Assembly: GCA_963969345.1 (NCBI GenBank)
Contig: OZ017768.1
Coordinates: 4,612,718-4,676,717, forward strand
DNA length: 64,000 nucleotides
Reading direction: 5' to 3'
DNA from: Turbatrix aceti
Lineage: Eukaryota > Nematoda > Chromadorea > Rhabditida > Panagrolaimidae
Every line of letters starts with the position of its first letter. The stretch's first letter is position 1. Shown in pieces: positions 1 through 64,000 of this stretch. Under the pieces are notes generated by a model, which was not told the origin of the DNA, searched no databases, and saw only the letters and a program-made list of their open reading frames with translations. The position numbers and the translations under genes are program-made.

Positions 1-126
1 ACTATTTTTTTATTCAATGGGGCGGGTGCCTAAATTATCGGTTTCCTGATATAACTTCGAAATTTATTGGATGGTTTTATATGTATATTTACAGCAAGAT
101 AGACGGCAAGATTATCCGTGATTGTG

Positions 127-397
127 CTAAACAGGACTTTTAGGGTCGTTGTTGATAAGAACTATGAACACGACAATAATCGCGATGACGAGCAGCAAGA
201 ATATCACGCACACGACTCCGAACCTGATCCGCATCATCTTGACACTCTTTCGCATCTCTTCGAGCACCTGTTGTTGAACTGCTAAAACGCATACATAACA
301 TGAGTTTGCATACAGGAAAAACATGCACGTGAACTTACTAGGCAATGGCCGGTCCTGTGGCCGAATCGTACGTAGGAGGCATTCCAAGAGAATCCAT
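127..397 (-). pseudogene. PPxY single-pass membrane protein, broken tandem copy
   Basis: This is the shorter copy of a tandem gene pair; the intact partner lies at 764-1190. A first exon (339-397) begins with the same MxSLGMPPTYxSAT start, including a PPxY motif of the type that binds WW domains. A second exon (127-281) encodes a VQQQVLEEMRKS segment, one strongly hydrophobic membrane helix and a short tail ending PKSPV. Splicing the only good donor (TA|GTAAGT) to the acceptor TTTTAG puts exon 2 out of frame with the ATG. About 40 codons of the Pro-rich middle region found in the partner are also missing. Other acceptors within reach do not restore frame. It may be a pseudogene, or a working gene with an upstream exon I did not see. 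Function is unknown. Confidence 0.55.
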
Positions 398-763
398 GTT
401 GAATGTTGTTGATAGTTGAAAGTTTGGTTGACTGAGAGTTTAGAAGTGCATATTTACACAATACGTCATTTCAAATATTTTCGTTTAATAAGATCAGAAT
501 CATCAAAATTTTGTTTTGCGCATTAAAAAACTCATTTCAAAAATTGTTAAATTTTTTTTATTGTTATGTCATCCGAGCTTATTTTAAATTGATTTTACTA
601 CTTTTGTAAAAAATACTTTAATTCATGTTCAAAAATATTTTTTTTACCATAGGATCTAAATTTTTGGTTCCCTGACATGAATACCTCAACTTGCACATCA
701 AAATTTATTAAACAATTTCACATATTTACAGCAAGATTTACAGCAAGTTTATTTGTAGTTGTG

Positions 764-1190
764 CTAAAAAGGACTTTTAGTTTTTTGGCTGTTGACCACG
801 ACTATGGGCACGACTATCATCGCGACGACGCCCACCAAAAAGATCATGCCCATGACTATGAACATGACATAGACCATCTTACGATTCTTTCGCATCTCTC
901 CGAGCACCTGTTGTTGAACTTCTAAAAAACATGCAACGATAAAAAAATACAGGCTGATTGAGCGTTTACTTACCGGGATCCTCGACGGTCATAACGGTAG
1001 ACGTTCCGTGCGCGCCGTGCATGCCGTTATTGCAGTGATTGCCGAAGGTGAGCGTCATCGGCGCGGTCCTCGGTGCGGGAGGCGCGGTAGGTCTGGCAGG
1101 GCTTTGTTTGGTAGGATCCTGCAGATCGACATTGGCAAAACCAGGATCGGTCGCTGATTCGTAGGTAGGAGGCATTCCAAGAGAAGACAT
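764..1190 (-). CDS. Small PPxY single-pass membrane protein
   Basis: Two exons, 974-1190 and 764-921, joined CCCG|AAGTT, give a 124-residue protein. The N-terminal half is Pro/Ala/Thr-rich and non-globular, with a PPTY motif at residues 8-11. The C-terminal half has a basic QQQVLGEMRKNRK stretch followed by one very hydrophobic helix of Met, Val and Ile, and a short tail ending KTKSPF. Exon 2 and the non-coding flanks resemble those of the gene at 127-397, so the pair arose by local duplication. I do not recognise the family. A tail-anchored or single-span protein that recruits WW-domain partners such as Nedd4-type ligases is a reasonable guess from the PPxY motif, but it is inference. Confidence 0.65.
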
Positions 1191-1284
1191 GTTGAAAGTT
1201 ATTGAAAGTTAGAAAGTTGGCTGACTGAGAGAAGTCTGAGGAGCGTTAACCGCTAGCCCGACCTTTATGTACATTGCGGAGGAA

Positions 1285-1320
1285 CAGACGTCACTGCTGA
1301 TAGCAGGTGACGTGTGTCTG
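1285..1320. promoter_or_regulatory. Imperfect palindrome with two CRE-like half sites
   Basis: Upstream of the ATG at 1190 the sequence reads CAGAC.GTCACTGCT-GATA-AGCAGGTGAC.GTCTG as an imperfect inverted repeat. It contains GACGTCAC and GTGACGTG, the type of site bound by CREB/ATF bZIP factors. It lies in a stretch of about 130 bp (roughly 1243-1375) that is absent from the upstream region of the duplicate gene at 127-397. A regulatory role is inferred. Confidence 0.35.
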
Positions 1321-1500
1321 ATGCTCAGGATGTGTGATAAGGTTCTTGCCCCACGCGCACCTTCACCCTTGTTTAGGAGTGTATACACGTCATTTCAAAT
1401 ATTGTCTTTTAAGATCAGAATCACAAAAATTTAGTTTAACGCAACAAAAAAAAATTATTCAAAATTTTATAAATTTTTAAAATCTTCCTAAACCATACTT

Positions 1501-1506
1501 TTTATT
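1501..1506 (-). terminator. Poly(A) signal AATAAA of glycosyltransferase gene
   Basis: AATAAA on the minus strand, six bases after the stop codon of the gene at 1512-3097. Confidence 0.45.
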
Positions 1507-1511
1507 ACACT

Positions 1512-3097
1512 TCACTCTCGACACGAAAAATTCTTCAGCAAAAACCCCGGTTTCTGTCGTTCTCTTTGATACCTGATATTCGGTAGATTTTCGTACGTTG
1601 TCAGATTGAGGGTCACCTGGTCACGCTGCCTCGCCCTGAGCTTTTCGTACCAGCAAACAATAGCCCCCCAGTCAAAGTCAGGCAAAAACTTGTTCGCAAA
1701 GAGATACGGTTGCCGTTCGAGGCCGGGGACGTCTTCGGCGCCAAATATGCAAATTTGATGTCTGATGTATCCTGTCGCACAACTTATTGTTTTCCAATTG
1801 CTGTAGCGTGTCCGGTACGGCATATCGATTCCTTTGTCGAGGCAGGTGTGGGTGAATCCTCCCGGCAGGTTGAGGGCATCCGTCACCTGGAGTGTGGGAA
1901 AGAGTATCTCATCGATACCGTATTTGTCATTGTTTAGTTGATCGAGGAGAATTGTAAGGTCCAGTTCGTGGATTAGCATGTCCACTGCCGCGCGGGATAA
2001 ACTCGCTTCGACGTAGCCTTTGGCAAAATTCAGCTCAGGTGTGAGGGGGGAGGGGACGGTTTTGTAACGGGATGCTAAAAAAAGAAAAAAAATTAATTAA
2101 AAATTAAAAAAAAATTAATTTGAAAAACACAAAAATTATGAAATTTGAACAAAAAAGTTTTTTGAAAACTCAAATCAAAAAAAAGATAATTTTTAACCAT
2201 TTTTTGATTTTTTTTTTTTGAAAAGAAAAAAAAAAAACTTTTGGATTTTTGTATTCAAAACCCAAACTTACGATCTTTGAACAACTTCAAAGCTTTGAAC
2301 GACCAATTCAACCCGTCTGTGAGGCGATCAAGCATAGGATCGCGTATCTCGACGTCATTGCTGCCATTGAAGACTCTAAATATGGCAACCATTTCACTGT
2401 TTGTTTTTATGGGTGTGTCGTGATTCTGCAGTAGCACCACATACTCCCACTCAAAGTTCACCAGCTTTTTCAGACACTCCACGTGCGCCTTATTCGTGTT
2501 CTGTCCTTCACTCGTAATATTCAGTCCTGATTCCGACAAGATGACATTTGGCAGGCACCGTGCAAGACGTCGAAGGCCTTGCTTGAAGGCGTAGGAGCTT
2601 TTTGAGTCTATCGCGTAGCAGTAAAAATTCTTTCTGGCGTACGAGGACGCCAAATCGAGTTCCAGCAGGTCGTAATCCGTGTAAACATTTTTCGCGAAAG
2701 CAATCGGAAACGCATCCTTGCTAACCTGCGCCTTGGAGGCTATGAAGAGGTCTTCATGCCGGGAAAAAAGTTGAACACAGGTACAATTCCCGCCTTCGCG
2801 TTTGAGAATCTCATCTGACGATTCCAAAACTGTCCGGTGAGTTTTATACTTTTTCAGGTACTTTTTATCTTGTTTCCAGACTTTTGGGCAATTTACCTGG
2901 TCATTGATTTTCGGAACAGGTGGTGTAGTAGGTTTTACACCCTTCGGGACAGGTAAAGGCCGTACACTGTATCCAGGTAGAGGTTCTATCATGTATCTGG
3001 ATTCCAGGTAGAAATAGACAAAAAAGGAAGCAAAAAGCAGGCAGATAACAAAAATCAATCGATTTCTGCCGTGTCGACGCTGCAGAGCCGGTGGCAT
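1512..3097 (-). CDS. Core-2/I-branching beta-1,6-N-acetylglucosaminyltransferase family (GT14)
   Basis: Exons 2272-3097 and 1512-2074 splice (GATC|CATCC) into 462 residues. Residues about 13-33 form one membrane anchor after a short basic cytoplasmic tail, the type II topology of Golgi glycosyltransferases. A Pro-rich stem follows. The catalytic region carries family landmarks: FCYAIDSKSS-like, CLPNV, NKAHVECLKKL, the WEYVVLLQNHD block, then SRAAVDMLIHEL and the GIDEILFPTL segment matching the conserved D-E-x-F-xxTL of the family. Several Cys and N-glycosylation sites (NCT, NITS, NGS, NWS, NLT, NFS) fit a luminal protein. Members transfer GlcNAc onto O-glycans. The family is strongly expanded in nematodes and the LLQNHD wording is typical there. 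Exact acceptor specificity cannot be read from sequence. Confidence 0.9.
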
Positions 3098-3358
3098 GAC
3101 AACGAAATGAGAGGTGTTGCGTCTTCATTTGAGCACATCTCTCTTTCTGGCTGGTATATGTATTTATTACGCAACGAGAGCCCGAACAATGGAAAGTGGA
3201 AAAATTTTATATATGTAATTTTAAACCAAAAAAATATTGGCTTTCGCAGCTGCAGGATCGTTAGGGACTTCAAGGTACCGTAATATTACTATAAATTTAT
3301 ATATTTACGACAAACAGTTATAACTCTGGATATTTGGGGTACCACAGAAAACAGCAAC

Positions 3359-3794
3359 CAGGGATGGGCGAACGTTAGTGTTCGTTCGCGAACAAATTCA
3401 AATTTTCTGCGTTCGTGTTCGTTCGAGAACATTTTTGCTTTGTTCGAGTTTGTTCGCGGACAAAGATAAATTTTTCGAAAAGATAAAACAGACAAAAATT
3501 TAGGTAAAATCAGTTTCATGGTGCCGAAATTGATGTTATTTTTCCTAAATTGGTAAATAGTGTCAATTGCCTTCGGCAATAAAAAGTGTAGGAAAACTGT
3601 CACCAAAAACGTGAAAACGCATAGTTTACGTTTTTATGCCCAGTTTGGACAAAATTTTGTATAGAACATGCAAAAAATATGTTCGTTCGCGAACACAGAC
3701 AAAAATGTTCGCATTCGTTCGATTTATCGAACAAAATTAACAAAATGTTCGTTCGAGAACAAAAAAAAAGGCTGTCTCCCTGAGCCCATTCCTG
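3359..3794. mobile_element. hAT-like non-autonomous element, TTCGCGAA family, copy 1
   Basis: Starts CAGGGATGGGCGAACG and ends GAGCCCATTCCTG, which pair as imperfect terminal inverted repeats of the CAGGGATGGGC type common in hAT elements. Flanking 8-mers ACAGCAAC and ATCGCAAC differ at two positions, so the target duplication is probably decayed. The inside is rich in TTCGTTCGCGAACA palindromes near both ends. The core (about 3597-3665) reappears in reverse orientation in the element at 17047-17508. No coding capacity. Confidence 0.7.
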
Positions 3795-4069
3795 ATCGCA
3801 ACACAAAACTTTTTTTTCAGTGCCAACAAAAAATTTTTAGAAACTTTCTTTTTCTACAATTTGTTTGGATTACCTTTTTTTTCGATTCGTCTCCCATAAA
3901 TTAATTATAACATTGTTTCCCGATCGCCTATGCCGATCTCGCTCTTCCAGTCTCAAATTAAATGAGGACACATTTAACAGACAAAATTCTTGTAAAATCG
4001 AAATCGAGAAATAAAAAATCGTGTGCAAAAAAATACAGACTCTGTAGCGAATGTATGTGTGTGTTCAAT

Positions 4070-7000
4070 TCAGATAGTAACCTTCTTCGCGAATGGTCTG
4101 GCGTATTCGTGGCGAGAGAGTTCCATGACATCGGCGCGATTAGCAGGATCGTATTGCAGGCATTTGCGAATAAAGTCTTGGGTCAGCTGTGTAACTGCTG
4201 GTTTAGCCGGGAAATTAACAATTGTGGCTTTAAGAATTGTGCCCTCCTTTAGGATGCGTTGTTGTGTCTGTTCGTGTCCAAATGGCTGAAATTCCATCAT
4301 CAGTACACTCAAATCCCAATAAATAATACACTCACCTTCCTGCCGTAAATACACTGGTAGCAGATGATGCCTACGCTCCAGACATCGACTTTCGAACTGA
4401 TCTTTGGAGCGCCCAGTGGGCCGGCTTCGCGGAATGTCTCCGGCGGCAGGTACCAGTAAGTGCCAGCTCCCTGGGAGGTCAGCTCGATGGAATCGTTGTC
4501 CTCGGAATTCTCAACGGTCTTTGATAGACCAAAATCCGTGATTTTCACCTCAAAGCGGTGTGCGCCCGTTTGTAAAAGAATATTAGCCGGTTTCAAGTCG
4601 TAGTGAATGATGGGGACCTTTCGGTCGTTCAGGTACCGCAGCGCATCGACCACCTGAAAAAAATTCATAAAATCCAAAAAACATGATAGCAAATAACTCA
4701 CCTGTCCGATGACCAATCTGGTCTCCTTCTCAGGCATGACTCTGTGCTGCTTCAGGTAAAAGTCGAGATCGTTGCCATCGCAGTACTCGAGAACGGTACA
4801 AAACGAGTCATTGTCGATCGTGAACACGTCAAACATGCGAACGATGTTGGGATGATCGAGTTCCTTGTGGATGTCCTTCTCGCGCATCGCGTGTCGAACG
4901 TAGTTCACCTTCTTGCCCTCCTTCCATTCCTTGTTCACGTGGTGGATCTTGCACGCCGTCTGCCGGCACTTGGCGAGGTCAAAGGCTCGCCAGACCTCGC
5001 TGAAGCCGCCCTTGCCGAGGAGCGCGAGGGGCAGATATGTTTTGTTGAGCACCGGGAAGCTGTTGTACCGGCTTGCATCTTCGCTCTGGACTCTCTTGAT
5101 CTCCCGGATGTGCAGGTTACGCTCGCGATCGAGTTTTTCCTTCTCCGTCGTCAGCTCGGCTTCTTCTTTCTTTACATACTCCTGAAAAATCAAAAAATAC
5201 AGGTGAAAATAGCAGTGTGAGCAAAAACGTACCCGCTGAAGCTTGAGAATTTCCTCTCGACGATCGTAAAACTCGGTTGTTGCCATGTATGGCAGAGCTG
5301 GCCTGACAAACTGGCCATCATTGAAAGTAGACTGATTGTTGAGCTCGTTGTTCCTAAAAAAAATGAACTTTGTTCCAGTTCTGCAAAAAAACCCGAACAT
5401 GCCCCCAACCCGAAAATCCGGATACCCGCCAAAAATCTGAATTCTGTATATCCGGTAAAAAAACCGGTGTCTACTAGGGTTCGAACCCCCCCCCGCCCCC
5501 GCGGGGGTGAAGCCGGGGGTGGCCCCCCGACCCCCGCCCCCGACCATTTGTGACCCCCGTCGGGGAGTAAAACCCCCGCCCCCGACAGATTCTGCCCCCG
5601 ACAATGAGCAAAATTTAGCGTTAAACGCGGAAAAACGTTCAAAAACAACACAAAAAGGCAAAAACAGAGCAAAATACGAAAAATTTGTTCAAAATATGCC
5701 TCGGTTTTCGTTTTAAGATAAAATTGACACCTTTTTTTTATTATTTTTCATAGGACTCGGGGGCAATTACCCCCGCCCCCGACACCTCTGCCCCCGACTA
5801 CCCCCGTCCCCGACCCGATACGGGGGGGGGGGGGTTCGAACCCTAGTGTCTACAAACTCAAAATTTCAGCCATATTTTTGTTTTTCCAAAAAAAAATGAA
5901 AAATTTGAAAATCCAGTATTTTTTTACAAATTTTGTACTTTTTCATGTTTTTTTTTTCACAAAAATACTTTATTTTTGTAAAAACAGGCATTTTTTTGGA
6001 TTGAAGACCCCAACTTTCCGATTTCAATAAAAACTCAAAAAACCCACTTTTTAGCCTCCTTGGGAGCTCTTTTCTTCCGCAGTCCAGCGCTTTCCTGGCA
6101 CAGACTCTCCTTGAGAGCCTCAAGATCACCTTTTCGCCTTTCAAGATCCGTAAAAGAACTGCCATCGAACCATTGATCGTTAAAGTGTCCAAAGCTGTCG
6201 CGCTGGACATTGTAGTACCCGATGCGGCTGTTGTTGATCACGATCCGTTCTCTGACTTCTCGTCGTTCCCGCTTGGCATCCTTTATGAGGAATTCGTTAA
6301 GAGTGTTGCGACGACAGAGATCCCGATCCTTGAGTTCATCGATCTCCCTTGCGGCAGTGTCTAGCTGCTTTCGAAGATGACTGATCTCGCCCTGGTAGGA
6401 CGACGATTTGTTGTCTGCTTCGGCGAGGACAGCTGCAACCGCGAACGAAGACTCGTCTGTCTGGACAAACTTGTGTGGGACGTTGTCGGGGGGCGAAGTG
6501 GTGGGCGTCGACGGATACGGCACAATCGATGTTCCCGGCCAGTTGGCATCGTTGCTCAGAGATTCTGCGCCGTTTGACGCGCGTTTTGGGCTGCTTTCCG
6601 CCGACTGAAAGTTGTTCACCTTAAAAATTAGGAAAATTGTGGGGTTGTCTTTGATGTGAGTGTTTTATGGTTTTTTTTGAATTAGTTTTTCGCTGTTTGA
6701 AAAATTTATAATGCAACAAAATACTATGACAGATGCCTGTATAAACAACCAATTCCTCCCTCGTCCACCCCAAGATGACTGACGTCAGCGTAGATAAGGC
6801 TTAGCTCATGAAATCAAAAATTATTACGAATAAGCACACAAAACCAGAGTTGTTCGATGCTCACCAAATTGCTCCTGCTCACTGCTCGCTCCTGCTCAGC
6901 TCACGAGCGCGAGCGGAGCGAGCGCGAAAAATTGGAGTGCTCAATGAGCATGAGCAGAGCGAGCACGAAAAATTGAATTGCTCAAAGAGCGCGAGCAGAG

Positions 7001-8666
7001 CGAGCAAGAGAAATTTTTAAAATGAGCACTGCTCACTATAAATTTAGTGCTACAAATATTAAAATACTGGTAGTTTCGATCAAAAACACGATGTTGGGGG
7101 TATCTCCAAGCAATATGCGGTCTTTCTTTTAGCAAAGGACTGAATTTGTGACTCAAAATTCACTTTTCTTGTGTGAGCCATTTTCGCTCATTGCTCGCTC
7201 CTGCTCAACTCACGAGCGTGAGCAGAGCAAGAGCAGAGGATCTGAGAATAAAAGAGCGCGAGCGGAGCGAGCGCGAAAATTTTAGGAACTCAAAGAGCAT
7301 GAGCAGAGCGAGCACGGAAAATTGAATTGCTCAAAGAGCGCGAGCAGAGCGAGCACTGAAAATTGTCGAATTGAACAACTCTGCACAAAACACAGACATC
7401 ATACCGCCGCTGTCTGTCTGGATCAATAAATCAATATCGAATTTAGGCACCTATCAGTTTTTCGCCCCAGCTTTGCATATTTCAATTGATCCGAGTTTTC
7501 CAAAAAAAATTGCACCGTAAATAAAAAAACTGCCTCACGTAAACCCCTACCGTTAACAGCACCTCACGTCACCCCGATAAATCTACCTATAAATAATTAA
7601 AAACCATCCAGCCAAGATAAATGATCTTGGATGCAGCTTGTCCCCCCCTGATAAAAAAAACTACTGACGAATGAAGCTGTGAATAAATAAATCAGTCGCT
7701 AGCTCACATCAGGCCAAGCCTTCCCCTATATCTTCAAAAAAACCACTAGACTAGTCCTGTTACATTTTTCCAAGGGGCATCGTCATGCTTTTTAATCGAT
7801 GACTGGTATACTACTACGTAATTGCTGCTGCACACGACGCCAAAAATAGCTTTGAGACAAAAGTCGGCGAACAAGCGAACACAATAATGCGCACACGCGC
7901 ATGCATACAAGTTGTCACAACCATTTGAGCAGTTGGTAAATCCGTCTAAAAAGTCAGGGCAGCGCCGGTACCCGCATCGAAAACGAAAATGCCGCGCCGC
8001 AAGAGCACGGAACGCGAGGGCTTCTACGATGAGGGACAAGGAAGGAAAAAGAAAAAGGCGCCGACTAAATACAAAAGCATAGAGCCACCTAAAAAAATTT
8101 GAAATGCGCGCCAAGTGCGGCGTAATGAAAAATCGATAACATTAACCCAGTATAGAACGTAATCGCAAAAAAACCTGTAATATTGTTCAGAAAAGACAAG
8201 CGAGCGGAAATTGACATTTTAGGGCAAAAAAACTCACCGTATCCGTGGCAGGCTTCTTGCGTTTCCGCTTCGGTTTGCTGTCAGGAGTATTTTTGGGTGA
8301 CGTCGTAGCCGAGCCCTTCTTTGGCGTTCGAAAAGCCGAGTTGTTGTTGGCCACGGGCGTCGTCGGCATCGACGTCGTCATCGGTAGCGCGTTAGCCGTG
8401 CCTTCCTGACTGCTATTGGAGCCATTATTCTGGGGAGCAAAAGTCACAGAATGACACGCAAAATCTCCCGTTGGCGTTGCCAGTTGTGCAAAGTCCTATA
8501 AAAATTGAGTCGTCGTCGCATATATTTCTCGCACTCGTCGAGTTAACAAAAACAAAGCACCGCTGGGCAGAAGAAAAAAAAAAGAAGAAGAAAAACTCAC
8601 AGTCTTGGGCAGCGTTCCCGTCGACGTCGGACCCGTGTTGAACGTGGTCCTCTCGAGGCGTTGCAT
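4070..8666 (-). CDS. tlk-1: Tousled-like serine/threonine kinase
   Basis: Seven exons (8601-8666, 8238-8429, 6048-6604, 5233-5353, 4702-5181, 4336-4653, 4070-4285) join in frame to 649 residues. The N-terminal third is low-complexity with a basic KPKRKRKK stretch, a likely nuclear signal. A middle coiled-coil region contains the [22 protein letters not shown] block, matching the [21 protein letters not shown] of animal TLKs. The kinase domain shows [10 protein letters not shown], the ATP lysine in [17 protein letters not shown] and the YLPPETF activation-end motif. TLKs phosphorylate the histone chaperone Asf1 and act in chromatin assembly. Two long introns each hold a short transposon; the others are about 50 bp. 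The first ATG has an open frame upstream, so another 5' exon is possible. The C-terminus is short compared with vertebrate TLKs. Confidence 0.93.
5475..5845. mobile_element. hAT-type MITE, CCCCCGAC family, in TLK intron
   Basis: Terminal inverted repeats TAGGGTTCGAACCCC at both ends are flanked by perfect 8-bp duplications GTGTCTAC (5467-5474 and 5846-5853). Eight-base duplications and TAGGG termini are hAT hallmarks. Both ends carry runs of CCCCCGCCCCCGAC-like repeats; the centre is AT-rich. There is no transposase. It sits in the 694-bp intron of the kinase gene. A degraded relative of its interior lies at 36735-36960 in the IFT46 intron. Confidence 0.88.
6845..7383. mobile_element. hAT-type MITE, GAGCGAGC family, in TLK intron
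   Basis: The ends CAGAGTTGTTC...GAACAACTCTG form inverted repeats flanked by perfect 8-bp duplications CACAAAAC (6837-6844 and 7384-7391). The interior is built of repeated units of the form GAGCRYGAGCRGAGCGAGC-GCGAAAAATT and their inverse, near both ends. No coding capacity. It lies in the 1.6-kb intron of the kinase gene. Confidence 0.88.
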
Positions 8667-9232
8667 GAAACAATGATAGCCAAAGCCGAATGTTGAAAAT
8701 GACGATAGAAATAGCCAAAAGAAGAAGATATACGCCAAAAGTGGAAGAGATTATGTGAGAATGCGCAGCAGAAAGCGAAAAAAAGGCAAGACCGCAGCGG
8801 GACACAAATAACCTAGGCGGCACGCGGAGTGAGATCCTGCACGTTGCGCGCAGGATTTAAGTTCAAACAACAAACCAACTGGACCGAGTTACGGATCTAG
8901 GTGTTTTTTACGATATTCACTCCGTTTAAAAAGGCAAGATTTATTCAAAGCTATTAGTTTTTACAAAAATAATAAAATATCAAGCAACAATCGGCATTTT
9001 CAGACATACTGTATTCTTTTTCGTTGCGGGAGTTGATTCAGGTTCAGGAAATCTAAAATTTGAACTTGTTACAACAATTTTTTTCCTTCGGCACGATTTG
9101 AAATGTATTTATAATTGTAATTGCAGGAAGCAATAAAACTCGAGTTGCACAAGGCGTGGGTGACAGGAAACAAAGAAAGGCCTGATCGATTGCACCGCAC
9201 ACAGTTACCAAGTTATTGATGATGACGGTGTT
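8667..9232. other. Divergent intergenic region between TLK and Na+/H+ exchanger
   Basis: About 570 bp between two genes transcribed away from each other, expected to hold both promoters and undetected 5' exons. A possible splice acceptor TTGCAG ends near 9126 and another (GTGACAG) near 9161. I see no clear TATA box. Confidence 0.4.
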
Positions 9233-12056
9233 ATGATCATTCTGCGGCGGCCTGCGCATGGGATCATACCTTTTTCTCACTTTCTTTTTGATTACGAACA
9301 AGTAAGTGTATCTCTGAGTTGGTCGTTAACAATTGCAATTGTCGATTGACAACTATAAACAGTTTTTTTTATTGTTCTTGTTCTCAGATTCTTGTAGACG
9401 ACATGCTGAGATTCGAGTGGCACGATGTGAGAACCCCATTGTTTATCTGCCTCTGGATGATGTTTATCCTCACCATGAAAGTCCGTAGGTGTCTTTTTTT
9501 TGCTTCTTCGACAAAAATGTTGGTCGAGCAAAATCTTCAGTGTTCCACTCAAAATTCAAAAGCATGCAACTCCCGGATTCAGCGTTGCTTGTCATTGCCG
9601 GATTCGTAGTCGGGACCGTGCTTGACAAATTTGTTTCCCATGACATCTACATGGACCCAGGTAGGCTGATCTTCTGGGGGGACAAAACTGAGTGTATGCG
9701 TCTTCAGACCTCTTCTTCATGTACCTCCTGCCCCCGATCGCTCTCGAAGCAGGCTACTTCATGCCAAATAAGCTTTTCTTTCAAAATCTCGGCACTATAC
9801 TGACTTTCGCAGTTTGCGGGACCCTTTTCAACATCGTCTGCATAGGTCTGACGTTGTGGGCGTTCAACGGGTACTACTCGATCCAGATCTCCCTCATCGA
9901 CCTCATGCTTTTTGCTTCGCTCATCTCAGCCGTCGATCCGGTGGCTGTGCTGAGCGTGTTCACGGAGATTAAAGTCAATGAATTCCTTTACATTACCGTT
10001 TTCGGCGAATCTCTTTTGTAAGTTGTCTTTGTCAACCTTCGACTGCAGCAGAAAATTTATTCAACCGAAAATTTTTCTTCAGAAACGACGCAGTCACAAT
10101 CGTTCTGTACCACGCTCTGTCATCGATGGCGTTCATCGGGAGCGCTCACCTGGTACCTGCCGACTTCCTCCGTGCTTCACTTGCTTTTTTCCTCGTCACC
10201 ATCGGCGGGGTGTTGATCGGAGTTTTGTTTGCCATAATCGCAGCTGTTTGCACTAGGTAGCCTTTTTTCGGAACCCAAAAATACGCGCGCTCATTTTTTG
10301 GGTGATTTTCAGGATGTCATCTCACCTGAACTACACACAACCTCTTGTCTGCCTACTGGTGCCGTATATCTCCTACCTGGTCTCCGAGTGGGCCCACTAC
10401 TCCGGTATCCTGGCGTAAGGTCCTAGGAGCTGGTAGCGTGTAAAATTGAAGGGTGCCGGTGGTGTTTAGGATCGTTGTGTGCGGCGTCTTCATGAAGCCC
10501 TACATCCAGAAGAACATGAACGACACCGAGGCAACTGTCAAGTACTTTCTCAAGCTCATAGCTTCCCAGTGAGTTCCACTTTACTGTTCTTGTTGTCTAC
10601 CCCAGATTTTTTTCCAGCTCAGAAGCCATGATCTTCATTTTCCTCGGTCTGTCCACGTTTTCGAGAAACCACGCCTGGGACATGCCATTCATGATCGTAA
10701 CCATCCTTTCCTGCTTCGTCTTCCGCTTCGTCGGCATCTACATTTTTTCTTTTATATGCAACTTTTTCCGGGACGAGCCCATCAAGCTCATTGATCAGTT
10801 CATCATGGCCTACGGCGGCCTGCGCGGAGCCATCTGCTACGGCCTGGCCATGTCTCTGGACAAAGACAGCATCCCGGCGAAGGACATCTTCGTGACGACG
10901 AGTGTCATTGTCATCGTGCTCACCGTCTTCCTCCAAGGCAGCACGATAAAGCCCCTCGTCGATTTCCTCCAAGTCGAGCGCCAAAGCATCCCCACACCCG
11001 ACACTTCCGGAGCAGCCGGGGCCATGGTAGACGGTATCAAGGACGACCTCCTGGCCGGCGTCGAGGCTATCGCCGGCATCCGGGGTCAATACTTTGTGAG
11101 TTTTATCTATAGTTTCGCGCTTGTTTGCATGCATGCATGCTGTCCGTTGTCGGATTTTTTGTCCCCCTCCAAAGGGAAAGGGGGGAAAGGGACCTGTTGC
11201 GTGCGTGCGTGAGCGAGCGTTTAACCTCGAGCACTAAAAACGAGCAACGAGGGGACGAATGTTTAGTTCCCGTTCTCCTTTAGCAGAGGGGTGGCTAGCG
11301 CCAGCAGTTGCAGTGTTGTGTCTGGCAACACTGGCTGGTGCGGAGCTGCAAAAAAGAACTATAATACATACGCAGCGACACTGGACTCGACTTGACTCGA
11401 CTTGCGGTGTGTCTGCTCTGCGTAGGCATCGAGGGACATTGCGATGCGATGTCCGACGATGAGAGAGAGTTGACTGACTGAGTTTGCAAACGCTTTTTTT
11501 TTCCGAATTTCGGTGAACAACGAAAAAAAACCAAGAACGTGCAGTGCATCAAGTACAAAAACCAAACAGCCTAGAATGATGATCGATTGACGATGAAAAA
11601 ATGAAAAAAAAAGCAGTCTATCGAGCATACAAACGTTTTCCGATCCCCGACCCTTCCCCATGGGGACCGGGGGCCGATCTTTGTTCGTTCGAAAGAAATC
11701 AGTCCTGATCGTTAAATTGGCCTGCGCATGATCGCATGATCCCCTCTCATCACCCAAACGAACGTGACTAGCACGACTTGGACTTTTTGGACCGCGCTGA
11801 TCACTTTTTTCTCTTTTTTTTTCCTCCTGCAGACTGGAATTGAGCTGATAACGTCCCTTTTTTTGTTTCTTTGCAGTGGCGACGACGATTCAGCACAATT
11901 GATCGCGAATTTGTGGTGCCCGTTTTGACGTCATCCAAAGCCACGCATACGGATAAGCTGTTGAACAAGTTTGACTCCGCTCACCTGAAACCCGTTGATT
12001 CACGTGATATGCTTATCCGTGGCCTCAATGCGGAACTCTCTGCCAGCGAGCATTGA
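9233..12056 (+). CDS. Na+/H+ exchanger (NHE/CPA1 family)
   Basis: Exons 9388-9484, 9541-9660, 9708-10017, 10083-10256, 10313-10414, 10470-10568, 10618-11095 and 11877-12056 encode 519 residues. A tentative first exon 9233-9301, joined in phase, would make 542. The conserved core is clear: [26 protein letters not shown], the ion-binding FGESLLNDAVTVVLY, and YGGLRGAI followed by the last helices. The protein exchanges Na+ for H+ across plasma or endosomal membranes. The cytoplasmic tail is short, about 100 residues, and lacks the long regulatory tail of NHE1-type proteins. No convincing signal sequence was found, so the true N-terminus is uncertain. The last intron (781 bp) holds no recognised repeat; two AATAAA signals follow the stop. 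Confidence 0.9.
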
Positions 12057-12102
12057 TTGTAGTAACTAACTGACAGACTGCTTTGTAGTGTATATTTACA
12101 GG

Positions 12103-12120
12103 AATAAAATAAAGAATAAA
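12103..12120 (+). terminator. Two AATAAA poly(A) signals of exchanger gene
   Basis: AATAAA at 12103-12108 and 12115-12120, about 50-60 bp after the exchanger stop codon. Confidence 0.6.
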
Positions 12121-13460
12121 ATACATAGTCGTAGCGCACGCAGGTAAGCCCATCGTCGACGGTTCAAGGTAGAGGTAAACGATGGGGTTCCCAACATCTC
12201 CTCACCATTTAGCAACTACCTCAACTGTCGGAAGCGATGGCTTTTTTGCTTTGCTTTCTTTGCGCGAACGAACGATGGACGCAAACTGGTAGGCTCCAGG
12301 ACCCGGTGGAATTCGGGCGATGGGGGACGATGTGGACAATACCAACAATTCTCAAAAACTCCCGGGGACCTCTTCGTAGGGATGGAGGTGTAGTAGGAAC
12401 AAGAGTGGACAGATCCAGCTCCCCGGCCCCTGTCGATTCGTACTATTAGTAGTTTAGTAGTAGCAGTAGTATTCGTAGTAGAGGTCGGTAGACATAATAC
12501 ACACGCAGCACGCGTTGCAGGGGCCTCATCCCGGCAATTGGGGCTCGGGCTGCTCACTCGCCCCTTTCTCGTAAGTTCTCTCGCTGTCTCGTCGCACTAC
12601 GACACGTTCAACGGGGGACGGCAGTCGTTTTGTGTACACTTTTGGTTGGGAGGAGGATGTCCGTGGTCCGGCGTGGTACGGCGGCGACGACGGCGATGGT
12701 GGCGGTGGTTGTTGGTGGTGATAGTGGCGGTAGCGGTGGTGCAAAGAACAAGCGCGCGCGTGTAAGTCTACATCTATTGACTCGCAAGAGTGAGAGGGAG
12801 AATAGACGAGACGAGAGAAGCACAGAAACAAACGTGGTTGCCTCCTGCCATCCCCAAGCCCGAAAGGAAAACCACGCCCGCAGACGTTTTTTGGTGCTGT
12901 TTCGTGTTTGCTTGTCTGTCTGAATCCGGGCTCAACGCTAACGACAGACGACAGGACGACGCAACCAACAAACGCATGCACGGCCCATCGGCTACCACAC
13001 CACCCCCCGAAGAGGTTGGACTCAATGGCTTCTCTATGTATTTTTTACACAGTCCGAAGCGCGCTTGTTCGTTCGTTCGTACGCGCTCGCTTTCTCCTCT
13101 CTTTTTTTTTTAGCGACGACGAAGGGGCACGGAATAAGGGAAAGAGAAGGAGGCGGTAAGTGCTCGGTTTATGTTCGTTTTTTTTGTTTCTCTGCCCAAC
13201 AATTAGGACACTGATCGATTCAGCCCGCAGCAACAGCACCAGCAACATCAGGAGGGAGTGTGCGTTCGTTTGTTCCTCCGTTCGTTTTGAATCTATCCCC
13301 AACCTCCGAAGGAACGAATGAACGAACGCAGACAAGGAGACCGAGAGCAAAGGTGTGCAGGTGTACGCTGGTCGATGGTCGACTATTCATTTCTATTCCT
13401 TCCTTGACCTTAGGCCTCATCACAGCCAGCTAACTCTCACTTCCGTAACTGAGTCTGCAC
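12121..13460. other. Intergenic DNA, no gene recognised
   Basis: GC-rich in places with simple repeats of GGCGGTGG type around 12680-12745. Open frames here are on both strands, low complexity (Arg, Ser and Pro runs) and without conserved motifs. Confidence 0.4.
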
Positions 13461-14131
13461 TAGTGTTTATCTGATATCAGGTTTAGACTGATATCAAGGT
13501 CTGATACTGATACTGATATCAGATCAGTATCAGTCAGGCAAGAATTTTGAAAGGTCAACATGATATCATGATAGCAAAAATCAATATCAATCAGTATCAT
13601 GATCTCAGAAAAAAGTATCATGATACTGATATCTCAATCAAAAAAACGGAAGCAACAACAAAAAGCGGGTTTAAAGCAGTGTGGCAAAATTTCGGGAGAG
13701 ATTACAATCCGTGAAAAAATCTCCGGAGTATAAAAACTAGGTTTTACCGTCATTTTTTTCGTTATTTTTTATTTTTGAACACTGAAATCTTCTGCGAAAT
13801 TTTTTTTACCCGAAAGAATCTCCGGATATTCTCTGGAGAAATTCTCTTGAGAGATTTTGAAGATTCACTTTTTTTACTAGTTTTTCTAAACGACGACATT
13901 GCATGTTATTTATTCAAATGAAATTGAATTTGAGATTTTTTGTGGGATTTTTTTCATATCTAACAGATATCACGATATCAGACTGATATCATGATATCAG
14001 CCTGATATCAGGTTACTATCAGTCAGGCACGTTTTTTTTCCTTCAACCTGATATCAGTATCAGATCATGATACTTTTTTTAAGTATCAGATCAGATCATG
14101 ATATCAAAAAAACGGTATCAGATAAACACTA
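13461..14131. mobile_element. hAT-type MITE, TGATATCA family
   Basis: Inverted repeats TAGTGTTTATCTGATA at both ends are flanked by perfect 8-bp duplications GTCTGCAC (13453-13460 and 14132-14139). Within roughly 170 bp of each end the sequence is packed with variants of TGATATCA/TGATATCAGG and TGATACTGATATC; the middle 300 bp lacks them. Such subterminal arrays often bind transposase in hAT elements. No transposase gene is present. Confidence 0.9.
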
Positions 14132-14139
14132 GTCTGCAC

Positions 14140-16236
14140 CAACGCTTAATATTTATTCGCGGCTCGCTCGGTGGTTGGCTTTACCGTAACGTAGCGTAAC
14201 TCTCCTGGGGGAAGAAATATCATGTTTTTTGTACTCCGTAGGTAGGCATGTCACGCAACCGGCTTACGTTAGTTAGTCGGCTCCTCGTTGGTTGTTGGTT
14301 GCCCCGACGACAGTCTGGGATAGGAGTCAGTCGAGTTGTCCTTCCTGTCTACCTACATACGTACCTACGTGCAACCAGAGAGCAGAGCAAAACCCGGGGG
14401 AACGGCTCTGCTGACTGAAAGATGCACTTGTATTTATACACATTCATTCACGTGAAACACCTGCCTGCGACTCAGCTACATCGGAGTTGGAGTACGGTGG
14501 CTTTTTATAGCCCCTCTTAGCGGTGGTTTTCTCGCGAGATAACAAATCCAGGAATTTATCGCAGACACAAATTATTGCACTACACTGCGCAGAACGATCA
14601 CATTGGTAACAATTGGAGCGTTCAGGTGGCGTTCAATCACCGGATTTAATGATAAAAATAAAACACGGAGCACGGATAAAACATATTTAGTTTTTTTTTG
14701 GTTCACACCTCGTTGTCCCTCTTAGAGACAGACGACAGCGGCAGCTGCAATGGATACATACGTGACAGAGGGAACGTGCGTGCGACTGCGACGCCGTACA
14801 ACGTATAACAAAGACGAAGAGGAGGAAGTGATCGCTGGCCTCACCGGGCCGGCCCCTATTCACCTCTACCGAGTGCGTATATTTATAAAAAACAATGGGG
14901 ATAAAAAAATCTGCGTCGAGGAAACGAGACGCAGAACAGAGCACAGGAGTACGGAAAAGACCAAGCGCGAACAGAACAGATGCAAAAGACAAATACCGTT
15001 GCCATGCGAATATGAGGGACTACGGCGGAGTCCACGGAGCGGTAACGTTGTCGGTATTGATTGATCACGGACTCTGCACGGGACTCCGTTCGTGCCAGGT
15101 CTGAAAGCCTTCCTTCTTCGCCGTTCAACGGCTACGCACGTTTTCTGCTTTTTTGAATGAGCATCGATGCTCGCGCATCGTAAAAAAATCTGGGCCTCCG
15201 CAAGAGGGGTTTGAATCATAAAAAATCATTCTTCTGTCAGACATAGCATATGGCTTCCTAAGTAAGTAAGGAAGTGCCAAGTGTTAGCAGCAGGGGCAAA
15301 AATAGGGCTGAACCTTCGGCACAACAACCGGACTAGGCGAAAAAATAAAAATAAGAAATTTTATTTCAAGACAAAATTTTTAATTTTAATTTTTCAGCTC
15401 AACTAAGCACTAGCCCAATGGCATTTTTTTTCACTTTTTTGCCTAAAACATTTGTTCCAATGTTTCACAAAAAAATATTATCTCAACTTACAAGCAACAT
15501 TAAAAATACAATCGCTGCAAAAAAACTGAATTGTTGTCTTTTTTACCTGTTTTTGATTTTTTTGGGGACTGTTTTATATTCAGCCTAGGACCAGGTCATA
15601 GTAATTTTTCTGTGGCCATTGTGCTAAGCCCAGGCCCCATTTTTGTCTCTGGTCAGCAGCGGTCAGCAAACACTTTACTACGCAGAGGTGCAGAACCTGC
15701 AAAGAGCGTCCTCAAACAAATCAGTGTTTCATGGTCTTTGTTAGCGTTATCACACCTTGCTCATGTCCGTCGTGATCGACGGGCTGCTTCTCATGTGCAG
15801 CCGACTTCCTGGTCTACGCCCCGGACTACAATCTATGTATTTTTTTCAAAGCACTGCACCGGCGACAAAATTTTGTTAGCATGCATGCAGTGTTTGTTGT
15901 TTCATGCGATTATAATATTACCTAGGCCCTAACTAAGTGCAGTTTCTGTTGCGCGGATGATGTCATGCTTAACGCTGTGAAACAACGAAGAAAACCTAAT
16001 CAAATTCGAGAATGAATACAATCCAGTTATACAACGCGATGAAATTAAATCAAATCACCCAATAATTTTTACACGGCACCTTTATGTCAGGTACAAATAC
16101 TTGGATTGGTTAAATTTGTACAACATCAAACAAAAAAAGGAAAAAAAAAAAGAAAAAAAGCTGTGACATGGAAAAAAACGTGTACATAAAAAATGGAGGG
16201 GTGAGGTGAAGAGTCAGAGATTGATTTGGATGATGA
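14140..16236. other. Intergenic DNA, no gene recognised
   Basis: Nothing convincing codes here. Around 15330-15450 there is a weak inverted pairing (CTAGGCGAAAAAATA versus TTTTTTGCCTAA) that may be a small decayed repeat. The remainder is non-repetitive to the eye. Confidence 0.35.
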
Positions 16237-16831
16237 TCACTGATGTTTCTCGTAGGGCGTGAAGGCGTAGGCTGCGTACGTCTTGTCAATGAAAAACTTG
16301 AGCAACTGGGTCCACGCAGCGACGAGCTCTTTCTTCTCCTTGGCGTCCTTGATGTCGAGTTGCTGGATGCCGGCGATGAAGCCCTGCTCCCACATGTCGA
16401 GAAAATGAGGCTTCAGACCGTACTCGGCGTAGCTCTTGTGCTTGACGCCGAGTTGTTCTGCCTTGGTGCTCACCATTTCGGGGTCTAGGTCGTGGTCCAT
16501 TATCAGGGATCGAAAGTATTGGAACTGGCCTTCGCTGAAATATACACCAGGGTTTTTAAATTTACAAATCAAGGATATTGGTACCAAGAACCTACCAAAC
16601 AACAGCGAGCTTCGGTGACGCTTTGAGCTCCTCAAGAGTGCAGCTGTGCTTCAGGACGACATTGCAGATCTTGGGACTCGATTCGCAGCAAAAGAGCATT
16701 GTATCGAGAAAAATGTTCCTTCGCTGTTCGACTATCAACGGCCAGTTCTGCTTGAGAATTCGCCTTTTCTTGTCAGACATTTGGAAAAGTTTCGGACACG
16801 CAGGAGCGGTAGTTGACTTTCGTTCCGGCAT
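16237..16831 (-). CDS. Globin-family protein
   Basis: Exons 16596-16831 and 16237-16534 join (TTTG|CGAAGG) into 177 residues. The second exon contains the F-helix pattern LGVKHKSYAEYGLKPHFLDMWEQGF; the His in GVKH occupies the proximal F8 haem-ligand position. A long H helix follows (KKELVAAWTQLLKFFIDKTYAAY). The first half fits globin A-C helices (KKRRILKQNWPLIVEQRRNIFLDTM) but the invariant CD1 phenylalanine is not obvious. An N-terminal extension of about 20 residues precedes the globin fold. Nematodes carry many divergent neural globins of this sort. Haem binding is likely; role in oxygen binding, sensing or redox is unknown. Confidence 0.8.
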
Positions 16832-17046
16832 GATTCGTGGACGGTAGCTTGTGTTGGTTTTTTCTGACAGAACGTGAGTTTTTCTAAAATGGCGGTTTAT
16901 TTATTTAGAGAGTGTAAACTAGACAGACATGCGGCAAGCGGAAGACGCCTATTTTTTACGATCGTCCGCTACGAAAATCGAACGTTCCAATTTTTTTTGT
17001 CATGCAAACACGGAAACCAAATTTGAAATTTGAAAAGAGTGTCAAC

Positions 17047-17508
17047 CCGAAATAGGCAAACAACCGTTTTTTTTTGTTTTCGAACGAACACGAACATTTT
17101 GTCAATTTTGTTCGGGAAATCAAACAAATGCAAAAATTTTTGTAAGTGTTCGCGAACAAACAACGAACAGATTTTTAGCATACTTTATACAAAATTTTGT
17201 CCAAACTGGGCATAAAAACGTAAACATCGGTACTATGAATTTTCACGTTTTTGGTGACAGTTTTCCTACGCTTTTTATTGCCAATGGCAATTGACACTAT
17301 TTGCCATTTTTGGAAAAATAACATCAATTTCGGCGCCATTAAACTCATTTTACCTAAAATTTTTGTTCGTTTTATCTGTATGGAAAATTTATCTTTGTTC
17401 GCGAACGAACTCAAACAAAACAAATTTGTTTTCGAACGAACACGAATGCAAAAATTTGAATTTGTTCGCGAACGAACACAAACGAACACGAACGTTCGCC
17501 CATCTCAG
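17047..17508. mobile_element. hAT-type MITE, TTCGCGAA family, copy 2 (inverted)
   Basis: Flanked by perfect 8-bp duplications GTGTCAAC (17039-17046 and 17509-17516). The right end, read inward, is CTGAGATGGGCGAACG, close to the CAGGGATGGGCGAACG end of the copy at 3359-3794. The left end is CCGAAATAGGC, decayed. Interior matches copy 1 in opposite orientation, including the block with AAAATTTTGTCCAAACTGGG. Palindromic TTCGTTCGCGAACAAA variants are clustered near both ends. It lies about 0.2 kb upstream of the globin start. Confidence 0.85.
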
Positions 17509-17700
17509 GTGTCAACATTCCAAAATTTTGTGACATAAAATAACAAAATGTGATTTACAGGTGCCCCCTTCTGGCACCTACGATGGCACCTTGGGCATGG
17601 CGTGTCAGTCCCGAGTCTCCTCTGATGTGAATTACCGGCTTTAAAAGCAGGTAATTTAGGGATTTAGAGATTACGAGTGAGTTGCGAGCGTCCTTTGCAC

Positions 17701-18483
17701 CTAGGTAGTGTCATGCAATTCGAGACTGACTGAATTTGGCATCATCGGCCTGCAGACAAAGCCGAGACAATGGTTAGACCATCTGCAAACACACAAAATG
17801 CTCAGAAAGATGGATTTGGCTTTAATTAATTTGGCAAGCAAAAAACAAAAGTGTAATTCGTTCGCGGAACGTCGTAAAAAGGACCTCCACGCGTGCTTAT
17901 CATTGATCAAGACCCGCCGCTGCGGTGATCTTTGTTCCTGGACGCTTGTCCTGGATGGCACTTGTGTTTTACGGCCCACACATCCAATTGTTTCCAAGTC
18001 GGTTGTGCTAGGAATACTCGAGAAAAAAAAACTTAATTCATCCAACCAATTTCGGACGGCAAACAATGGTCGCATGCAGAAACGCCCCCTTTGCTGACGC
18101 AGGAAGATAATTTTATTGCCCTGCGTGACACTTTGGAACCAGGGATCAAAGTATAATATTACATACCTGTCCGGTCCTGCAAAGGCACTGCTCGGCGGCC
18201 CATAAAAATGGCAACAAATCTTGTTTGAATTTTTTTTTATTTCGTCGTTTTGCGCAGAATAATGCGGTAATTCGAAACAATTTGACCTTTTTCGATGCCA
18301 AAAAAAGCAAAAATACATTAATTTTGTTACCTTCAAATGAGTTCCAAAAATCTCCGGAAACAAAAAAGGAAACTCACTCATGATCAAAATCGATAGTATC
18401 CTCGTGCCGGTTGCAGAGCGCCGATACGGTATGTCCCATGGTGACGCGGTGACTCTACTGACGACCGGAGCAGAGCAGCACAC
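17701..18483 (-). other. Orphan open frame of about 260 codons, coding status doubtful
   Basis: An uninterrupted minus-strand frame, unusually long for non-coding DNA of this composition. Its first ATG is about 34 codons in. A 129-codon plus-strand frame (17708-18097) overlaps it. The translation shows no domain I recognise and is rich in scattered Cys, Phe, Arg and Ser without periodicity. There are no good intron boundaries giving a larger gene. It could be a young gene, a decayed exon cluster or chance. Confidence 0.2.
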
Positions 18484-19451
18484 AAGTGGCGATGATGCCC
18501 GCGGTTACGGTTCGTTTCTGAAGAACGTCATAATTTATTTATTTCTTATACGCAATTTTTTTATGGAGATCCAGAACACGCTAAGGAAATTGGAATTGTG
18601 CAAGATGAATAAAACAGACAACGGCAGAACACATTTATGCTAACATCAGGTTCAGGATTTATTTTTATAATAAAAAAATTTTTACAATGAACGTACTATG
18701 TAATCTCGAAATGGCAACTCACGGTACACACACAACACGGTCGAGGCGGGACGGGACGGGGCGGTCATTCCTGGGAGAAAACTTCCCTCCCCCCAAATTA
18801 TTCAATTCAAAGCCGTTCGTTTTAAAATTGCCCCGGAAGGAGAGTCGATCTGCCCAGACCAGGAAACAGAGACCGAAGTTAGCTTGCCTTGCATAATTGT
18901 TAGCACTGATTTGGGAAAAGACAGGCACAAGGAAAAAAAGGCAACAAACTGACCTTTACACCGCCCGCAGACCAGGCCGTGCCGTATGCAAGCGGGAAGA
19001 AATCATGCGCTTGTTTTCACGCAAGTGCCCTTCTCTGCACTTTTTAACCGGCAGCAAACAAATTTCTGGCACACGTTGTTTGGTTTTTTATGTGCACAAA
19101 AACCTTCCGGGACATGCATGGGATATGTTAGCATGCAGGTATATGTACATACCTGTTCTATTTACCTGGCAAAGAGGGCGGAAGCTTTTTTTTTCAATTT
19201 TTTTCTTGGCACTTTTCTCGGGGTGTACCCTTACAAGATGTGTTCTTTGTTTTGGAACAAGTTAAACTGAGGAACGGAGAATCGGTAATGAGCCCAGCCA
19301 ATTCTCGTGAATGGCACGAGGCATTTTTTCTGAGCTTAAAGACAAAAATACATTTCTTTTATATTTACAACACAAGCTTAATCCCACACCCCGCAAACAA
19401 AAACGCAAACAGTGTTTATCTATGGTATCGGTGGCAAAGCAGTACCCCAAT
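18484..19451. other. Intergenic DNA, no gene recognised
   Basis: AT-rich sequence without recognisable coding exons or terminal repeats. Confidence 0.35.
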
Positions 19452-19972
19452 CAGGGTTCTCAACGGGCCTGTTTTTTTTCGGCCCGGGCCGGGCCGGGCT
19501 TGCAAAATTGAGGCCCGGCCCGGCCCGGGCCAGCCCGGGCCGGCCCGCCTTAATAGTACCTAGTTTTGTAAATAAATTTTATCGTCGAAAAACCGTTAAA
19601 AAACAACAACAAACCCGAAGGTGGCAGAAGCACTTCCTCATCGTTGCACAGATTCATTTTCCGCTCAATTACTAGTGCTCTTATGAACTGACGACAAAAT
19701 TACGGTACCCGCCATTTACCTTTTGCTTCCAGATTAGCCCAAAGGAACGGTGCCAGGTCCGCATTCTGCGTGCATTTCTTTGCATTCTTCGCGGTTTTTA
19801 CTTTTTCATAAAATTTTTCATAAATTTTGCGTAAAATATGCATTTTTTTAATTATTTTCCGGCCCGTTTTGGCCCGGGCCGGCCAACAAAACCAATCGGC
19901 CCGGCCCGGGCCGTGGAAAATACCGGCCCGGCCCGGGCCAGCCCGGGCCGGCTCGGCCCGTTGAGAACCCTG
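19452..19972. mobile_element. hAT-like MITE, GGCCCGGGCC family
   Basis: The ends CAGGGTTCTCAACGGGCC and GGCCCGTTGAGAACCCTG are perfect 18-bp inverted repeats. Each is followed by dense GGCCCGGGCC and GCCCGGCC palindromes, with an AT-rich centre. The CAGGG terminus suits hAT, but the flanking 8-mers (ACCCCAAT, GCATCATC) do not match, so the target duplication is lost or the assignment is incomplete. Confidence 0.75.
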
Positions 19973-22549
19973 GCATCATCAACAAAACAAAACGTTTTGG
20001 CAACTTGATTATGGAAGACAGGCGCGAATATTTATGTCCGTGTCTGGATTCTGGCTAGTCGGTTTAATACCCGGTATTCATTCAACAGACAAAGTGCCAA
20101 AAGTAGTTAACGGCGATTGTTGGGAATAAAGACATTTTTCGAAAACGAAACACCGTTTGTGGGCACGATGGACGCTGTAAATCAAAATTGCACGTTCCCA
20201 GCGAATATTTTTTGCAGATAAAAGATAAAAGTTCACGGCAATGATGCATCACGGCTTCTTTGAAGTCTCTGAGAGCCCTAGCAGGGTGCATAAGAAGTGC
20301 ATGCTTGTTACTTTGCTGAATAAAGCAAAACATCCATTTTAAAAACAATTACAAGGCCAAGAATCAGCGCATAAAAACAAGATGCTATTTAACGAACGGT
20401 GAGTATACTTAAAAGTGCAGAACATTTCACAGAAGACAGGAATCCCCAGAAAGCTGGATTTCAAAGATTTCGATGATTTCAAAGACAAAAAAGGCCGAAC
20501 CACCGACAAAATTACAGATGTTGTGTGTTGATAATTTGGGTGGCACGAAGGGGGACATGTCATGTGGTGGTGCCTAGACACCCCCTCACGTGTATGGGGA
20601 TTAACGTATTCAAATTCAGTCCCGTGTAAATGTCAGTCATTAATCAACAAATTGGACGACAACAAAAAGAAGAAGTAGAAAAAAAAGAACATAGGTCGCT
20701 GGCCCTGTCACGATTCGCTGCTCGCAGATCCATTCTCAAAAGTTATCAAAAGTCAGGAGGCATTGCACGTTGTCGGAACACGGCAGGAGCGCGAAGCGAA
20801 TCTCCCTTCGAAACGAGGTCCTAATTAGTCATCATCATCCTTGTCCTGGAAAAAGGGGCCGGCTCCATCATCATCTCCGATGCTGCAGCCTCGTTTAGGA
20901 GTCAGCGCGCGTCGCTAATTTTTTTTTACTCGAGTGAAAGTTGTATTGGGCAACGTAGACAAACAACGTGGTTTGGGACAAGGAAGTGGTCAGCGCCGCC
21001 GTCGTTGTTCGTTGTCTTCCGTGTAACCAGGTTTTGGTCAGGTTGTGAGTTTTTCCGTGCAGGGGAACTCGGTTTTTTCTCAAAACTCACGTCACGTCAA
21101 AAAAATTGTAGCTTGTGCAGAACGAACGTGTTTGGATTTATCGTAACCGAATAAATAAAATTTTCAATTAGACGGCAATTACTGTCAGACGGGAAAGAAA
21201 CAAGCAACATCCGTAAAAAAACAAAAAAAAAACACAAATAAAATCTTGTATGTAGTCACCGGCTGTTTAAAAAAAACGCACTTATTTATATTTATTTGTT
21301 TTTCAGAGTATTTCTACATTTTCTGCAAGTCAGAAAAAAAGATTACGATGCCGCCAAGTAAATGAGTAATCCGGAAATCGCGGGATACTGTGTATGGCAT
21401 GAACATTTGTACATTTTCTGCAAAGGGCGGGCGACTGCTGCTTCCGTCACTGTCAGTAGGTGCAAAACGGTAACACTCTCGACAGAAATAGCCTTCCCTC
21501 CGCTACTGAAGAGCTCGCCAAACTGCCTCGAGGCAAACTATACCCAGCACCAGCACACCACCGTCATTCATGCACTCATTCGCTACTAATACTCGGTAAG
21601 GCATGCCACGGACGATGTTTGTCCAACGGGGCGATTTGTTAAAATAGTTCAGACATGAGTTCTTCGTTCAGGGGGAAAAATAACACCCATCAATCACTGG
21701 GGACCCCAGAAAGCATCGAATAATTAACTAACAAGGTAATTATTTATTAATAACCTGATATTGAGCAGAAATTAAATAGATATGTAACTTTGCAAATTTC
21801 TGAGTATATTTTGTATATATTTAGACGTCTGTGGCGCTGAAAAAGGGGTTCCAGTAGAAGAAAAAAATATTTATTTTCATATCAGACAGAAAAGTTTTCT
21901 TCGAAAATTGTTTTGAAAAAAAACAAACAACCCAAAGTGGACAATTTGCAGTCGAGCAAATGAAAGCAAACCATCTAATGTAAGAAAGAGCAAGAACAAC
22001 ACCGAACCAGTCGTCGCCGGAGCTGGCGTGAAATCGAGTTATCCCGGCGTCAGAAGTTCTCCCTCTGATTGGTGTTGGTTCAGAGGGAGACCAACAGCTC
22101 ACAACTGACATGCATGCAGTTTGGCTCTTAAATATTATTGCACAAACCAATGCAAAAAAAACACGACGTAACAGATGTGTTTTCAATTTTTATATTATTT
22201 TTGTTTGCCCAAACCCTGACAAATGACAAATCTCGAAACCGGGTGAATAAAAAAACAATTTTTCTAAACGGACAAATACGTGTCAAAGCCGAGACCGAAA
22301 CCCGATCAGCCCGGGCATCGTTGTGACAGATACTAATTTTTCAGAAATTCATGGAAACCCAGAGAGCGAGCGTTTCCAGAACGCCGAAACGAACGATGAC
22401 CGACCATGAGTGCAATTTATTACACCTCTGCTTCGAATTCAAAGACTAAAAAAAAACAAAAACAAAAAAAAACAAGGATGTGGTTGCGACGACGCCTGTC
22501 AGACTTGATAAGCTCAAAAATTAAACGAGAAACAAGATACAAGCGAGAG
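19973..22549. other. Intergenic DNA, no gene recognised
   Basis: No conserved exon seen. Short open frames (for example 20630-20824 and 21362-21589) lack conserved motifs and convincing splice structure. Confidence 0.35.
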
Positions 22550-24994
22550 TCAATCCCTGGAACCGCCGAAGGAGTGTAGCATGAGCGAGCCCGTCTTCCA
22601 TCGCTTCTGGCGATCCGGGCGCGAAGAAGACGCGACGAAGACTCCGCTCCGCTTTCTTTTACTGTTGTCATTCCGCGTGCCGGGGTGCCGCATGAATGAC
22701 TGCCGTCTGGGGGCCGAGATTGGGTTTACCGGGAAGAGCGGGAGATCTTCGACGTCTTCCCCATCCTCCATGCTGCCACCACCGCCACTGCCATCCATAG
22801 CCGGCATGACGACAATTTCAGGCACATCACCTGCCCCGGGGTACCCCGGAGAGTCATCGGGGTCAACGATGGCTCCGGCGGAAATATTGGGCACCAGTTC
22901 AGCCCGACCAGCTTCGGCGAGCGCTATCCTCGCAGCGAGGGCTTCCCGGCGTTCAAGGGCCATCTGGAGCTTCCGCTCCTGTTCGTCCTGATACTTTTGC
23001 TCATTGATGATCTCCAGCGTCCGGCGAAGTGCTGCGTTCTTGCCTCCGGAAGAGCCGCTGACCATCCAGCCGTCAGTCGCGTACGTCGACGAAGAAGACA
23101 TCGTGCTTGACCAGTACGCCAGGAAAAGCATGAAAATGCCCGCGATCACGCCTATCGGAATGAGCGCGCGATTCATGAAATTTGTCATTCGGTCGAAACG
23201 AGGGAACTTTTCGTAGCTCAGAATCTGCCAGCCGAGGCGTCGAGTGAATTCGCTCATTTGGACCCGTAAAATGTCTGAAACGTGCATGTCATGACCAAGG
23301 CATAAAACCGGCCTAAAAATCAGGCCGCCGGCCGGCTTGCGGCCGGCCTAAATTTTCAGGCCGAAGCCGGGCCGGCCGCGGCCGCGGCCTATTTTTTGAA
23401 AAAAATTTTCGTGCTTTATTTTAGGGTTATTTTCGCAAAATTTGACCAAATTTGGAAAAAAAAAATTTTGGAAATAACCTAATATTATGGAAAAACGCAT
23501 AATAATAAATTCCCCTGTCGTAAAAAGTAAAAAAAAAGACGAATGAAGCACAAAAACGTCAGAAAATCATACTTTTTTCGAAAAAAATCAACTTTCGAAT
23601 ATTTTTCCGGCTTTTCCCGGCTTTTTCGGCCGGCCTCGAATCGAAAAGCCGGCCCGCAGCCGGCCGCGGCCGGCCGGCCGTGCCGGCTTTTGCGGCCGGC
23701 CGGCCGGATTTTATGCCTTGGTCATGACGGTCTTTTGTTGTTTTTTTAATTTTTGAAAAAAAATTCCATTCTGTCGAACGAAGAAGACAAATGACCCCAT
23801 TCTTGAGTTTTAAGTCCGTTCTTGCAATTTTTAAAAGTGCAAAAACAAAGCAAGCGTCAGCAGTTTTTTTCTTTTTAAAATTCATGGCGGCACTCTTCTG
23901 CTGACTGACTTTTTTTGCGTCAAACAAATTTTTTGCAAGAAAACTTTGGAAAAAACGAACCTGCCAGAATGGCAGTTGAAAGCATCGGTTTTTCGAGATT
24001 CTTGTCGATGGGGACTGCGTCGGGGGGCAAAACAATGAAGAACCGAAAATTGACGGCACGGTTCTCGCGTCGGGGAAAGTCATCCAGTAGTATGACGTGA
24101 TACATGCTGAACTGCACTCTAAAAATAAAAAAAAATAAAAAATTGAAATTTATCTTGAGTGACAAGTAAAATTTCCGAAGTGCAGTTTCCGGGTAAAATA
24201 CCAGTGTTGTCGGGTTCAAAAATTTTTCGGGTAACCCGACCGGAACCCAAATCCAGATTCAAAATTTTCGAATTACCCAACCCAAACTCAAAATTTTTGG
24301 ATTCTAAAACCGTTGCATTTATTTAATTGTGAAAAAATTGTATAATTCTTAAAGTTTTTAAATTTAGCACTTTAAAATTGTTTTTTTTAATTTAAAATTT
24401 TTAAATAATGAAAAATTAAATTATTTAAATTTAAAAACAAAAAAAAAGAATTAAAAACATTTCAAAAAATATTTTTAATTATTTTTTTATTTTTTGACCG
24501 TTTGAATTATTTTTTGGCTTTTGAAACCCAAAAACCCAAGCCCAATTTTAAACTCGAAGTTTTTTGTATCTAAAATCGTTGGCTGGTGAATATCTGTCAG
24601 TTTCAAAAAAAATCAATGTCCAGTAATTTTTCGTGCCACAAAAAAAGTGCATCTGCCCATCGATCGCCGCCAAGCCCTCCCCAGGGTGTTGCAAAAAGGA
24701 CAACAAGTGCACCAAAAATTGATGTTGCCAAACATGTCGAACAACTTACGGCCCTCGAAGACGGCAGGCAGTGGCATTTCTGCAGTGGCGATTGACCATC
24801 CTGGTCATGGCCTCGAGGAATGGTCCGACGAGTTCCTGGATAGAGAGATCCTGGCAGTAGGCCATGCGCATGCCGGCGGACCAATCGAGCAGCGCGAGTT
24901 CCTGCTGCGAGCGATCGGAGGCCGTGTTGATCTGCGCATCGACGTAGAAGGCAGAGAAGGCCAACAGCACGAGCCAGGGGCCGGTGGAGAGCAT
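22550..24994 (-). CDS. Type I single-pass membrane protein of unknown family
   Basis: Exons 24750-24994, 23961-24118 and 22550-23274 join in compatible phases to 375 residues. A signal peptide covers about residues 1-20 (MLSTGPWLVLLAFSAFYVDAQ). The extracellular part has three Cys and a hydrophobic/charged alternation around QFSMYHVILLDDF and FRFFIVLPPDAVPI that loosely resembles a SEA-like fold. One membrane helix follows (MNRALIPIGVIAGIFMLFLAYW), then a cytoplasmic tail with a charged helix, acidic and Gly-rich stretches and a basic C-terminus. I do not recognise it. Intron 2 contains a complete MITE and intron 1 a decayed repeat. Taken separately the exons look like two genes; matching phases and topology argue for one. 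Confidence 0.7.
23296..23720. mobile_element. hAT-type MITE, GGCCGGCC family, in intron
   Basis: Inverted repeats CAAGGCATAAAA at both ends, flanked by perfect 8-bp duplications GTCATGAC (23288-23295 and 23721-23728), a target that is itself palindromic. Subterminal regions are almost pure GGCCGGCC/GCCGGC repeats; the centre is AT-rich. It lies within the second intron of the gene at 22550-24994, 14 bp upstream of the exon that follows. Related AT-rich cores are seen at 43778-43890, 30798-31190 and 28640-28815. Confidence 0.9.
24205..24600. repeat. Decayed repeat, CAGTGTTGTCGGGTTC family
   Basis: Begins CAGTGTTGTCGGGTTC and contains CGGGTAACCCGACCGGAACCC, then AT-rich DNA, within intron 1 of the membrane-protein gene. 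The same terminus in reverse (GGAACCTGACAACACTG) occurs at 34498-34514, and similar ACCCGACCCGGA-type sequence at 28450-28620 and 46752-47110. Ends and target duplications are not clear. Confidence 0.45.
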
Positions 24995-26004
24995 CGGCAG
25001 GTCTGGCGAACGATCAATGATGGCCACCGAGCATGACAACTCACATGCGGGAGGGGGGACCTGACAGGAGAGAGGGGATGCGGTTACAGACGACGATGCA
25101 GCCTACTTTTTAGGGCTCAGGCTGGACTGGGGTGGGGTGGGGCTGAGACGGGCGTGAGGCGAAAAACGATAAGCGCAACTGCTTTCGACCGGGGCCCGGG
25201 CGAACGAGTCATTTGTCATCTCTCAGCCCAAGCGTGCCAAAAACTCTCACTAAAATCGTCCCCTGAGAATATAGCTGCAAGCCAGCGAGCGACGACTAAT
25301 CTCTCGCGTATCCCCCCCGCCTCCTGGCGGGTTTTGGCCACGTTGTGGTCCACACATATCCCCATCCATCCGGGGCCCACGTCAATCCAGGCTCACACCT
25401 GACCGACCGAACTCATCAAACACCCATCAAAAAGCAGCCACTTTTTTATCCTCAAAATGACAATTAATCTTTACTGCCAGAAAAGCCGTTCCGGCTCTAC
25501 CACAAATATTTATAGCCTCGTAATTTTTTTTTTCGTGTCAGGATAAATGGGCTCATTTATCTCAAAGGTAATCAAATCTGCGTCAAAGGTAATCAAATCC
25601 GCCCTGGTACAGGTGGGCTGTCAAACACATATATAAATGCCTTGTAATTTTGAAAATGTTTCCGATCAAAAAATGAACAAAAACAAAATTTCGTACTTCA
25701 AAAGTATTTTTAAAAATCCCGAAACATGCAGTAGGTAAACTGACACACATAACTCGTCAAAAAACCAATTGTCAGGGTATTTGCTGCCCAACTTTGCATG
25801 CCAAAGATCAACTGACGTATACATTTACCTGGTCGTCCGCAAGCTTGAAAAAAAATACGCGTACGCGTACGAGAATTCGTATTGCAGACTCAAATTACAA
25901 ATTTCCCGAAAAAACGGGTTCTTGTAACGAAAAAAATAACTCGAATTTTTTTCTGAAGAAAATTGATTCCTGCCACATTTCTGGATTCTGTTTGGCTGTC
26001 TGAA
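24995..26004. other. Divergent intergenic region
   Basis: About 1 kb between the start of the membrane-protein gene (minus) and EMRE (plus), presumed to hold both promoters. It contains the 17-bp direct repeat listed separately. No other gene seen. Confidence 0.4.
25562..25599. repeat. 17-bp direct repeat with 21-bp period
   Basis: TCAAAGGTAATCAAATC occurs twice (25562-25578, 25583-25599), perfectly, spaced by exactly two DNA helical turns. TCAAAG resembles a TCF/LEF core. It lies in a divergent promoter region, so a paired factor-binding site is possible but unproven. Confidence 0.4.
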
Positions 26005-26233
26005 ATGATTCCCCCGCCTTATACTCTTCAGTTCGGCATCAGCAAAGTGAGTGTCAGCTAATTACAACCCCGAGTCTAAAAAAAAGAGCATTCGATAATC
26101 CCCCGGTGTTTTACAGATCTTTGGCGTGCTCGTAGCCTCTGTCTACACCGGATCGCTGCTAGCCAAGTACGGCGCCAACTTGCTTGAAGAAAATGAGATC
26201 TTTGTCCACGAAGACGACGACGATGACGACTGA
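26005..26233 (+). CDS. emre-1: Essential MCU regulator EMRE
   Basis: Exons 26005-26046 and 26117-26233 encode 52 residues. After a short Pro-rich start comes one membrane helix (IFGVLVASVYTGSLLAKYG) with the GxxxS/G-rich face used to contact the uniporter pore, then ANLLEENEIFVHE and a C-terminal run of six Asp. The matching human segment is LLEEHDIFVPE followed by poly-Asp. EMRE sits in the inner mitochondrial membrane, activates the MCU calcium channel and tethers the MICU gatekeepers through its acidic tail. The usual mitochondrial targeting sequence is absent from this model: a stop lies in frame 16 codons upstream of the ATG, so an unseen upstream exon is likely. XPA follows on the same strand 315 bp downstream. 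Confidence 0.85.
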
Positions 26234-26548
26234 AAACGCCTGATTTTTGCTGGAAACCCTTTTTCACATTTTGCTTTGTCGTTTTGGGTATCTTGCCGGT
26301 GAAGGATTTGCCCTATGGATTTGGTCTGTGCATAAATTACACGCTTGCTATGATGTGCTAATGATCTGGAGGAGATTTTATTAAAAAAACGAAGAAAAAA
26401 ACGTGAGAGGAATTGCGCGAATTTTTTCACTCCCTCAAAATTTTCGCGCTGAAACCAATCACAAAGCGGGAAACTTTCAAGTCGTCTTTTTTTGGAGCGA
26501 GGCGGTTTACGTTGTCGTTTTCGTCGTTCAGAGTTACCTAACGAGACC

Positions 26549-27635
26549 ATGGCTTCCAAGAGAAAGGCAAATCCCAGTGATAACGTTCCGATTGTTGAGA
26601 AGCTTTACCGGTGAGTAAAACGATTGAAAATTGGTAGTATTTTGTGTTTGTTTGTTTGTTTTTTTAGTGAGCGCCAGCCGAGTTTCACCGATGCCGGAGG
26701 ATTCGATGCCGACGACGACAGGTACGAAGAACGACGCGAACGCATCACTGAATCTGTCAATTTGCGTGAGTTTTTATCAAATATGGGACCTGAACGATGA
26801 TTTTGTTTTTTATAGGCCGAAACCGTGCTTACCTGGGCATCCAGCCGCCTGAGAACTGCCAGGATTGCGACGGATCTCTGGGATCGGCCGAGCTGTGGAA
26901 CCGCTTCAACTACCCGGTATGCAATGAGTGCCGTGATCAGGAAGGCCGGCACAAGGTGATCCACAAGACCGAGGCGAAAACACGATTTCTGCTTCGCGAC
27001 GAGGATCTGGATCTCCGAAAGCCGCCGCTGCGCTTCATTTCGAAAAAAAACCCTCACAATCCGAGGTACGGCGACATGAAGCTCTACCTTCTGCCGCAGC
27101 TGGAAGCACGTGCCATCGAGGTCCATGGGTCGTTGGAGGCTCTCGAGGAAGCCCGGGAGGCGAAAAATGTTCGTCGTGAGGTGACCCGTGAGAAGCAGTT
27201 TGAGAAGAAGATCAAGGCAATGCGTCATGAGGTTGGTTGAATTATAAGGTTATAAAATTCGGCCGGAAAATTCAGAAACAAAATTTTAGGGCAATTTTTC
27301 GAATTTGAAATAAGATTTTGGGATTTTTCTATGAATTTTTTTACATTCAGGAAAATTTTATCATTAGTTTGCATTTTTATCTTTCTGTTTTGAAGAAAAA
27401 ATTGTTCAAAACACGGTAAAATGTATGATCCCAAAATTTTTTTTTATCAAATAAACCTAAAAAAAATTTTACCTCAATGTGTTATTTGCAGATGCGTGCC
27501 GCGAACAACAAAATGGACGTCGGCGTCAAAACCCACGTCCACGACTTTGCGGACCCGGTCGTCGACGAAGAATCCGGCATGCACACCAAGAAATGCCGGA
27601 CCTGCGAAGTTGTGGTCTCTTTTGAACTCATGTAG
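26549..27635 (+). CDS. xpa-1: XPA, nucleotide excision repair DNA-damage verification protein
   Basis: Exons 26549-26610, 26668-26765, 26816-27231 and 27492-27635 give 239 residues. The zinc finger is intact (CQDC...CNEC), followed by HKVIHKTEAK, LLRDEDLDLRKPPLRFISKKNPHNPRYGDMKLYL and a long basic helix, the minimal DNA-binding domain of XPA. The C-terminal CRTCEVVVSFELM matches the end of human XPA (CTMCGHELTYEKM), part of the TFIIH-binding region. XPA verifies lesions and places RPA and ERCC1-XPF during excision repair. PMS2, another repair gene, begins 204 bp downstream on the same strand, and its ATG lies right behind a splice acceptor, which suggests an operon. Confidence 0.95.
27237..27480. 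repeat. AT-rich repeat remnant in XPA intron
   Basis: Contains TTATAAAATTCGGCCGGAAAATTCAG and an AT-rich core resembling those of other GGCCGGCC-family remnants nearby. It accounts for most of the only long XPA intron. Ends not definable by eye. Confidence 0.35.
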
Positions 27636-27839
27636 GCTCGTGAAACTTTTTTTTTATGAATTTTTGCGTTGCGGGTCATTTTTGATAATCGCATTGACGT
27701 GTTTATTTATAACGTTCTGTATAAAATTACGGTGGTTTTTCCAAAAAAATTGAAAACGGTGGCCAAACTGTTGAATCGGGCATTTTTACCTGGATTGAAC
27801 GTTTTTTTTTGTATTCTGGACATTTTTTGGGTTCAGACA

Positions 27840-30800
27840 ATGTCCAACATCCGAACTCTGCCGGATGAGGTGACCCGGGTCATCACTACATCCCAGGTGA
27901 TCACGACTCTCGCGGGAGCGTGCCGGGAGTTGATCGACAACGCGCTGGACGCCGGCGCTACGAATATCGAGGTTCGACTTCGGGAAAACGGCGCGGAGGC
28001 GATCGAGGTCGTCGACAACGGCCATGGCGTTGATCCAGCCGACTTTGGATGCCTCGCGCAGCCGCACTGCACGTCCAAGCTGCGCTCGGTCACCGATCTC
28101 GACGGCCTAACGACTTTTGGCTTCCGTGGCGAGGCTCTCAACGCGCTGGTCACCTTTGCCGACGTTATCGTGACCACGCGATCCCGAAACGCGAATACCG
28201 GCACGAAACTGATCTTTGACCATCTCGCGTCCATCGTATCTCAGCAGCCAGTGGCCCGTCAGCCTGGGACGACCGTCACCGTCAATGACCTGTTCACGAC
28301 GCTGCCTGTGAGGCGCCAGGAACTTTTACGGACCATCAGGAAGGAGGTCGTCGCTGCGATCAACACGATCCAGGCTTTTGCCCTGAGCCGGTCTGATGTC
28401 AAGTTTACGTGCTCCAACACCATAAAAGGGTAGGTCCAGGGCGGGGGAACGCGCATCTGAGCGTGTTTTCGGGTTTGGAAATTTTTCGGGTGCCCAAATT
28501 TGGTATTTTTAACATTTTTTTCCATTTTTTCATTATTTGGACTTTTTTCGGATTCTGAAACCCGAACATTTGGTAAAACCGAACACAAAAATTTCGGGTA
28601 ACCCAACCCGGAATTTTCGGGCCTGCCGGCGCGGCCGAAAAAGCCAGAAAAAAAATCTAAAGTCATTTTCCAATAAAAATACGATTTTCAGATGTTTTTG
28701 CGTCGAATCCATAAATTTTTTATTTGTTAGTAAAAGTGAATAATTATTTTGCAAATTTACATATAGAATTTTTCTGTTTCGAACAAAATTATGTTCTGAA
28801 TACGGTAAAAATTTATAATGAAAGACCAAAATTTTTTTTTTATTAAAAAGTTGTATTTGTTAACTTTTCAGCAAACGAAACGTCCTTCTAACCTCGCCCG
28901 GAGGCACAGCGACTCTGCTCAACACCATTTCTTCCGTTTTTGGCATCAAGACCGACGGCAAGGCGATGGTGCCCATTCCCGACGTCGTTCCTTCTCAGCA
29001 GATCAAGGATAAGTACGGGTGTTCCAAGGAATCCGATTCCAAGTTCGGTGTTGTCAAGTAAGATCATTTTTTGTACTCGCAAAAGCAATTTTTGGTTTTT
29101 TAGGCTATCAGGCTACGTATCAACGACGGAGCCCTCCTACGGATCCCACTCCGCCGAGCGGCAGTTCTTCTTCGTCAACGGCAGGCACGTGGGTCTCCCG
29201 AAGGCCGCCAAGGTGGTGAACGAGGTCTACCGCGCGTACAACAAGCACCGCTACCCGATCGTCGTGCTCTTCATCGACGTCCATCCTTCCAGAGTCAACC
29301 CGAACGTGACTCCAGACAAGAGAACCGTCACCCTCCGCGACGAAGTAATCCTGCTCGTTAAACTCCGAGGCGCGCTGGAACACGCGTTCGAGGGCGATAA
29401 GACAAACTACGTGCCAATGGAAAAAGCTGGCGGCACGCTGACGCAGACAACGCTGCTCAACTCCTGGGCGAACAGAATCGCCGCGGTCAGTGTGGCTGGT
29501 TCTGGGAAGCAGCAGAAGCCGGTGGTATTGCAGAGTTTGGACGATGCAGAGCCTGTGACGACTGTTGGCGAGGCTCAGGTCGCTGGGCCACGTGCAGGTG
29601 GAAGGTGGGTTGATTTGGAGCTGGGTTTTTGACTGTTTTTGAGCGGGAGCAAAAAATTGGAACAGAAAGAAAAAAAATTTAAAAAAGGAAGTGCAGAAAA
29701 ATAGGAACGGGTCGGGTTCCAAAAACATCAAAATTTATGACAATTTTTTTATCATTCTCGTTCAGTTTTAATTTAAACCTATAGTTATGCCTAAAAATTG
29801 GTCCGAACACCAGAAAAACCTTTGCAATAGAATTTTTGTTTTTTTCCCGGAGCGCTTGCGATTTTCGTGCCGAGAACGAAGCGAGCGAACAAATTTTAAA
29901 AATAAATAAGCGACCAAAATTGAAAACCATGATTTGAGATTTTTTTGAGGGTTTGGCATTTTTTTTCAAGCTTTTTTTTTCCAGCAGGACACCGAGAAAA
30001 AGAACAGCGGAGACTGGAAGAAAAATCCAGCACGATCGGCAGCCCCGAGGTTCACACGATGCGGGGGATCTCGTCGATACAGTTGACGCGCTGTCACCTG
30101 AGACGTCTTTTACGACCTCGAGTACTCCGGTCACGTCACGTCGCTCAACGACTCAAAAATCCAGCATCTTTTTCGGTCTTCATACCCTCCCGGATGAATC
30201 TGCGATTTCGACGGCTTCTGCCGAAGCCGGGGATGTTCCACGCTCGCCTTCGCCCAAGCGAGTTCACCTGGATCACGCTGATCTCGTATCTCGCATGAAA
30301 AACGCTTCTCAGGAGCACAAATCCCTGGCGCGCAGTTTTGACGGCGAAACAGAAAATTCAGAAAATGCGGGGACGTCAGAATTGCTCAAAAACCCCCAAA
30401 ACGACCTCCTGACTCGTCAAAAGCAAACTGACGCTCCCGCGGCCGCCGCCGAAGTTTATAATGTTGCAGAACCGTCCCCGGCGACTCTCGAGACCCCGGA
30501 TGACATTCCAGTCGACCGGCCGTGGTGGTTCTACGGATACGAAAAAGACGACGAGGGCGAGAACGATGACGTCTGCAGAATCGTCGGCACTGACTATCGC
30601 AATGCAGAAATGCTGAATTTTGAGGGACAGCTGGAAGCCATCGCGGGAATGGACCAGTTAGAATCCGTTGGCAGTCAGGGCGGCAGTCAGAATCCCGATT
30701 CGCAGCCCATGGACCAGGCAAGCCAATGTATCGCTTCGGAGGACGACACAAAAGTCGCAATTACGTGAGTTGGCAAAAAAATGATTATGGGATCGAAGCA

Positions 30801-32356
30801 TAAAACGGGCCTAAAATTTATTTTAAAAAAAAAATTTTTTTATGTCAAACAAAAATTTTTTTTGTTAAAAAAAAATTTTAAAAAATAGATAAAAGAATCA
30901 TTTTTTTAAATAAAATTGAAAATTGTTACGACCTCCTACTTTTTTTATAAAACATTTTTGGGTCATTTTTTTCTAATTTTTACCGTATTTTGAATAAATT
31001 TTGGAAAAACTGTTGTTCCATTCAAAAAATTGTTTCGTAAAAATGCAAAACAATAAAATAATTCAGTTATACGGAAAAGAGAAAAAATTATGGATCTACT
31101 GAAAAATTATCTGGAAAATGATTTGTTTGAACTTTTTTCCGGTTTTTCCAGCCGAATTGCCTAACTTGCTGGAAAATGCACCCTAGGCATTTTCAGGAAA
31201 GGTGACTTCACCCGGATGACGGTGCTTTGGCAGTTCAACAAGGCGTTCATCTTCTGCACCATGAGACGCCGCGTCTTTATCGTCGATCAACACGCTGCCG
31301 ACGAGAAATTCAACTACGAAGAGCTCTGTCGTCGAGCGGCTCTCAAAAAGCAGCACCTTATCCAGTGAGTTATAAATTTGGAATTTTATTATTTAGTTCA
31401 CGCGTGCGAGCAGCTTATTGTGAGCTGCGGCTCTTGACGGGCAGTACAACCCACGTTAACTTGCATTTATGCGCGTGTGGAGAGAAGAAATCTTCGAAAA
31501 AACAATAGATGCTCCGGGTTCAAATCCCGGGCGAAGCCACGTCCTTACCTCTTGCAAGTCGCCCTTGTCCATCGATTTGCGAGTCATTTTCACGTGGCAT
31601 AGCGCAGCTCCGCTCGTTTGCCAGGTAGCTGTCTGTTCGCAGCTGCCTAGTATACTGTTGGAGTACACCTAGACAATTTTTTTCAAACCCAAAAAAAATT
31701 TGAAAAGAAAATTAAAATTTTTTTTTTTGAAAAAAAAATTTCAGCCCAATTTACATGTCTCTCTCACCTGTTCACGAACAGGTGCTCATCAGCAACCTCG
31801 AAATCTTTTCGAAGAACGGCTTTGAATTCAAGTTGAACGATCGTAAGCCTTTTTTTGATGGTTTTTGGTCTTTTTTGCGCGAAAAACGAATTTTTGCGCC
31901 GTTTACCCATTTTTGTTATATTTTTCAGTCTCACCTGAAAGAGTGCACCTCTCCGCCGTGCCGTCCTTCCACAATTTCCATTTTGGCATCAACGACGTCG
32001 AGGAGATGCTTTCGGTGCTCACCGACGCCCCCGGACAGATGTACCGTCCCGAGAAGGTCAAGAAGATCCTCATGTCGAAGGCGTGTCGCAGCTCCATCAT
32101 GGTCGGCGACCTCCTGACCCGACGCCAGATGAAGGGTGTCGTCGCGCACCTCGCCGGCCTCAAACAGCCTTGGGTAAGCGCTTTTCGGCTTTTTTCTGCC
32201 CTCCAATATTCAATTTTTTTTCAGAACTGCCCCCACGGAAGGCCGACCGTTCGTCTGCTCCGCGTCAACGTTCCCAAAATTCAGTCGTTCAGGGCAAAAG
32301 CGAGAAAAACCCTCTGGGCCCAGGCATGCGACTTTGAAGAAGACAATACTCATTGA
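27840..32356 (+). CDS. pms-2: DNA mismatch repair endonuclease PMS2 (MutL-alpha subunit)
   Basis: Eight exons (27840-28429, 28872-29057, 29104-29604, 29985-30764, 31197-31364, 31745-31842, 31929-32173, 32225-32356) join in frame to 899 residues. The N-terminal GHKL ATPase is complete: ELIDNALDAGAT, DNGHGV, FGFRGEAL and the GTTVTVNDLFTTLPVR loop, then the transducer domain with NVTPDKR. A variable linker follows. The C-terminal endonuclease keeps the metal-binding DQHAADEKFNYE motif and the supporting SKACRSS and CPHGRP motifs, so the nicking activity should be intact. With MLH1 it nicks DNA in mismatch repair. ATG follows a TTCAG splice acceptor by three bases. Its large introns hold repeat remnants and a tRNA-like sequence. 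Confidence 0.96.
28440..28860. repeat. Two repeat remnants in PMS2 intron 1
   Basis: Sequence 28450-28620 shows the TTTTCGGGT / ACCCAACCCGGAATTTTCGGG pattern of the CAGTGTTGTC family. Sequence 28630-28815 in reverse resembles the AT-rich core and GGCC end of the GGCCGGCC family. Together they expand an intron that would otherwise be short. Confidence 0.45.
30798..31190. repeat. GGCCGGCC-family remnant in PMS2 intron 4
   Basis: Left side GAAGCATAAAACGGGCC resembles the CAAGGCATAAAACCGGCC end of the element at 23296-23720. The AT-rich core shares TAAAAATGCAAAACAATAAAATAATTCAGTTATACG-like sequence with 41330-41375. Right end unclear. Confidence 0.45.
31385..31675 (+). repeat. Possible tRNA-derived SINE in PMS2 intron 5
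   Basis: CCGGGTTCAAATCCCGG (31511-31527) is a perfect tRNA T-arm with a polymerase III B box (GGTTCAAATCC). It is followed by GCGAAGCCA, which could be an acceptor strand, but I find no matching 5' strand and no convincing A box. The surrounding 290 bp is GC-richer than the rest of the intron. A degenerate SINE is the simplest reading; a functional tRNA gene is unlikely. Confidence 0.4.
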
Positions 32357-32417
32357 TTAATTGATTGGTTTTTTTTCGTGATGCAATCAATGAAAAACGA
32401 CGAAAGGGTTTTTTTTT

Positions 32418-33860
32418 CTATTCCTGGCCGAGCTTCCAGACGGGGAGGTGCTCGACGATGTCCGTATCCGGGTGGATGTAGCCCGTGTCGTTGATGTACC
32501 TCACGAGCTCGTCGAGGTGGCGGAAGGGGGGCGACTGGTAGTCGCCGAACGTGACGCTCCAGTAAGGAATCGCGGCGTTGGGGTGGTAATAGAGAGCGAA
32601 GAAGTACGGCTGCAAGAGGGTGTCAGGTAAGGCATAAAATATTTTCGGTTGGCCGATTTTTATGACGTCCGGGAAATACGTAAATCTCGTTTTGAACAAA
32701 ATTTTGTATGGAATTTGGTCAATTTTTTTTGCAAAGTGACCGTAAAAGAAAGCGAACTGTTATTTTTGGCTTTTTTTATAAAAACGTATAAGGAATGTGT
32801 CATTTATGAAATTTTTCCAAAAAGTGGCTTTTACAATGAAAAGTTCATACCGTAAAATTCACCTGCATGATGCATGATTTGGCAGAGTTACGATTTTCTG
32901 AAATCGCGTTTTTGCAATTTTTGACGATTTTTGGCACGTTGTTGCTAAAAAACTACGGCATTTCCAAAGCCAGGGTACATATTTATCGACGTAATTTTTG
33001 ATGCAGAATCCGGGAAAAATATAAAAATATGGAAATCCACCTTGAAAAATGCCGAAAATTGCATTTAAAAAAAGGCGACATTTGTTTTGGCATTTTTTAA
33101 GATGACAACCCTATATTTTTTTATATTTTTTGGATTCAAAAATGACGTCGATCAATATGCAGCTTGGCTTTGGAAATGTCGTAGTTTTTTAACTACAACA
33201 TGCCAAAAGTTGTAAAAAATTGCAAAAAAACGATTTCAGGCAATCGTAACTCTCCCAGATCATGCCTCAGGCAGATGGATTTTATGGTAAAAACTTTTCA
33301 TAGTAAACAAAAATGACCGTAGATCACAGCCAAAAATTTTCAGGCCTTGGTGCAGGCCAGGGGAGACTTACCTTCTTGAAACGGTCTTTGTAGAGCAAAA
33401 CAGGGGACATAGTTTCGGGGATATCCGCCCAGTGGGGCTCAGGCGCCGGATAGAAGACCGTGGCCTTCTGCTTGGGCGCGAGTTCGGCAGCCTTGATAGG
33501 CGACATCTGTCCGAGGAACCACTTGGGTGCCTGCGGAAAGCCGTTGAGGTCTTCGAGATGGTTGTCCGAAACCCCGCTCGCGGCCATGGGCGATGATTCC
33601 TTGGTTGCCGAGACCGCGAGCGTGCGTTGCTTGATGTTGGCCATCATCTGGGCGTTCTGCTGGCCACGGCGCTTGAAATACAAATTGTTGGAGTAATAGC
33701 CGTCGGCGGGGCGTGCTGGCCACATGACGGCCTGCGAATCGCTGTAGAATTTGCCATCGGGCATCTCACGCACGCAGTAGGACGGCGGCGAGATTGTGCC
33801 CTCTACCGTATCCGAGAGACACACGGCGTCGTTCCCATTCGATGAGGCAGACCGCGGCAT
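32418..33860 (-). CDS. Possible divergent SH2-domain protein
   Basis: Exons 33372-33860 and 32418-32609, both in phase 0, encode 226 residues. The first 110 residues are non-globular with aromatic patches. Then KWFLGQMSPIKAAEL resembles the WYxGxMSRxxAE start of SH2 domains. The end YWSVTFGDYQSPPFRHLDELVRYI resembles the second half with its F-xx-L-xELVxY helix. The phosphotyrosine-binding FLVR arginine is not visible; the position reads VFYPAPE. If it is an SH2 fold, classical phosphotyrosine binding may be lost. The single 762-bp intron contains a foldback element. The gene is convergent with PMS2, with 61 bp between stop codons. Function unknown. Confidence 0.6.
32836..33301. mobile_element. 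Foldback element with long inverted arms
   Basis: Left arm 32836 to about 33030 and right arm about 33105 to 33301 are inverted copies of each other with scattered mismatches. Both carry ATGAAAAGTT, GAGTTACGATT, TGAAATCG, TTTTTGCAATTTTT, AAAAACTACG and CATTTCCAAAGCCA in the same order from the outside. Total about 466 bp, with only about 75 bp between arms. No coding capacity. It lies in the intron of the SH2-like gene. Transcribed, it would form a long hairpin. Confidence 0.75.
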
Positions 33861-34089
33861 TGTCGACAGCTCAGTTGCTACGATTCACGCAGAGCAAAGG
33901 AATGAACAGGGCAGATAGATAACATTGCGCGACCACGTGCCATTGATGGACAAATTTGCATTTTGTTGCCAAATGAAAATTGAATTTGCACGAAGCGTCG
34001 ATCTAGCCGAGTCGCGCATGCCGAAATTCGCAAAAAATCAATTGAACCAATTTGAAGTGAAAAATCCAAAAAATATAGGATTACCACCA

Positions 34090-34520
34090 AGGATGGGCCA
34101 ACGGTCGTGTTCGTTCGCGAAAAGATTGAAATTTTGTTTGTGGTTGTTATTTTTTTCAAGTTTGTTCACGAACAAAGAAAAATTTTCCGAACAGATAAAA
34201 CGAAAAAAAAATTGGGTAAAATTAGTTAAAAAGTTGTGCCCAATAAAATTTGGCAACAAACACGTAAAATATCTCAAAATGGACATAGATAGGCAAAAAA
34301 TAACAGAAAATACGACAATTGTTCAAAATAAGCCTTATTTTTCGTTTTGGGACAAATTGACTACCCAAAACGAAAAATAACTGCAATTTAGATTCATGAA
34401 TTCAAAAAATCTCATTTTTGGATTCAAATTCCGGGTTTTTCGGATCGTGTTACACGAATCCCGATTTATTTTTTGGGTCGGGTTAATCGAACTTTCTGGA
34501 ACCTGACAACACTGTCTATT
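34090..34520. repeat. Composite of decayed repeats
   Basis: 34092-34250 matches the first third of the TTCGCGAA family (AAGGATGGGCCAACG, TTCGTTCGCGAA, AGATAAAACGAAAAAAAAATTGGGTAAAA). 34255-34375 resembles the AT-rich interior of the element at 5475-5845 (TTGTTCAAAATAAGCC, TTTTCGTTTTGGGACAAATTGAC). 34381-34514 ends with the reverse CAGTGTTGTC terminus. Three families appear to have inserted into one another. Confidence 0.55.
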
Positions 34521-34567
34521 ACTGCCTGTTTTGGTAGTCTGGGAAAATATTAGCATGTTTTTTGTGC

Positions 34568-34574
34568 TATAAAA
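34568..34574 (+). promoter_or_regulatory. TATA box candidate
   Basis: TATAAAA about 100 bp upstream of the ATG at 34675; one of few clear TATA boxes noticed before a start codon in the window. Confidence 0.35.
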
Positions 34575-34674
34575 GGAATTTCGAATTCTGTTTTACGTTT
34601 GTTTCTCGTCTTTTTGTGTTTTTTTTTCATTCCTTCGTCCTCATCTTTTTTGCTTCATCTTCGTTTCGCTTGTC

Positions 34675-34797
34675 ATGGATTATGTCCAAGAGCAACTCGC
34701 CAAGGTCCGACACGAACTTCTTGTGAAGGAATGTCGCGACGTTGCACGTCTCGCTGCTATCGATGCTGTTCGTGATGAGGTCCGCCGTATCATTCCC
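34675..34797 (+). CDS. Small charged coiled-coil gene, structure uncertain
   Basis: An ATG in good position opens a 41-codon frame (starting MDYVQEQLAKVRHELLVKE) ending at a clean GTGAGT donor. It is helical and highly charged. Joining to the nearest acceptor (CATCTAG near 34845) gives a stop two codons later. A second helical segment at about 35038-35275 (RRLEMRFDQRIRHEIRDML, then KLDRLENAIKATRAMHQ) and a short AIDEV/RDAVNDF segment near 35466-35510 may be further exons, but phases do not fit simply. It could be a spliced small gene, a micropeptide or a decayed gene. No family recognised. Confidence 0.3.
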
Positions 34798-35739
34798 GTG
34801 AGTTTAGCCTTTTCTGCTTTTACGCTATTTTCTTTTACCATCTAGGGATAGAAAAGCGGTGCAACGCTACGGTGTGAATGACATTAACATGGTCACATGG
34901 CAGAGTTAACATGGCAGAGTGCGCTAAGGAATTAGCATACCAGACCACTGACAGGTTTATAAGCTCGTGTTCCGTAAATCTCCGCACACGCGGTGGCAAC
35001 CTCCGCAATCGTGATCAAGGAGGTCAGCAGCGTCCACAGTTCCGAAAACCTCGTCCGATAGGCAGGCCGCAACCGGACTCCGAAGGCTGGAAATGCGCTT
35101 CGACCAGCGCATCCGGCACGAAATCCGCGACATGCTGATCGGGGACCTGCATGCGAAGCTGGACCGTCTGGAGAACGCGATCAAGGCCACTCGCGCGATG
35201 CATCAGACCGCTCCTACGATTTTCACAACATCACGATTCTTTCCGAAGCCACTACTGTTCCAGCCTCTTTGATAACTATCGCAGAATCTCAGGGGATGCG
35301 GGAAGTGATTGAGATTTGCATTATGGTGATAGTCACGTGACGGCGTGCCTTTCCTGATAGTAATCTGACCTATAAGACCTGTAATTAGCATACCCGTATA
35401 TAAGACTGCCTTGGTTGACAATAAACATGACTGTTGTTGTCTCTACTCTTGTCTGTACTCGACAGGCCATCGACGAAGTCAGGATATGAGGGATGCCGTC
35501 AATGACTTCTGACTCCTGTCACTCATGTTGCTTTCTCCACGACAAAAAATAAAAAAGATTTTTATTTTATTTTGATGATTGTGAATGTGAACAAAATAAT
35601 TTATTCGAGCATTGAAAGAAAGAAAAAAACCCAAAACAAAACAAACAAATAATGCCGATGCTCGTTGCCATAGAAACGACACTTGGCAACCTAACTGCAC
35701 GCTACCTTTGCACCTGGCTGTCGTATTGAGCCTTCGGAG
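34798..35739. other. Region between candidate small gene and IFT46
   Basis: Contains the helical open segment at about 35038-35275 described with the previous gene, an AATAAA at 35419-35424, and otherwise AT-rich sequence without recognised features. Confidence 0.3.
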
Positions 35740-37337
35740 ATGAGTGGCAACGAAAAAACATTTGTTGTAAGTTGCGGTGTCTGTTGCTGTCGGCCAACGA
35801 GACGCGTTTTGTTTTTGACTTTTTTAGGGATCCACGGAGACGCGCGGTCGATTGTTCTCTCGCGACGAAGATTCCATGGAAGAGTTCGAGAATCAGGAGC
35901 GACTCGCCGACGGCATGGCCAGCGAAGAGGAGGAAGAAGACGACGACGATTACCCGGAGGCCCCGGAGCACGCGGGGTACCCCGACTCCGACTCTGACGG
36001 GTCTGCAGCTGGTCCGAGTGCGCGGCTGCAGTCCAACGGTGACGTCATGGTCGTGCAGGTGCCGGCCGAGCCACCGCCCGCCTATTCCTCTCTGCAGTCG
36101 CAGCAACCGTCGCTTTCCATCAAAAACGCGCTTTTCAAGGGCGGAATGATGATTGCTGGCGTCGGTGCCATTCGGAGCAGCAGCAGCGATGTCCGGGCTT
36201 CACTGGATTCAGAATCGGCTCCCGAGAGTCCCGCAGTCCAGCAAAAAATGCCATTCCAGAAACCGCGGCCTGTGGACCAGTCGCCCCTCGTCCGGAGGGA
36301 TTCTACGCCGTCGCCGGTGAAACCATCCAGTTACACGCTCACCAGCGACCTGAAATCACTCATTGCTCTAGCCGAAAGGTACCAGGCGATTGGGGTGCCC
36401 GTGCAGCCGCAGCTCATGCCCTTCGACATAAATTTCGTCCCTGCGGTCGGCGACGTGCATCCTGGCATCGGCGTGCCCCGGCCGGATGGCGTCGATGATC
36501 AGCTGGGGGTTGTGGTACTCGACGAGCCATCGAGCAAGCAGACGGATTCGACTGTTATCAACCTCATTATGCAGAAGGAGAATCCGCAGACTGCCGCCGC
36601 TGTCAGCGAGCCGGTCAAGAAGTTGCAGAGAGCCGACAGAAATGCCAAGCAGATCGATCAGTGGATTAACAATATCAAGGTGAGCTGGCATTAGGGATCT
36701 AAATTTCTCTCAAACCTCGAAAAATTTGCGTCATACACGTAAAATCGCCCAAAATAAGCGCAAAATACAAAAAAAAACACAAAAAAAACGAAAACTTGTT
36801 CAAAATTTTCGTTCCAAGACAATATTTTTTCAATGTGTTTAAAATATTCGTTTTAAGACGATTTTTTTCGCTTTAAGACAAATCGACACTTTTTTTTCGA
36901 AATTCGTTGTAAAACACGGATGCAATTATCCCCGTTCCCGACTCCTGGGGATTAGATGCCTAACTGACTCTTGGCACGAAATTCGAGTCCCGAAAAACTG
37001 TTCAAATTCGTTTCAGGAGGTGCGACGTTCGATGCCCCCCACCCGAATGGCCTACACCATGCAAATGCCGGAGATCGAGCGACTCATGGAAGAGTGGGAC
37101 CCACAGGTGGATGCCGTGCTCGGCGAGATCACGCTGCCCACCGCCGAGCTCGATGTCCCAATCGAGGATTTTGTCGACATCTGTCTCGCGTTCGCGGACA
37201 TTCCAATGCGCGAGACCCGTATTCAGTCGCTGCACGTTCTGTTCACGCTGTACAATGAATTCAAGAACTCTCAGCACTTCCGAAACATAGCTCTCGACGG
37301 CGATATCGCTGCTGAAACCAATCGTCTGGAGCTTTGA
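35740..37337 (+). CDS. dyf-6: Intraflagellar transport protein IFT46
   Basis: Exons 35740-35766, 35828-36679 and 37017-37337 join in phase 0 to 399 residues. The N-terminal half is acidic and low-complexity. The conserved C-terminal half reads DINFVPAVGDVHPGIGVPRPDG, LGVVVLDEPSSKQTD, AKQIDQWI, then the block R-S-x-PPT-x-x-Y-T-x-x-MP and LPTAELDVPIEDFVDICLAFADIP, ending TRIQSLHVLFTLYNEFKNSQHF. These match IFT46 of animals and algae closely. IFT46 is part of the IFT-B core complex that carries cargo into cilia; in C. elegans the orthologue acts in sensory neurons. The second intron holds a repeat remnant. It is convergent with COQ7, 88 bp between stops. Confidence 0.95.
36735..36960. repeat. 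Remnant of the CCCCCGAC MITE family in IFT46 intron
   Basis: Shares AAAATACAAAAA, TTGTTCAAAAT, TTCGTTTTAAGA, GACAAATCGACACTTTTTTTT and ATTATCCCCGTTCCCGACTCC with the interior and right end of the element at 5475-5845. Ends are decayed. Confidence 0.55.
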
Positions 37338-37392
37338 GCTAAAAAAAAACATTGTGACCCTGTAAAAATACACTTTTGAACATAAAAACTAA

Positions 37393-37398
37393 TTTATT
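37393..37398 (-). terminator. Poly(A) signal AATAAA of COQ7
   Basis: AATAAA on the minus strand about 30 bp after the COQ7 stop codon. Confidence 0.6.
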
Positions 37399-37425
37399 CT
37401 GTACAATGTGGCGTCCGGAGTCGAG

Positions 37426-37989
37426 TCAAATCCTTTCAGCCGCCCAGATAGCTCCCTTGCACCCCGTCTGGATGGTCCACTTGAGAGCATCGTACATCGG
37501 GGCTTTGAGGCCGTCGTGGGCGACGCCGGTATCGTGGTGGTGGAGTTCTTCGTCGCGGAGACGCTTCAAAATGGTCAGAAGCTCTTTATGCGCTTCGGGA
37601 TCGTCATTAATGAGCTCCTTGATCTGATCGTTGTAATGCTTGCCGATGAGCTCCTCAACAGCAACGGTGCACGCCATTGCGCCTTCTTTGCCTATCAGCG
37701 CGCTGCCAGCGCCGAGGAGAAAAGCTGCAACGCTGAAGACAGGCGAGAAAACCGTCGACGGAACTTCGTGCTTCGCGCAGAGTCGCTCCATCGTCTGGAG
37801 ATGCTCCTTCTCCTCGTCCCACATCTTTTGTATGACATCGGATAGCGAGGAGCCCTTGAGCACGGCCATTTGCCCGGCGTAGATGCGATCAGCTCCGAGT
37901 TCACCGGCATGGTCCACGCGAACGATCTTCTCGATCAGCTTTTGCCGGGCATGGTTGTAAGCCGCGAGTCGTGCAATCGATCGATGCAT
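37426..37989 (-). CDS. clk-1: 5-demethoxyubiquinone hydroxylase COQ7/CLK-1
   Basis: A single exon of 187 residues. A short basic amphipathic start (MHRSIARLAAYNHARQK) can serve as mitochondrial targeting. The di-iron four-helix bundle is complete: VDHAGELGADRIYAGQ, WDEEKEHL, VEELIGKHYNDQI and LRDEELHHHDTG carry the two E...ExxH iron-binding pairs. The enzyme performs the penultimate hydroxylation of ubiquinone synthesis at the inner mitochondrial membrane. The ATG follows the acceptor TTTTTTTAG by four bases, so either an upstream non-coding exon or a spliced leader is added there. EMC10 lies divergently about 450 bp away. Confidence 0.97.
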   Translation of the reverse strand: MHRSIARLAAYNHARQKLIEKIVRVDHAGELGADRIYAGQMAVLKGSSLSDVIQKMWDEEKEHLQTMERLCAKHEVPSTVFSPVFSVAAFLLGAGSALIGKEGAMACTVAVEELIGKHYNDQIKELINDDPEAHKELLTILKRLRDEELHHHDTGVAHDGLKAPMYDALKWTIQTGCKGAIWAAERI

Positions 37990-38438
37990 TGATCTAAAAA
38001 AGATATAAATTACAAAGGAACTCAAAAAATGGATGCAAACAGTTGCTCGCAGCAGCGGAAGATTTTTCAGTTTGTTTTTCACCCTCGACAAAATAAATTC
38101 GCGTTGAGACCCCTGTTAGTTTTTGGCGCGATGTTAGACACGCGTTTTTACTTTTTGTTTTGGTGTTTTGTTTGTTGCGGATTTTGCACTCTCTTGGCCA
38201 CCCCGATTCTGACTTTTTTGTACCTTTGCCTTCCGGGGTGGTGCACTTCAGAATTCAAAAAGGTTTCGGTGTGTGTTGAATCGATTTTTGGGGAGTAAGA
38301 CTGATTTTTACTTTGCAGATTCGTATTTTCTAGCTTATCGCGCTTTACGATCGAGTTTTCTGAATCCGCGTGCTGTTTTTTGGTTTCCATTTGATTAAAT
38401 TCGTGTTTTAGAGGGCTGTTAGAACACGTCTAGTCATT
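37990..38438. promoter_or_regulatory. Divergent promoter region of COQ7 and EMC10
   Basis: About 450 bp between oppositely transcribed genes. The T-rich tract ending TTTTTTTAG at the COQ7 side is a splice acceptor. No TATA box recognised. Confidence 0.4.
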
Positions 38439-39331
38439 ATGCGGGTCGATTTCTTTGTTTTTGTGTGTTCTATGGCACTTTCTGCACTCGCGATTGAAGT
38501 TCAGCTTCCCGTTGAGTACTCCGTCGATGGTAAGTGCTTTGTATTGCTTGTCTGATGGCTCGCGAGTTACCCGCATGTTCAGGTAGCACGTTTCGTCCTC
38601 TCGGATCCATAAACCTGCGTTCGAGGATCGATGGCAACTTTTCCGGTACTTTCAAGTCGTCTGCCAACATTCAGACCCTTCATTCGGACGTTGTTGGCGC
38701 TCTCAAGAGTTCCGGTGGCGCTAGATACTTTGTTCGCAGCGGTGATCTGTTGTCTTCCAACTTGGCGGTGGGTTATTATTTTTTTTGCAATTTTTTGTGT
38801 AAAATTTGTTTTTTTTGCTTTTTTATGAGGACAAAATTTTTTTTCAGTGCCACATTTTGTTGTCCAATCTCAAGCAAGAATTCGCTGTCACCTACGATCA
38901 GGAGAAGGACGCTCTGAGAAGTCTGACGGTCTTCCCCCTCGGTCTGTACGATCTCGGTGCCGTCGATTGCGCCGATCAGGTTGAGGACTCGTCTCCGGCG
39001 GTTCCGACCACGCTCGAGACAAAAGTCGCCGTTGCGATTGTTTCTGAACTCCCAGTGTGAGTTTGTTTTATTAAAAAACAAGAATTATGTTTTTGCGTGT
39101 TTTTTACAGGCCCGAGACGGCTGCTTATCTCAAGAGACTCGAAGAGGAGAAACGAGCTCGCCAGCACGGTGCCACCCAGGACAACCGCTCTTTCCTCGCC
39201 AAATACGTGGGTTTTTTGTTTCTCATAATTTTTGCAAACCGTTTTTTTTTCAGTGGATGTATATCGTGCCGTTCGTGCTCTTCATGGTGATCAGCGGTGC
39301 CATGGGAGGCGAAGAAAGCCCAGCTCAGTGA
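38439..39331 (+). CDS. EMC10: ER membrane protein complex subunit 10
   Basis: Exons 38439-38529, 38583-38767, 38848-39056, 39110-39206 and 39254-39331 encode 219 residues. A signal peptide (about 1-18, VDFFVFVCSMALSALA) precedes a luminal beta-rich domain with two Cys. The conserved ending is clear: PETAAYLKRLEEEKRARQHG, QDNRSFLAKYWMYIVPFVLFMVISGA, matching EMC10's PETAAFIQRLE...SFFAKYWMYIIPVVLF. The EMC inserts tail-anchored and multi-pass proteins into the ER membrane. A BAP18-like gene starts 188 bp downstream on the same strand directly behind an acceptor, so the two may share an operon. Confidence 0.92.
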
Positions 39332-39519
39332 CCGCGCAGCAGTCTTTTGTAAAATATTTATTTTTGCTTTTCTAGAGTTAATTGATATCGTTTTTTGTTA
39401 ATGAATGCTTATTGTTGCCAGTTTTGTGCGGAAAATGCCGTTTTGACGGTTTATATACTTTTCAAATTTGTTTTTTTCCGTTGGAATTTCAGTTTTAGCT
39501 TTTTTTTAAATTTTCAGCC

Positions 39520-40565
39520 ATGGAGTCGGTGCATCTGGCTGGCACACATTTACACGTCACAAGTGCTCCAAATACCATTACGGTTTGTTTTTTGCCTTTT
39601 TGAAAAAAAAAAAAATTTGTTTTGCTTTTTTCTAGACCCCTGGAGGCACCGTGATTTCCCTCGCCGAAACTCAACCAGGCCCTAGCAATTCAGAATCCAG
39701 CGATGTATACGCGGATGTCAACGGCGAGCTGAAGGACAACATCAAGCACCCGACGCAGAAATCTTCCAACATTCCGGTCGTGAAAGCGAGGCAGATTTTT
39801 GCGATGACGGCCACTGCTTATCAAAAAATCGCAGACGTTCTCGGCACTTGCGCTGAGATTCAGTCTCATTCCGGAAGCGAAGAGTAGGTTTTTTTTTGGC
39901 GCTTTACCTAAAAAACCTTAAATTTCAGGATTTGGACCGACGAGACGAGCGAGCAGTTTTCGGCTGCCATTGAAGGATTTACCGCTCAGTTGGACGGCGT
40001 CGCGGATTCCATTTCGAACAGGCAAAAGTGAGTTTTTACTTTTTTTTTTCCGTTGAAGTATGTTACCTGTAATTTACCTGTATTCAGACAACTCATTGTG
40101 AGAGACTTTTCCCGCAAGATATACTCCCACAACGCCCAGCAGCCCACCCCGACGCCCTCCTCTGCGATAGCCTCGAGCTCGGGATCTGCATCGAATCTGA
40201 CCAGGGGCTACATGCCCGCCATCCAGACCCAGTCCCTCACCTCCGGCATCCCCTCCATCCGGAAGAGACCGCCCGGCGTCTCCATGGTCCCCCAGACGTT
40301 CGGCGTGAAGCGACCGATGACGGCGCTCCAGGGCCCCATCCGCACGGTACACCCGACCGGTGCGCGTATGTACCGACCGGCAGCACCTGGTTTCCGGCAG
40401 ATGAGCTCGACCACGGGCGGTTATAACGTGATCGACAGCTCGGGGGTGCGACGGACGCTGGCGTATCCGACGACCCGGCCTGGAGGCCCGGCTGCGCAGA
40501 TCATTGTAACGAACGCAGAAGCCGGAGCCTCTCCTGCGACGAGCGGGACTTCTTTGGCATCGTGA
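39520..40565 (+). CDS. BAP18-like chromatin protein
   Basis: Exons 39520-39582, 39636-39883, 39929-40027 and 40088-40565 join to 295 residues. Residues around 66-85 (KARQIFAMTATAYQKIADVLG) align with the VGEIFSAAGAAFTKLGELT start of human BAP18 (C17orf49). The following WTDETSEQFSAAIEGFTAQLDGVADSI...QLIVRDFSRKIYSH aligns with its SANT-like WTETEIEMLRAAVKRFGDDLNHI...VKRKVYED. The rest is Ser/Thr/Pro/Arg-rich and disordered. BAP18 belongs to NURF/MLL chromatin complexes. The match is by eye and moderate. The ATG lies two bases after TTTTCAG, a probable trans-splice site. Intron 1 begins GTTTGT, a weaker donor. Confidence 0.55.
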
Positions 40566-41369
40566 GTGAAAATCCAATTCGTCCGCCTGCCCGCGCAGGT
40601 CGATTTTTTGATTTTTTCTCTGGTCTGCCGAAGACGATATACAAGACTCACTTTTTTCCTGACCTCATACGGAAGCGCACCGATCACTCCAAAAGCTGTC
40701 TTGGATCCTGTTTTGCGGATTGATTTAAAATTTTTTGTAACTCCAGCCCCTTTTTTTCATGATTTTATTACCAGTTGGCAATTCTAATTTTTTTTTGGGC
40801 TGCAAAATTGATCCATCTGGCTTTTGGAGCGGTCGACGTTACGACTTCCGAGCTTCTTAGGGATACTACGAAACTACCGGCCCCTTTCCGATGGTGCTAG
40901 AAGCCTCCTCCTCCTCCCCCGACCGTTCGTTCCACTTTGTCACCTTTTTTTTTTCACACTTTACAGTGCTTCTCATTTGAAATTATTTGTTAGTGATAAC
41001 CACCCCCTTTTTCACCCCTCCCTCTTTCTCCTGCCTAGACTCTAGCCCAGCTCTAAACCCATGTTTTTCCTCTCCTCTGCTCTTTTTTTTATTAGGATAA
41101 TGCTCTCCTGCTTTCCTTTGTGTGATGTGCCTTGGATGTGTTGTACGATTCGTTCAAAAAAATATCGATCCAAAAAAATATTTTTTATTAGGAAATGCAC
41201 AAAAAAAAATCAAAACCGGCCAAAAAATCAAGCTGACTTAAAATTTTAGTCCGCGCCCAAAAAATTGGAGCGTGGCCGAACCAAAGAATTTTATAATTTT
41301 TTTTTGGTTCAGTTCTCAAAATTTTTACCATACTTGAAATAAAAAAATGCAAAATAATTATTTACTTAT
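40566..41369. other. Intergenic DNA with left half of a repeat
   Basis: No gene seen from 40566 to about 41190. From about 41200 AT-rich sequence with AACCGGCC and TTTTACCATACTTGAAATAAAAAAATGCAAAATAATTA resembles the left part of GGCCGGCC-family elements, interrupted at 41390 by the LINE. Confidence 0.4.
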
Positions 41370-41390
41370 ACGAAAAAGTAACAAAAATCA

Positions 41391-43777
41391 GTCTTCATTC
41401 TTGCACGCCTAGCGGACGGTCGGTTTTATTCCGCCTCTCCTGTCCGCGACGGCAGCTTGCGCTCGCGATCGCATTCGGGAGCAGCGCAAGTGTAAGAATT
41501 GAAAGCGCCGTTTGACACCCGGGCTGGCCACCCTGTCAAACGTAGGCTAAAGAAAAATGTCTAGATTCCGTCTCAGCGTCGCTACCATCAACGCACGCTC
41601 ACTGGGAAGTATGGCACGGCTGACGGATTTTGAAGAGGCCATTCGCAAAAAGCGGGGGGCCAAGCAAAATTCGCCCAAGCTAGACGTCATCGGGATCTCC
41701 GAAGTCAAGCGGTCCGGTTGTGGAGCGTTGAGCCTTCCAAGCGGGTACAATCTTTTCTACTCGGGCGAAAGCCCAGGCGAAAGAACGCACGGAGGAGTCG
41801 GCTTCTACCTGCCAGGCACGCTGAAGCCGCTCTGGTTCGTCCCCTTTTCGTCACGAATTGCCGAGATCGCTCTAAGACTGCCAGGAAAGCGCGTCTTCCG
41901 GATTATTCAGGTCTACGCGCCAACTACGGGACATTCAGTCGAAGAGTATTTGGCTTTTCTCGACGACCTGCACGAAGTCATTGTCGCCCGCAAGCAGTCG
42001 CAGCTACTTGTGATCGGTGACTTCAACGCATCTATTGGAGCTCGACAGCAAGGCGAAGCGAACACGGGACCTCACGCAGTCGGCTGTCGGAACGCACGAG
42101 GAGAACTTTTGCTGGACTTCTGTATCAGCAACAACCTCTTTGTTGCCAACGGCTTCTTCAAGAAAGCCAATAAGAACGGCTGGACCTGGCGCGCTCCAAA
42201 TGGTGAAAGCGTCCATGAAATTGACTACGTACTGACGCAGAAGATGTCGCAGATACGAGACGTTGCCGTCCTGCCCAGTATCAATGTCGGTAGCGACCAT
42301 CGGCTACTACGCTGCAAGATATCCATAAAAGCACGCTTCGGGAGAGCGGCACTCCCGAGACCAGGTCAAAAGGTTTTATCTCGTCGAGCCGTCCAGAAAG
42401 AGCTTCAAGCCAAACTGAAAGAGTGCTCACAAAAGTCATCGCGCAGCGGATCGGGGAAGCCGCACAAGTCATTGGAATACTTCCCCCGGAACAGGCTGGT
42501 TTTCGAAAGTCTTACTCCACTGTAGATCATATTCAGAGCATCAACATGATCGCTGAGAAGCTACGGGAGTACAATCAGCCGCTGGTCGCTGTCTTCGTCG
42601 ACTTTCGCAAGGCGTTCGACTCGATCAGCTTTGATTCAATCTGGGCAGCGCTTGACTCCATCGGCGTGGATCCCGGCATCACCGAACTGGTGCGATGGCT
42701 GTATGCAGCTGGAAACTCGGCAGTCAAAGTCGGCGACAGGACGGCGGAGTTCCAAACGCAGAAAGGAGTACGGCAAGGCGATACGCTGAGCCCGCTAATT
42801 TTCATCCTAGTTCTCCAACGAGCCCTTAACGCCGCACAGCTGACAGGCAGAGGCGTCAAGGTTGATGGTCAGCGGCTAGCGTATTTAGCATACGCTGACG
42901 ACGTCGTTCTTTTCTCCCACACTGGCGAAGAACTTCAGGAAATGCTGTCGGATATGGCCATCGCCTGCAAGGACGTCGGACTGGAAGTCAACGTCAAGAA
43001 GACGCAGTGGATGGTACAGAAACGGCGGGATCAGCGACCTATCTCCTCCGGACTTCTCCTCAAGGACATCGAGGATGATTTCGAGCTCTCCCTCCACGGC
43101 CTGGTTATCCAACGGGTGCAGTCGTTCGTCTATCTAGGCCAAAAGATGCAGTGGCCGCGCAACCACGTCGTTGAGATACGTAATCGCATCTCGACAGCAA
43201 GGTCCATCTACTACCGGAACTCAGATCTCCTGCGCTCCAAACGCACGCCAATGTACTTGAAGCGCCGCCTGATCCATGCCTGCATCTTGCCATCGGTGTT
43301 GTACGGCTGTGAAACCTGGGCGCTGACAGAAACGGCAAGAACTACGTTGCGCAATGCTCAACACCGAGTCGAACGAGCCATCCTCGGGCTGCGAAGGTCT
43401 GACAAAGTCCGAAACAAAATCATCCGACGAAGAACAAAACTCAAAGACTGGGTGAAGGAAGCGGAACGCCGAAAATGGACATACGCGCGAAAGCTCCTGG
43501 AGGCAGACGAAAACAGATGGGCCCGACGACTGACCTTGTGGATACCACAAGGAAAACGACCCGTGGGACACCCTTCCTTACGATGGGCCGATTCGCTCAA
43601 CTCGGTGTTCAACAAGACGAAAAACAGACCACAGCGACGATGGGAAGAAGAAATCGCGACCAAAACGAATCGAGACATTTACGCCTACGTGGACGTCATT
43701 TGTGCCTCCTAACATCTGGTCTAATGATAACTAACCACTGAGTAATGGTGAAATAAATAAAATAAATAAATAAATAA
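41391..43777 (+). mobile_element. Defective RTE-like non-LTR retrotransposon
   Basis: An ATG at 41557 opens an AP-type endonuclease domain: TINARSLG, IGISEVKRSG, VYAPTT, GDFNAS and the catalytic SDHRLL. At about 42424 the frame shifts into a reverse transcriptase that begins only at its second conserved block (TKVIAQRI, EQAGFRKSYSTVDHI), then FVDFRKAFDSI, RQGDTLSPL and the catalytic YADDVVLF. It ends with the RTE-type tail RRWARRL..P.GKRPVGHPSLRWADSL. About 130-150 residues between the domains are missing, so this copy is an internal deletion and cannot make the full protein. The 3' end is an (AAATA)n-like tail. A 21/22-bp near-identical duplication flanks it (41370-41390; 43778-43799), showing a normal target-primed insertion. 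Confidence 0.92.
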
Positions 43778-43890
43778 ACGAAAAAGTAAAAAAAAATCAT
43801 CGATCAAGCAAAAAAACAAGAAAATCATACTTTTGATTACAAAAATGACTTTCGAATTTTTTTCCGGCCTACAATCATCAAGCTGGCCAG
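43778..43890. repeat. Right half of GGCCGGCC-family repeat split by the LINE
   Basis: The sequence CGAAAAAGTAAAAAAAAATCAT...AGAAAATCATACTTTTGA...GACTTTCGAATTTTTTTCCGGCC follows the same order as 23525-23610 inside the element at 23296-23720, and ends GATTTTATGC like that element. The LINE inserted into an existing copy. Confidence 0.65.
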
Positions 43891-44671
43891 ATTTTATGCG
43901 TAATACAAAAAATTTTAATTGTTAAAAAAACGTCGGGGATTTTTTAATAAAATGAATTTTGAACAAAAAAATACTCGAAATTTATCAAAAAAGTTAATTT
44001 TACCCCAAAAAAAGATTGACCCCGATTCGACTCCGGTGGAGTCCTTTGCCCAATTGAGAAAAAAACACTCAGATATCCTGAGAGCCACTGATTTATTGGA
44101 TTTACACAAAAAACACACGGTTAATTCAAAATTACTACAGAAACGATCATGCCAAAGTGAAAAGGTTGAACTTGTGGGGCAGATTACTGCGGTCTCCGTG
44201 GAATAACTGGTCTGTCTGGGAGCACAGGACGATGCGATGGCCTGAAAAGTACGAAATTTGTCAGTCGTCATGGGGCATGGCATGTCAAACAGATATGTAC
44301 ATATTGACGCACTCTGGGTCTATTTACAAAACAATTATTATGACTAGATGGCAGGAAAACAAACAAACAGCATTTCTAGCATCATCTACCATCTATCTAC
44401 GTGGACTCGAACAAAATGGGTGAGTAATGGAAAACCAGGACAAAACAGAAACGACACAAGACCAGACACAAAAAATTAAAAGCTATTGTTCTAATAATCA
44501 ATCGACTGCACCACGTCCAGATGAAAAAAAAAATACAGAGAGACACTCAAGCCAGACCTCGGAGATGCAGCAACCAACGGCGAGAAAAGCATTTCATTGC
44601 TCGGGGAGGGCGAAAAAACCAAAAAGTTTGCGTCTGCTAGCTAGGATACGCAAAGCAACTTTGAGTTGGCC
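43891..44671. other. Intergenic DNA downstream of dynamin
   Basis: AT-rich with no recognised gene. Open frames at 43919-44206 and 44427-44801 have no conserved motifs; the second overlaps the last dynamin exon on the opposite strand. Confidence 0.35.
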
Positions 44672-47600
44672 TCACTTTGGTGGGAGTGGGCGGGGCATGC
44701 CGCCAGGAGGCATCGGGCCCCCAGGAAAGTGTGGACGCCTGTTACAAAGTGAGCAAAAGATGAATAAAACCACAGAGGGCTGTTATTACGATTCAGAATA
44801 AATAATTTCAGTTGTCAAAAAAAAAACGTCATCCAAAAAATAAATCCATCCTCAAGAAGAAAAATAGAAAAAAAAACTCACGGTGGCATCGGAGCTTGGC
44901 CAGGCATACCTGGGATGCCGGGGAGAGGCCGTCCCCCGGGGGGCATGCCCATGGGCCTCGGAGGCGCGACCCGGCCCCCGGGCGGCTGGGGGGCGTTTCG
45001 GGGCGGCAGCTGACCGGGGTAGCCCCCCAAAGCGCCGGGTGCCGTCGCGTGATGGTTGATAATCGGCGGGGGTATGGCGTTCGTAGCCGCCGACTGAATG
45101 TTGGATGTCGCGTTGTTGATGATTGCCAGAGCCTCTCGGCACGCCTGGTACATGCGGAGGGTCTCGTCACGCTTCTGCGCCTCTATCGGCGATTCTTCCA
45201 TGAGGGTTTCCGTATCGCCGCCGCTCTGGTAGAGATTGGCGAGGAGTTCGTCGCGGAGGAATTCACCGATCTGCAAAAAAACGATATTTTTGATGCACAA
45301 TTCATTTTTTTGAGCACAAAACTCACTCGGTTGACGATGAGGTGCATGATAGCCTTGGGCACCAGGTCCCTGATGGTTTTGTTGATGATTCGCATGTACG
45401 AGTCTACAAGGTTCCGGATAGTCTCCACCTGGCGTTCCAGCTGGGGATCCATGCTGCTGTTGTCTTCTTGAGCTCCGTTCTGAAAAAAAACACGCGTTTC
45501 TAACATCCAAAAAACCAAAAAATCACAGAAACACCAAACACGCCACCAAACATTCAGTAAAACTCATCCGGTGTTCGTAACTGACCTCCTGCTTTAAAAA
45601 TGACAAATAAGATCCAAGAACTTATCAAATACGGTTCGAATTTTCGAGCCGAGCATTGCATATTTTTTACAACCAATTTTCAATAGGAAAAATTTTTTGT
45701 AATAAAACTGATTAAAATTTTTTTTACAATCAATTTTATAACAAAAAACATTTTAGAATTCGAAAATTCAGAAAAAAATAAATTTTGATTTCAAAAATAT
45801 TTTTTTGACTCAAAAACCCCTCAAAAACCACTCACCTCGTCGACAGGTGCCTGTTCCTTCTCCGGGTATACCCCAGCGCGCAGGAAAGAAGCCTTCCACG
45901 CTTCCACGTCGTCGAGATTGTTGGCCGAGAGCTCGAGTTGTTTGTAGTCCTTGTAGATGTTCCTGCAAAAAATCGGTTACGTCAAGCGCTCCTTCAACCC
46001 TTCAAAATCAGCTAAAAAATAGTGAGCCAGCCGCTGCAAGCAGTATGCCGTAGCTAGCACCAAAAATCAGCCTGCCCGCCGTTGTCGTCGTTTTTGCGAC
46101 GTCGCCGATGACGCCGACAACAAAGAAACAGTCAAAAAAACACAAATCAAAACGGTGAGGATGAAGAAGAAGAGGAAGAAGAAGAAGAAGAATGCAAAGT
46201 GAGTGTGTAATAATAAATATTTAATAAGAGAAGATCAACAAGTCAACGATTCGTCATCACGGCGATAGCAACGTGTTACGTGTGAAATTTGGCATGGCAT
46301 GCATGTGGTGGCAAAGTGTCAAACAATTACCTCCTACAAAAGTTAACGTAGCATTAGTGGGCGTTCGATGGCCTTGTTATCTGTTATCCATGGTTAATCC
46401 CCATCCGCCCGCCCCGTGAGGTGAACTGTAAATACTTCACGACACTTCGCTTACGTGTTGTTGAACCCCCTCGGCAATTGCCGTCGGGGACGGCAGCTTG
46501 CAAGCAGACGAAAAAAAAAGCGAAAGTCATCAACGCAAAAAAACCATCGCAAACCGCAATTCAATTAATCAATCACCCCGAAGCACGTCAAAAGCAGTAA
46601 ACTCACTTTCCGTCGGGGTAGAAGAGTGCAAACTTGTGCTGACGAGACATAAATCCTGCTTCGAGGTCCTTGAGCCTGATGCCGTCGAGGGGGAGCATGT
46701 ATTTCTTTTCTTTTTCCTAAAAAATAAATATTTTTAATTCGTCCATTCAGAAAACAGTTTTTGTCGTGTTCGGAATTTTTTTCGGAAAAAACCGACCCGG
46801 ACCCGAAAATTTTGGGTTATTTGACTCGTACAAAAATTAGGTACATATAAAAATTTTTTGTACCCAATTTTTAGAATAAAAAAAAATTTATGACGCAAAT
46901 ATACAAAATATTGCGTTTCTAAGCCAAAATTTGGTATTTTTAACAATGTTTTTCGATTTTTTAACTATTTGAACTTTTTTAGGTTCTCGAAAAGAAAAAT
47001 TTGGAGAACCCGACCTGAACAAAAACTCGATTGGTTCTCGAACAGAAAAAAAACTGAAAAACCTAATTCAAACCCATAAATTTTAGGTAACCCTCCCCAA
47101 ACCCGTAATTTTCCAGTCAAGAACCCACCTCATCATCCTTGTACCACGAAAGATTATCCGACGTCAGAACAAACCAGCAATCCTTGGATCCCCTCACAAA
47201 GCTGATATTGTGTACCGCGAGCCAGCCCTTGCGAATAACCTGGTTTCCCAGATTCTTCTTCGTCTGTCCCTGGCTAGCCTTAGCCTCAGCGTTGGAGAAT
47301 CCAATGAAATCCTCGTGATTGGTATTCATATACGCGAGTTCGTAGTCGACAATCATCGTGATCTGCTGCTTGGCGTAGGCCTCCTGCTGACGCATGTAAT
47401 TTGTCACAATCTGCTCAATGCAGTCCCTGAGACGCGGGTACCTCGCAACCGTTTCGCTGCACTGTCGTACGACGGTGGAGAGCTCGGTCATGACGAGATC
47501 GACGCACTTCGTCGAGGGTTCCTTCAGGCGAGTGATCTGTTTCTTGACAATCGCTTCGAAAGCCATATCCGGCGTAAAGAGACCCACACGGATACCGTGG

Positions 47601-49969
47601 ATATTCCGGATGGCGTATTGGATCTCGCGACGCATTTCTTTTTCGTCGATGGTCATTTTTACGATCTCGAAGGGAAAACGTTCGTGGAAGAGACGGTTGA
47701 TGCGCGCGCCACCGCTGAGTTCGTTCGTGCTAACGAGTTTCGCAGAGGATCCCTCGATGGAGCGTTCCATGTCGGCGGTGAACGCCTGCACCATCTGCAT
47801 GAGGGCCTTAGTCTTGCGGCCGGGGTCGTTGACGCTGAATTGTTTGTACTCAGCGACGTCCTTTTCGAGAGAAAAGATTTTCTTCTGCAGACTGTCCCTC
47901 AGCGTCGGCAGCGTATCCTGAATGTGCTGGGTGAGCTGGTTGTTGAGCGTTTTCTGGAGGTATGGCGTGCCGAGGCGATCTGCCATGTGCCTGTATCCAG
48001 GATGGGAGAGGAAAAACTTTCGTTCAGCGTCTAGGGCCGCTCGAATGTCCTTCTTTCCGACGATATCCTTCTGCGAACGGTTAATCACGCCAACGTATCC
48101 GCGTCTGAGGGGAAGAGTCTTGTTTTCCAGAATCTCGCGTGCATCTGTGCCCTCATCCATGAGATCGAGTTTCGTGAGCACACCGATCGTCCTCAGACCC
48201 TGTGGATCGACTTCTCGGGCCAATTTGAGTGCATCCGACGTCGCGAGATCGCTATTGGCAGGCGTGACGGCGAGGATGAGGCAGGATTCGCGTGTGATGT
48301 ATCGCAGAAGCATGTCACGGATGAGGTGTTCGATATCCGGTGGCTGATCGCCTACCGGCACCTTCGTCATGCCGGGGAGATCGATGAGCGTGAGATTGAG
48401 CACGTGGGGACTGAAGACGCGGAGGTTGATCGGGAGATCCGAGATGCCCTTGTTCGCACCCGTTACGCGGTCTGTCTCGTCCTCGATCTCCTTGCGGACG
48501 AGATCAAAGTCGACAAACTTCATGCCCTTCTTGTGCAGAAACTCGGCGTACTCATTGCGATCGTTGATGAGTTGCAGAACGAGCGGTCGTCGGGTAACAA
48601 TGCCGCTGCCGCGAGGTAGAAAGTCCCTAAAAAACATGCACGTCGTCGAAAAAAAACATTTTTCATCGGCAGTGTTCCCTCGACTTTGACTTATGCTAGA
48701 GTCGAGAGTTGAAATGCAGAGTGGGTATTTTTTTTCAAAAGAGTCCATTCCGAAGAGTCGCGGCTCTTTTGAAGAAAATGTACTCTTTTTTGGGAAAAAT
48801 TCATTATTTTTATCAATTTTGAGTATTTTTTGTTAAAAATTCATAAATGCATAAAATTTCCTACGTTTTGGTGTTTTTTGTGCATTTTCTATCAAAAAAA
48901 TATTTTTTTGAACTTGTGGACGCTAAAATTTGGCCAAGATGAGTCGATATTGAATCAGAGTCAACTCTGAGAATATTTTTTTTCCAAACAAGTTGAAAAA
49001 CTATTTTTCAACTGCCAAAAATTAATCCAAGCGTAAAAAGCCTCTATTTTTGCAACCTCCACTTCCGGCCAATCTGTTTCAAAAAAAGTGCATCGTCGTC
49101 AGCCTATTAGCTAGCTTCCAGGCGGCAAAACTTGTCCCTTGCATGCTAAATGGATATTCCTCGTCTGTCTCCGTGAAAGAAGAAAGACGTGTGAGAAAAC
49201 ACGTCGTTCTCCTCTCTGGTACACGTCAAAAAAAAAAGCCGATCCACGTCCCATCCACGGAACAAGCAAGCATCCACAAAAGAAAAGAACATCAATCGTC
49301 TCTTCTTTTTCTTTCCTGCCCCGTTTTTTTTGTCCTGGGCATCCGTTCCAGAGCAAAAATGTGAAGACAGGAGCGCCTGGACATAATTTATCCGTCCCTC
49401 CACCATTTTATTTAAAATGGCAGACGTCGGTCGTCTCAATTCATCTTTTCCGAAAAAAAAGCAATATTGTCGTTTTCCAGTAAAAAATTACGGTTGCCAT
49501 TTTTTTGAAAATTATTATTCAAGAATTATCCAAGTTCACAGGGAATTTCCCGGCACCCTAGTAGGCATAGTGCATCGATTTTTGCGTGTGTCGTAAAACC
49601 TGCGGCAAACCAAAACTCATAATTGGAATGCCGTGGATGCATGGCGACCGTATAATTACGGCAATTACGACCGCCAGCCAATTTGTATTTTTTAAAGGTA
49701 AATATTAAAAAAAAAATTTTCTCTCTCTCAGGTAAAAAAACTGTCCACTCACTTTCCAACAAAATTCTCCAAGACAGAAGATTTGCCGGCAGATTGTCCA
49801 CCAACGACGGCAATTTGCGGCAAGTCAAAGTTGAGACTCGTTCCGACAGCGGTAAATGCATCCTAGAAAAGTGGCAAAGGTAATTTGAGGGTCCGAAGAG
49901 TTCACCTGGTCTCACCTGGATCTTGTTGATGATGGGAATCAGGGCTTCCATGCCCTGGTTGGCCCACAT
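44672..49969 (-). CDS. dyn-1: Dynamin GTPase
   Basis: Eight exons (49916-49969, 49753-49862, 47129-48626, 46607-46716, 45836-45962, 45327-45479, 44882-45270, 44672-44738) join in frame to 835 residues, close to C. elegans DYN-1. The GTPase domain carries GGQSAGKSS, the [10 protein letters not shown] switch I, DLPGM and TKLD. The middle/stalk region, the PH domain ([41 protein letters not shown]), the GTPase effector domain ([32 protein letters not shown]) and a C-terminal Pro-rich domain with [15 protein letters not shown] and PRPLPP follow. It constricts and severs endocytic vesicle necks; the tail recruits SH3 proteins. The N-terminus ([15 protein letters not shown]) resembles the worm protein. 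Introns range from about 55 bp to 1.1 kb. Confidence 0.97.
46161..46192. repeat. GAA/GGAA microsatellite in dynamin intron
   Basis: Purine-only GAAGAAGAGGAAGAAGAAGAAG tract within the intron 45963-46606. Confidence 0.7.
46738..47110. repeat. CAGTGTTGTC-family remnant in dynamin intron
   Basis: Contains GTCGTGTTCGGAATTTTT, AAACCGACCCGGACCCGAAAATTTTGGG and related lines shared with 24205-24600 and 28450-28620. It fills most of the 412-bp intron. Confidence 0.45.
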
Positions 49970-52892
49970 GGTGAAGGAGATGGCGTGCAGGAGCGAGAGC
50001 GGTAAATCCGACTCAGGGCACTGCGGTTTCCTTTGGCAAGTTTGAATCCGTTGCCCAGGATCTGGAAAAAAAACTGTTTTCTAACAAATTTTTTTTTGGG
50101 ATTCACGAAACTCGCATCACACAAAATTCCAAATAAAATTCAATAAAATAAAATGTATTGGAAAAGTTTTACAGAATCGATAGAAAAAAACCAAGCAACG
50201 GAAAAGGAAGGGGGAGGAGGACACACGCGGATGGGAAGGGATGAAAGGAAAGCTTTTTAGGGGGAGAGTGGGGGCACGCCGCCGCCGCCACTGCAAAAAG
50301 CTTCTTTTTCCACCCCTCCCTAACTTGGCCGGGAAAGCCGACACGTTGTGAAGCAGCCGAAGCAGCAAACAGAACAACGAACAACGACAAACAACTTGAC
50401 GCGGGCTACGCGACGGGAAAGGAGGGAAGGGGGGTCGGAGGGAGAGAAGCTCTGTCGGGAAGAGACGCGCGCGTCCACGCCCGCCCGCCGGCCAAAGCAA
50501 GCACTGCCACGGCATGCAGTAGTCAGTGCCCGTGCCGCGTAGCATCCCTCCCCTGGGGCGGATGGCGATGGCGATGGCAACGTGGGGTGGCATGCAGGGG
50601 GGGGGAGGGGGAGTAATTCCACGCGACGACGACGACGAAAAAGACGGCGGACGTCAGTAAAGACGCCGCGCCGCCAATGTTGAAGTTGAAGCTGAAGTTT
50701 GGAGCTTAGCAGGCGACTCGCCTTCCAGCCAGCCGGGTGGGTGGGTGACCGACCAATCTGGGTTGGTTGCCGCACGAAAAAAAATAGAAGGAACAATGCC
50801 AATTTTTTCCTCCCTCTTTTTTTGGGGGGAAAACGGTTCCTTTTGGCACGAAACTTCCGTCGATAAATTCCAGGCAAAAAATATAAATCAGCAGAACAAA
50901 AAAAAACATCTGCTGGTCCGGAGGACAGCAGGCCGGGCACTGAATGTCCGAAAAACACATGTTCGATTCGATATAAATTTAATAAAAACCAACCGCGCAC
51001 GCTCGATAACGTTCAATAACGAAATCGAGAGATGAGTCATCCATTCCATTAATCAGCGGCCATGCTTCCTTCCGCCCGTCGCATAAACATTTTCAAAAAC
51101 GCAACGGACAGTTTAAACGCGTTTAGGCTTTCACGCGTGAAATCAAAAATGCCGGACCGCTCCTGTATAGAAAATCGGCGGTTGGACATTTTGGCGGGTT
51201 CGAAGACAATTTTCGTCTCGGGAAAACCACAAATTGCTTAATCAGCATCCTATCGGTGTTATCAGAGCCATTTCCTGCGGCTCAAAACTCTAATCAGTCG
51301 TTTCAGACAAATAAAAACGAAAAAAAGTCATTTTTTCGTCGTTGAATAAATAGAAAAACGACACGACCTAACCCTCACCCGATCTCCTCGGGTGTATCGA
51401 TCGCTCTCGAGCCACGTACGTCAGAGCGACCTGACCAGGCCCTGCCCTGCGGCTGGCTAATTGACACGCAAACAACCCCTCACGACTGCTGGCTGGGAGC
51501 TCCCCTACCCCAAAAAAAGTCTCGGCGCGCGTACATATTTACCGATTACCCACCCGGAAACATATTTCAAGCCGGACTGAAAAATCAATAGCCGGGAAGG
51601 GAGGAAAGTGGATTCCGATAACGTCTAGTACACCCACCACGCCCCATCGCAGATAGCACAGCACGCAGCAGCGCTGCCTGCTGGAGAATCCAAGGGAAAA
51701 CGACAGCGGCGAGTGACGCGGCAACTGTTATGTTTCTTTTGCCTGCGATGACTCAAATTTAACCGGCGCGCCGATTCGAATACATATATCGAATACAATT
51801 TGGATGCCAATCGAACCCTAGGGTTTCCCAGGTGTGGGAGGACATCGTCCACGCGAAGAAGCAAGCAAGAGGAGCATCCACACGTTTTGCGCTCCACTCC
51901 GCGCAGGAAGGAACGCGGACCACGCAGGCGGACGTCGCGTGGCGCTCCTGATCATTGAGGACGCGTCGCCAAGCGATCGGTGATGACCGCGAATCTTTGA
52001 ATCATCTCTGGTCGATGATTGCCTACTCGACTTCGTCAACGCCCGCATGAGTAACTTTAAAATCGAGTTGCAGCGAAATGCGCGCTCAAAAGCCGGCAGC
52101 GTCGTTGAAAAAGTCGGAAAAAAAAGGGTTGAATGAGTCCAACGACCTCCAGGGAAGGAAGCCAATAAGACAGACACCCGCCGAAAGTTGAAAGTTGGTA
52201 AAGACGCAAAATGAATGCTCACTCACAAAAATAGTGGTGGTATCCTCACTCACTCATGTCAGACGAAAAAGGAAAATGGAGACAAAATCGATGAGTCACT
52301 CGCTCGGTCCGGCCGGCCGAAGACGTCGGTGGCGCACCCGTTACTCCCTATTATTCTCGAAGAAGGTGCACACGCAGCCAGCAGCAATGCGCGCTCGCCC
52401 GCCCGCGTGCGCGTGTTAGCCGGGAGGAGGGGAGGGGGGACATGGGTGACGTCAGTTGCAGTCACCGAGAGCCACAAGCTTTCTTTTTAGCTCCGACGTG
52501 GCTAAAGAGGTCGTCGTCGTAGTCGCAAACCTTGCTTGCAAGTTGTGTGAATGGGTGATTACAGTGACGGCAGTCACAAAAGACTCGCTACGTGCCCTAT
52601 TCGGTCGTTTTCGGTTTTCGAGTAATGAAAATTTGTCATTTTCCATTTTCAAAAGTCCCATTTCGCCGTACAAAAAAAAATTTGCCACCGTAAACCCAGT
52701 GCCAGGTGGAACTGCTGAACGAACCCAAGACAGGTGTCATTTCTTCCTTTTTTTCGGGTAGCAAAAAAAATTTGTCCATTTTCCTTCAAAAACAACTGCT
52801 CAACCGTTTATTTCCAAAAAAATCACTGATACAAAATGGACACATTTGCGAAGCTAGAAAGTATCTAAAGCCGTGTTTTTTATGCTTTTCGT
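49970..52892. other. Intergenic DNA between cyclin C and dynamin
   Basis: About 2.9 kb upstream of dynamin, presumably its promoter and non-coding first exons. GC-rich with purine runs around 50400-50640 including a (GAC)n stretch near 50622. No other coding exon recognised. Confidence 0.4.
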
Positions 52893-54287
52893 TCACCGAT
52901 GATGGCGTGCTGACCCATGATGCTGCATCCGAGAGAGTGATATCTGTTGTGGCACATGCGACGGCTGAAGACCCGCGGTTGGCTTTGGAATCTTCGCCAA
53001 CAGAGCACGAAATTCATCGTAGCGGGCAACCTGCCGGAGATCCATCGACACGTAGAGTTTGATTCCCGACAGAATCATTCGGGTGATTTCGTATAACTGA
53101 AAAACTCCAGAAAATGAATGTAGTGCAAAAATTTTGTCTGGCAACAAACCTGATCCAAATCGATATTGATCTCCTGGAAAAAGTCCCGTAACTCGGCTTC
53201 CTTCTTGTTCAAGATGGTAGCTGTGAGGAGACATGCCAGGGCAATTTGATGGGGGGCGTAGAGCAGGCAAGCGTCGGTTCGAAGCGAGTCATTCGCTATG
53301 CGCCAGGAGTCGTGGAGGAGGAGGTTTCGGTCCTTCTGATTTATGTTCACTTTCATGTCCTGCAATTATCGTTCACTTGTGGGGGATAAAATGGCCTAAA
53401 TCTGACACTTACCCTAACAATCTGCAAAATGGTCCTGTAGGGATGATAGACAACCAAACAGCAATCCATGACTTCGAGGAGATAAAACTCGGCTTCCTGC
53501 ATGAGCCCGAGATTCAGGGCATCTTGGGGAAGAAATGACAACTTTTTCACTGAAAAACGGACAAAATACCGTAAAAACAAGCCAAAACAGCATAAAAACT
53601 CACTGAGAGAACTGATGGCATGGCTCAACCGCATGTGTGACGTGAGACCGTACTCATCGACCTTGGCGGCGAGAAGCAGACAGGTGGGCGCCAGGAGAAA
53701 GGGATCTATGTCCTTCAACGACCTGCGAGCGTAAAAGCGACGAAAGTAGACACAAGCTGTCGCAATCATCTGCTGCTTCGTCGACAGCGGTGGTTCTTGA
53801 GCGATTGCATGGATATCTGAAAAACAGCCTATTTTCGTAAGAAAAACAACAAATTTTAGGCCAACAATTTCGGTACTTTAAAATTTGTTCCCGAGGTGCA
53901 AAGCTGAACAATCACACAACTACTGGCCTGCGATCAACCTGGGGTTATTCTGCCATAGACTTATACACTCGCAAACTGATAGAAACAACTTGCAAGCGGT
54001 AAAATCATGGCGTCATCGTAAATTCAAAATTGTACTTTTGAAAACGCTCGCGTATCAATTTTCAAACTGCCCATATCCGCAAAACAACTTACAGTTGATA
54101 AAAAAGATCATAACCCGTTGATACTCCTCCTCGTTAACATATTTTAGATCGTCGGCCCGCTGTCGTACCAAGTCTTGTTTGTCTAAAATCCATTGTTGAC
54201 TGAAAAAGCAGTGGTTAGAACCGGCAAATCGCCGTGAGCGATTGTAGAAACTTACTAGTGAGAACTACGCCAAAAATTACCAGCCAT
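52893..54287 (-). CDS. cic-1: Cyclin C (Mediator kinase module)
   Basis: Exons 54256-54287, 54093-54199, 53604-53816, 53413-53549, 53150-53359 and 52893-53096 join in frame to 300 residues. It starts MAGNFWRSSHYQQWILDKQDL, nearly identical to human cyclin C. The first cyclin box has ATACVYFRRFYARRSLKDIDPFLLAPTCLLLAAKVDEYG. The second has EAEFYLLEVMDCCLVVYHPYR, SWRIANDSLRTDACLLYAPHQIALACL and a C-terminal tail. It partners CDK8 in the Mediator complex to tune RNA polymerase II transcription. One insertion (TSHMRLSHAISSL...LPQDALNLG) replaces the TRLIAAA linker of vertebrates. Introns are 50-210 bp. Confidence 0.97.
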
Positions 54288-54636
54288 CACCCGTCTATGA
54301 AGACCAAAAAACCCCGAAAAGTCGACAAAAGCGAGGAAAAACTCGACAAAACAGACGCCAACTCTGCATTGCGCAGCGCTTGCAGCCCAGTCAACTTTTT
54401 TCGTTGTAAGAATCTCAAAAGTGCAGAAAAAATATTTATTGGTCGTTACCCTTTTTTTGTTTTAAAAAAAAATGTTACTCGGTTACTGTCTTTTTATCAT
54501 TCGATTTACGTTCGATTATTTACGACAGTTTTTTTTCTTTTCGGAACACGACATAACTTTTTCCGAGTACGTTTTTTTGCATAATGTTTTTGTTTTTGCC
54601 GTTTTACCGTTTTCTAGCCATTCATATTACCATGGG

Positions 54637-55203
54637 ATGGGTGGGGTTGTGACTGTGTTCGTGCTAATACTCGCTTTGAACAGTGCCAGGGCGATTCGAT
54701 GTTTTTCAGAATCACTGAGCTTCGTTGACGATAATTGCTTGTTTTGTGAAATCACCGAGATCAATAGTCCGGTCCCGCAGGTACACTACAGCTGCGTGAA
54801 TGATACGAATTTCGGCACCGATGTCTTGAACAAATGTATCGCCGGAGAGTAAGTTTACCGTTTTTTTCACAGTTTTCATACTTTTACCGGCTTCTTTTTT
54901 TTTAGTCTAACAGAAGAGGGATACAGCACCCTTATAAAGGTTTGCACGACCAATCTGTGTAACCGGGATTGCGTGCGGCAGTTTGTCTCAACTGATTGGG
55001 TGCACTTTTTGCTCGTCGTAGGTGCCATGTGAGTTTTTTTGTTTTTTTGAAAAAAAATTTGCTGGATATATCGTTATTTTTTTAGCACCCTCTGCACTCT
55101 CTGCATCATCCTGTGCATGTGTGTCATTGCTATGTGGCCAAAGAAAAAGAAGGAAGCCTCACCGGAAAAACCGGAAGAAGATATCACGCTTCCCTTCAAT
55201 TGA
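54637..55203 (+). CDS. Ly6/three-finger-like single-pass membrane protein
   Basis: Exons 54637-54848, 54906-55028 and 55086-55203 encode 150 residues. A signal peptide (about 1-17, GGVVTVFVLILALNSARA) is followed by a Cys-rich ectodomain starting IRCFSES with CLFCEIT, YSCVNDT, NKCIAGD and the end motif VCTTNLCN, the LxCxxxxCN ending typical of Ly6/uPAR folds. A membrane helix follows (VHFLLVVGAITLCTLCIILCMCVIAMW) and a short basic then acidic tail. Most Ly6 proteins are GPI-anchored; this one has a true membrane span. Nematode Ly6-like proteins often act in neurons, modulating receptors, but its target is unknown. Confidence 0.75.
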
Positions 55204-55456
55204 TGGCACCTCCCCCTGTCATAACACTTTATTGATTGACATTCAACTTACGATACAGAGTGATATGGGAAAATTTGAGGGACAAACGTTGAACAAATTT
55301 GGGTAAGTAGTGTTAAAGTTTTTTTTTGAACGAACGAACAGCGTAGAAGCTTCAAAAATGTAAAGAAAAAAATTTCAAAAAAAAAGTTAATTGTTAGTCA
55401 ATTAGGCAGGCACTCTGTCTGGGCATGCGTTTTAGGCTGTTACTTTACTTTTTTTT

Positions 55457-56672
55457 TTACTTTTTTTTGCGCCAACACAGAGTATGGTAGCTTGTAGCGC
55501 AGCCGAGATGATTTCTCGTGGCAACTAGGTAGGTACAGGTGCAGGCGGACTGTCTACCAGAGGAAGTCTGCCTGCACGACCAGTCTGTCTCCGGATGGGG
55601 ACTGCCATCGGTAAGCGGATCAAGCGGACGACATTTGCTTGGCTGAATGAGGATAGCGTTGACGTTGACCTCCTTGTCGGTGGGAGAAAAATGCAAAGAA
55701 GCGTTATTCCCATCCCCAGAACTTACCTTGTAGCCCCGCATGATGGATTTCATCGATGGCGGTTGATAGCGACGTCCTGTCTGGTATTTTGCGTACACCA
55801 CGGATTTTCTGGTCGTCGTCGTGTGGGAGAGCCGAGGACGGGTCGTTGTAGGACTTGGACGCGTAGTTGTCGTGGTAGGAGTCGTCGTTGTCGTCGTGGG
55901 TGGTCTGGTCGTTGTTGTAGTCGTTGTTGTCGTCGTCGTCGAAGTAGCCGTCACCCGGGTAGGTGTACTGTAGCTGCCCGTCCTCCAGCCCGCCGACTGG
56001 ATGACCCCGGAAGCCTTGCTACCATCCGTCATGCCCTGAGGCAGTGGAAAGGTGGACAGTCTATGGTCGATCGGAGCCATTCGCCAGTACTCATTCTTCG
56101 CCCGGGGAGGGAACAAATCACCGACAACCACTTCCTGATTCTGTTTTGGCCAGGGGAAGACAGGTAGGAATCCGAAGAACCTGGGTCGTGGATTGACGTA
56201 GACCGGATCCTGGGTAGGATTCGGGAGATCCCTCGAAACTGAACTGCTGAAGGCTTCAACCCCTGCTGAGGGATTCTGATTCTGATTCTGATTCTGGTTT
56301 TCCAGCGGACTCTGAAAAAAGAGTTCTCTGGTCTATGCTAAATCAGTGCACACCTGAGTGACTTTTTGCGACCTTTTAGGCCGGTCGGAAGAGCACTTTT
56401 TATTTATTACGCATGCTGTTGTCTGGTTTTCAGACATTTTGTTCACGGGTAATTTTTTATGGAACTTTGAACTCACGTTAGAATTCGCCGCCGACGACGA
56501 AGAATCGTAAAGCTGATGAGAAAGTGCAGCATCCACTGAAAACGCGAAAACGTGACCATCGCAAAGTACCGTAGGGCATAGTATAACATAGGTAGCATCG
56601 TTAACTCAACTCACCGATGCCTCGTGGAAGGACGATAAAAAGTCCGACATAAAAAATTGCAGTCAAGGCCAT
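55457..56672 (-). CDS. Threonine-rich secreted protein of unknown function
   Basis: Exons 56615-56672, 56477-56535, 55727-56311 and 55457-55642 give 295 residues. A signal peptide (MALTAIFYVGLFIVLPRGI) leads into a QN-rich stretch, a Pro/aromatic segment and a mucin-like run of Thr with Pro and Arg (encoded by GTC/GTT-type repeats at about 55800-55945). The C-terminal exon has six Cys (CRPL, WSCRQ, SACTCTY, LGC, TLCW), suggesting a disulfide-linked module. The last intron (84 bp) has no stop and is a multiple of three, so retaining it adds 28 residues in frame. An alternative AAG acceptor would also keep frame. I do not recognise the family; cuticle, extracellular matrix or ligand roles are guesses. 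Confidence 0.6.
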
Positions 56673-59600
56673 GATCGGACAACCTGAAAAAGTTACAAAT
56701 GAACTCACTCAGAATTGTAGGCCCGATTAGGAATAAAAAAAAACGAAGGAAAGCACAGAAAACAGAAAACACACTTGAATAGGTAATTCAGCAAAAATAG
56801 AATAGAATAGAACTTTTGGAGGCAAAGGTGCAAGAACAATGATAACACGACCCTCTTGTACCCCACTTCCAAATTCAGCCGGCAGATGAGTGGTCTGTCT
56901 GACGCAAAAAAAAAATATTTAGATAATTTGTCTACAAAACTACACGTTTGGAACCAATTTTGTCAAAATGAGGGTCGTCACCGCAGGAAAACAGAATTAC
57001 GCTACCGGTTACGTTACGCTACTTCTGCCACCGAGTCCGTTTTTCTTCTGAGAACGAAAACAAAACAACACACCAAATGACCGGATTTCTCTAAAAAAAT
57101 AAAACTCATATGTCAAAAGTTATTTTGACTTGAGATAAAAAATATCCGTGATCCGTGAAAAAAAACGGACTCGCGCATCGCTGCAATCAGGGTTTCTCAG
57201 GGTTTTTGCAGAGAATGAACTAACTTCCTCTTTTTTCTCCTCCTCTTTGATATGGGGACGGTTTCGGCAATAAATTTTATTTTTTGAGGGGGAGGGCAAA
57301 GAAACAAACACGCACGGCCGCCGCTGCGGTAACAATAGAATTTTTATTGCCGGTGAAAGTGGACACTACAGGCAGTCTTTTTGATTCCCGAGTCCTTTGA
57401 GGCGCAGTTTTTTTGCGAATAAAGGGTTTATGGCAATGTCGAAAACAGGTGAGCCGAAAGAAGGTGAATCGCAATTTATTTAAAAAAGTTTTGGGGTTGG
57501 AGACTCAAATTATAGAGCGCGGACAAAAACAAATTGGCATAGGATTTTATGGGCATGGACAATCGTTCCGCTAATCATAGAAAACCTGACAGCCTACCTG
57601 ATCGATGGTTGGCTACAAAAAAAATAAATTTTACGGTACACTGAATACCCCAAAGATTCTGCCAGAAACCCAAAAAACCTCCGCCGACGAGAACAACGAG
57701 CACCGGAAAGAAATTAACCAATTAACCCTTGGAAACAAGTCGGCGCGGAATGGGGCTACCTACGTTATCATCAGAAATCAGAAATTCATCAAGTGGCGGC
57801 GATCTCGCTTCAAAAGACGCGCAAACAACCGGACGGAAAGAAAAAAAAAACACCTGCCAGACATGCGGACGCGCGCGAGAGAATGAATCTGAATCTATAG
57901 CGCGTAATTTAAAACAAGCAGGGGGGTGCTATAATAGTTGACAGCTATAATAGTCTTCCGTCTCTCCCCGGTTTGTTTCTCCAGACAGCCGCCGGCCCCC
58001 GCAAAAGACGATGAATGAGTCATCCCATAAAAGGCAAAAATTAATTAGCACCGGATTGCGTCTGATCAGGAATATTTAGGGAATAAGAAAGTCTGTCTCC
58101 GCCCACGCTGCGTGATTTTGTAACCACGTCCGCGTCCGTAGACGTTGTCTGGCGTGAGGTACTACTACTATTACTACACCGTGATCGAATCGAACTCTGA
58201 ACAAAGCAATTAACACCTCCTCCCCACATGCAGTTCATAGTTGGTTTCTAGTAGACGCCGACACACACGTGTAAGACTATTTATCGTAACGGTCGCAGGT
58301 TGTCGTTGTCATCGTCGTCGTTCTCGTCTCACGCTGACCCTCAAGGACATCACGGCCTTTTTTTTACCCGCCGGAGAAGAGTTTTACGGAAATTAGCACC
58401 AGTTGCTTCCGGTCTTTAAAACTGGCGGTAAACGGGATCGACCAAGGATCCCTCTCTCTCTCTCGTTCTCTCGATCGTCGTCTGCGGTCACTTCATTGCC
58501 CTGGGGTACACGACATCTCTGAATTAGAGAGTAGCCATCAGGGACAGGGGCAGTGCAATCACCGATCGTCAGCAGCGTCGGCGTGCGAGGGTCATTACTC
58601 ATGTGATGCGTACAAGTTGTGTTGCGCTCTTTCGATCTCTCCGGATGTCGATTCTGGTTGCGTGACAACGGAAAAATGATCGCTGAAGCTTCAGGAAAAA
58701 AAGTTTCGAGTGAACTGCAGAACTCCTGTGCCTGTGTCTATGGTGCGATAGATACATAGGGTGTTATTGATACTATCATGTGATTGATTCTCTTTCCTCT
58801 CCGTGAAACAGGCAATAAACAGGAGAACAACAACAATATAATAAACTTGGGGAGGACCAACCGGCCACATGCGTCAGTGATCATCAGTCTGCTCACGCGT
58901 GGATCAGTGGCTGGAAAAAATGATGGTGAACGCAAATTGACTGCAGTTCTTGTTGGTGGTGGTTGCTCTCTCCCGCTCTCGCTTGCTCGGTCCCATGCGC
59001 ATCATCAGACGAGTCGAGTCGAGTCGGTCGCGCAAAGCAGTGGCTCATCTCTGTTTTTTGTGCTTTCATCTCTTGTTTTTTTTGGTCGTAGTTGTTCTTG
59101 TTCTCGTTCTCGTTCTTTGAATTGGAACAATGGAGAATCGAATGCGACGATCGCCTCGACTCGACAGTTCCCGTTCCCGTTCACGTTCCCGCTTTTCTCG
59201 AAAATGTTGCATTTTCAAGAAATTAGCGCAGAAAACCAACCGATCAGTCAGTTGATTGCCCACGTGCGCGTCAACTCAATTTGATCACAAAAGTACAGAT
59301 AAACGTGCTTGATGACCTGTCCGACCTTTGCTTTCGGCGTTGTCACGTATCGTTCAAAAAAGCCAGGGCATCACGTTTGTCCTCGCCGGGGGCAAACGTG
59401 CTTCCCGGCAGCGGACGGCTGTGGCTCAAAACAGCTGCAGGCAGTCAGCAAGCAACCCGGCACCCGGCACAACAACGGGTGTGTAAAAGAGCCTGCTACG
59501 CTAGCCGGCCGCATGAATGACAACCCCCCCCAACCAACCTAGAACCAAGGGTGGGGGGAGGAGGGAGCAAGCACGCTCCTCATAGCCAGCTTGCATTTCC

Positions 59601-60882
59601 TCTCCTCTCCCTTCCAGCGGTCGGGACGACGACTTTTTCTTCTTCCTGTTATTCTTCTCCCAAGCTTTGCTACTGCTGCTGCTGTTGGTGCTCTTGCACG
59701 TAGGACATGCGGGGGACTGCTCTTACACAGACCGCGCCATCTGCTCAGATGTCCACCGTCACGGGAAAGCCCCTGACCGGACCGTAGGGCTCTGCCGTGT
59801 CCGGAGCCTGCCTACCACGCACCTTTCCACGCTCCTGGACTCATTGCTCTGCTCTGCTTTCCTGTTTTCCGGAGACCAACCGTATTGAATGCCCGTGACT
59901 GCATACATACGTCTGTGCGGCGAGGCGACGAGCATTGCATAATCCAACTTTGCTGGAATCAACGTGCGTTTATTTTTTGCTGGCTGCCCTGTTTCAAGTG
60001 CCCCTGTGGCTTAACTGCCAGCCGGAGGCGGGGCTCTTGGATGGATTTACCTCTGCCCGGGATTTATTTTTTGCATCCTCGACAAACTTGTGGGTGCCTT
60101 GCAACAGCGGTTCTTTTTCTAACTTGATTAAAACGGTTTTCAAGTGAGTTTCGATGTGCTTGTTTATATTCGCACTTGCATCATCTTTTCTTTTTTTTGA
60201 TGCGTTCTCAGGACAGGTAGGGCACGACGCAGACAACAACGACGACGACGGCTGCTCTGCTGCTAATCACCGTGTACGACACTTCCCGCCGACGATGGAT
60301 GAAGAAAGAAGGTGTAAATGTTATATATATAACTGTTTCACGCTAATTACGGGGAGGGGACGCCGCTGCTGCCTGCATACGCTCGATGGGCTTATTAGCA
60401 GCGGTGGCGAGAATGGTGACGGCCATGTTTGTGCTTTTGCTTTTGCTCTCGTCAAAATGCCACTTGTACAGATGGCATTGCGCGTCAAAACAATTGTCGT
60501 AGCCGAGGTACATACATTTGTACGCGTTGTTGTTGGTTGCATCATGAGTTGCAGGGACCAAAAAAAAGCACAATTCTCCCGGGATTCTCTTTGTTGCATT
60601 TCGCGCGTGATCCCCAGTTTGATCTCGTTTTTTTGTACATATAAACCAACCTGGTCTCACGCCAGGATATAAATATTGACACATCGAATCCACGCTGGAC
60701 TGCCTTTTTTGGGGCTACCTGGGGGGACAAACAAATCCAGCTCAAATCATGTCCCGCACGTGTGTTTCCGCGAGCTGCGTGGCGACAGCCTATGCAAAAC
60801 CCCCCCGGAATCCTCTCTTATTCCCCCTCACCGGCTTCCTTTTCAGTTCCCTCTTCCTGACTGACTCCCGAAGCGAAGAAAA
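56673..60882. other. 4.2-kb intergenic region, no gene recognised
   Basis: Between divergently transcribed genes. It contains short CT repeats near 58452-58480 and GC-rich patches (59500-59800). A TTTTCAG acceptor at 60839-60845 lies 37 bp before the adenylate kinase ATG, suggesting its 5' UTR is spliced and the promoter may lie far upstream. Open frames here lack conserved motifs. Confidence 0.4.
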
Positions 60883-61562
60883 ATGGCGATCGAGCGTGCC
60901 AAGGTTGATCTTGCTCCCCTGAAGGCGGCGAACGTGCCCATCTTCTTCATCGTCGGCGGCCCCGGCTCCGGCAAGGGCACGCAGTGCGACCTCATCGTCA
61001 AGAAGTACGGCCTCACCCATCTGAGCTCGGGCGATCTCCTCCGCGCCGAAGTGGCGAACAAGACGCCGCTGGGCGTCCAGGCGAAGGCCATCATGGACAA
61101 GGGCGGCCTCGTGCCCCTCGAGCTCGTGCTCGACCTCATCAAGCAGGCTATCGTCAAGGCTGTCAAGAGCGGATCCAAGGGTGAGTTCAACTTCACGCAT
61201 TTTCTCGAACACTGATTATTCATTCATGCGCGCAACTTTCAGGCTTCCTCATCGACGGCTACCCCCGCGAAGTGAAGCAAGGCGTCCAGTTCGAATCCGA
61301 AATCCAGCCAGCCGCTGTCGTCATCTATTTTGAAGCCAGCACCGCCACACTCACCCAGCGCCTTCTGGATCGCGGAAAGAGCTCCGGACGCTCCGATGAC
61401 AACGCTGAGACCATCAAGAACCGCCTGGAGACCTTCCTCAAGAGCACGCAGCCCGTCGTCGAGCACTACAAGACCAAGGTTGTCAAGATCAATGCCGAGC
61501 GCGCCGTTGAACCCATCTTCGCCGATGTCGTCGCCGTGTTGGACAAGCACGTCAAGAAATAA
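60883..61562 (+). CDS. AK1: Adenylate kinase, AK1 type
   Basis: Exons 60883-61180 and 61243-61562 join to 205 residues. The P-loop GGPGSGKGTQ, the AMP-binding SSGDLLRAEV, the GYPRE motif and the short lid DRGKSSGRSDDN are all present, followed by TIKNRLETFLKSTQPVVEHY. The lid is the short form of AK1, not the long zinc-type lid of AK2. It equilibrates ATP, ADP and AMP in the cytosol. A 17-residue N-terminal extension precedes the first strand (IFFIVGG). Codon use is markedly biased to C-ending codons, as in highly expressed genes. Confidence 0.96.
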
Positions 61563-61695
61563 ATAGATTGACTGACTGATTGCCCCCTCCTCGCCCCGAC
61601 CGACTCCGGCTAGGCTACTGATCCCAGTGAGCGTGATGAAATTAATGAGATGTTTTGTAACCTTCAGGGTGCGACTGATTGCTTGATCGTAGTCT

Positions 61696-61701
61696 AATAA
61701 A
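61696..61701 (+). terminator. Poly(A) signal AATAAA of adenylate kinase
   Basis: AATAAA about 135 bp after the stop codon. Confidence 0.55.
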
Positions 61702-64000
61702 GAATCCCCGTGAATTCTGTGGAACAGGATCTGTCTTGGCTGGTTGTTCTTCACTTATCTTTTTCCACACTTACACGTGCGCAATTCAATTTTTTTCTAA
61801 ATAGAAGTTAGAAGTTGTCTGGAGTGGGACACTTCTAACATAAATGAGCCCAGACCAGAAACGGTTTGGAGCCAGCCAAAGACGGGCTTCCCCCGTCAAA
61901 GCCAAGCAAGACCAGGACGAGGAGTTTGTGGTTTGACTCGAGTTGGAACCATCATTGAGGAAAAGAAGGACGACTGTCGACGGACGGCTAACCGGGCTGT
62001 TGGCCGGCCAAAAGCGGCTTATCTGCCTCACCCAAGTATTAATTTGCTTTCTTTCGTTGCGCGAAGCGGATGAAATGCATCGACGCGCGAAAAGGTTAAA
62101 AAACTGTTCAACAACTCTCCCGGAATCATCGTTGAAGTACAGTTCAACCTACGCAACACGCTTCAAGCGTGCAATGCACATTTTTGGTGATTTAAAAAAA
62201 ACAATAGAAGCCATACAAAAAATGTTAAAAATGCTAAAACAAAGAAAAAAAAATTTATTTTAAAATTTTTTAAATTTATTGCGTTTTGGAATTTTGTTTT
62301 TTTGAAGGAAGTTCCAACTTCCAAGTTCCCTTTTTATACGGTGAACAAAAGATTGCATTCATGGATTCAAAGTGGATGACAGCACGCGACCTCCCGGTCC
62401 ACGACTGCGGTGATGTGAGATTCCTTCGGACTCAGGTCTTCACAACATGCTTCTTTTTTGTTTTGTTTTGTTTCATCACCTCTTGAAGGGCCACTTGAAC
62501 CCGCCTAAGAGTACTCGAGATGGGTACTGCATTCATTGCTCAAGGCGAGAGTCCCGGATCACCGGTCGTCTGTCTTGCATGCATGCAACATGGCGACCGC
62601 AAAAGACCGACCGGCGATTGTCCTCTTCTCCTGATCTTTCCATATTAGTCACCGGGTTGGCTGTGAGAACAGCCGCGGCGCTGCCCTTGCCCACTCTGAT
62701 CCCGCTAATTGCCGTGGGAATGTTTTTGTGCGCGCATGGGATAACCAACCGCGCAGACAACGCGACATACAGGCGTTCAAAAAAAATACGTGCCTCTAGC
62801 CGAAGCGACCGGTCATCCATCTATCCATCCATCCATCCATCTGCATTGGTGGATGTTGCCAGAGAGCAGCGGTTAGGGAGGGAGGGTTATTTAGTGTGAC
62901 TGGTAATCGTTTCACTTGTCGGTTTATTTTGTACGTATATACACGGAGCGACGACGACGACGTGGTTGAATATCCATCTAGCGAGCCTCTGACAGAAGGG
63001 CAGCCAGCACGGACACTGGCCTCTTCGATTCTCCTTCTTCGTCGTCTCGTCCTGGCTGGGAACGAACGCCCCAGACGTGGCCGGGGTGTTACAGACACTC
63101 GCGCGTTGCTGCTTTCTTTTGTCTTCTTTATTTCACCATTTGTGCAAAAAAAAAAAATTTTTTGTCTCGTCTCCGATGCGATCGTCGATTGAGAGAGAGA
63201 AGCGAAGTAGTCGGCTACGTCGTCCCTCAATTAATCCTATAGAGAACGACTGCGGGAGAAAATCAACTCCTTACTTAGCGGATTTGGCGTTGAGTTTCGT
63301 CCAGTAGCCCCCAGTTGTTTTTTTCCGTTTTTTGGCCCATTGCTGTTGTCTGTAGCAATCACATTCATTTGTGGTTTTGTTTCCTTCTTTCTCTGCCTCC
63401 GATGGTCTGTCTCCTTCGTGCCCCAAATCCCCGTGTAATTCGGGTGGGGTTTGCCAAGCCAAGGTCACGGTTTACTCGCGATCCTTACTTTTTTTCATTT
63501 TTTTTACCTATTTATTATAAATATTTGATGGCACCAAAACGTACTTTCGCGATAAATCAAAAAAAGATTCGTCCATACCCGCCCTGTTTTTGATTGTTTT
63601 TGATTTTTACGTCCGCGTTTAAAAATATTTAGGCTTGTCAAGGTTCGCTTTCGCTTTGTTGCGTGATTCATTCATTTAACCACGAGAGAGAGCATTTTGT
63701 TCAGTATATGCATTGTTTTTTGGTCGACCACAAAGGGACTTCAGGTGGGATCAAAAAAGATTTTCCCCGAAGTCCCCGATTAATCCACATGTCCCGCGCT
63801 CTGCAAAATCCCAACTTATGAATTATTGGGTTTATTATTCTCCAGTGATAAGATTTACGATCCCAAACGAACGCCGAACAAACCGAACGCCGATCTGTTG
63901 ATGCGCCGCCAACCGCGCACCCCAAACCCTTTCCCCGCGGGTCAGTGGACAGTGACGTATGCATACGTATGTACGTACGTGGGATCTCCTTCCGCTCGAT
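61702..64000. other. Terminal region, no gene recognised
   Basis: No convincing exon. A (ATCC)n microsatellite lies at 62815-62841 and an alternating purine-pyrimidine tract (GTATGCATACGTATGTACGTACGT) at 63957-63980. Confidence 0.4.
62815..62841. repeat. (ATCC)n microsatellite
   Basis: About six tandem copies of ATCC/CATC. Confidence 0.8.

Follow-up and report, generated by a model that had tools for sequence, protein, structure and literature searches.

Among the closest described systems is Hermes, a hAT element of Musca domestica, whose subterminal repeats are bound by BED fingers, two of them cooperatively on a quasi-palindrome adjoining the tip, with a phasing described as crucial (PMC10368747). 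These repeats are short AAGT/AAGC sites, irregularly laid out and differing between the two ends; activity requires unlike ends, and the target consensus is nTnnnnAn (PMC10368747). In Herves, a hAT element of Anopheles gambiae, the purified transposase binds the subterminal sequence CG/AATTCAT at both ends, and the left end also has three tandem 100-bp repeats, which begin 146 bp inward (PMC3143072). Four hAT-encoded, BED-bearing CGG-binding proteins were reported to bind distinct words within one genome, words that are matched in their own subterminal regions (PMC8097297). Mar and BuT2 of Drosophila are hAT examples of MITEs that have 8-bp duplications and a same-ended transposase element (PMC3517528, PMC3942097). 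The reading of private subterminal sites by BED fingers is already established for hAT elements.

We analyzed a stretch of 64,000 nucleotides of the nematode Turbatrix aceti (contig OZ017768.1, positions 4,612,718 to 4,676,717), referred to here as the window. As in Hermes, the elements found there have 8-bp duplications of the form nTnnnnAn, and two of their six families are tied by shared ends to genes with the hAT dimerisation domain; the resemblance to the Hermes repeats and quasi-palindrome is read from sequence. Unlike in Hermes, both ends are filled with longer words, which several families arrange in regular units of 41-42 bp, and unlike in Herves, the arrays start at the tip or within about 30 bp of it. 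Whereas binding was measured for the CGG-binding proteins, what is described here is an association of words, ends and genes.

Seven hAT MITEs and their copies in the genome

The seven elements are non-autonomous hAT MITEs, ordinary in kind: they measure 371 to 671 bp, have many copies of similar length, and are bounded by terminal inverted repeats (TIRs) and target-site duplications (TSDs). Judging from this size, they would hold no transposase gene. Six lie on the plus strand. Element e1 (3359..3794; tip CAGGGATGGGC, word TTCGTTCGCGAACAAA) belongs to an older family, and its flanks, ACAGCAAC and ATCGCAAC, agree at 6/8 positions. Elements e2 (5475..5845; tip TAGGGTTCGAAC, non-palindromic word CCCCCGAC), e3 (6845..7383; tip CAGAGTTGTTC, word GAGCGAGC in 41-bp units) and e4 (13461..14131; tip TAGTGTTTATC, word TGATATCA; a young family) have the perfect duplications GTGTCTAC, CACAAAAC and GTCTGCAC, respectively. 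Element e6 (19452..19972; tip CAGGGTTCTCAAC, word GGCCCGGGCC) has no TSD, as its flanks ACCCCAAT and GCATCATC agree at 3/8 positions, and e7 (23296..23720; tip CAAGGCATAAAA, word GGCCGGCC) has the perfect duplication GTCATGAC. On the minus strand, e5 (17047..17508; TSD GTGTCAAC) is another member of the e1 family, in the opposite orientation and with an eroded left tip; e1 and e5 are 84% identical, which leaves six families for seven elements. The first-pass annotation had listed seven short elements in about six families, five of them (5/7) with perfect 8-bp duplications, and all of this held, down to the duplication sequences.

Over 12 bp, the TIRs agree at 12 positions in 5475, 13461, 19452 and 23296, 11 in 6845, 10 in 3359 and 8 in the eroded 17047. 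The TIRs of hAT elements follow the tip rule YARNG, and the six family tips all fit it (CAGGG, TAGGG, CAGAG, TAGTG, CAGGG and CAAGG). An AT-rich core had been claimed for every element; the core is clearly A+T-richer than the ends in 5475, 6845, 19452 and 23296, and no such excess was seen in 3359, 13461 and 17047.

When the window was scanned for exact 8-bp duplications with TIRs of at least 10/12, 7 matches were returned: three of the named elements (5475, 13461 and 23296), two matches inside named elements and two chance matches in A/T-rich sequence. In 30 dinucleotide shuffles, the mean was 0.27 and the maximum 1. Two-letter duplications were excluded, which removed 6845, and the TIR of 17047 falls short of the 10/12 rule. 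A second scan, for 8-bp duplications together with YARNG-tipped TIRs, read 312,255 bases of the window and loci L001-L042, some of them twice where loci overlap, and gave 24 matches at 23 distinct places (L020 lies inside L037), with 0 matches in a reversed-TIR control.

Other features of the window were observed. A further hAT end, with an exact X1 tip (a family described below; CAGTGTTGTCGGGT) and X1b-like sequence (81% over 86 bp), lies at 24202-24290; no partner end was found nearby. Open frames on the minus strand at 4309-5688 and 6035-6664 resemble, by eye, a protein kinase gene, and e2 (5475-5845) sits between likely exon blocks of this kinase-like gene. Three stretches at 41389-43772 are 92-98% alike to parts of locus L027 and form a dispersed repeat.

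The genome was searched over 59.9 Mb in 28 contigs. A first look gave 676, 173, 139, 94 and 194 candidate copies for e1, e2, e4, e6 and e7, of which 40 each were scored, and the 15-base tip pattern of e3 was found at 226 places, against 0 in a backward control. The region had been called a cluster, but it is not a special one: the scored copies of e2, e4, e6 and e7 are spread over five large contigs. The copies fetched for closer study were the best-scoring full-length ones, so that the sample leans young; they comprise 20 of the 21 selected for e4, 20/21 for e2 (4/25 rows having been dropped as not full length), 13/13 for e6, 17/20 for e7, 10 of 20 planned for e1, and the 8 e3 loci returned by the tip-pattern search.

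Perfect 8-bp duplications flank 18/20 of these copies for e4, 19/20 for e2, 12/13 for e6, 17/17 for e7 and 5/8 for e3, and one more copy each of e4 and e3 has a duplication at 7/8. The window copy of e6 is thus the exception in its own family. The duplications are weak for the older e1 family, in which 0/10 fetched copies had a perfect duplication, 3/10 had one at 7/8, and both ends were recognised in 5/10. When the ends were shifted by 1, 2, 3 or 5 bp, no duplications appeared for e1, e2, e4, e6 or e7. The median pairwise distances were 0.012 (e4), 0.017 (e2), 0.017 (e7), 0.029 (e6) and 0.098 (e1).

Three features of copy distribution were also observed. The 40 e1 copies that were scored, being those closest to the window copy, are concentrated at C1:6.4-9.0 Mb, C4:4.1-5.1 Mb and C2:6.9-7.8 Mb, in contrast with the young families. 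At C1:6731296-6768952 (genome G000), five e3 tips are each followed by an e1 copy about 2070-2086 bp on, probably as a locally repeated segment. At C5:2883033-2896050, an e6 copy and an e4 copy are seen again in unchanged order at a distance of 10,259 bp, which probably reflects a segmental duplication.

The 83 pooled perfect duplications have T at position 2 in 56 cases and A at position 7 in 54. They follow nTnnnnAn, the Hermes preference, unlike the nnnTAnnn of the Buster group, to which the duplications of Mar belong (PMC3517528): a central TA (T4A5) is present in 3/83. The hAT dimerisation domain (PF05699) was detected at 17 places in the genome and in 0/14 control genomes, and a profile built from ten pieces of transposase recovers Hermes at E 1e-19. 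The hAT assignment made at first pass is therefore supported, because the copies have 8-bp duplications with the nTnnnnAn consensus and transposase elements with PF05699 share the ends of two of the families (below). It is very improbable that the elements represent another superfamily with 8-bp duplications. Apart from e1 and e2 having no transposase tie of their own, nothing speaks for such an origin, and the tips, the duplication consensus and the two same-ended hAT transposase elements (for e3 and e7) speak against it.

Transposase elements sharing ends with the MITEs

Same-ended transposase elements were identified for two of the six window families. For e7 (word GGCCGGCC), the element at L026:2414-5410 has e7 tips, the TSD ATTGCGGG and e7 CGGCCGGC arrays; it matches the window e7 over 96 bp at 100% at one end and over 109 bp at 96% at the other. 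For e3 (word GAGCGAGC), the element at L036:4227-7088 has e3 tips, the TSD TGCTCATG and e3 GAGCGAGC arrays, with a near copy at L035. An e6-like end lies inside these e3 transposase elements (L035 and L036:5510-5583), apparently the result of an insertion of one hAT family into another. A hAT gene at L042 lies behind a left end, CAGTGTTTATC, with GATATC words like e4 (word TGATATCA); no right end was found there, and this relict ties e4 only weakly to a transposase. No transposase element was found for e1/e5, e2 or e6. The first-pass proposal of several transposases, each with its own site, accordingly stands as an association for e7, e3 and the further families below, weakly for e4 through the relict at L042, and is without a gene for e1/e5, e2 and e6; the autonomous hAT genes with the same ends that it had called for were recovered for e7 and e3, and in half for e4.

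Exact tips were listed for e4 and e6. Those of e6 occur at 74 places genome-wide, with no facing pair at 2-5 kb. Those of e4 occur at 103 places; among the 100 listed, one facing pair was found, 2664 bp apart. It was rejected as an autonomous element, being an e4 MITE interrupted by some 2 kb of inserted DNA (L123, C5:1802376-1805099). This insert has repeated flanks and no TSD (its frames were listed), and is perhaps an LTR-type element. At L027, L031, L032, L033 and L034, a hAT domain is present and no convincing pair of ends was found. A search with one L042 exon matched L042 itself alone, and the 660-residue L026 model had no relative at E 0.001 among 7994 scored candidates.

Outside the window, further hAT families have their own transposase and arrays: X1a (L028), X1b (L038 and L039), X2 (L030) and X3 (L040 and L041). 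Several are present as near-identical pairs (L028/L029, 99.7% over 2.7 kb; L038/L039, 99.7% over 3.5 kb; L040/L041, 99.9% over 2.9 kb). The YARNG-tip scan added X4, with tip CAGAGATGGCAG and word TCAGATCA.

The Pfam zf-BED model passed its cut-off at two hAT places (X3 and L032). On single exons, the scores were just below the cut-off of 20.6 bits, at 19.6 for X3, 19.4 for L042 and 20.4 for L032. In the pieces from L026, L028, L030 and L038, Pfam zf-BED was not detected, and C-C-H-C/H finger patterns were seen by eye. No BED finger was seen in the two e3 transposase copies (L035 and L036).

Taken with the words described below, these elements make it probable that each of the six MITE families is, or was, mobilised by a hAT transposase, with the cut made at the tip and the enzyme anchored by BED fingers on a private word. 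The enzyme would cut at the short tip of its family's elements, while its N-terminal BED zinc fingers would bind the many copies of the family-private word in the subterminal arrays; the cognate transposase would thereby read the arrays through its fingers. It could be argued instead that a few transposases serve many families via similar tips, the words serving a host factor or escape from silencing. Some tips are indeed alike across families, such as CAGAGTTGTTC and CAGAGTTGTCG, and no transposase was found for three of the window families. However, e3 and e7 each have a transposase element of their own that matches them in both ends and word, and X1a and X1b share the tip CAGTGTTGTCGG, yet each has its own transposase and word. 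We regard this sharing of transposases as unlikely.

Family-private words and their palindromes

When eleven words were counted in thirteen elements, taking the first and last 300 bp of the long ones, the resulting matrix was nearly block-diagonal: the only words outside their own family were GAGCGAGC, four times in X3, and a word of X1b, once in e6. Each word occurs 0 to 10 times in the other 60.6 kb of the window. In the genome, the word was found at both ends of all measured copies of e1 (5), e2 (20), e4 (19), e6 (13) and e7 (17). The words are thus family-private, and the first-pass description of both ends as saturated with one private motif per family agrees with the matrix and the copies. 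The same annotation had built each family on its own palindromic motif, which fails for 5475 and 6845 when compared with shuffles: the words are palindromic in only four of the six window families. Palindromes exceeded shuffles in 3359/17047 (10-mers), 13461, 19452 and 23296, as well as in L026 and X1a, and no excess was found in e3, L036, X2 or X3. In e2, the excess was weak, confined to 10-mers (5/300 shuffles) and mostly due to the tip. In X1b, the inverted pairs are centred on a single base, and a palindrome count misses them.

X1a and X1b are sister families that differ by one base in half-site spacing. Their C-terminal pieces are 45% identical and their finger regions 29%. Facing CGGGT half-sites abut in X1a (12/12 pairs within 7 bases) and stand one base apart in X1b (14 pairs, with 14 more at 6 bases that come from tandem half-sites).

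The arrays might also be neutral tandem repeats produced by slippage or unequal exchange, with transposases reading the tips only and the word without a role. The units are indeed tandem in e3 and several other families, and within a family alike units build both ends. Against this, the word is not only present at both ends of every measured copy but also nearly absent from the cores of e1, e2, e6 and e7; background tandem arrays rarely have the pitch described below (2/68 at 40-42); and in published hAT cases, as far as these reports describe them, subterminal sites are bound and needed. A neutral origin therefore seems improbable to us, and binding of the words by the cognate transposase is the reading that we retain.

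A pitch of 41-42 bp

Spacing within the arrays was measured by counting repeats of 6-base stretches at every lag between 12 and 89, with both ends pooled. The top lag was 41 in e3, L036, X1a, X1b and X2, and 42 in X3. It was 42 or 41 in the window copy of e2 and in 19/20 of its genome copies. Of the three distinct X4 places, two gave 42 and then 21, and one gave 37. Among the e3-tipped elements of the YARNG-tip scan, in the window or genome, 41 came first in 5/6, the one at L007 having 12, and a short X3-tipped element in L007 had 12, 42 and 37 level. No top lag of 41-42 was found in e1, e4, e7 or, with both ends pooled, e6; the left end of e6 alone gave 41.

Altogether, 6/10 hAT families (X1a and X1b counted once) have a top lag of 41-42 bp, while 2/68 background tandem arrays with periods of 12-89 in the window and loci fall at 40-42, one of the two being an e2 copy. 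It should be noted that the test of this pitch is post hoc, framed after the pattern had been seen, and that the families may share descent: with these provisos, six of ten families in one two-base bin occurred in 0/200,000 draws with uniform lags, and with background periods at a frequency of 0.0076 for any bin and 0/200,000 for 41-42.

A pitch inherited from one ancestral array, with no protein imposing it, is a serious possibility, to which we give somewhat less than an even chance. The tips of e3, X1 and X3 are similar, and the C-terminal identity of the X1 sisters points the same way. Against it, e2, X2 and X4 have the pitch with other tips and words, and when e3, X1 and X3 are merged, 4/8 lineages still agree (post hoc P 0.0019 with uniform lags and any bin, 7e-5 with background periods and 41-42).

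A distance of 41-42 bp is about four turns of B-DNA, and successive sites would therefore face one side. We tentatively propose, with less than even confidence, that hAT ends follow a code of two components: the assembly of the transposase would fix the pitch, at four helical turns, and the BED fingers would read the word and the spacing of its half-sites, which could be exchanged. The pitch would be common to families with unrelated words and be halved to 21 bp in one family. Under such a code, the geometry of a multimeric transposase may set the pitch, a point held with less confidence than the reading of the words, and the word may change with the finger. X1a and X1b could then represent the code in change, the tip and the CGGGT half-site being kept and the spacing of the pair altered. 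In the left-end complex of Hermes, base pair 47 occupies the place expected for TIR base pair 3 in the other dimer (PMC10368747), and by analogy this distance of about 44 bp may be related to the pitch seen here. No report of 41-bp units, of helical spacing in hAT ends, or of a pitch shared under unrelated words was found in the open-licence literature consulted.

G+C content showed no common phase relative to the tip (mean correlation -0.003 at shift 0, the largest being 0.056 at shift 7). An A/T tract starting 17-21 bp from the tip was present, at 6/6 A/T, at some end in 7/9 families (4/400 shuffles) and at exactly one end in 6/9 (6/400); at 7/7 A/T, the corresponding figures were 5/9 (20/400) and 4/9 (53/400). 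A one-ended A/T tract near the tip is thus a hint. Separately, a 41-bp tandem array around the palindrome TTGTAGCGCTACAA was observed at L027:2161-2277, and is perhaps another element of this kind.

What is unusual here is the presence, side by side in one genome, of private words and a common pitch. Structural detail on how a hAT transposase chooses its own ends among those of its relatives comes from Hermes, in which the site layout is irregular. The ten sampled families, several with near-identical transposase copies and private arrays, make up a convenient panel for studying which residues of the finger determine the word and what determines the spacing, and the pitch of 41-42 bp gives structural work a figure to test.
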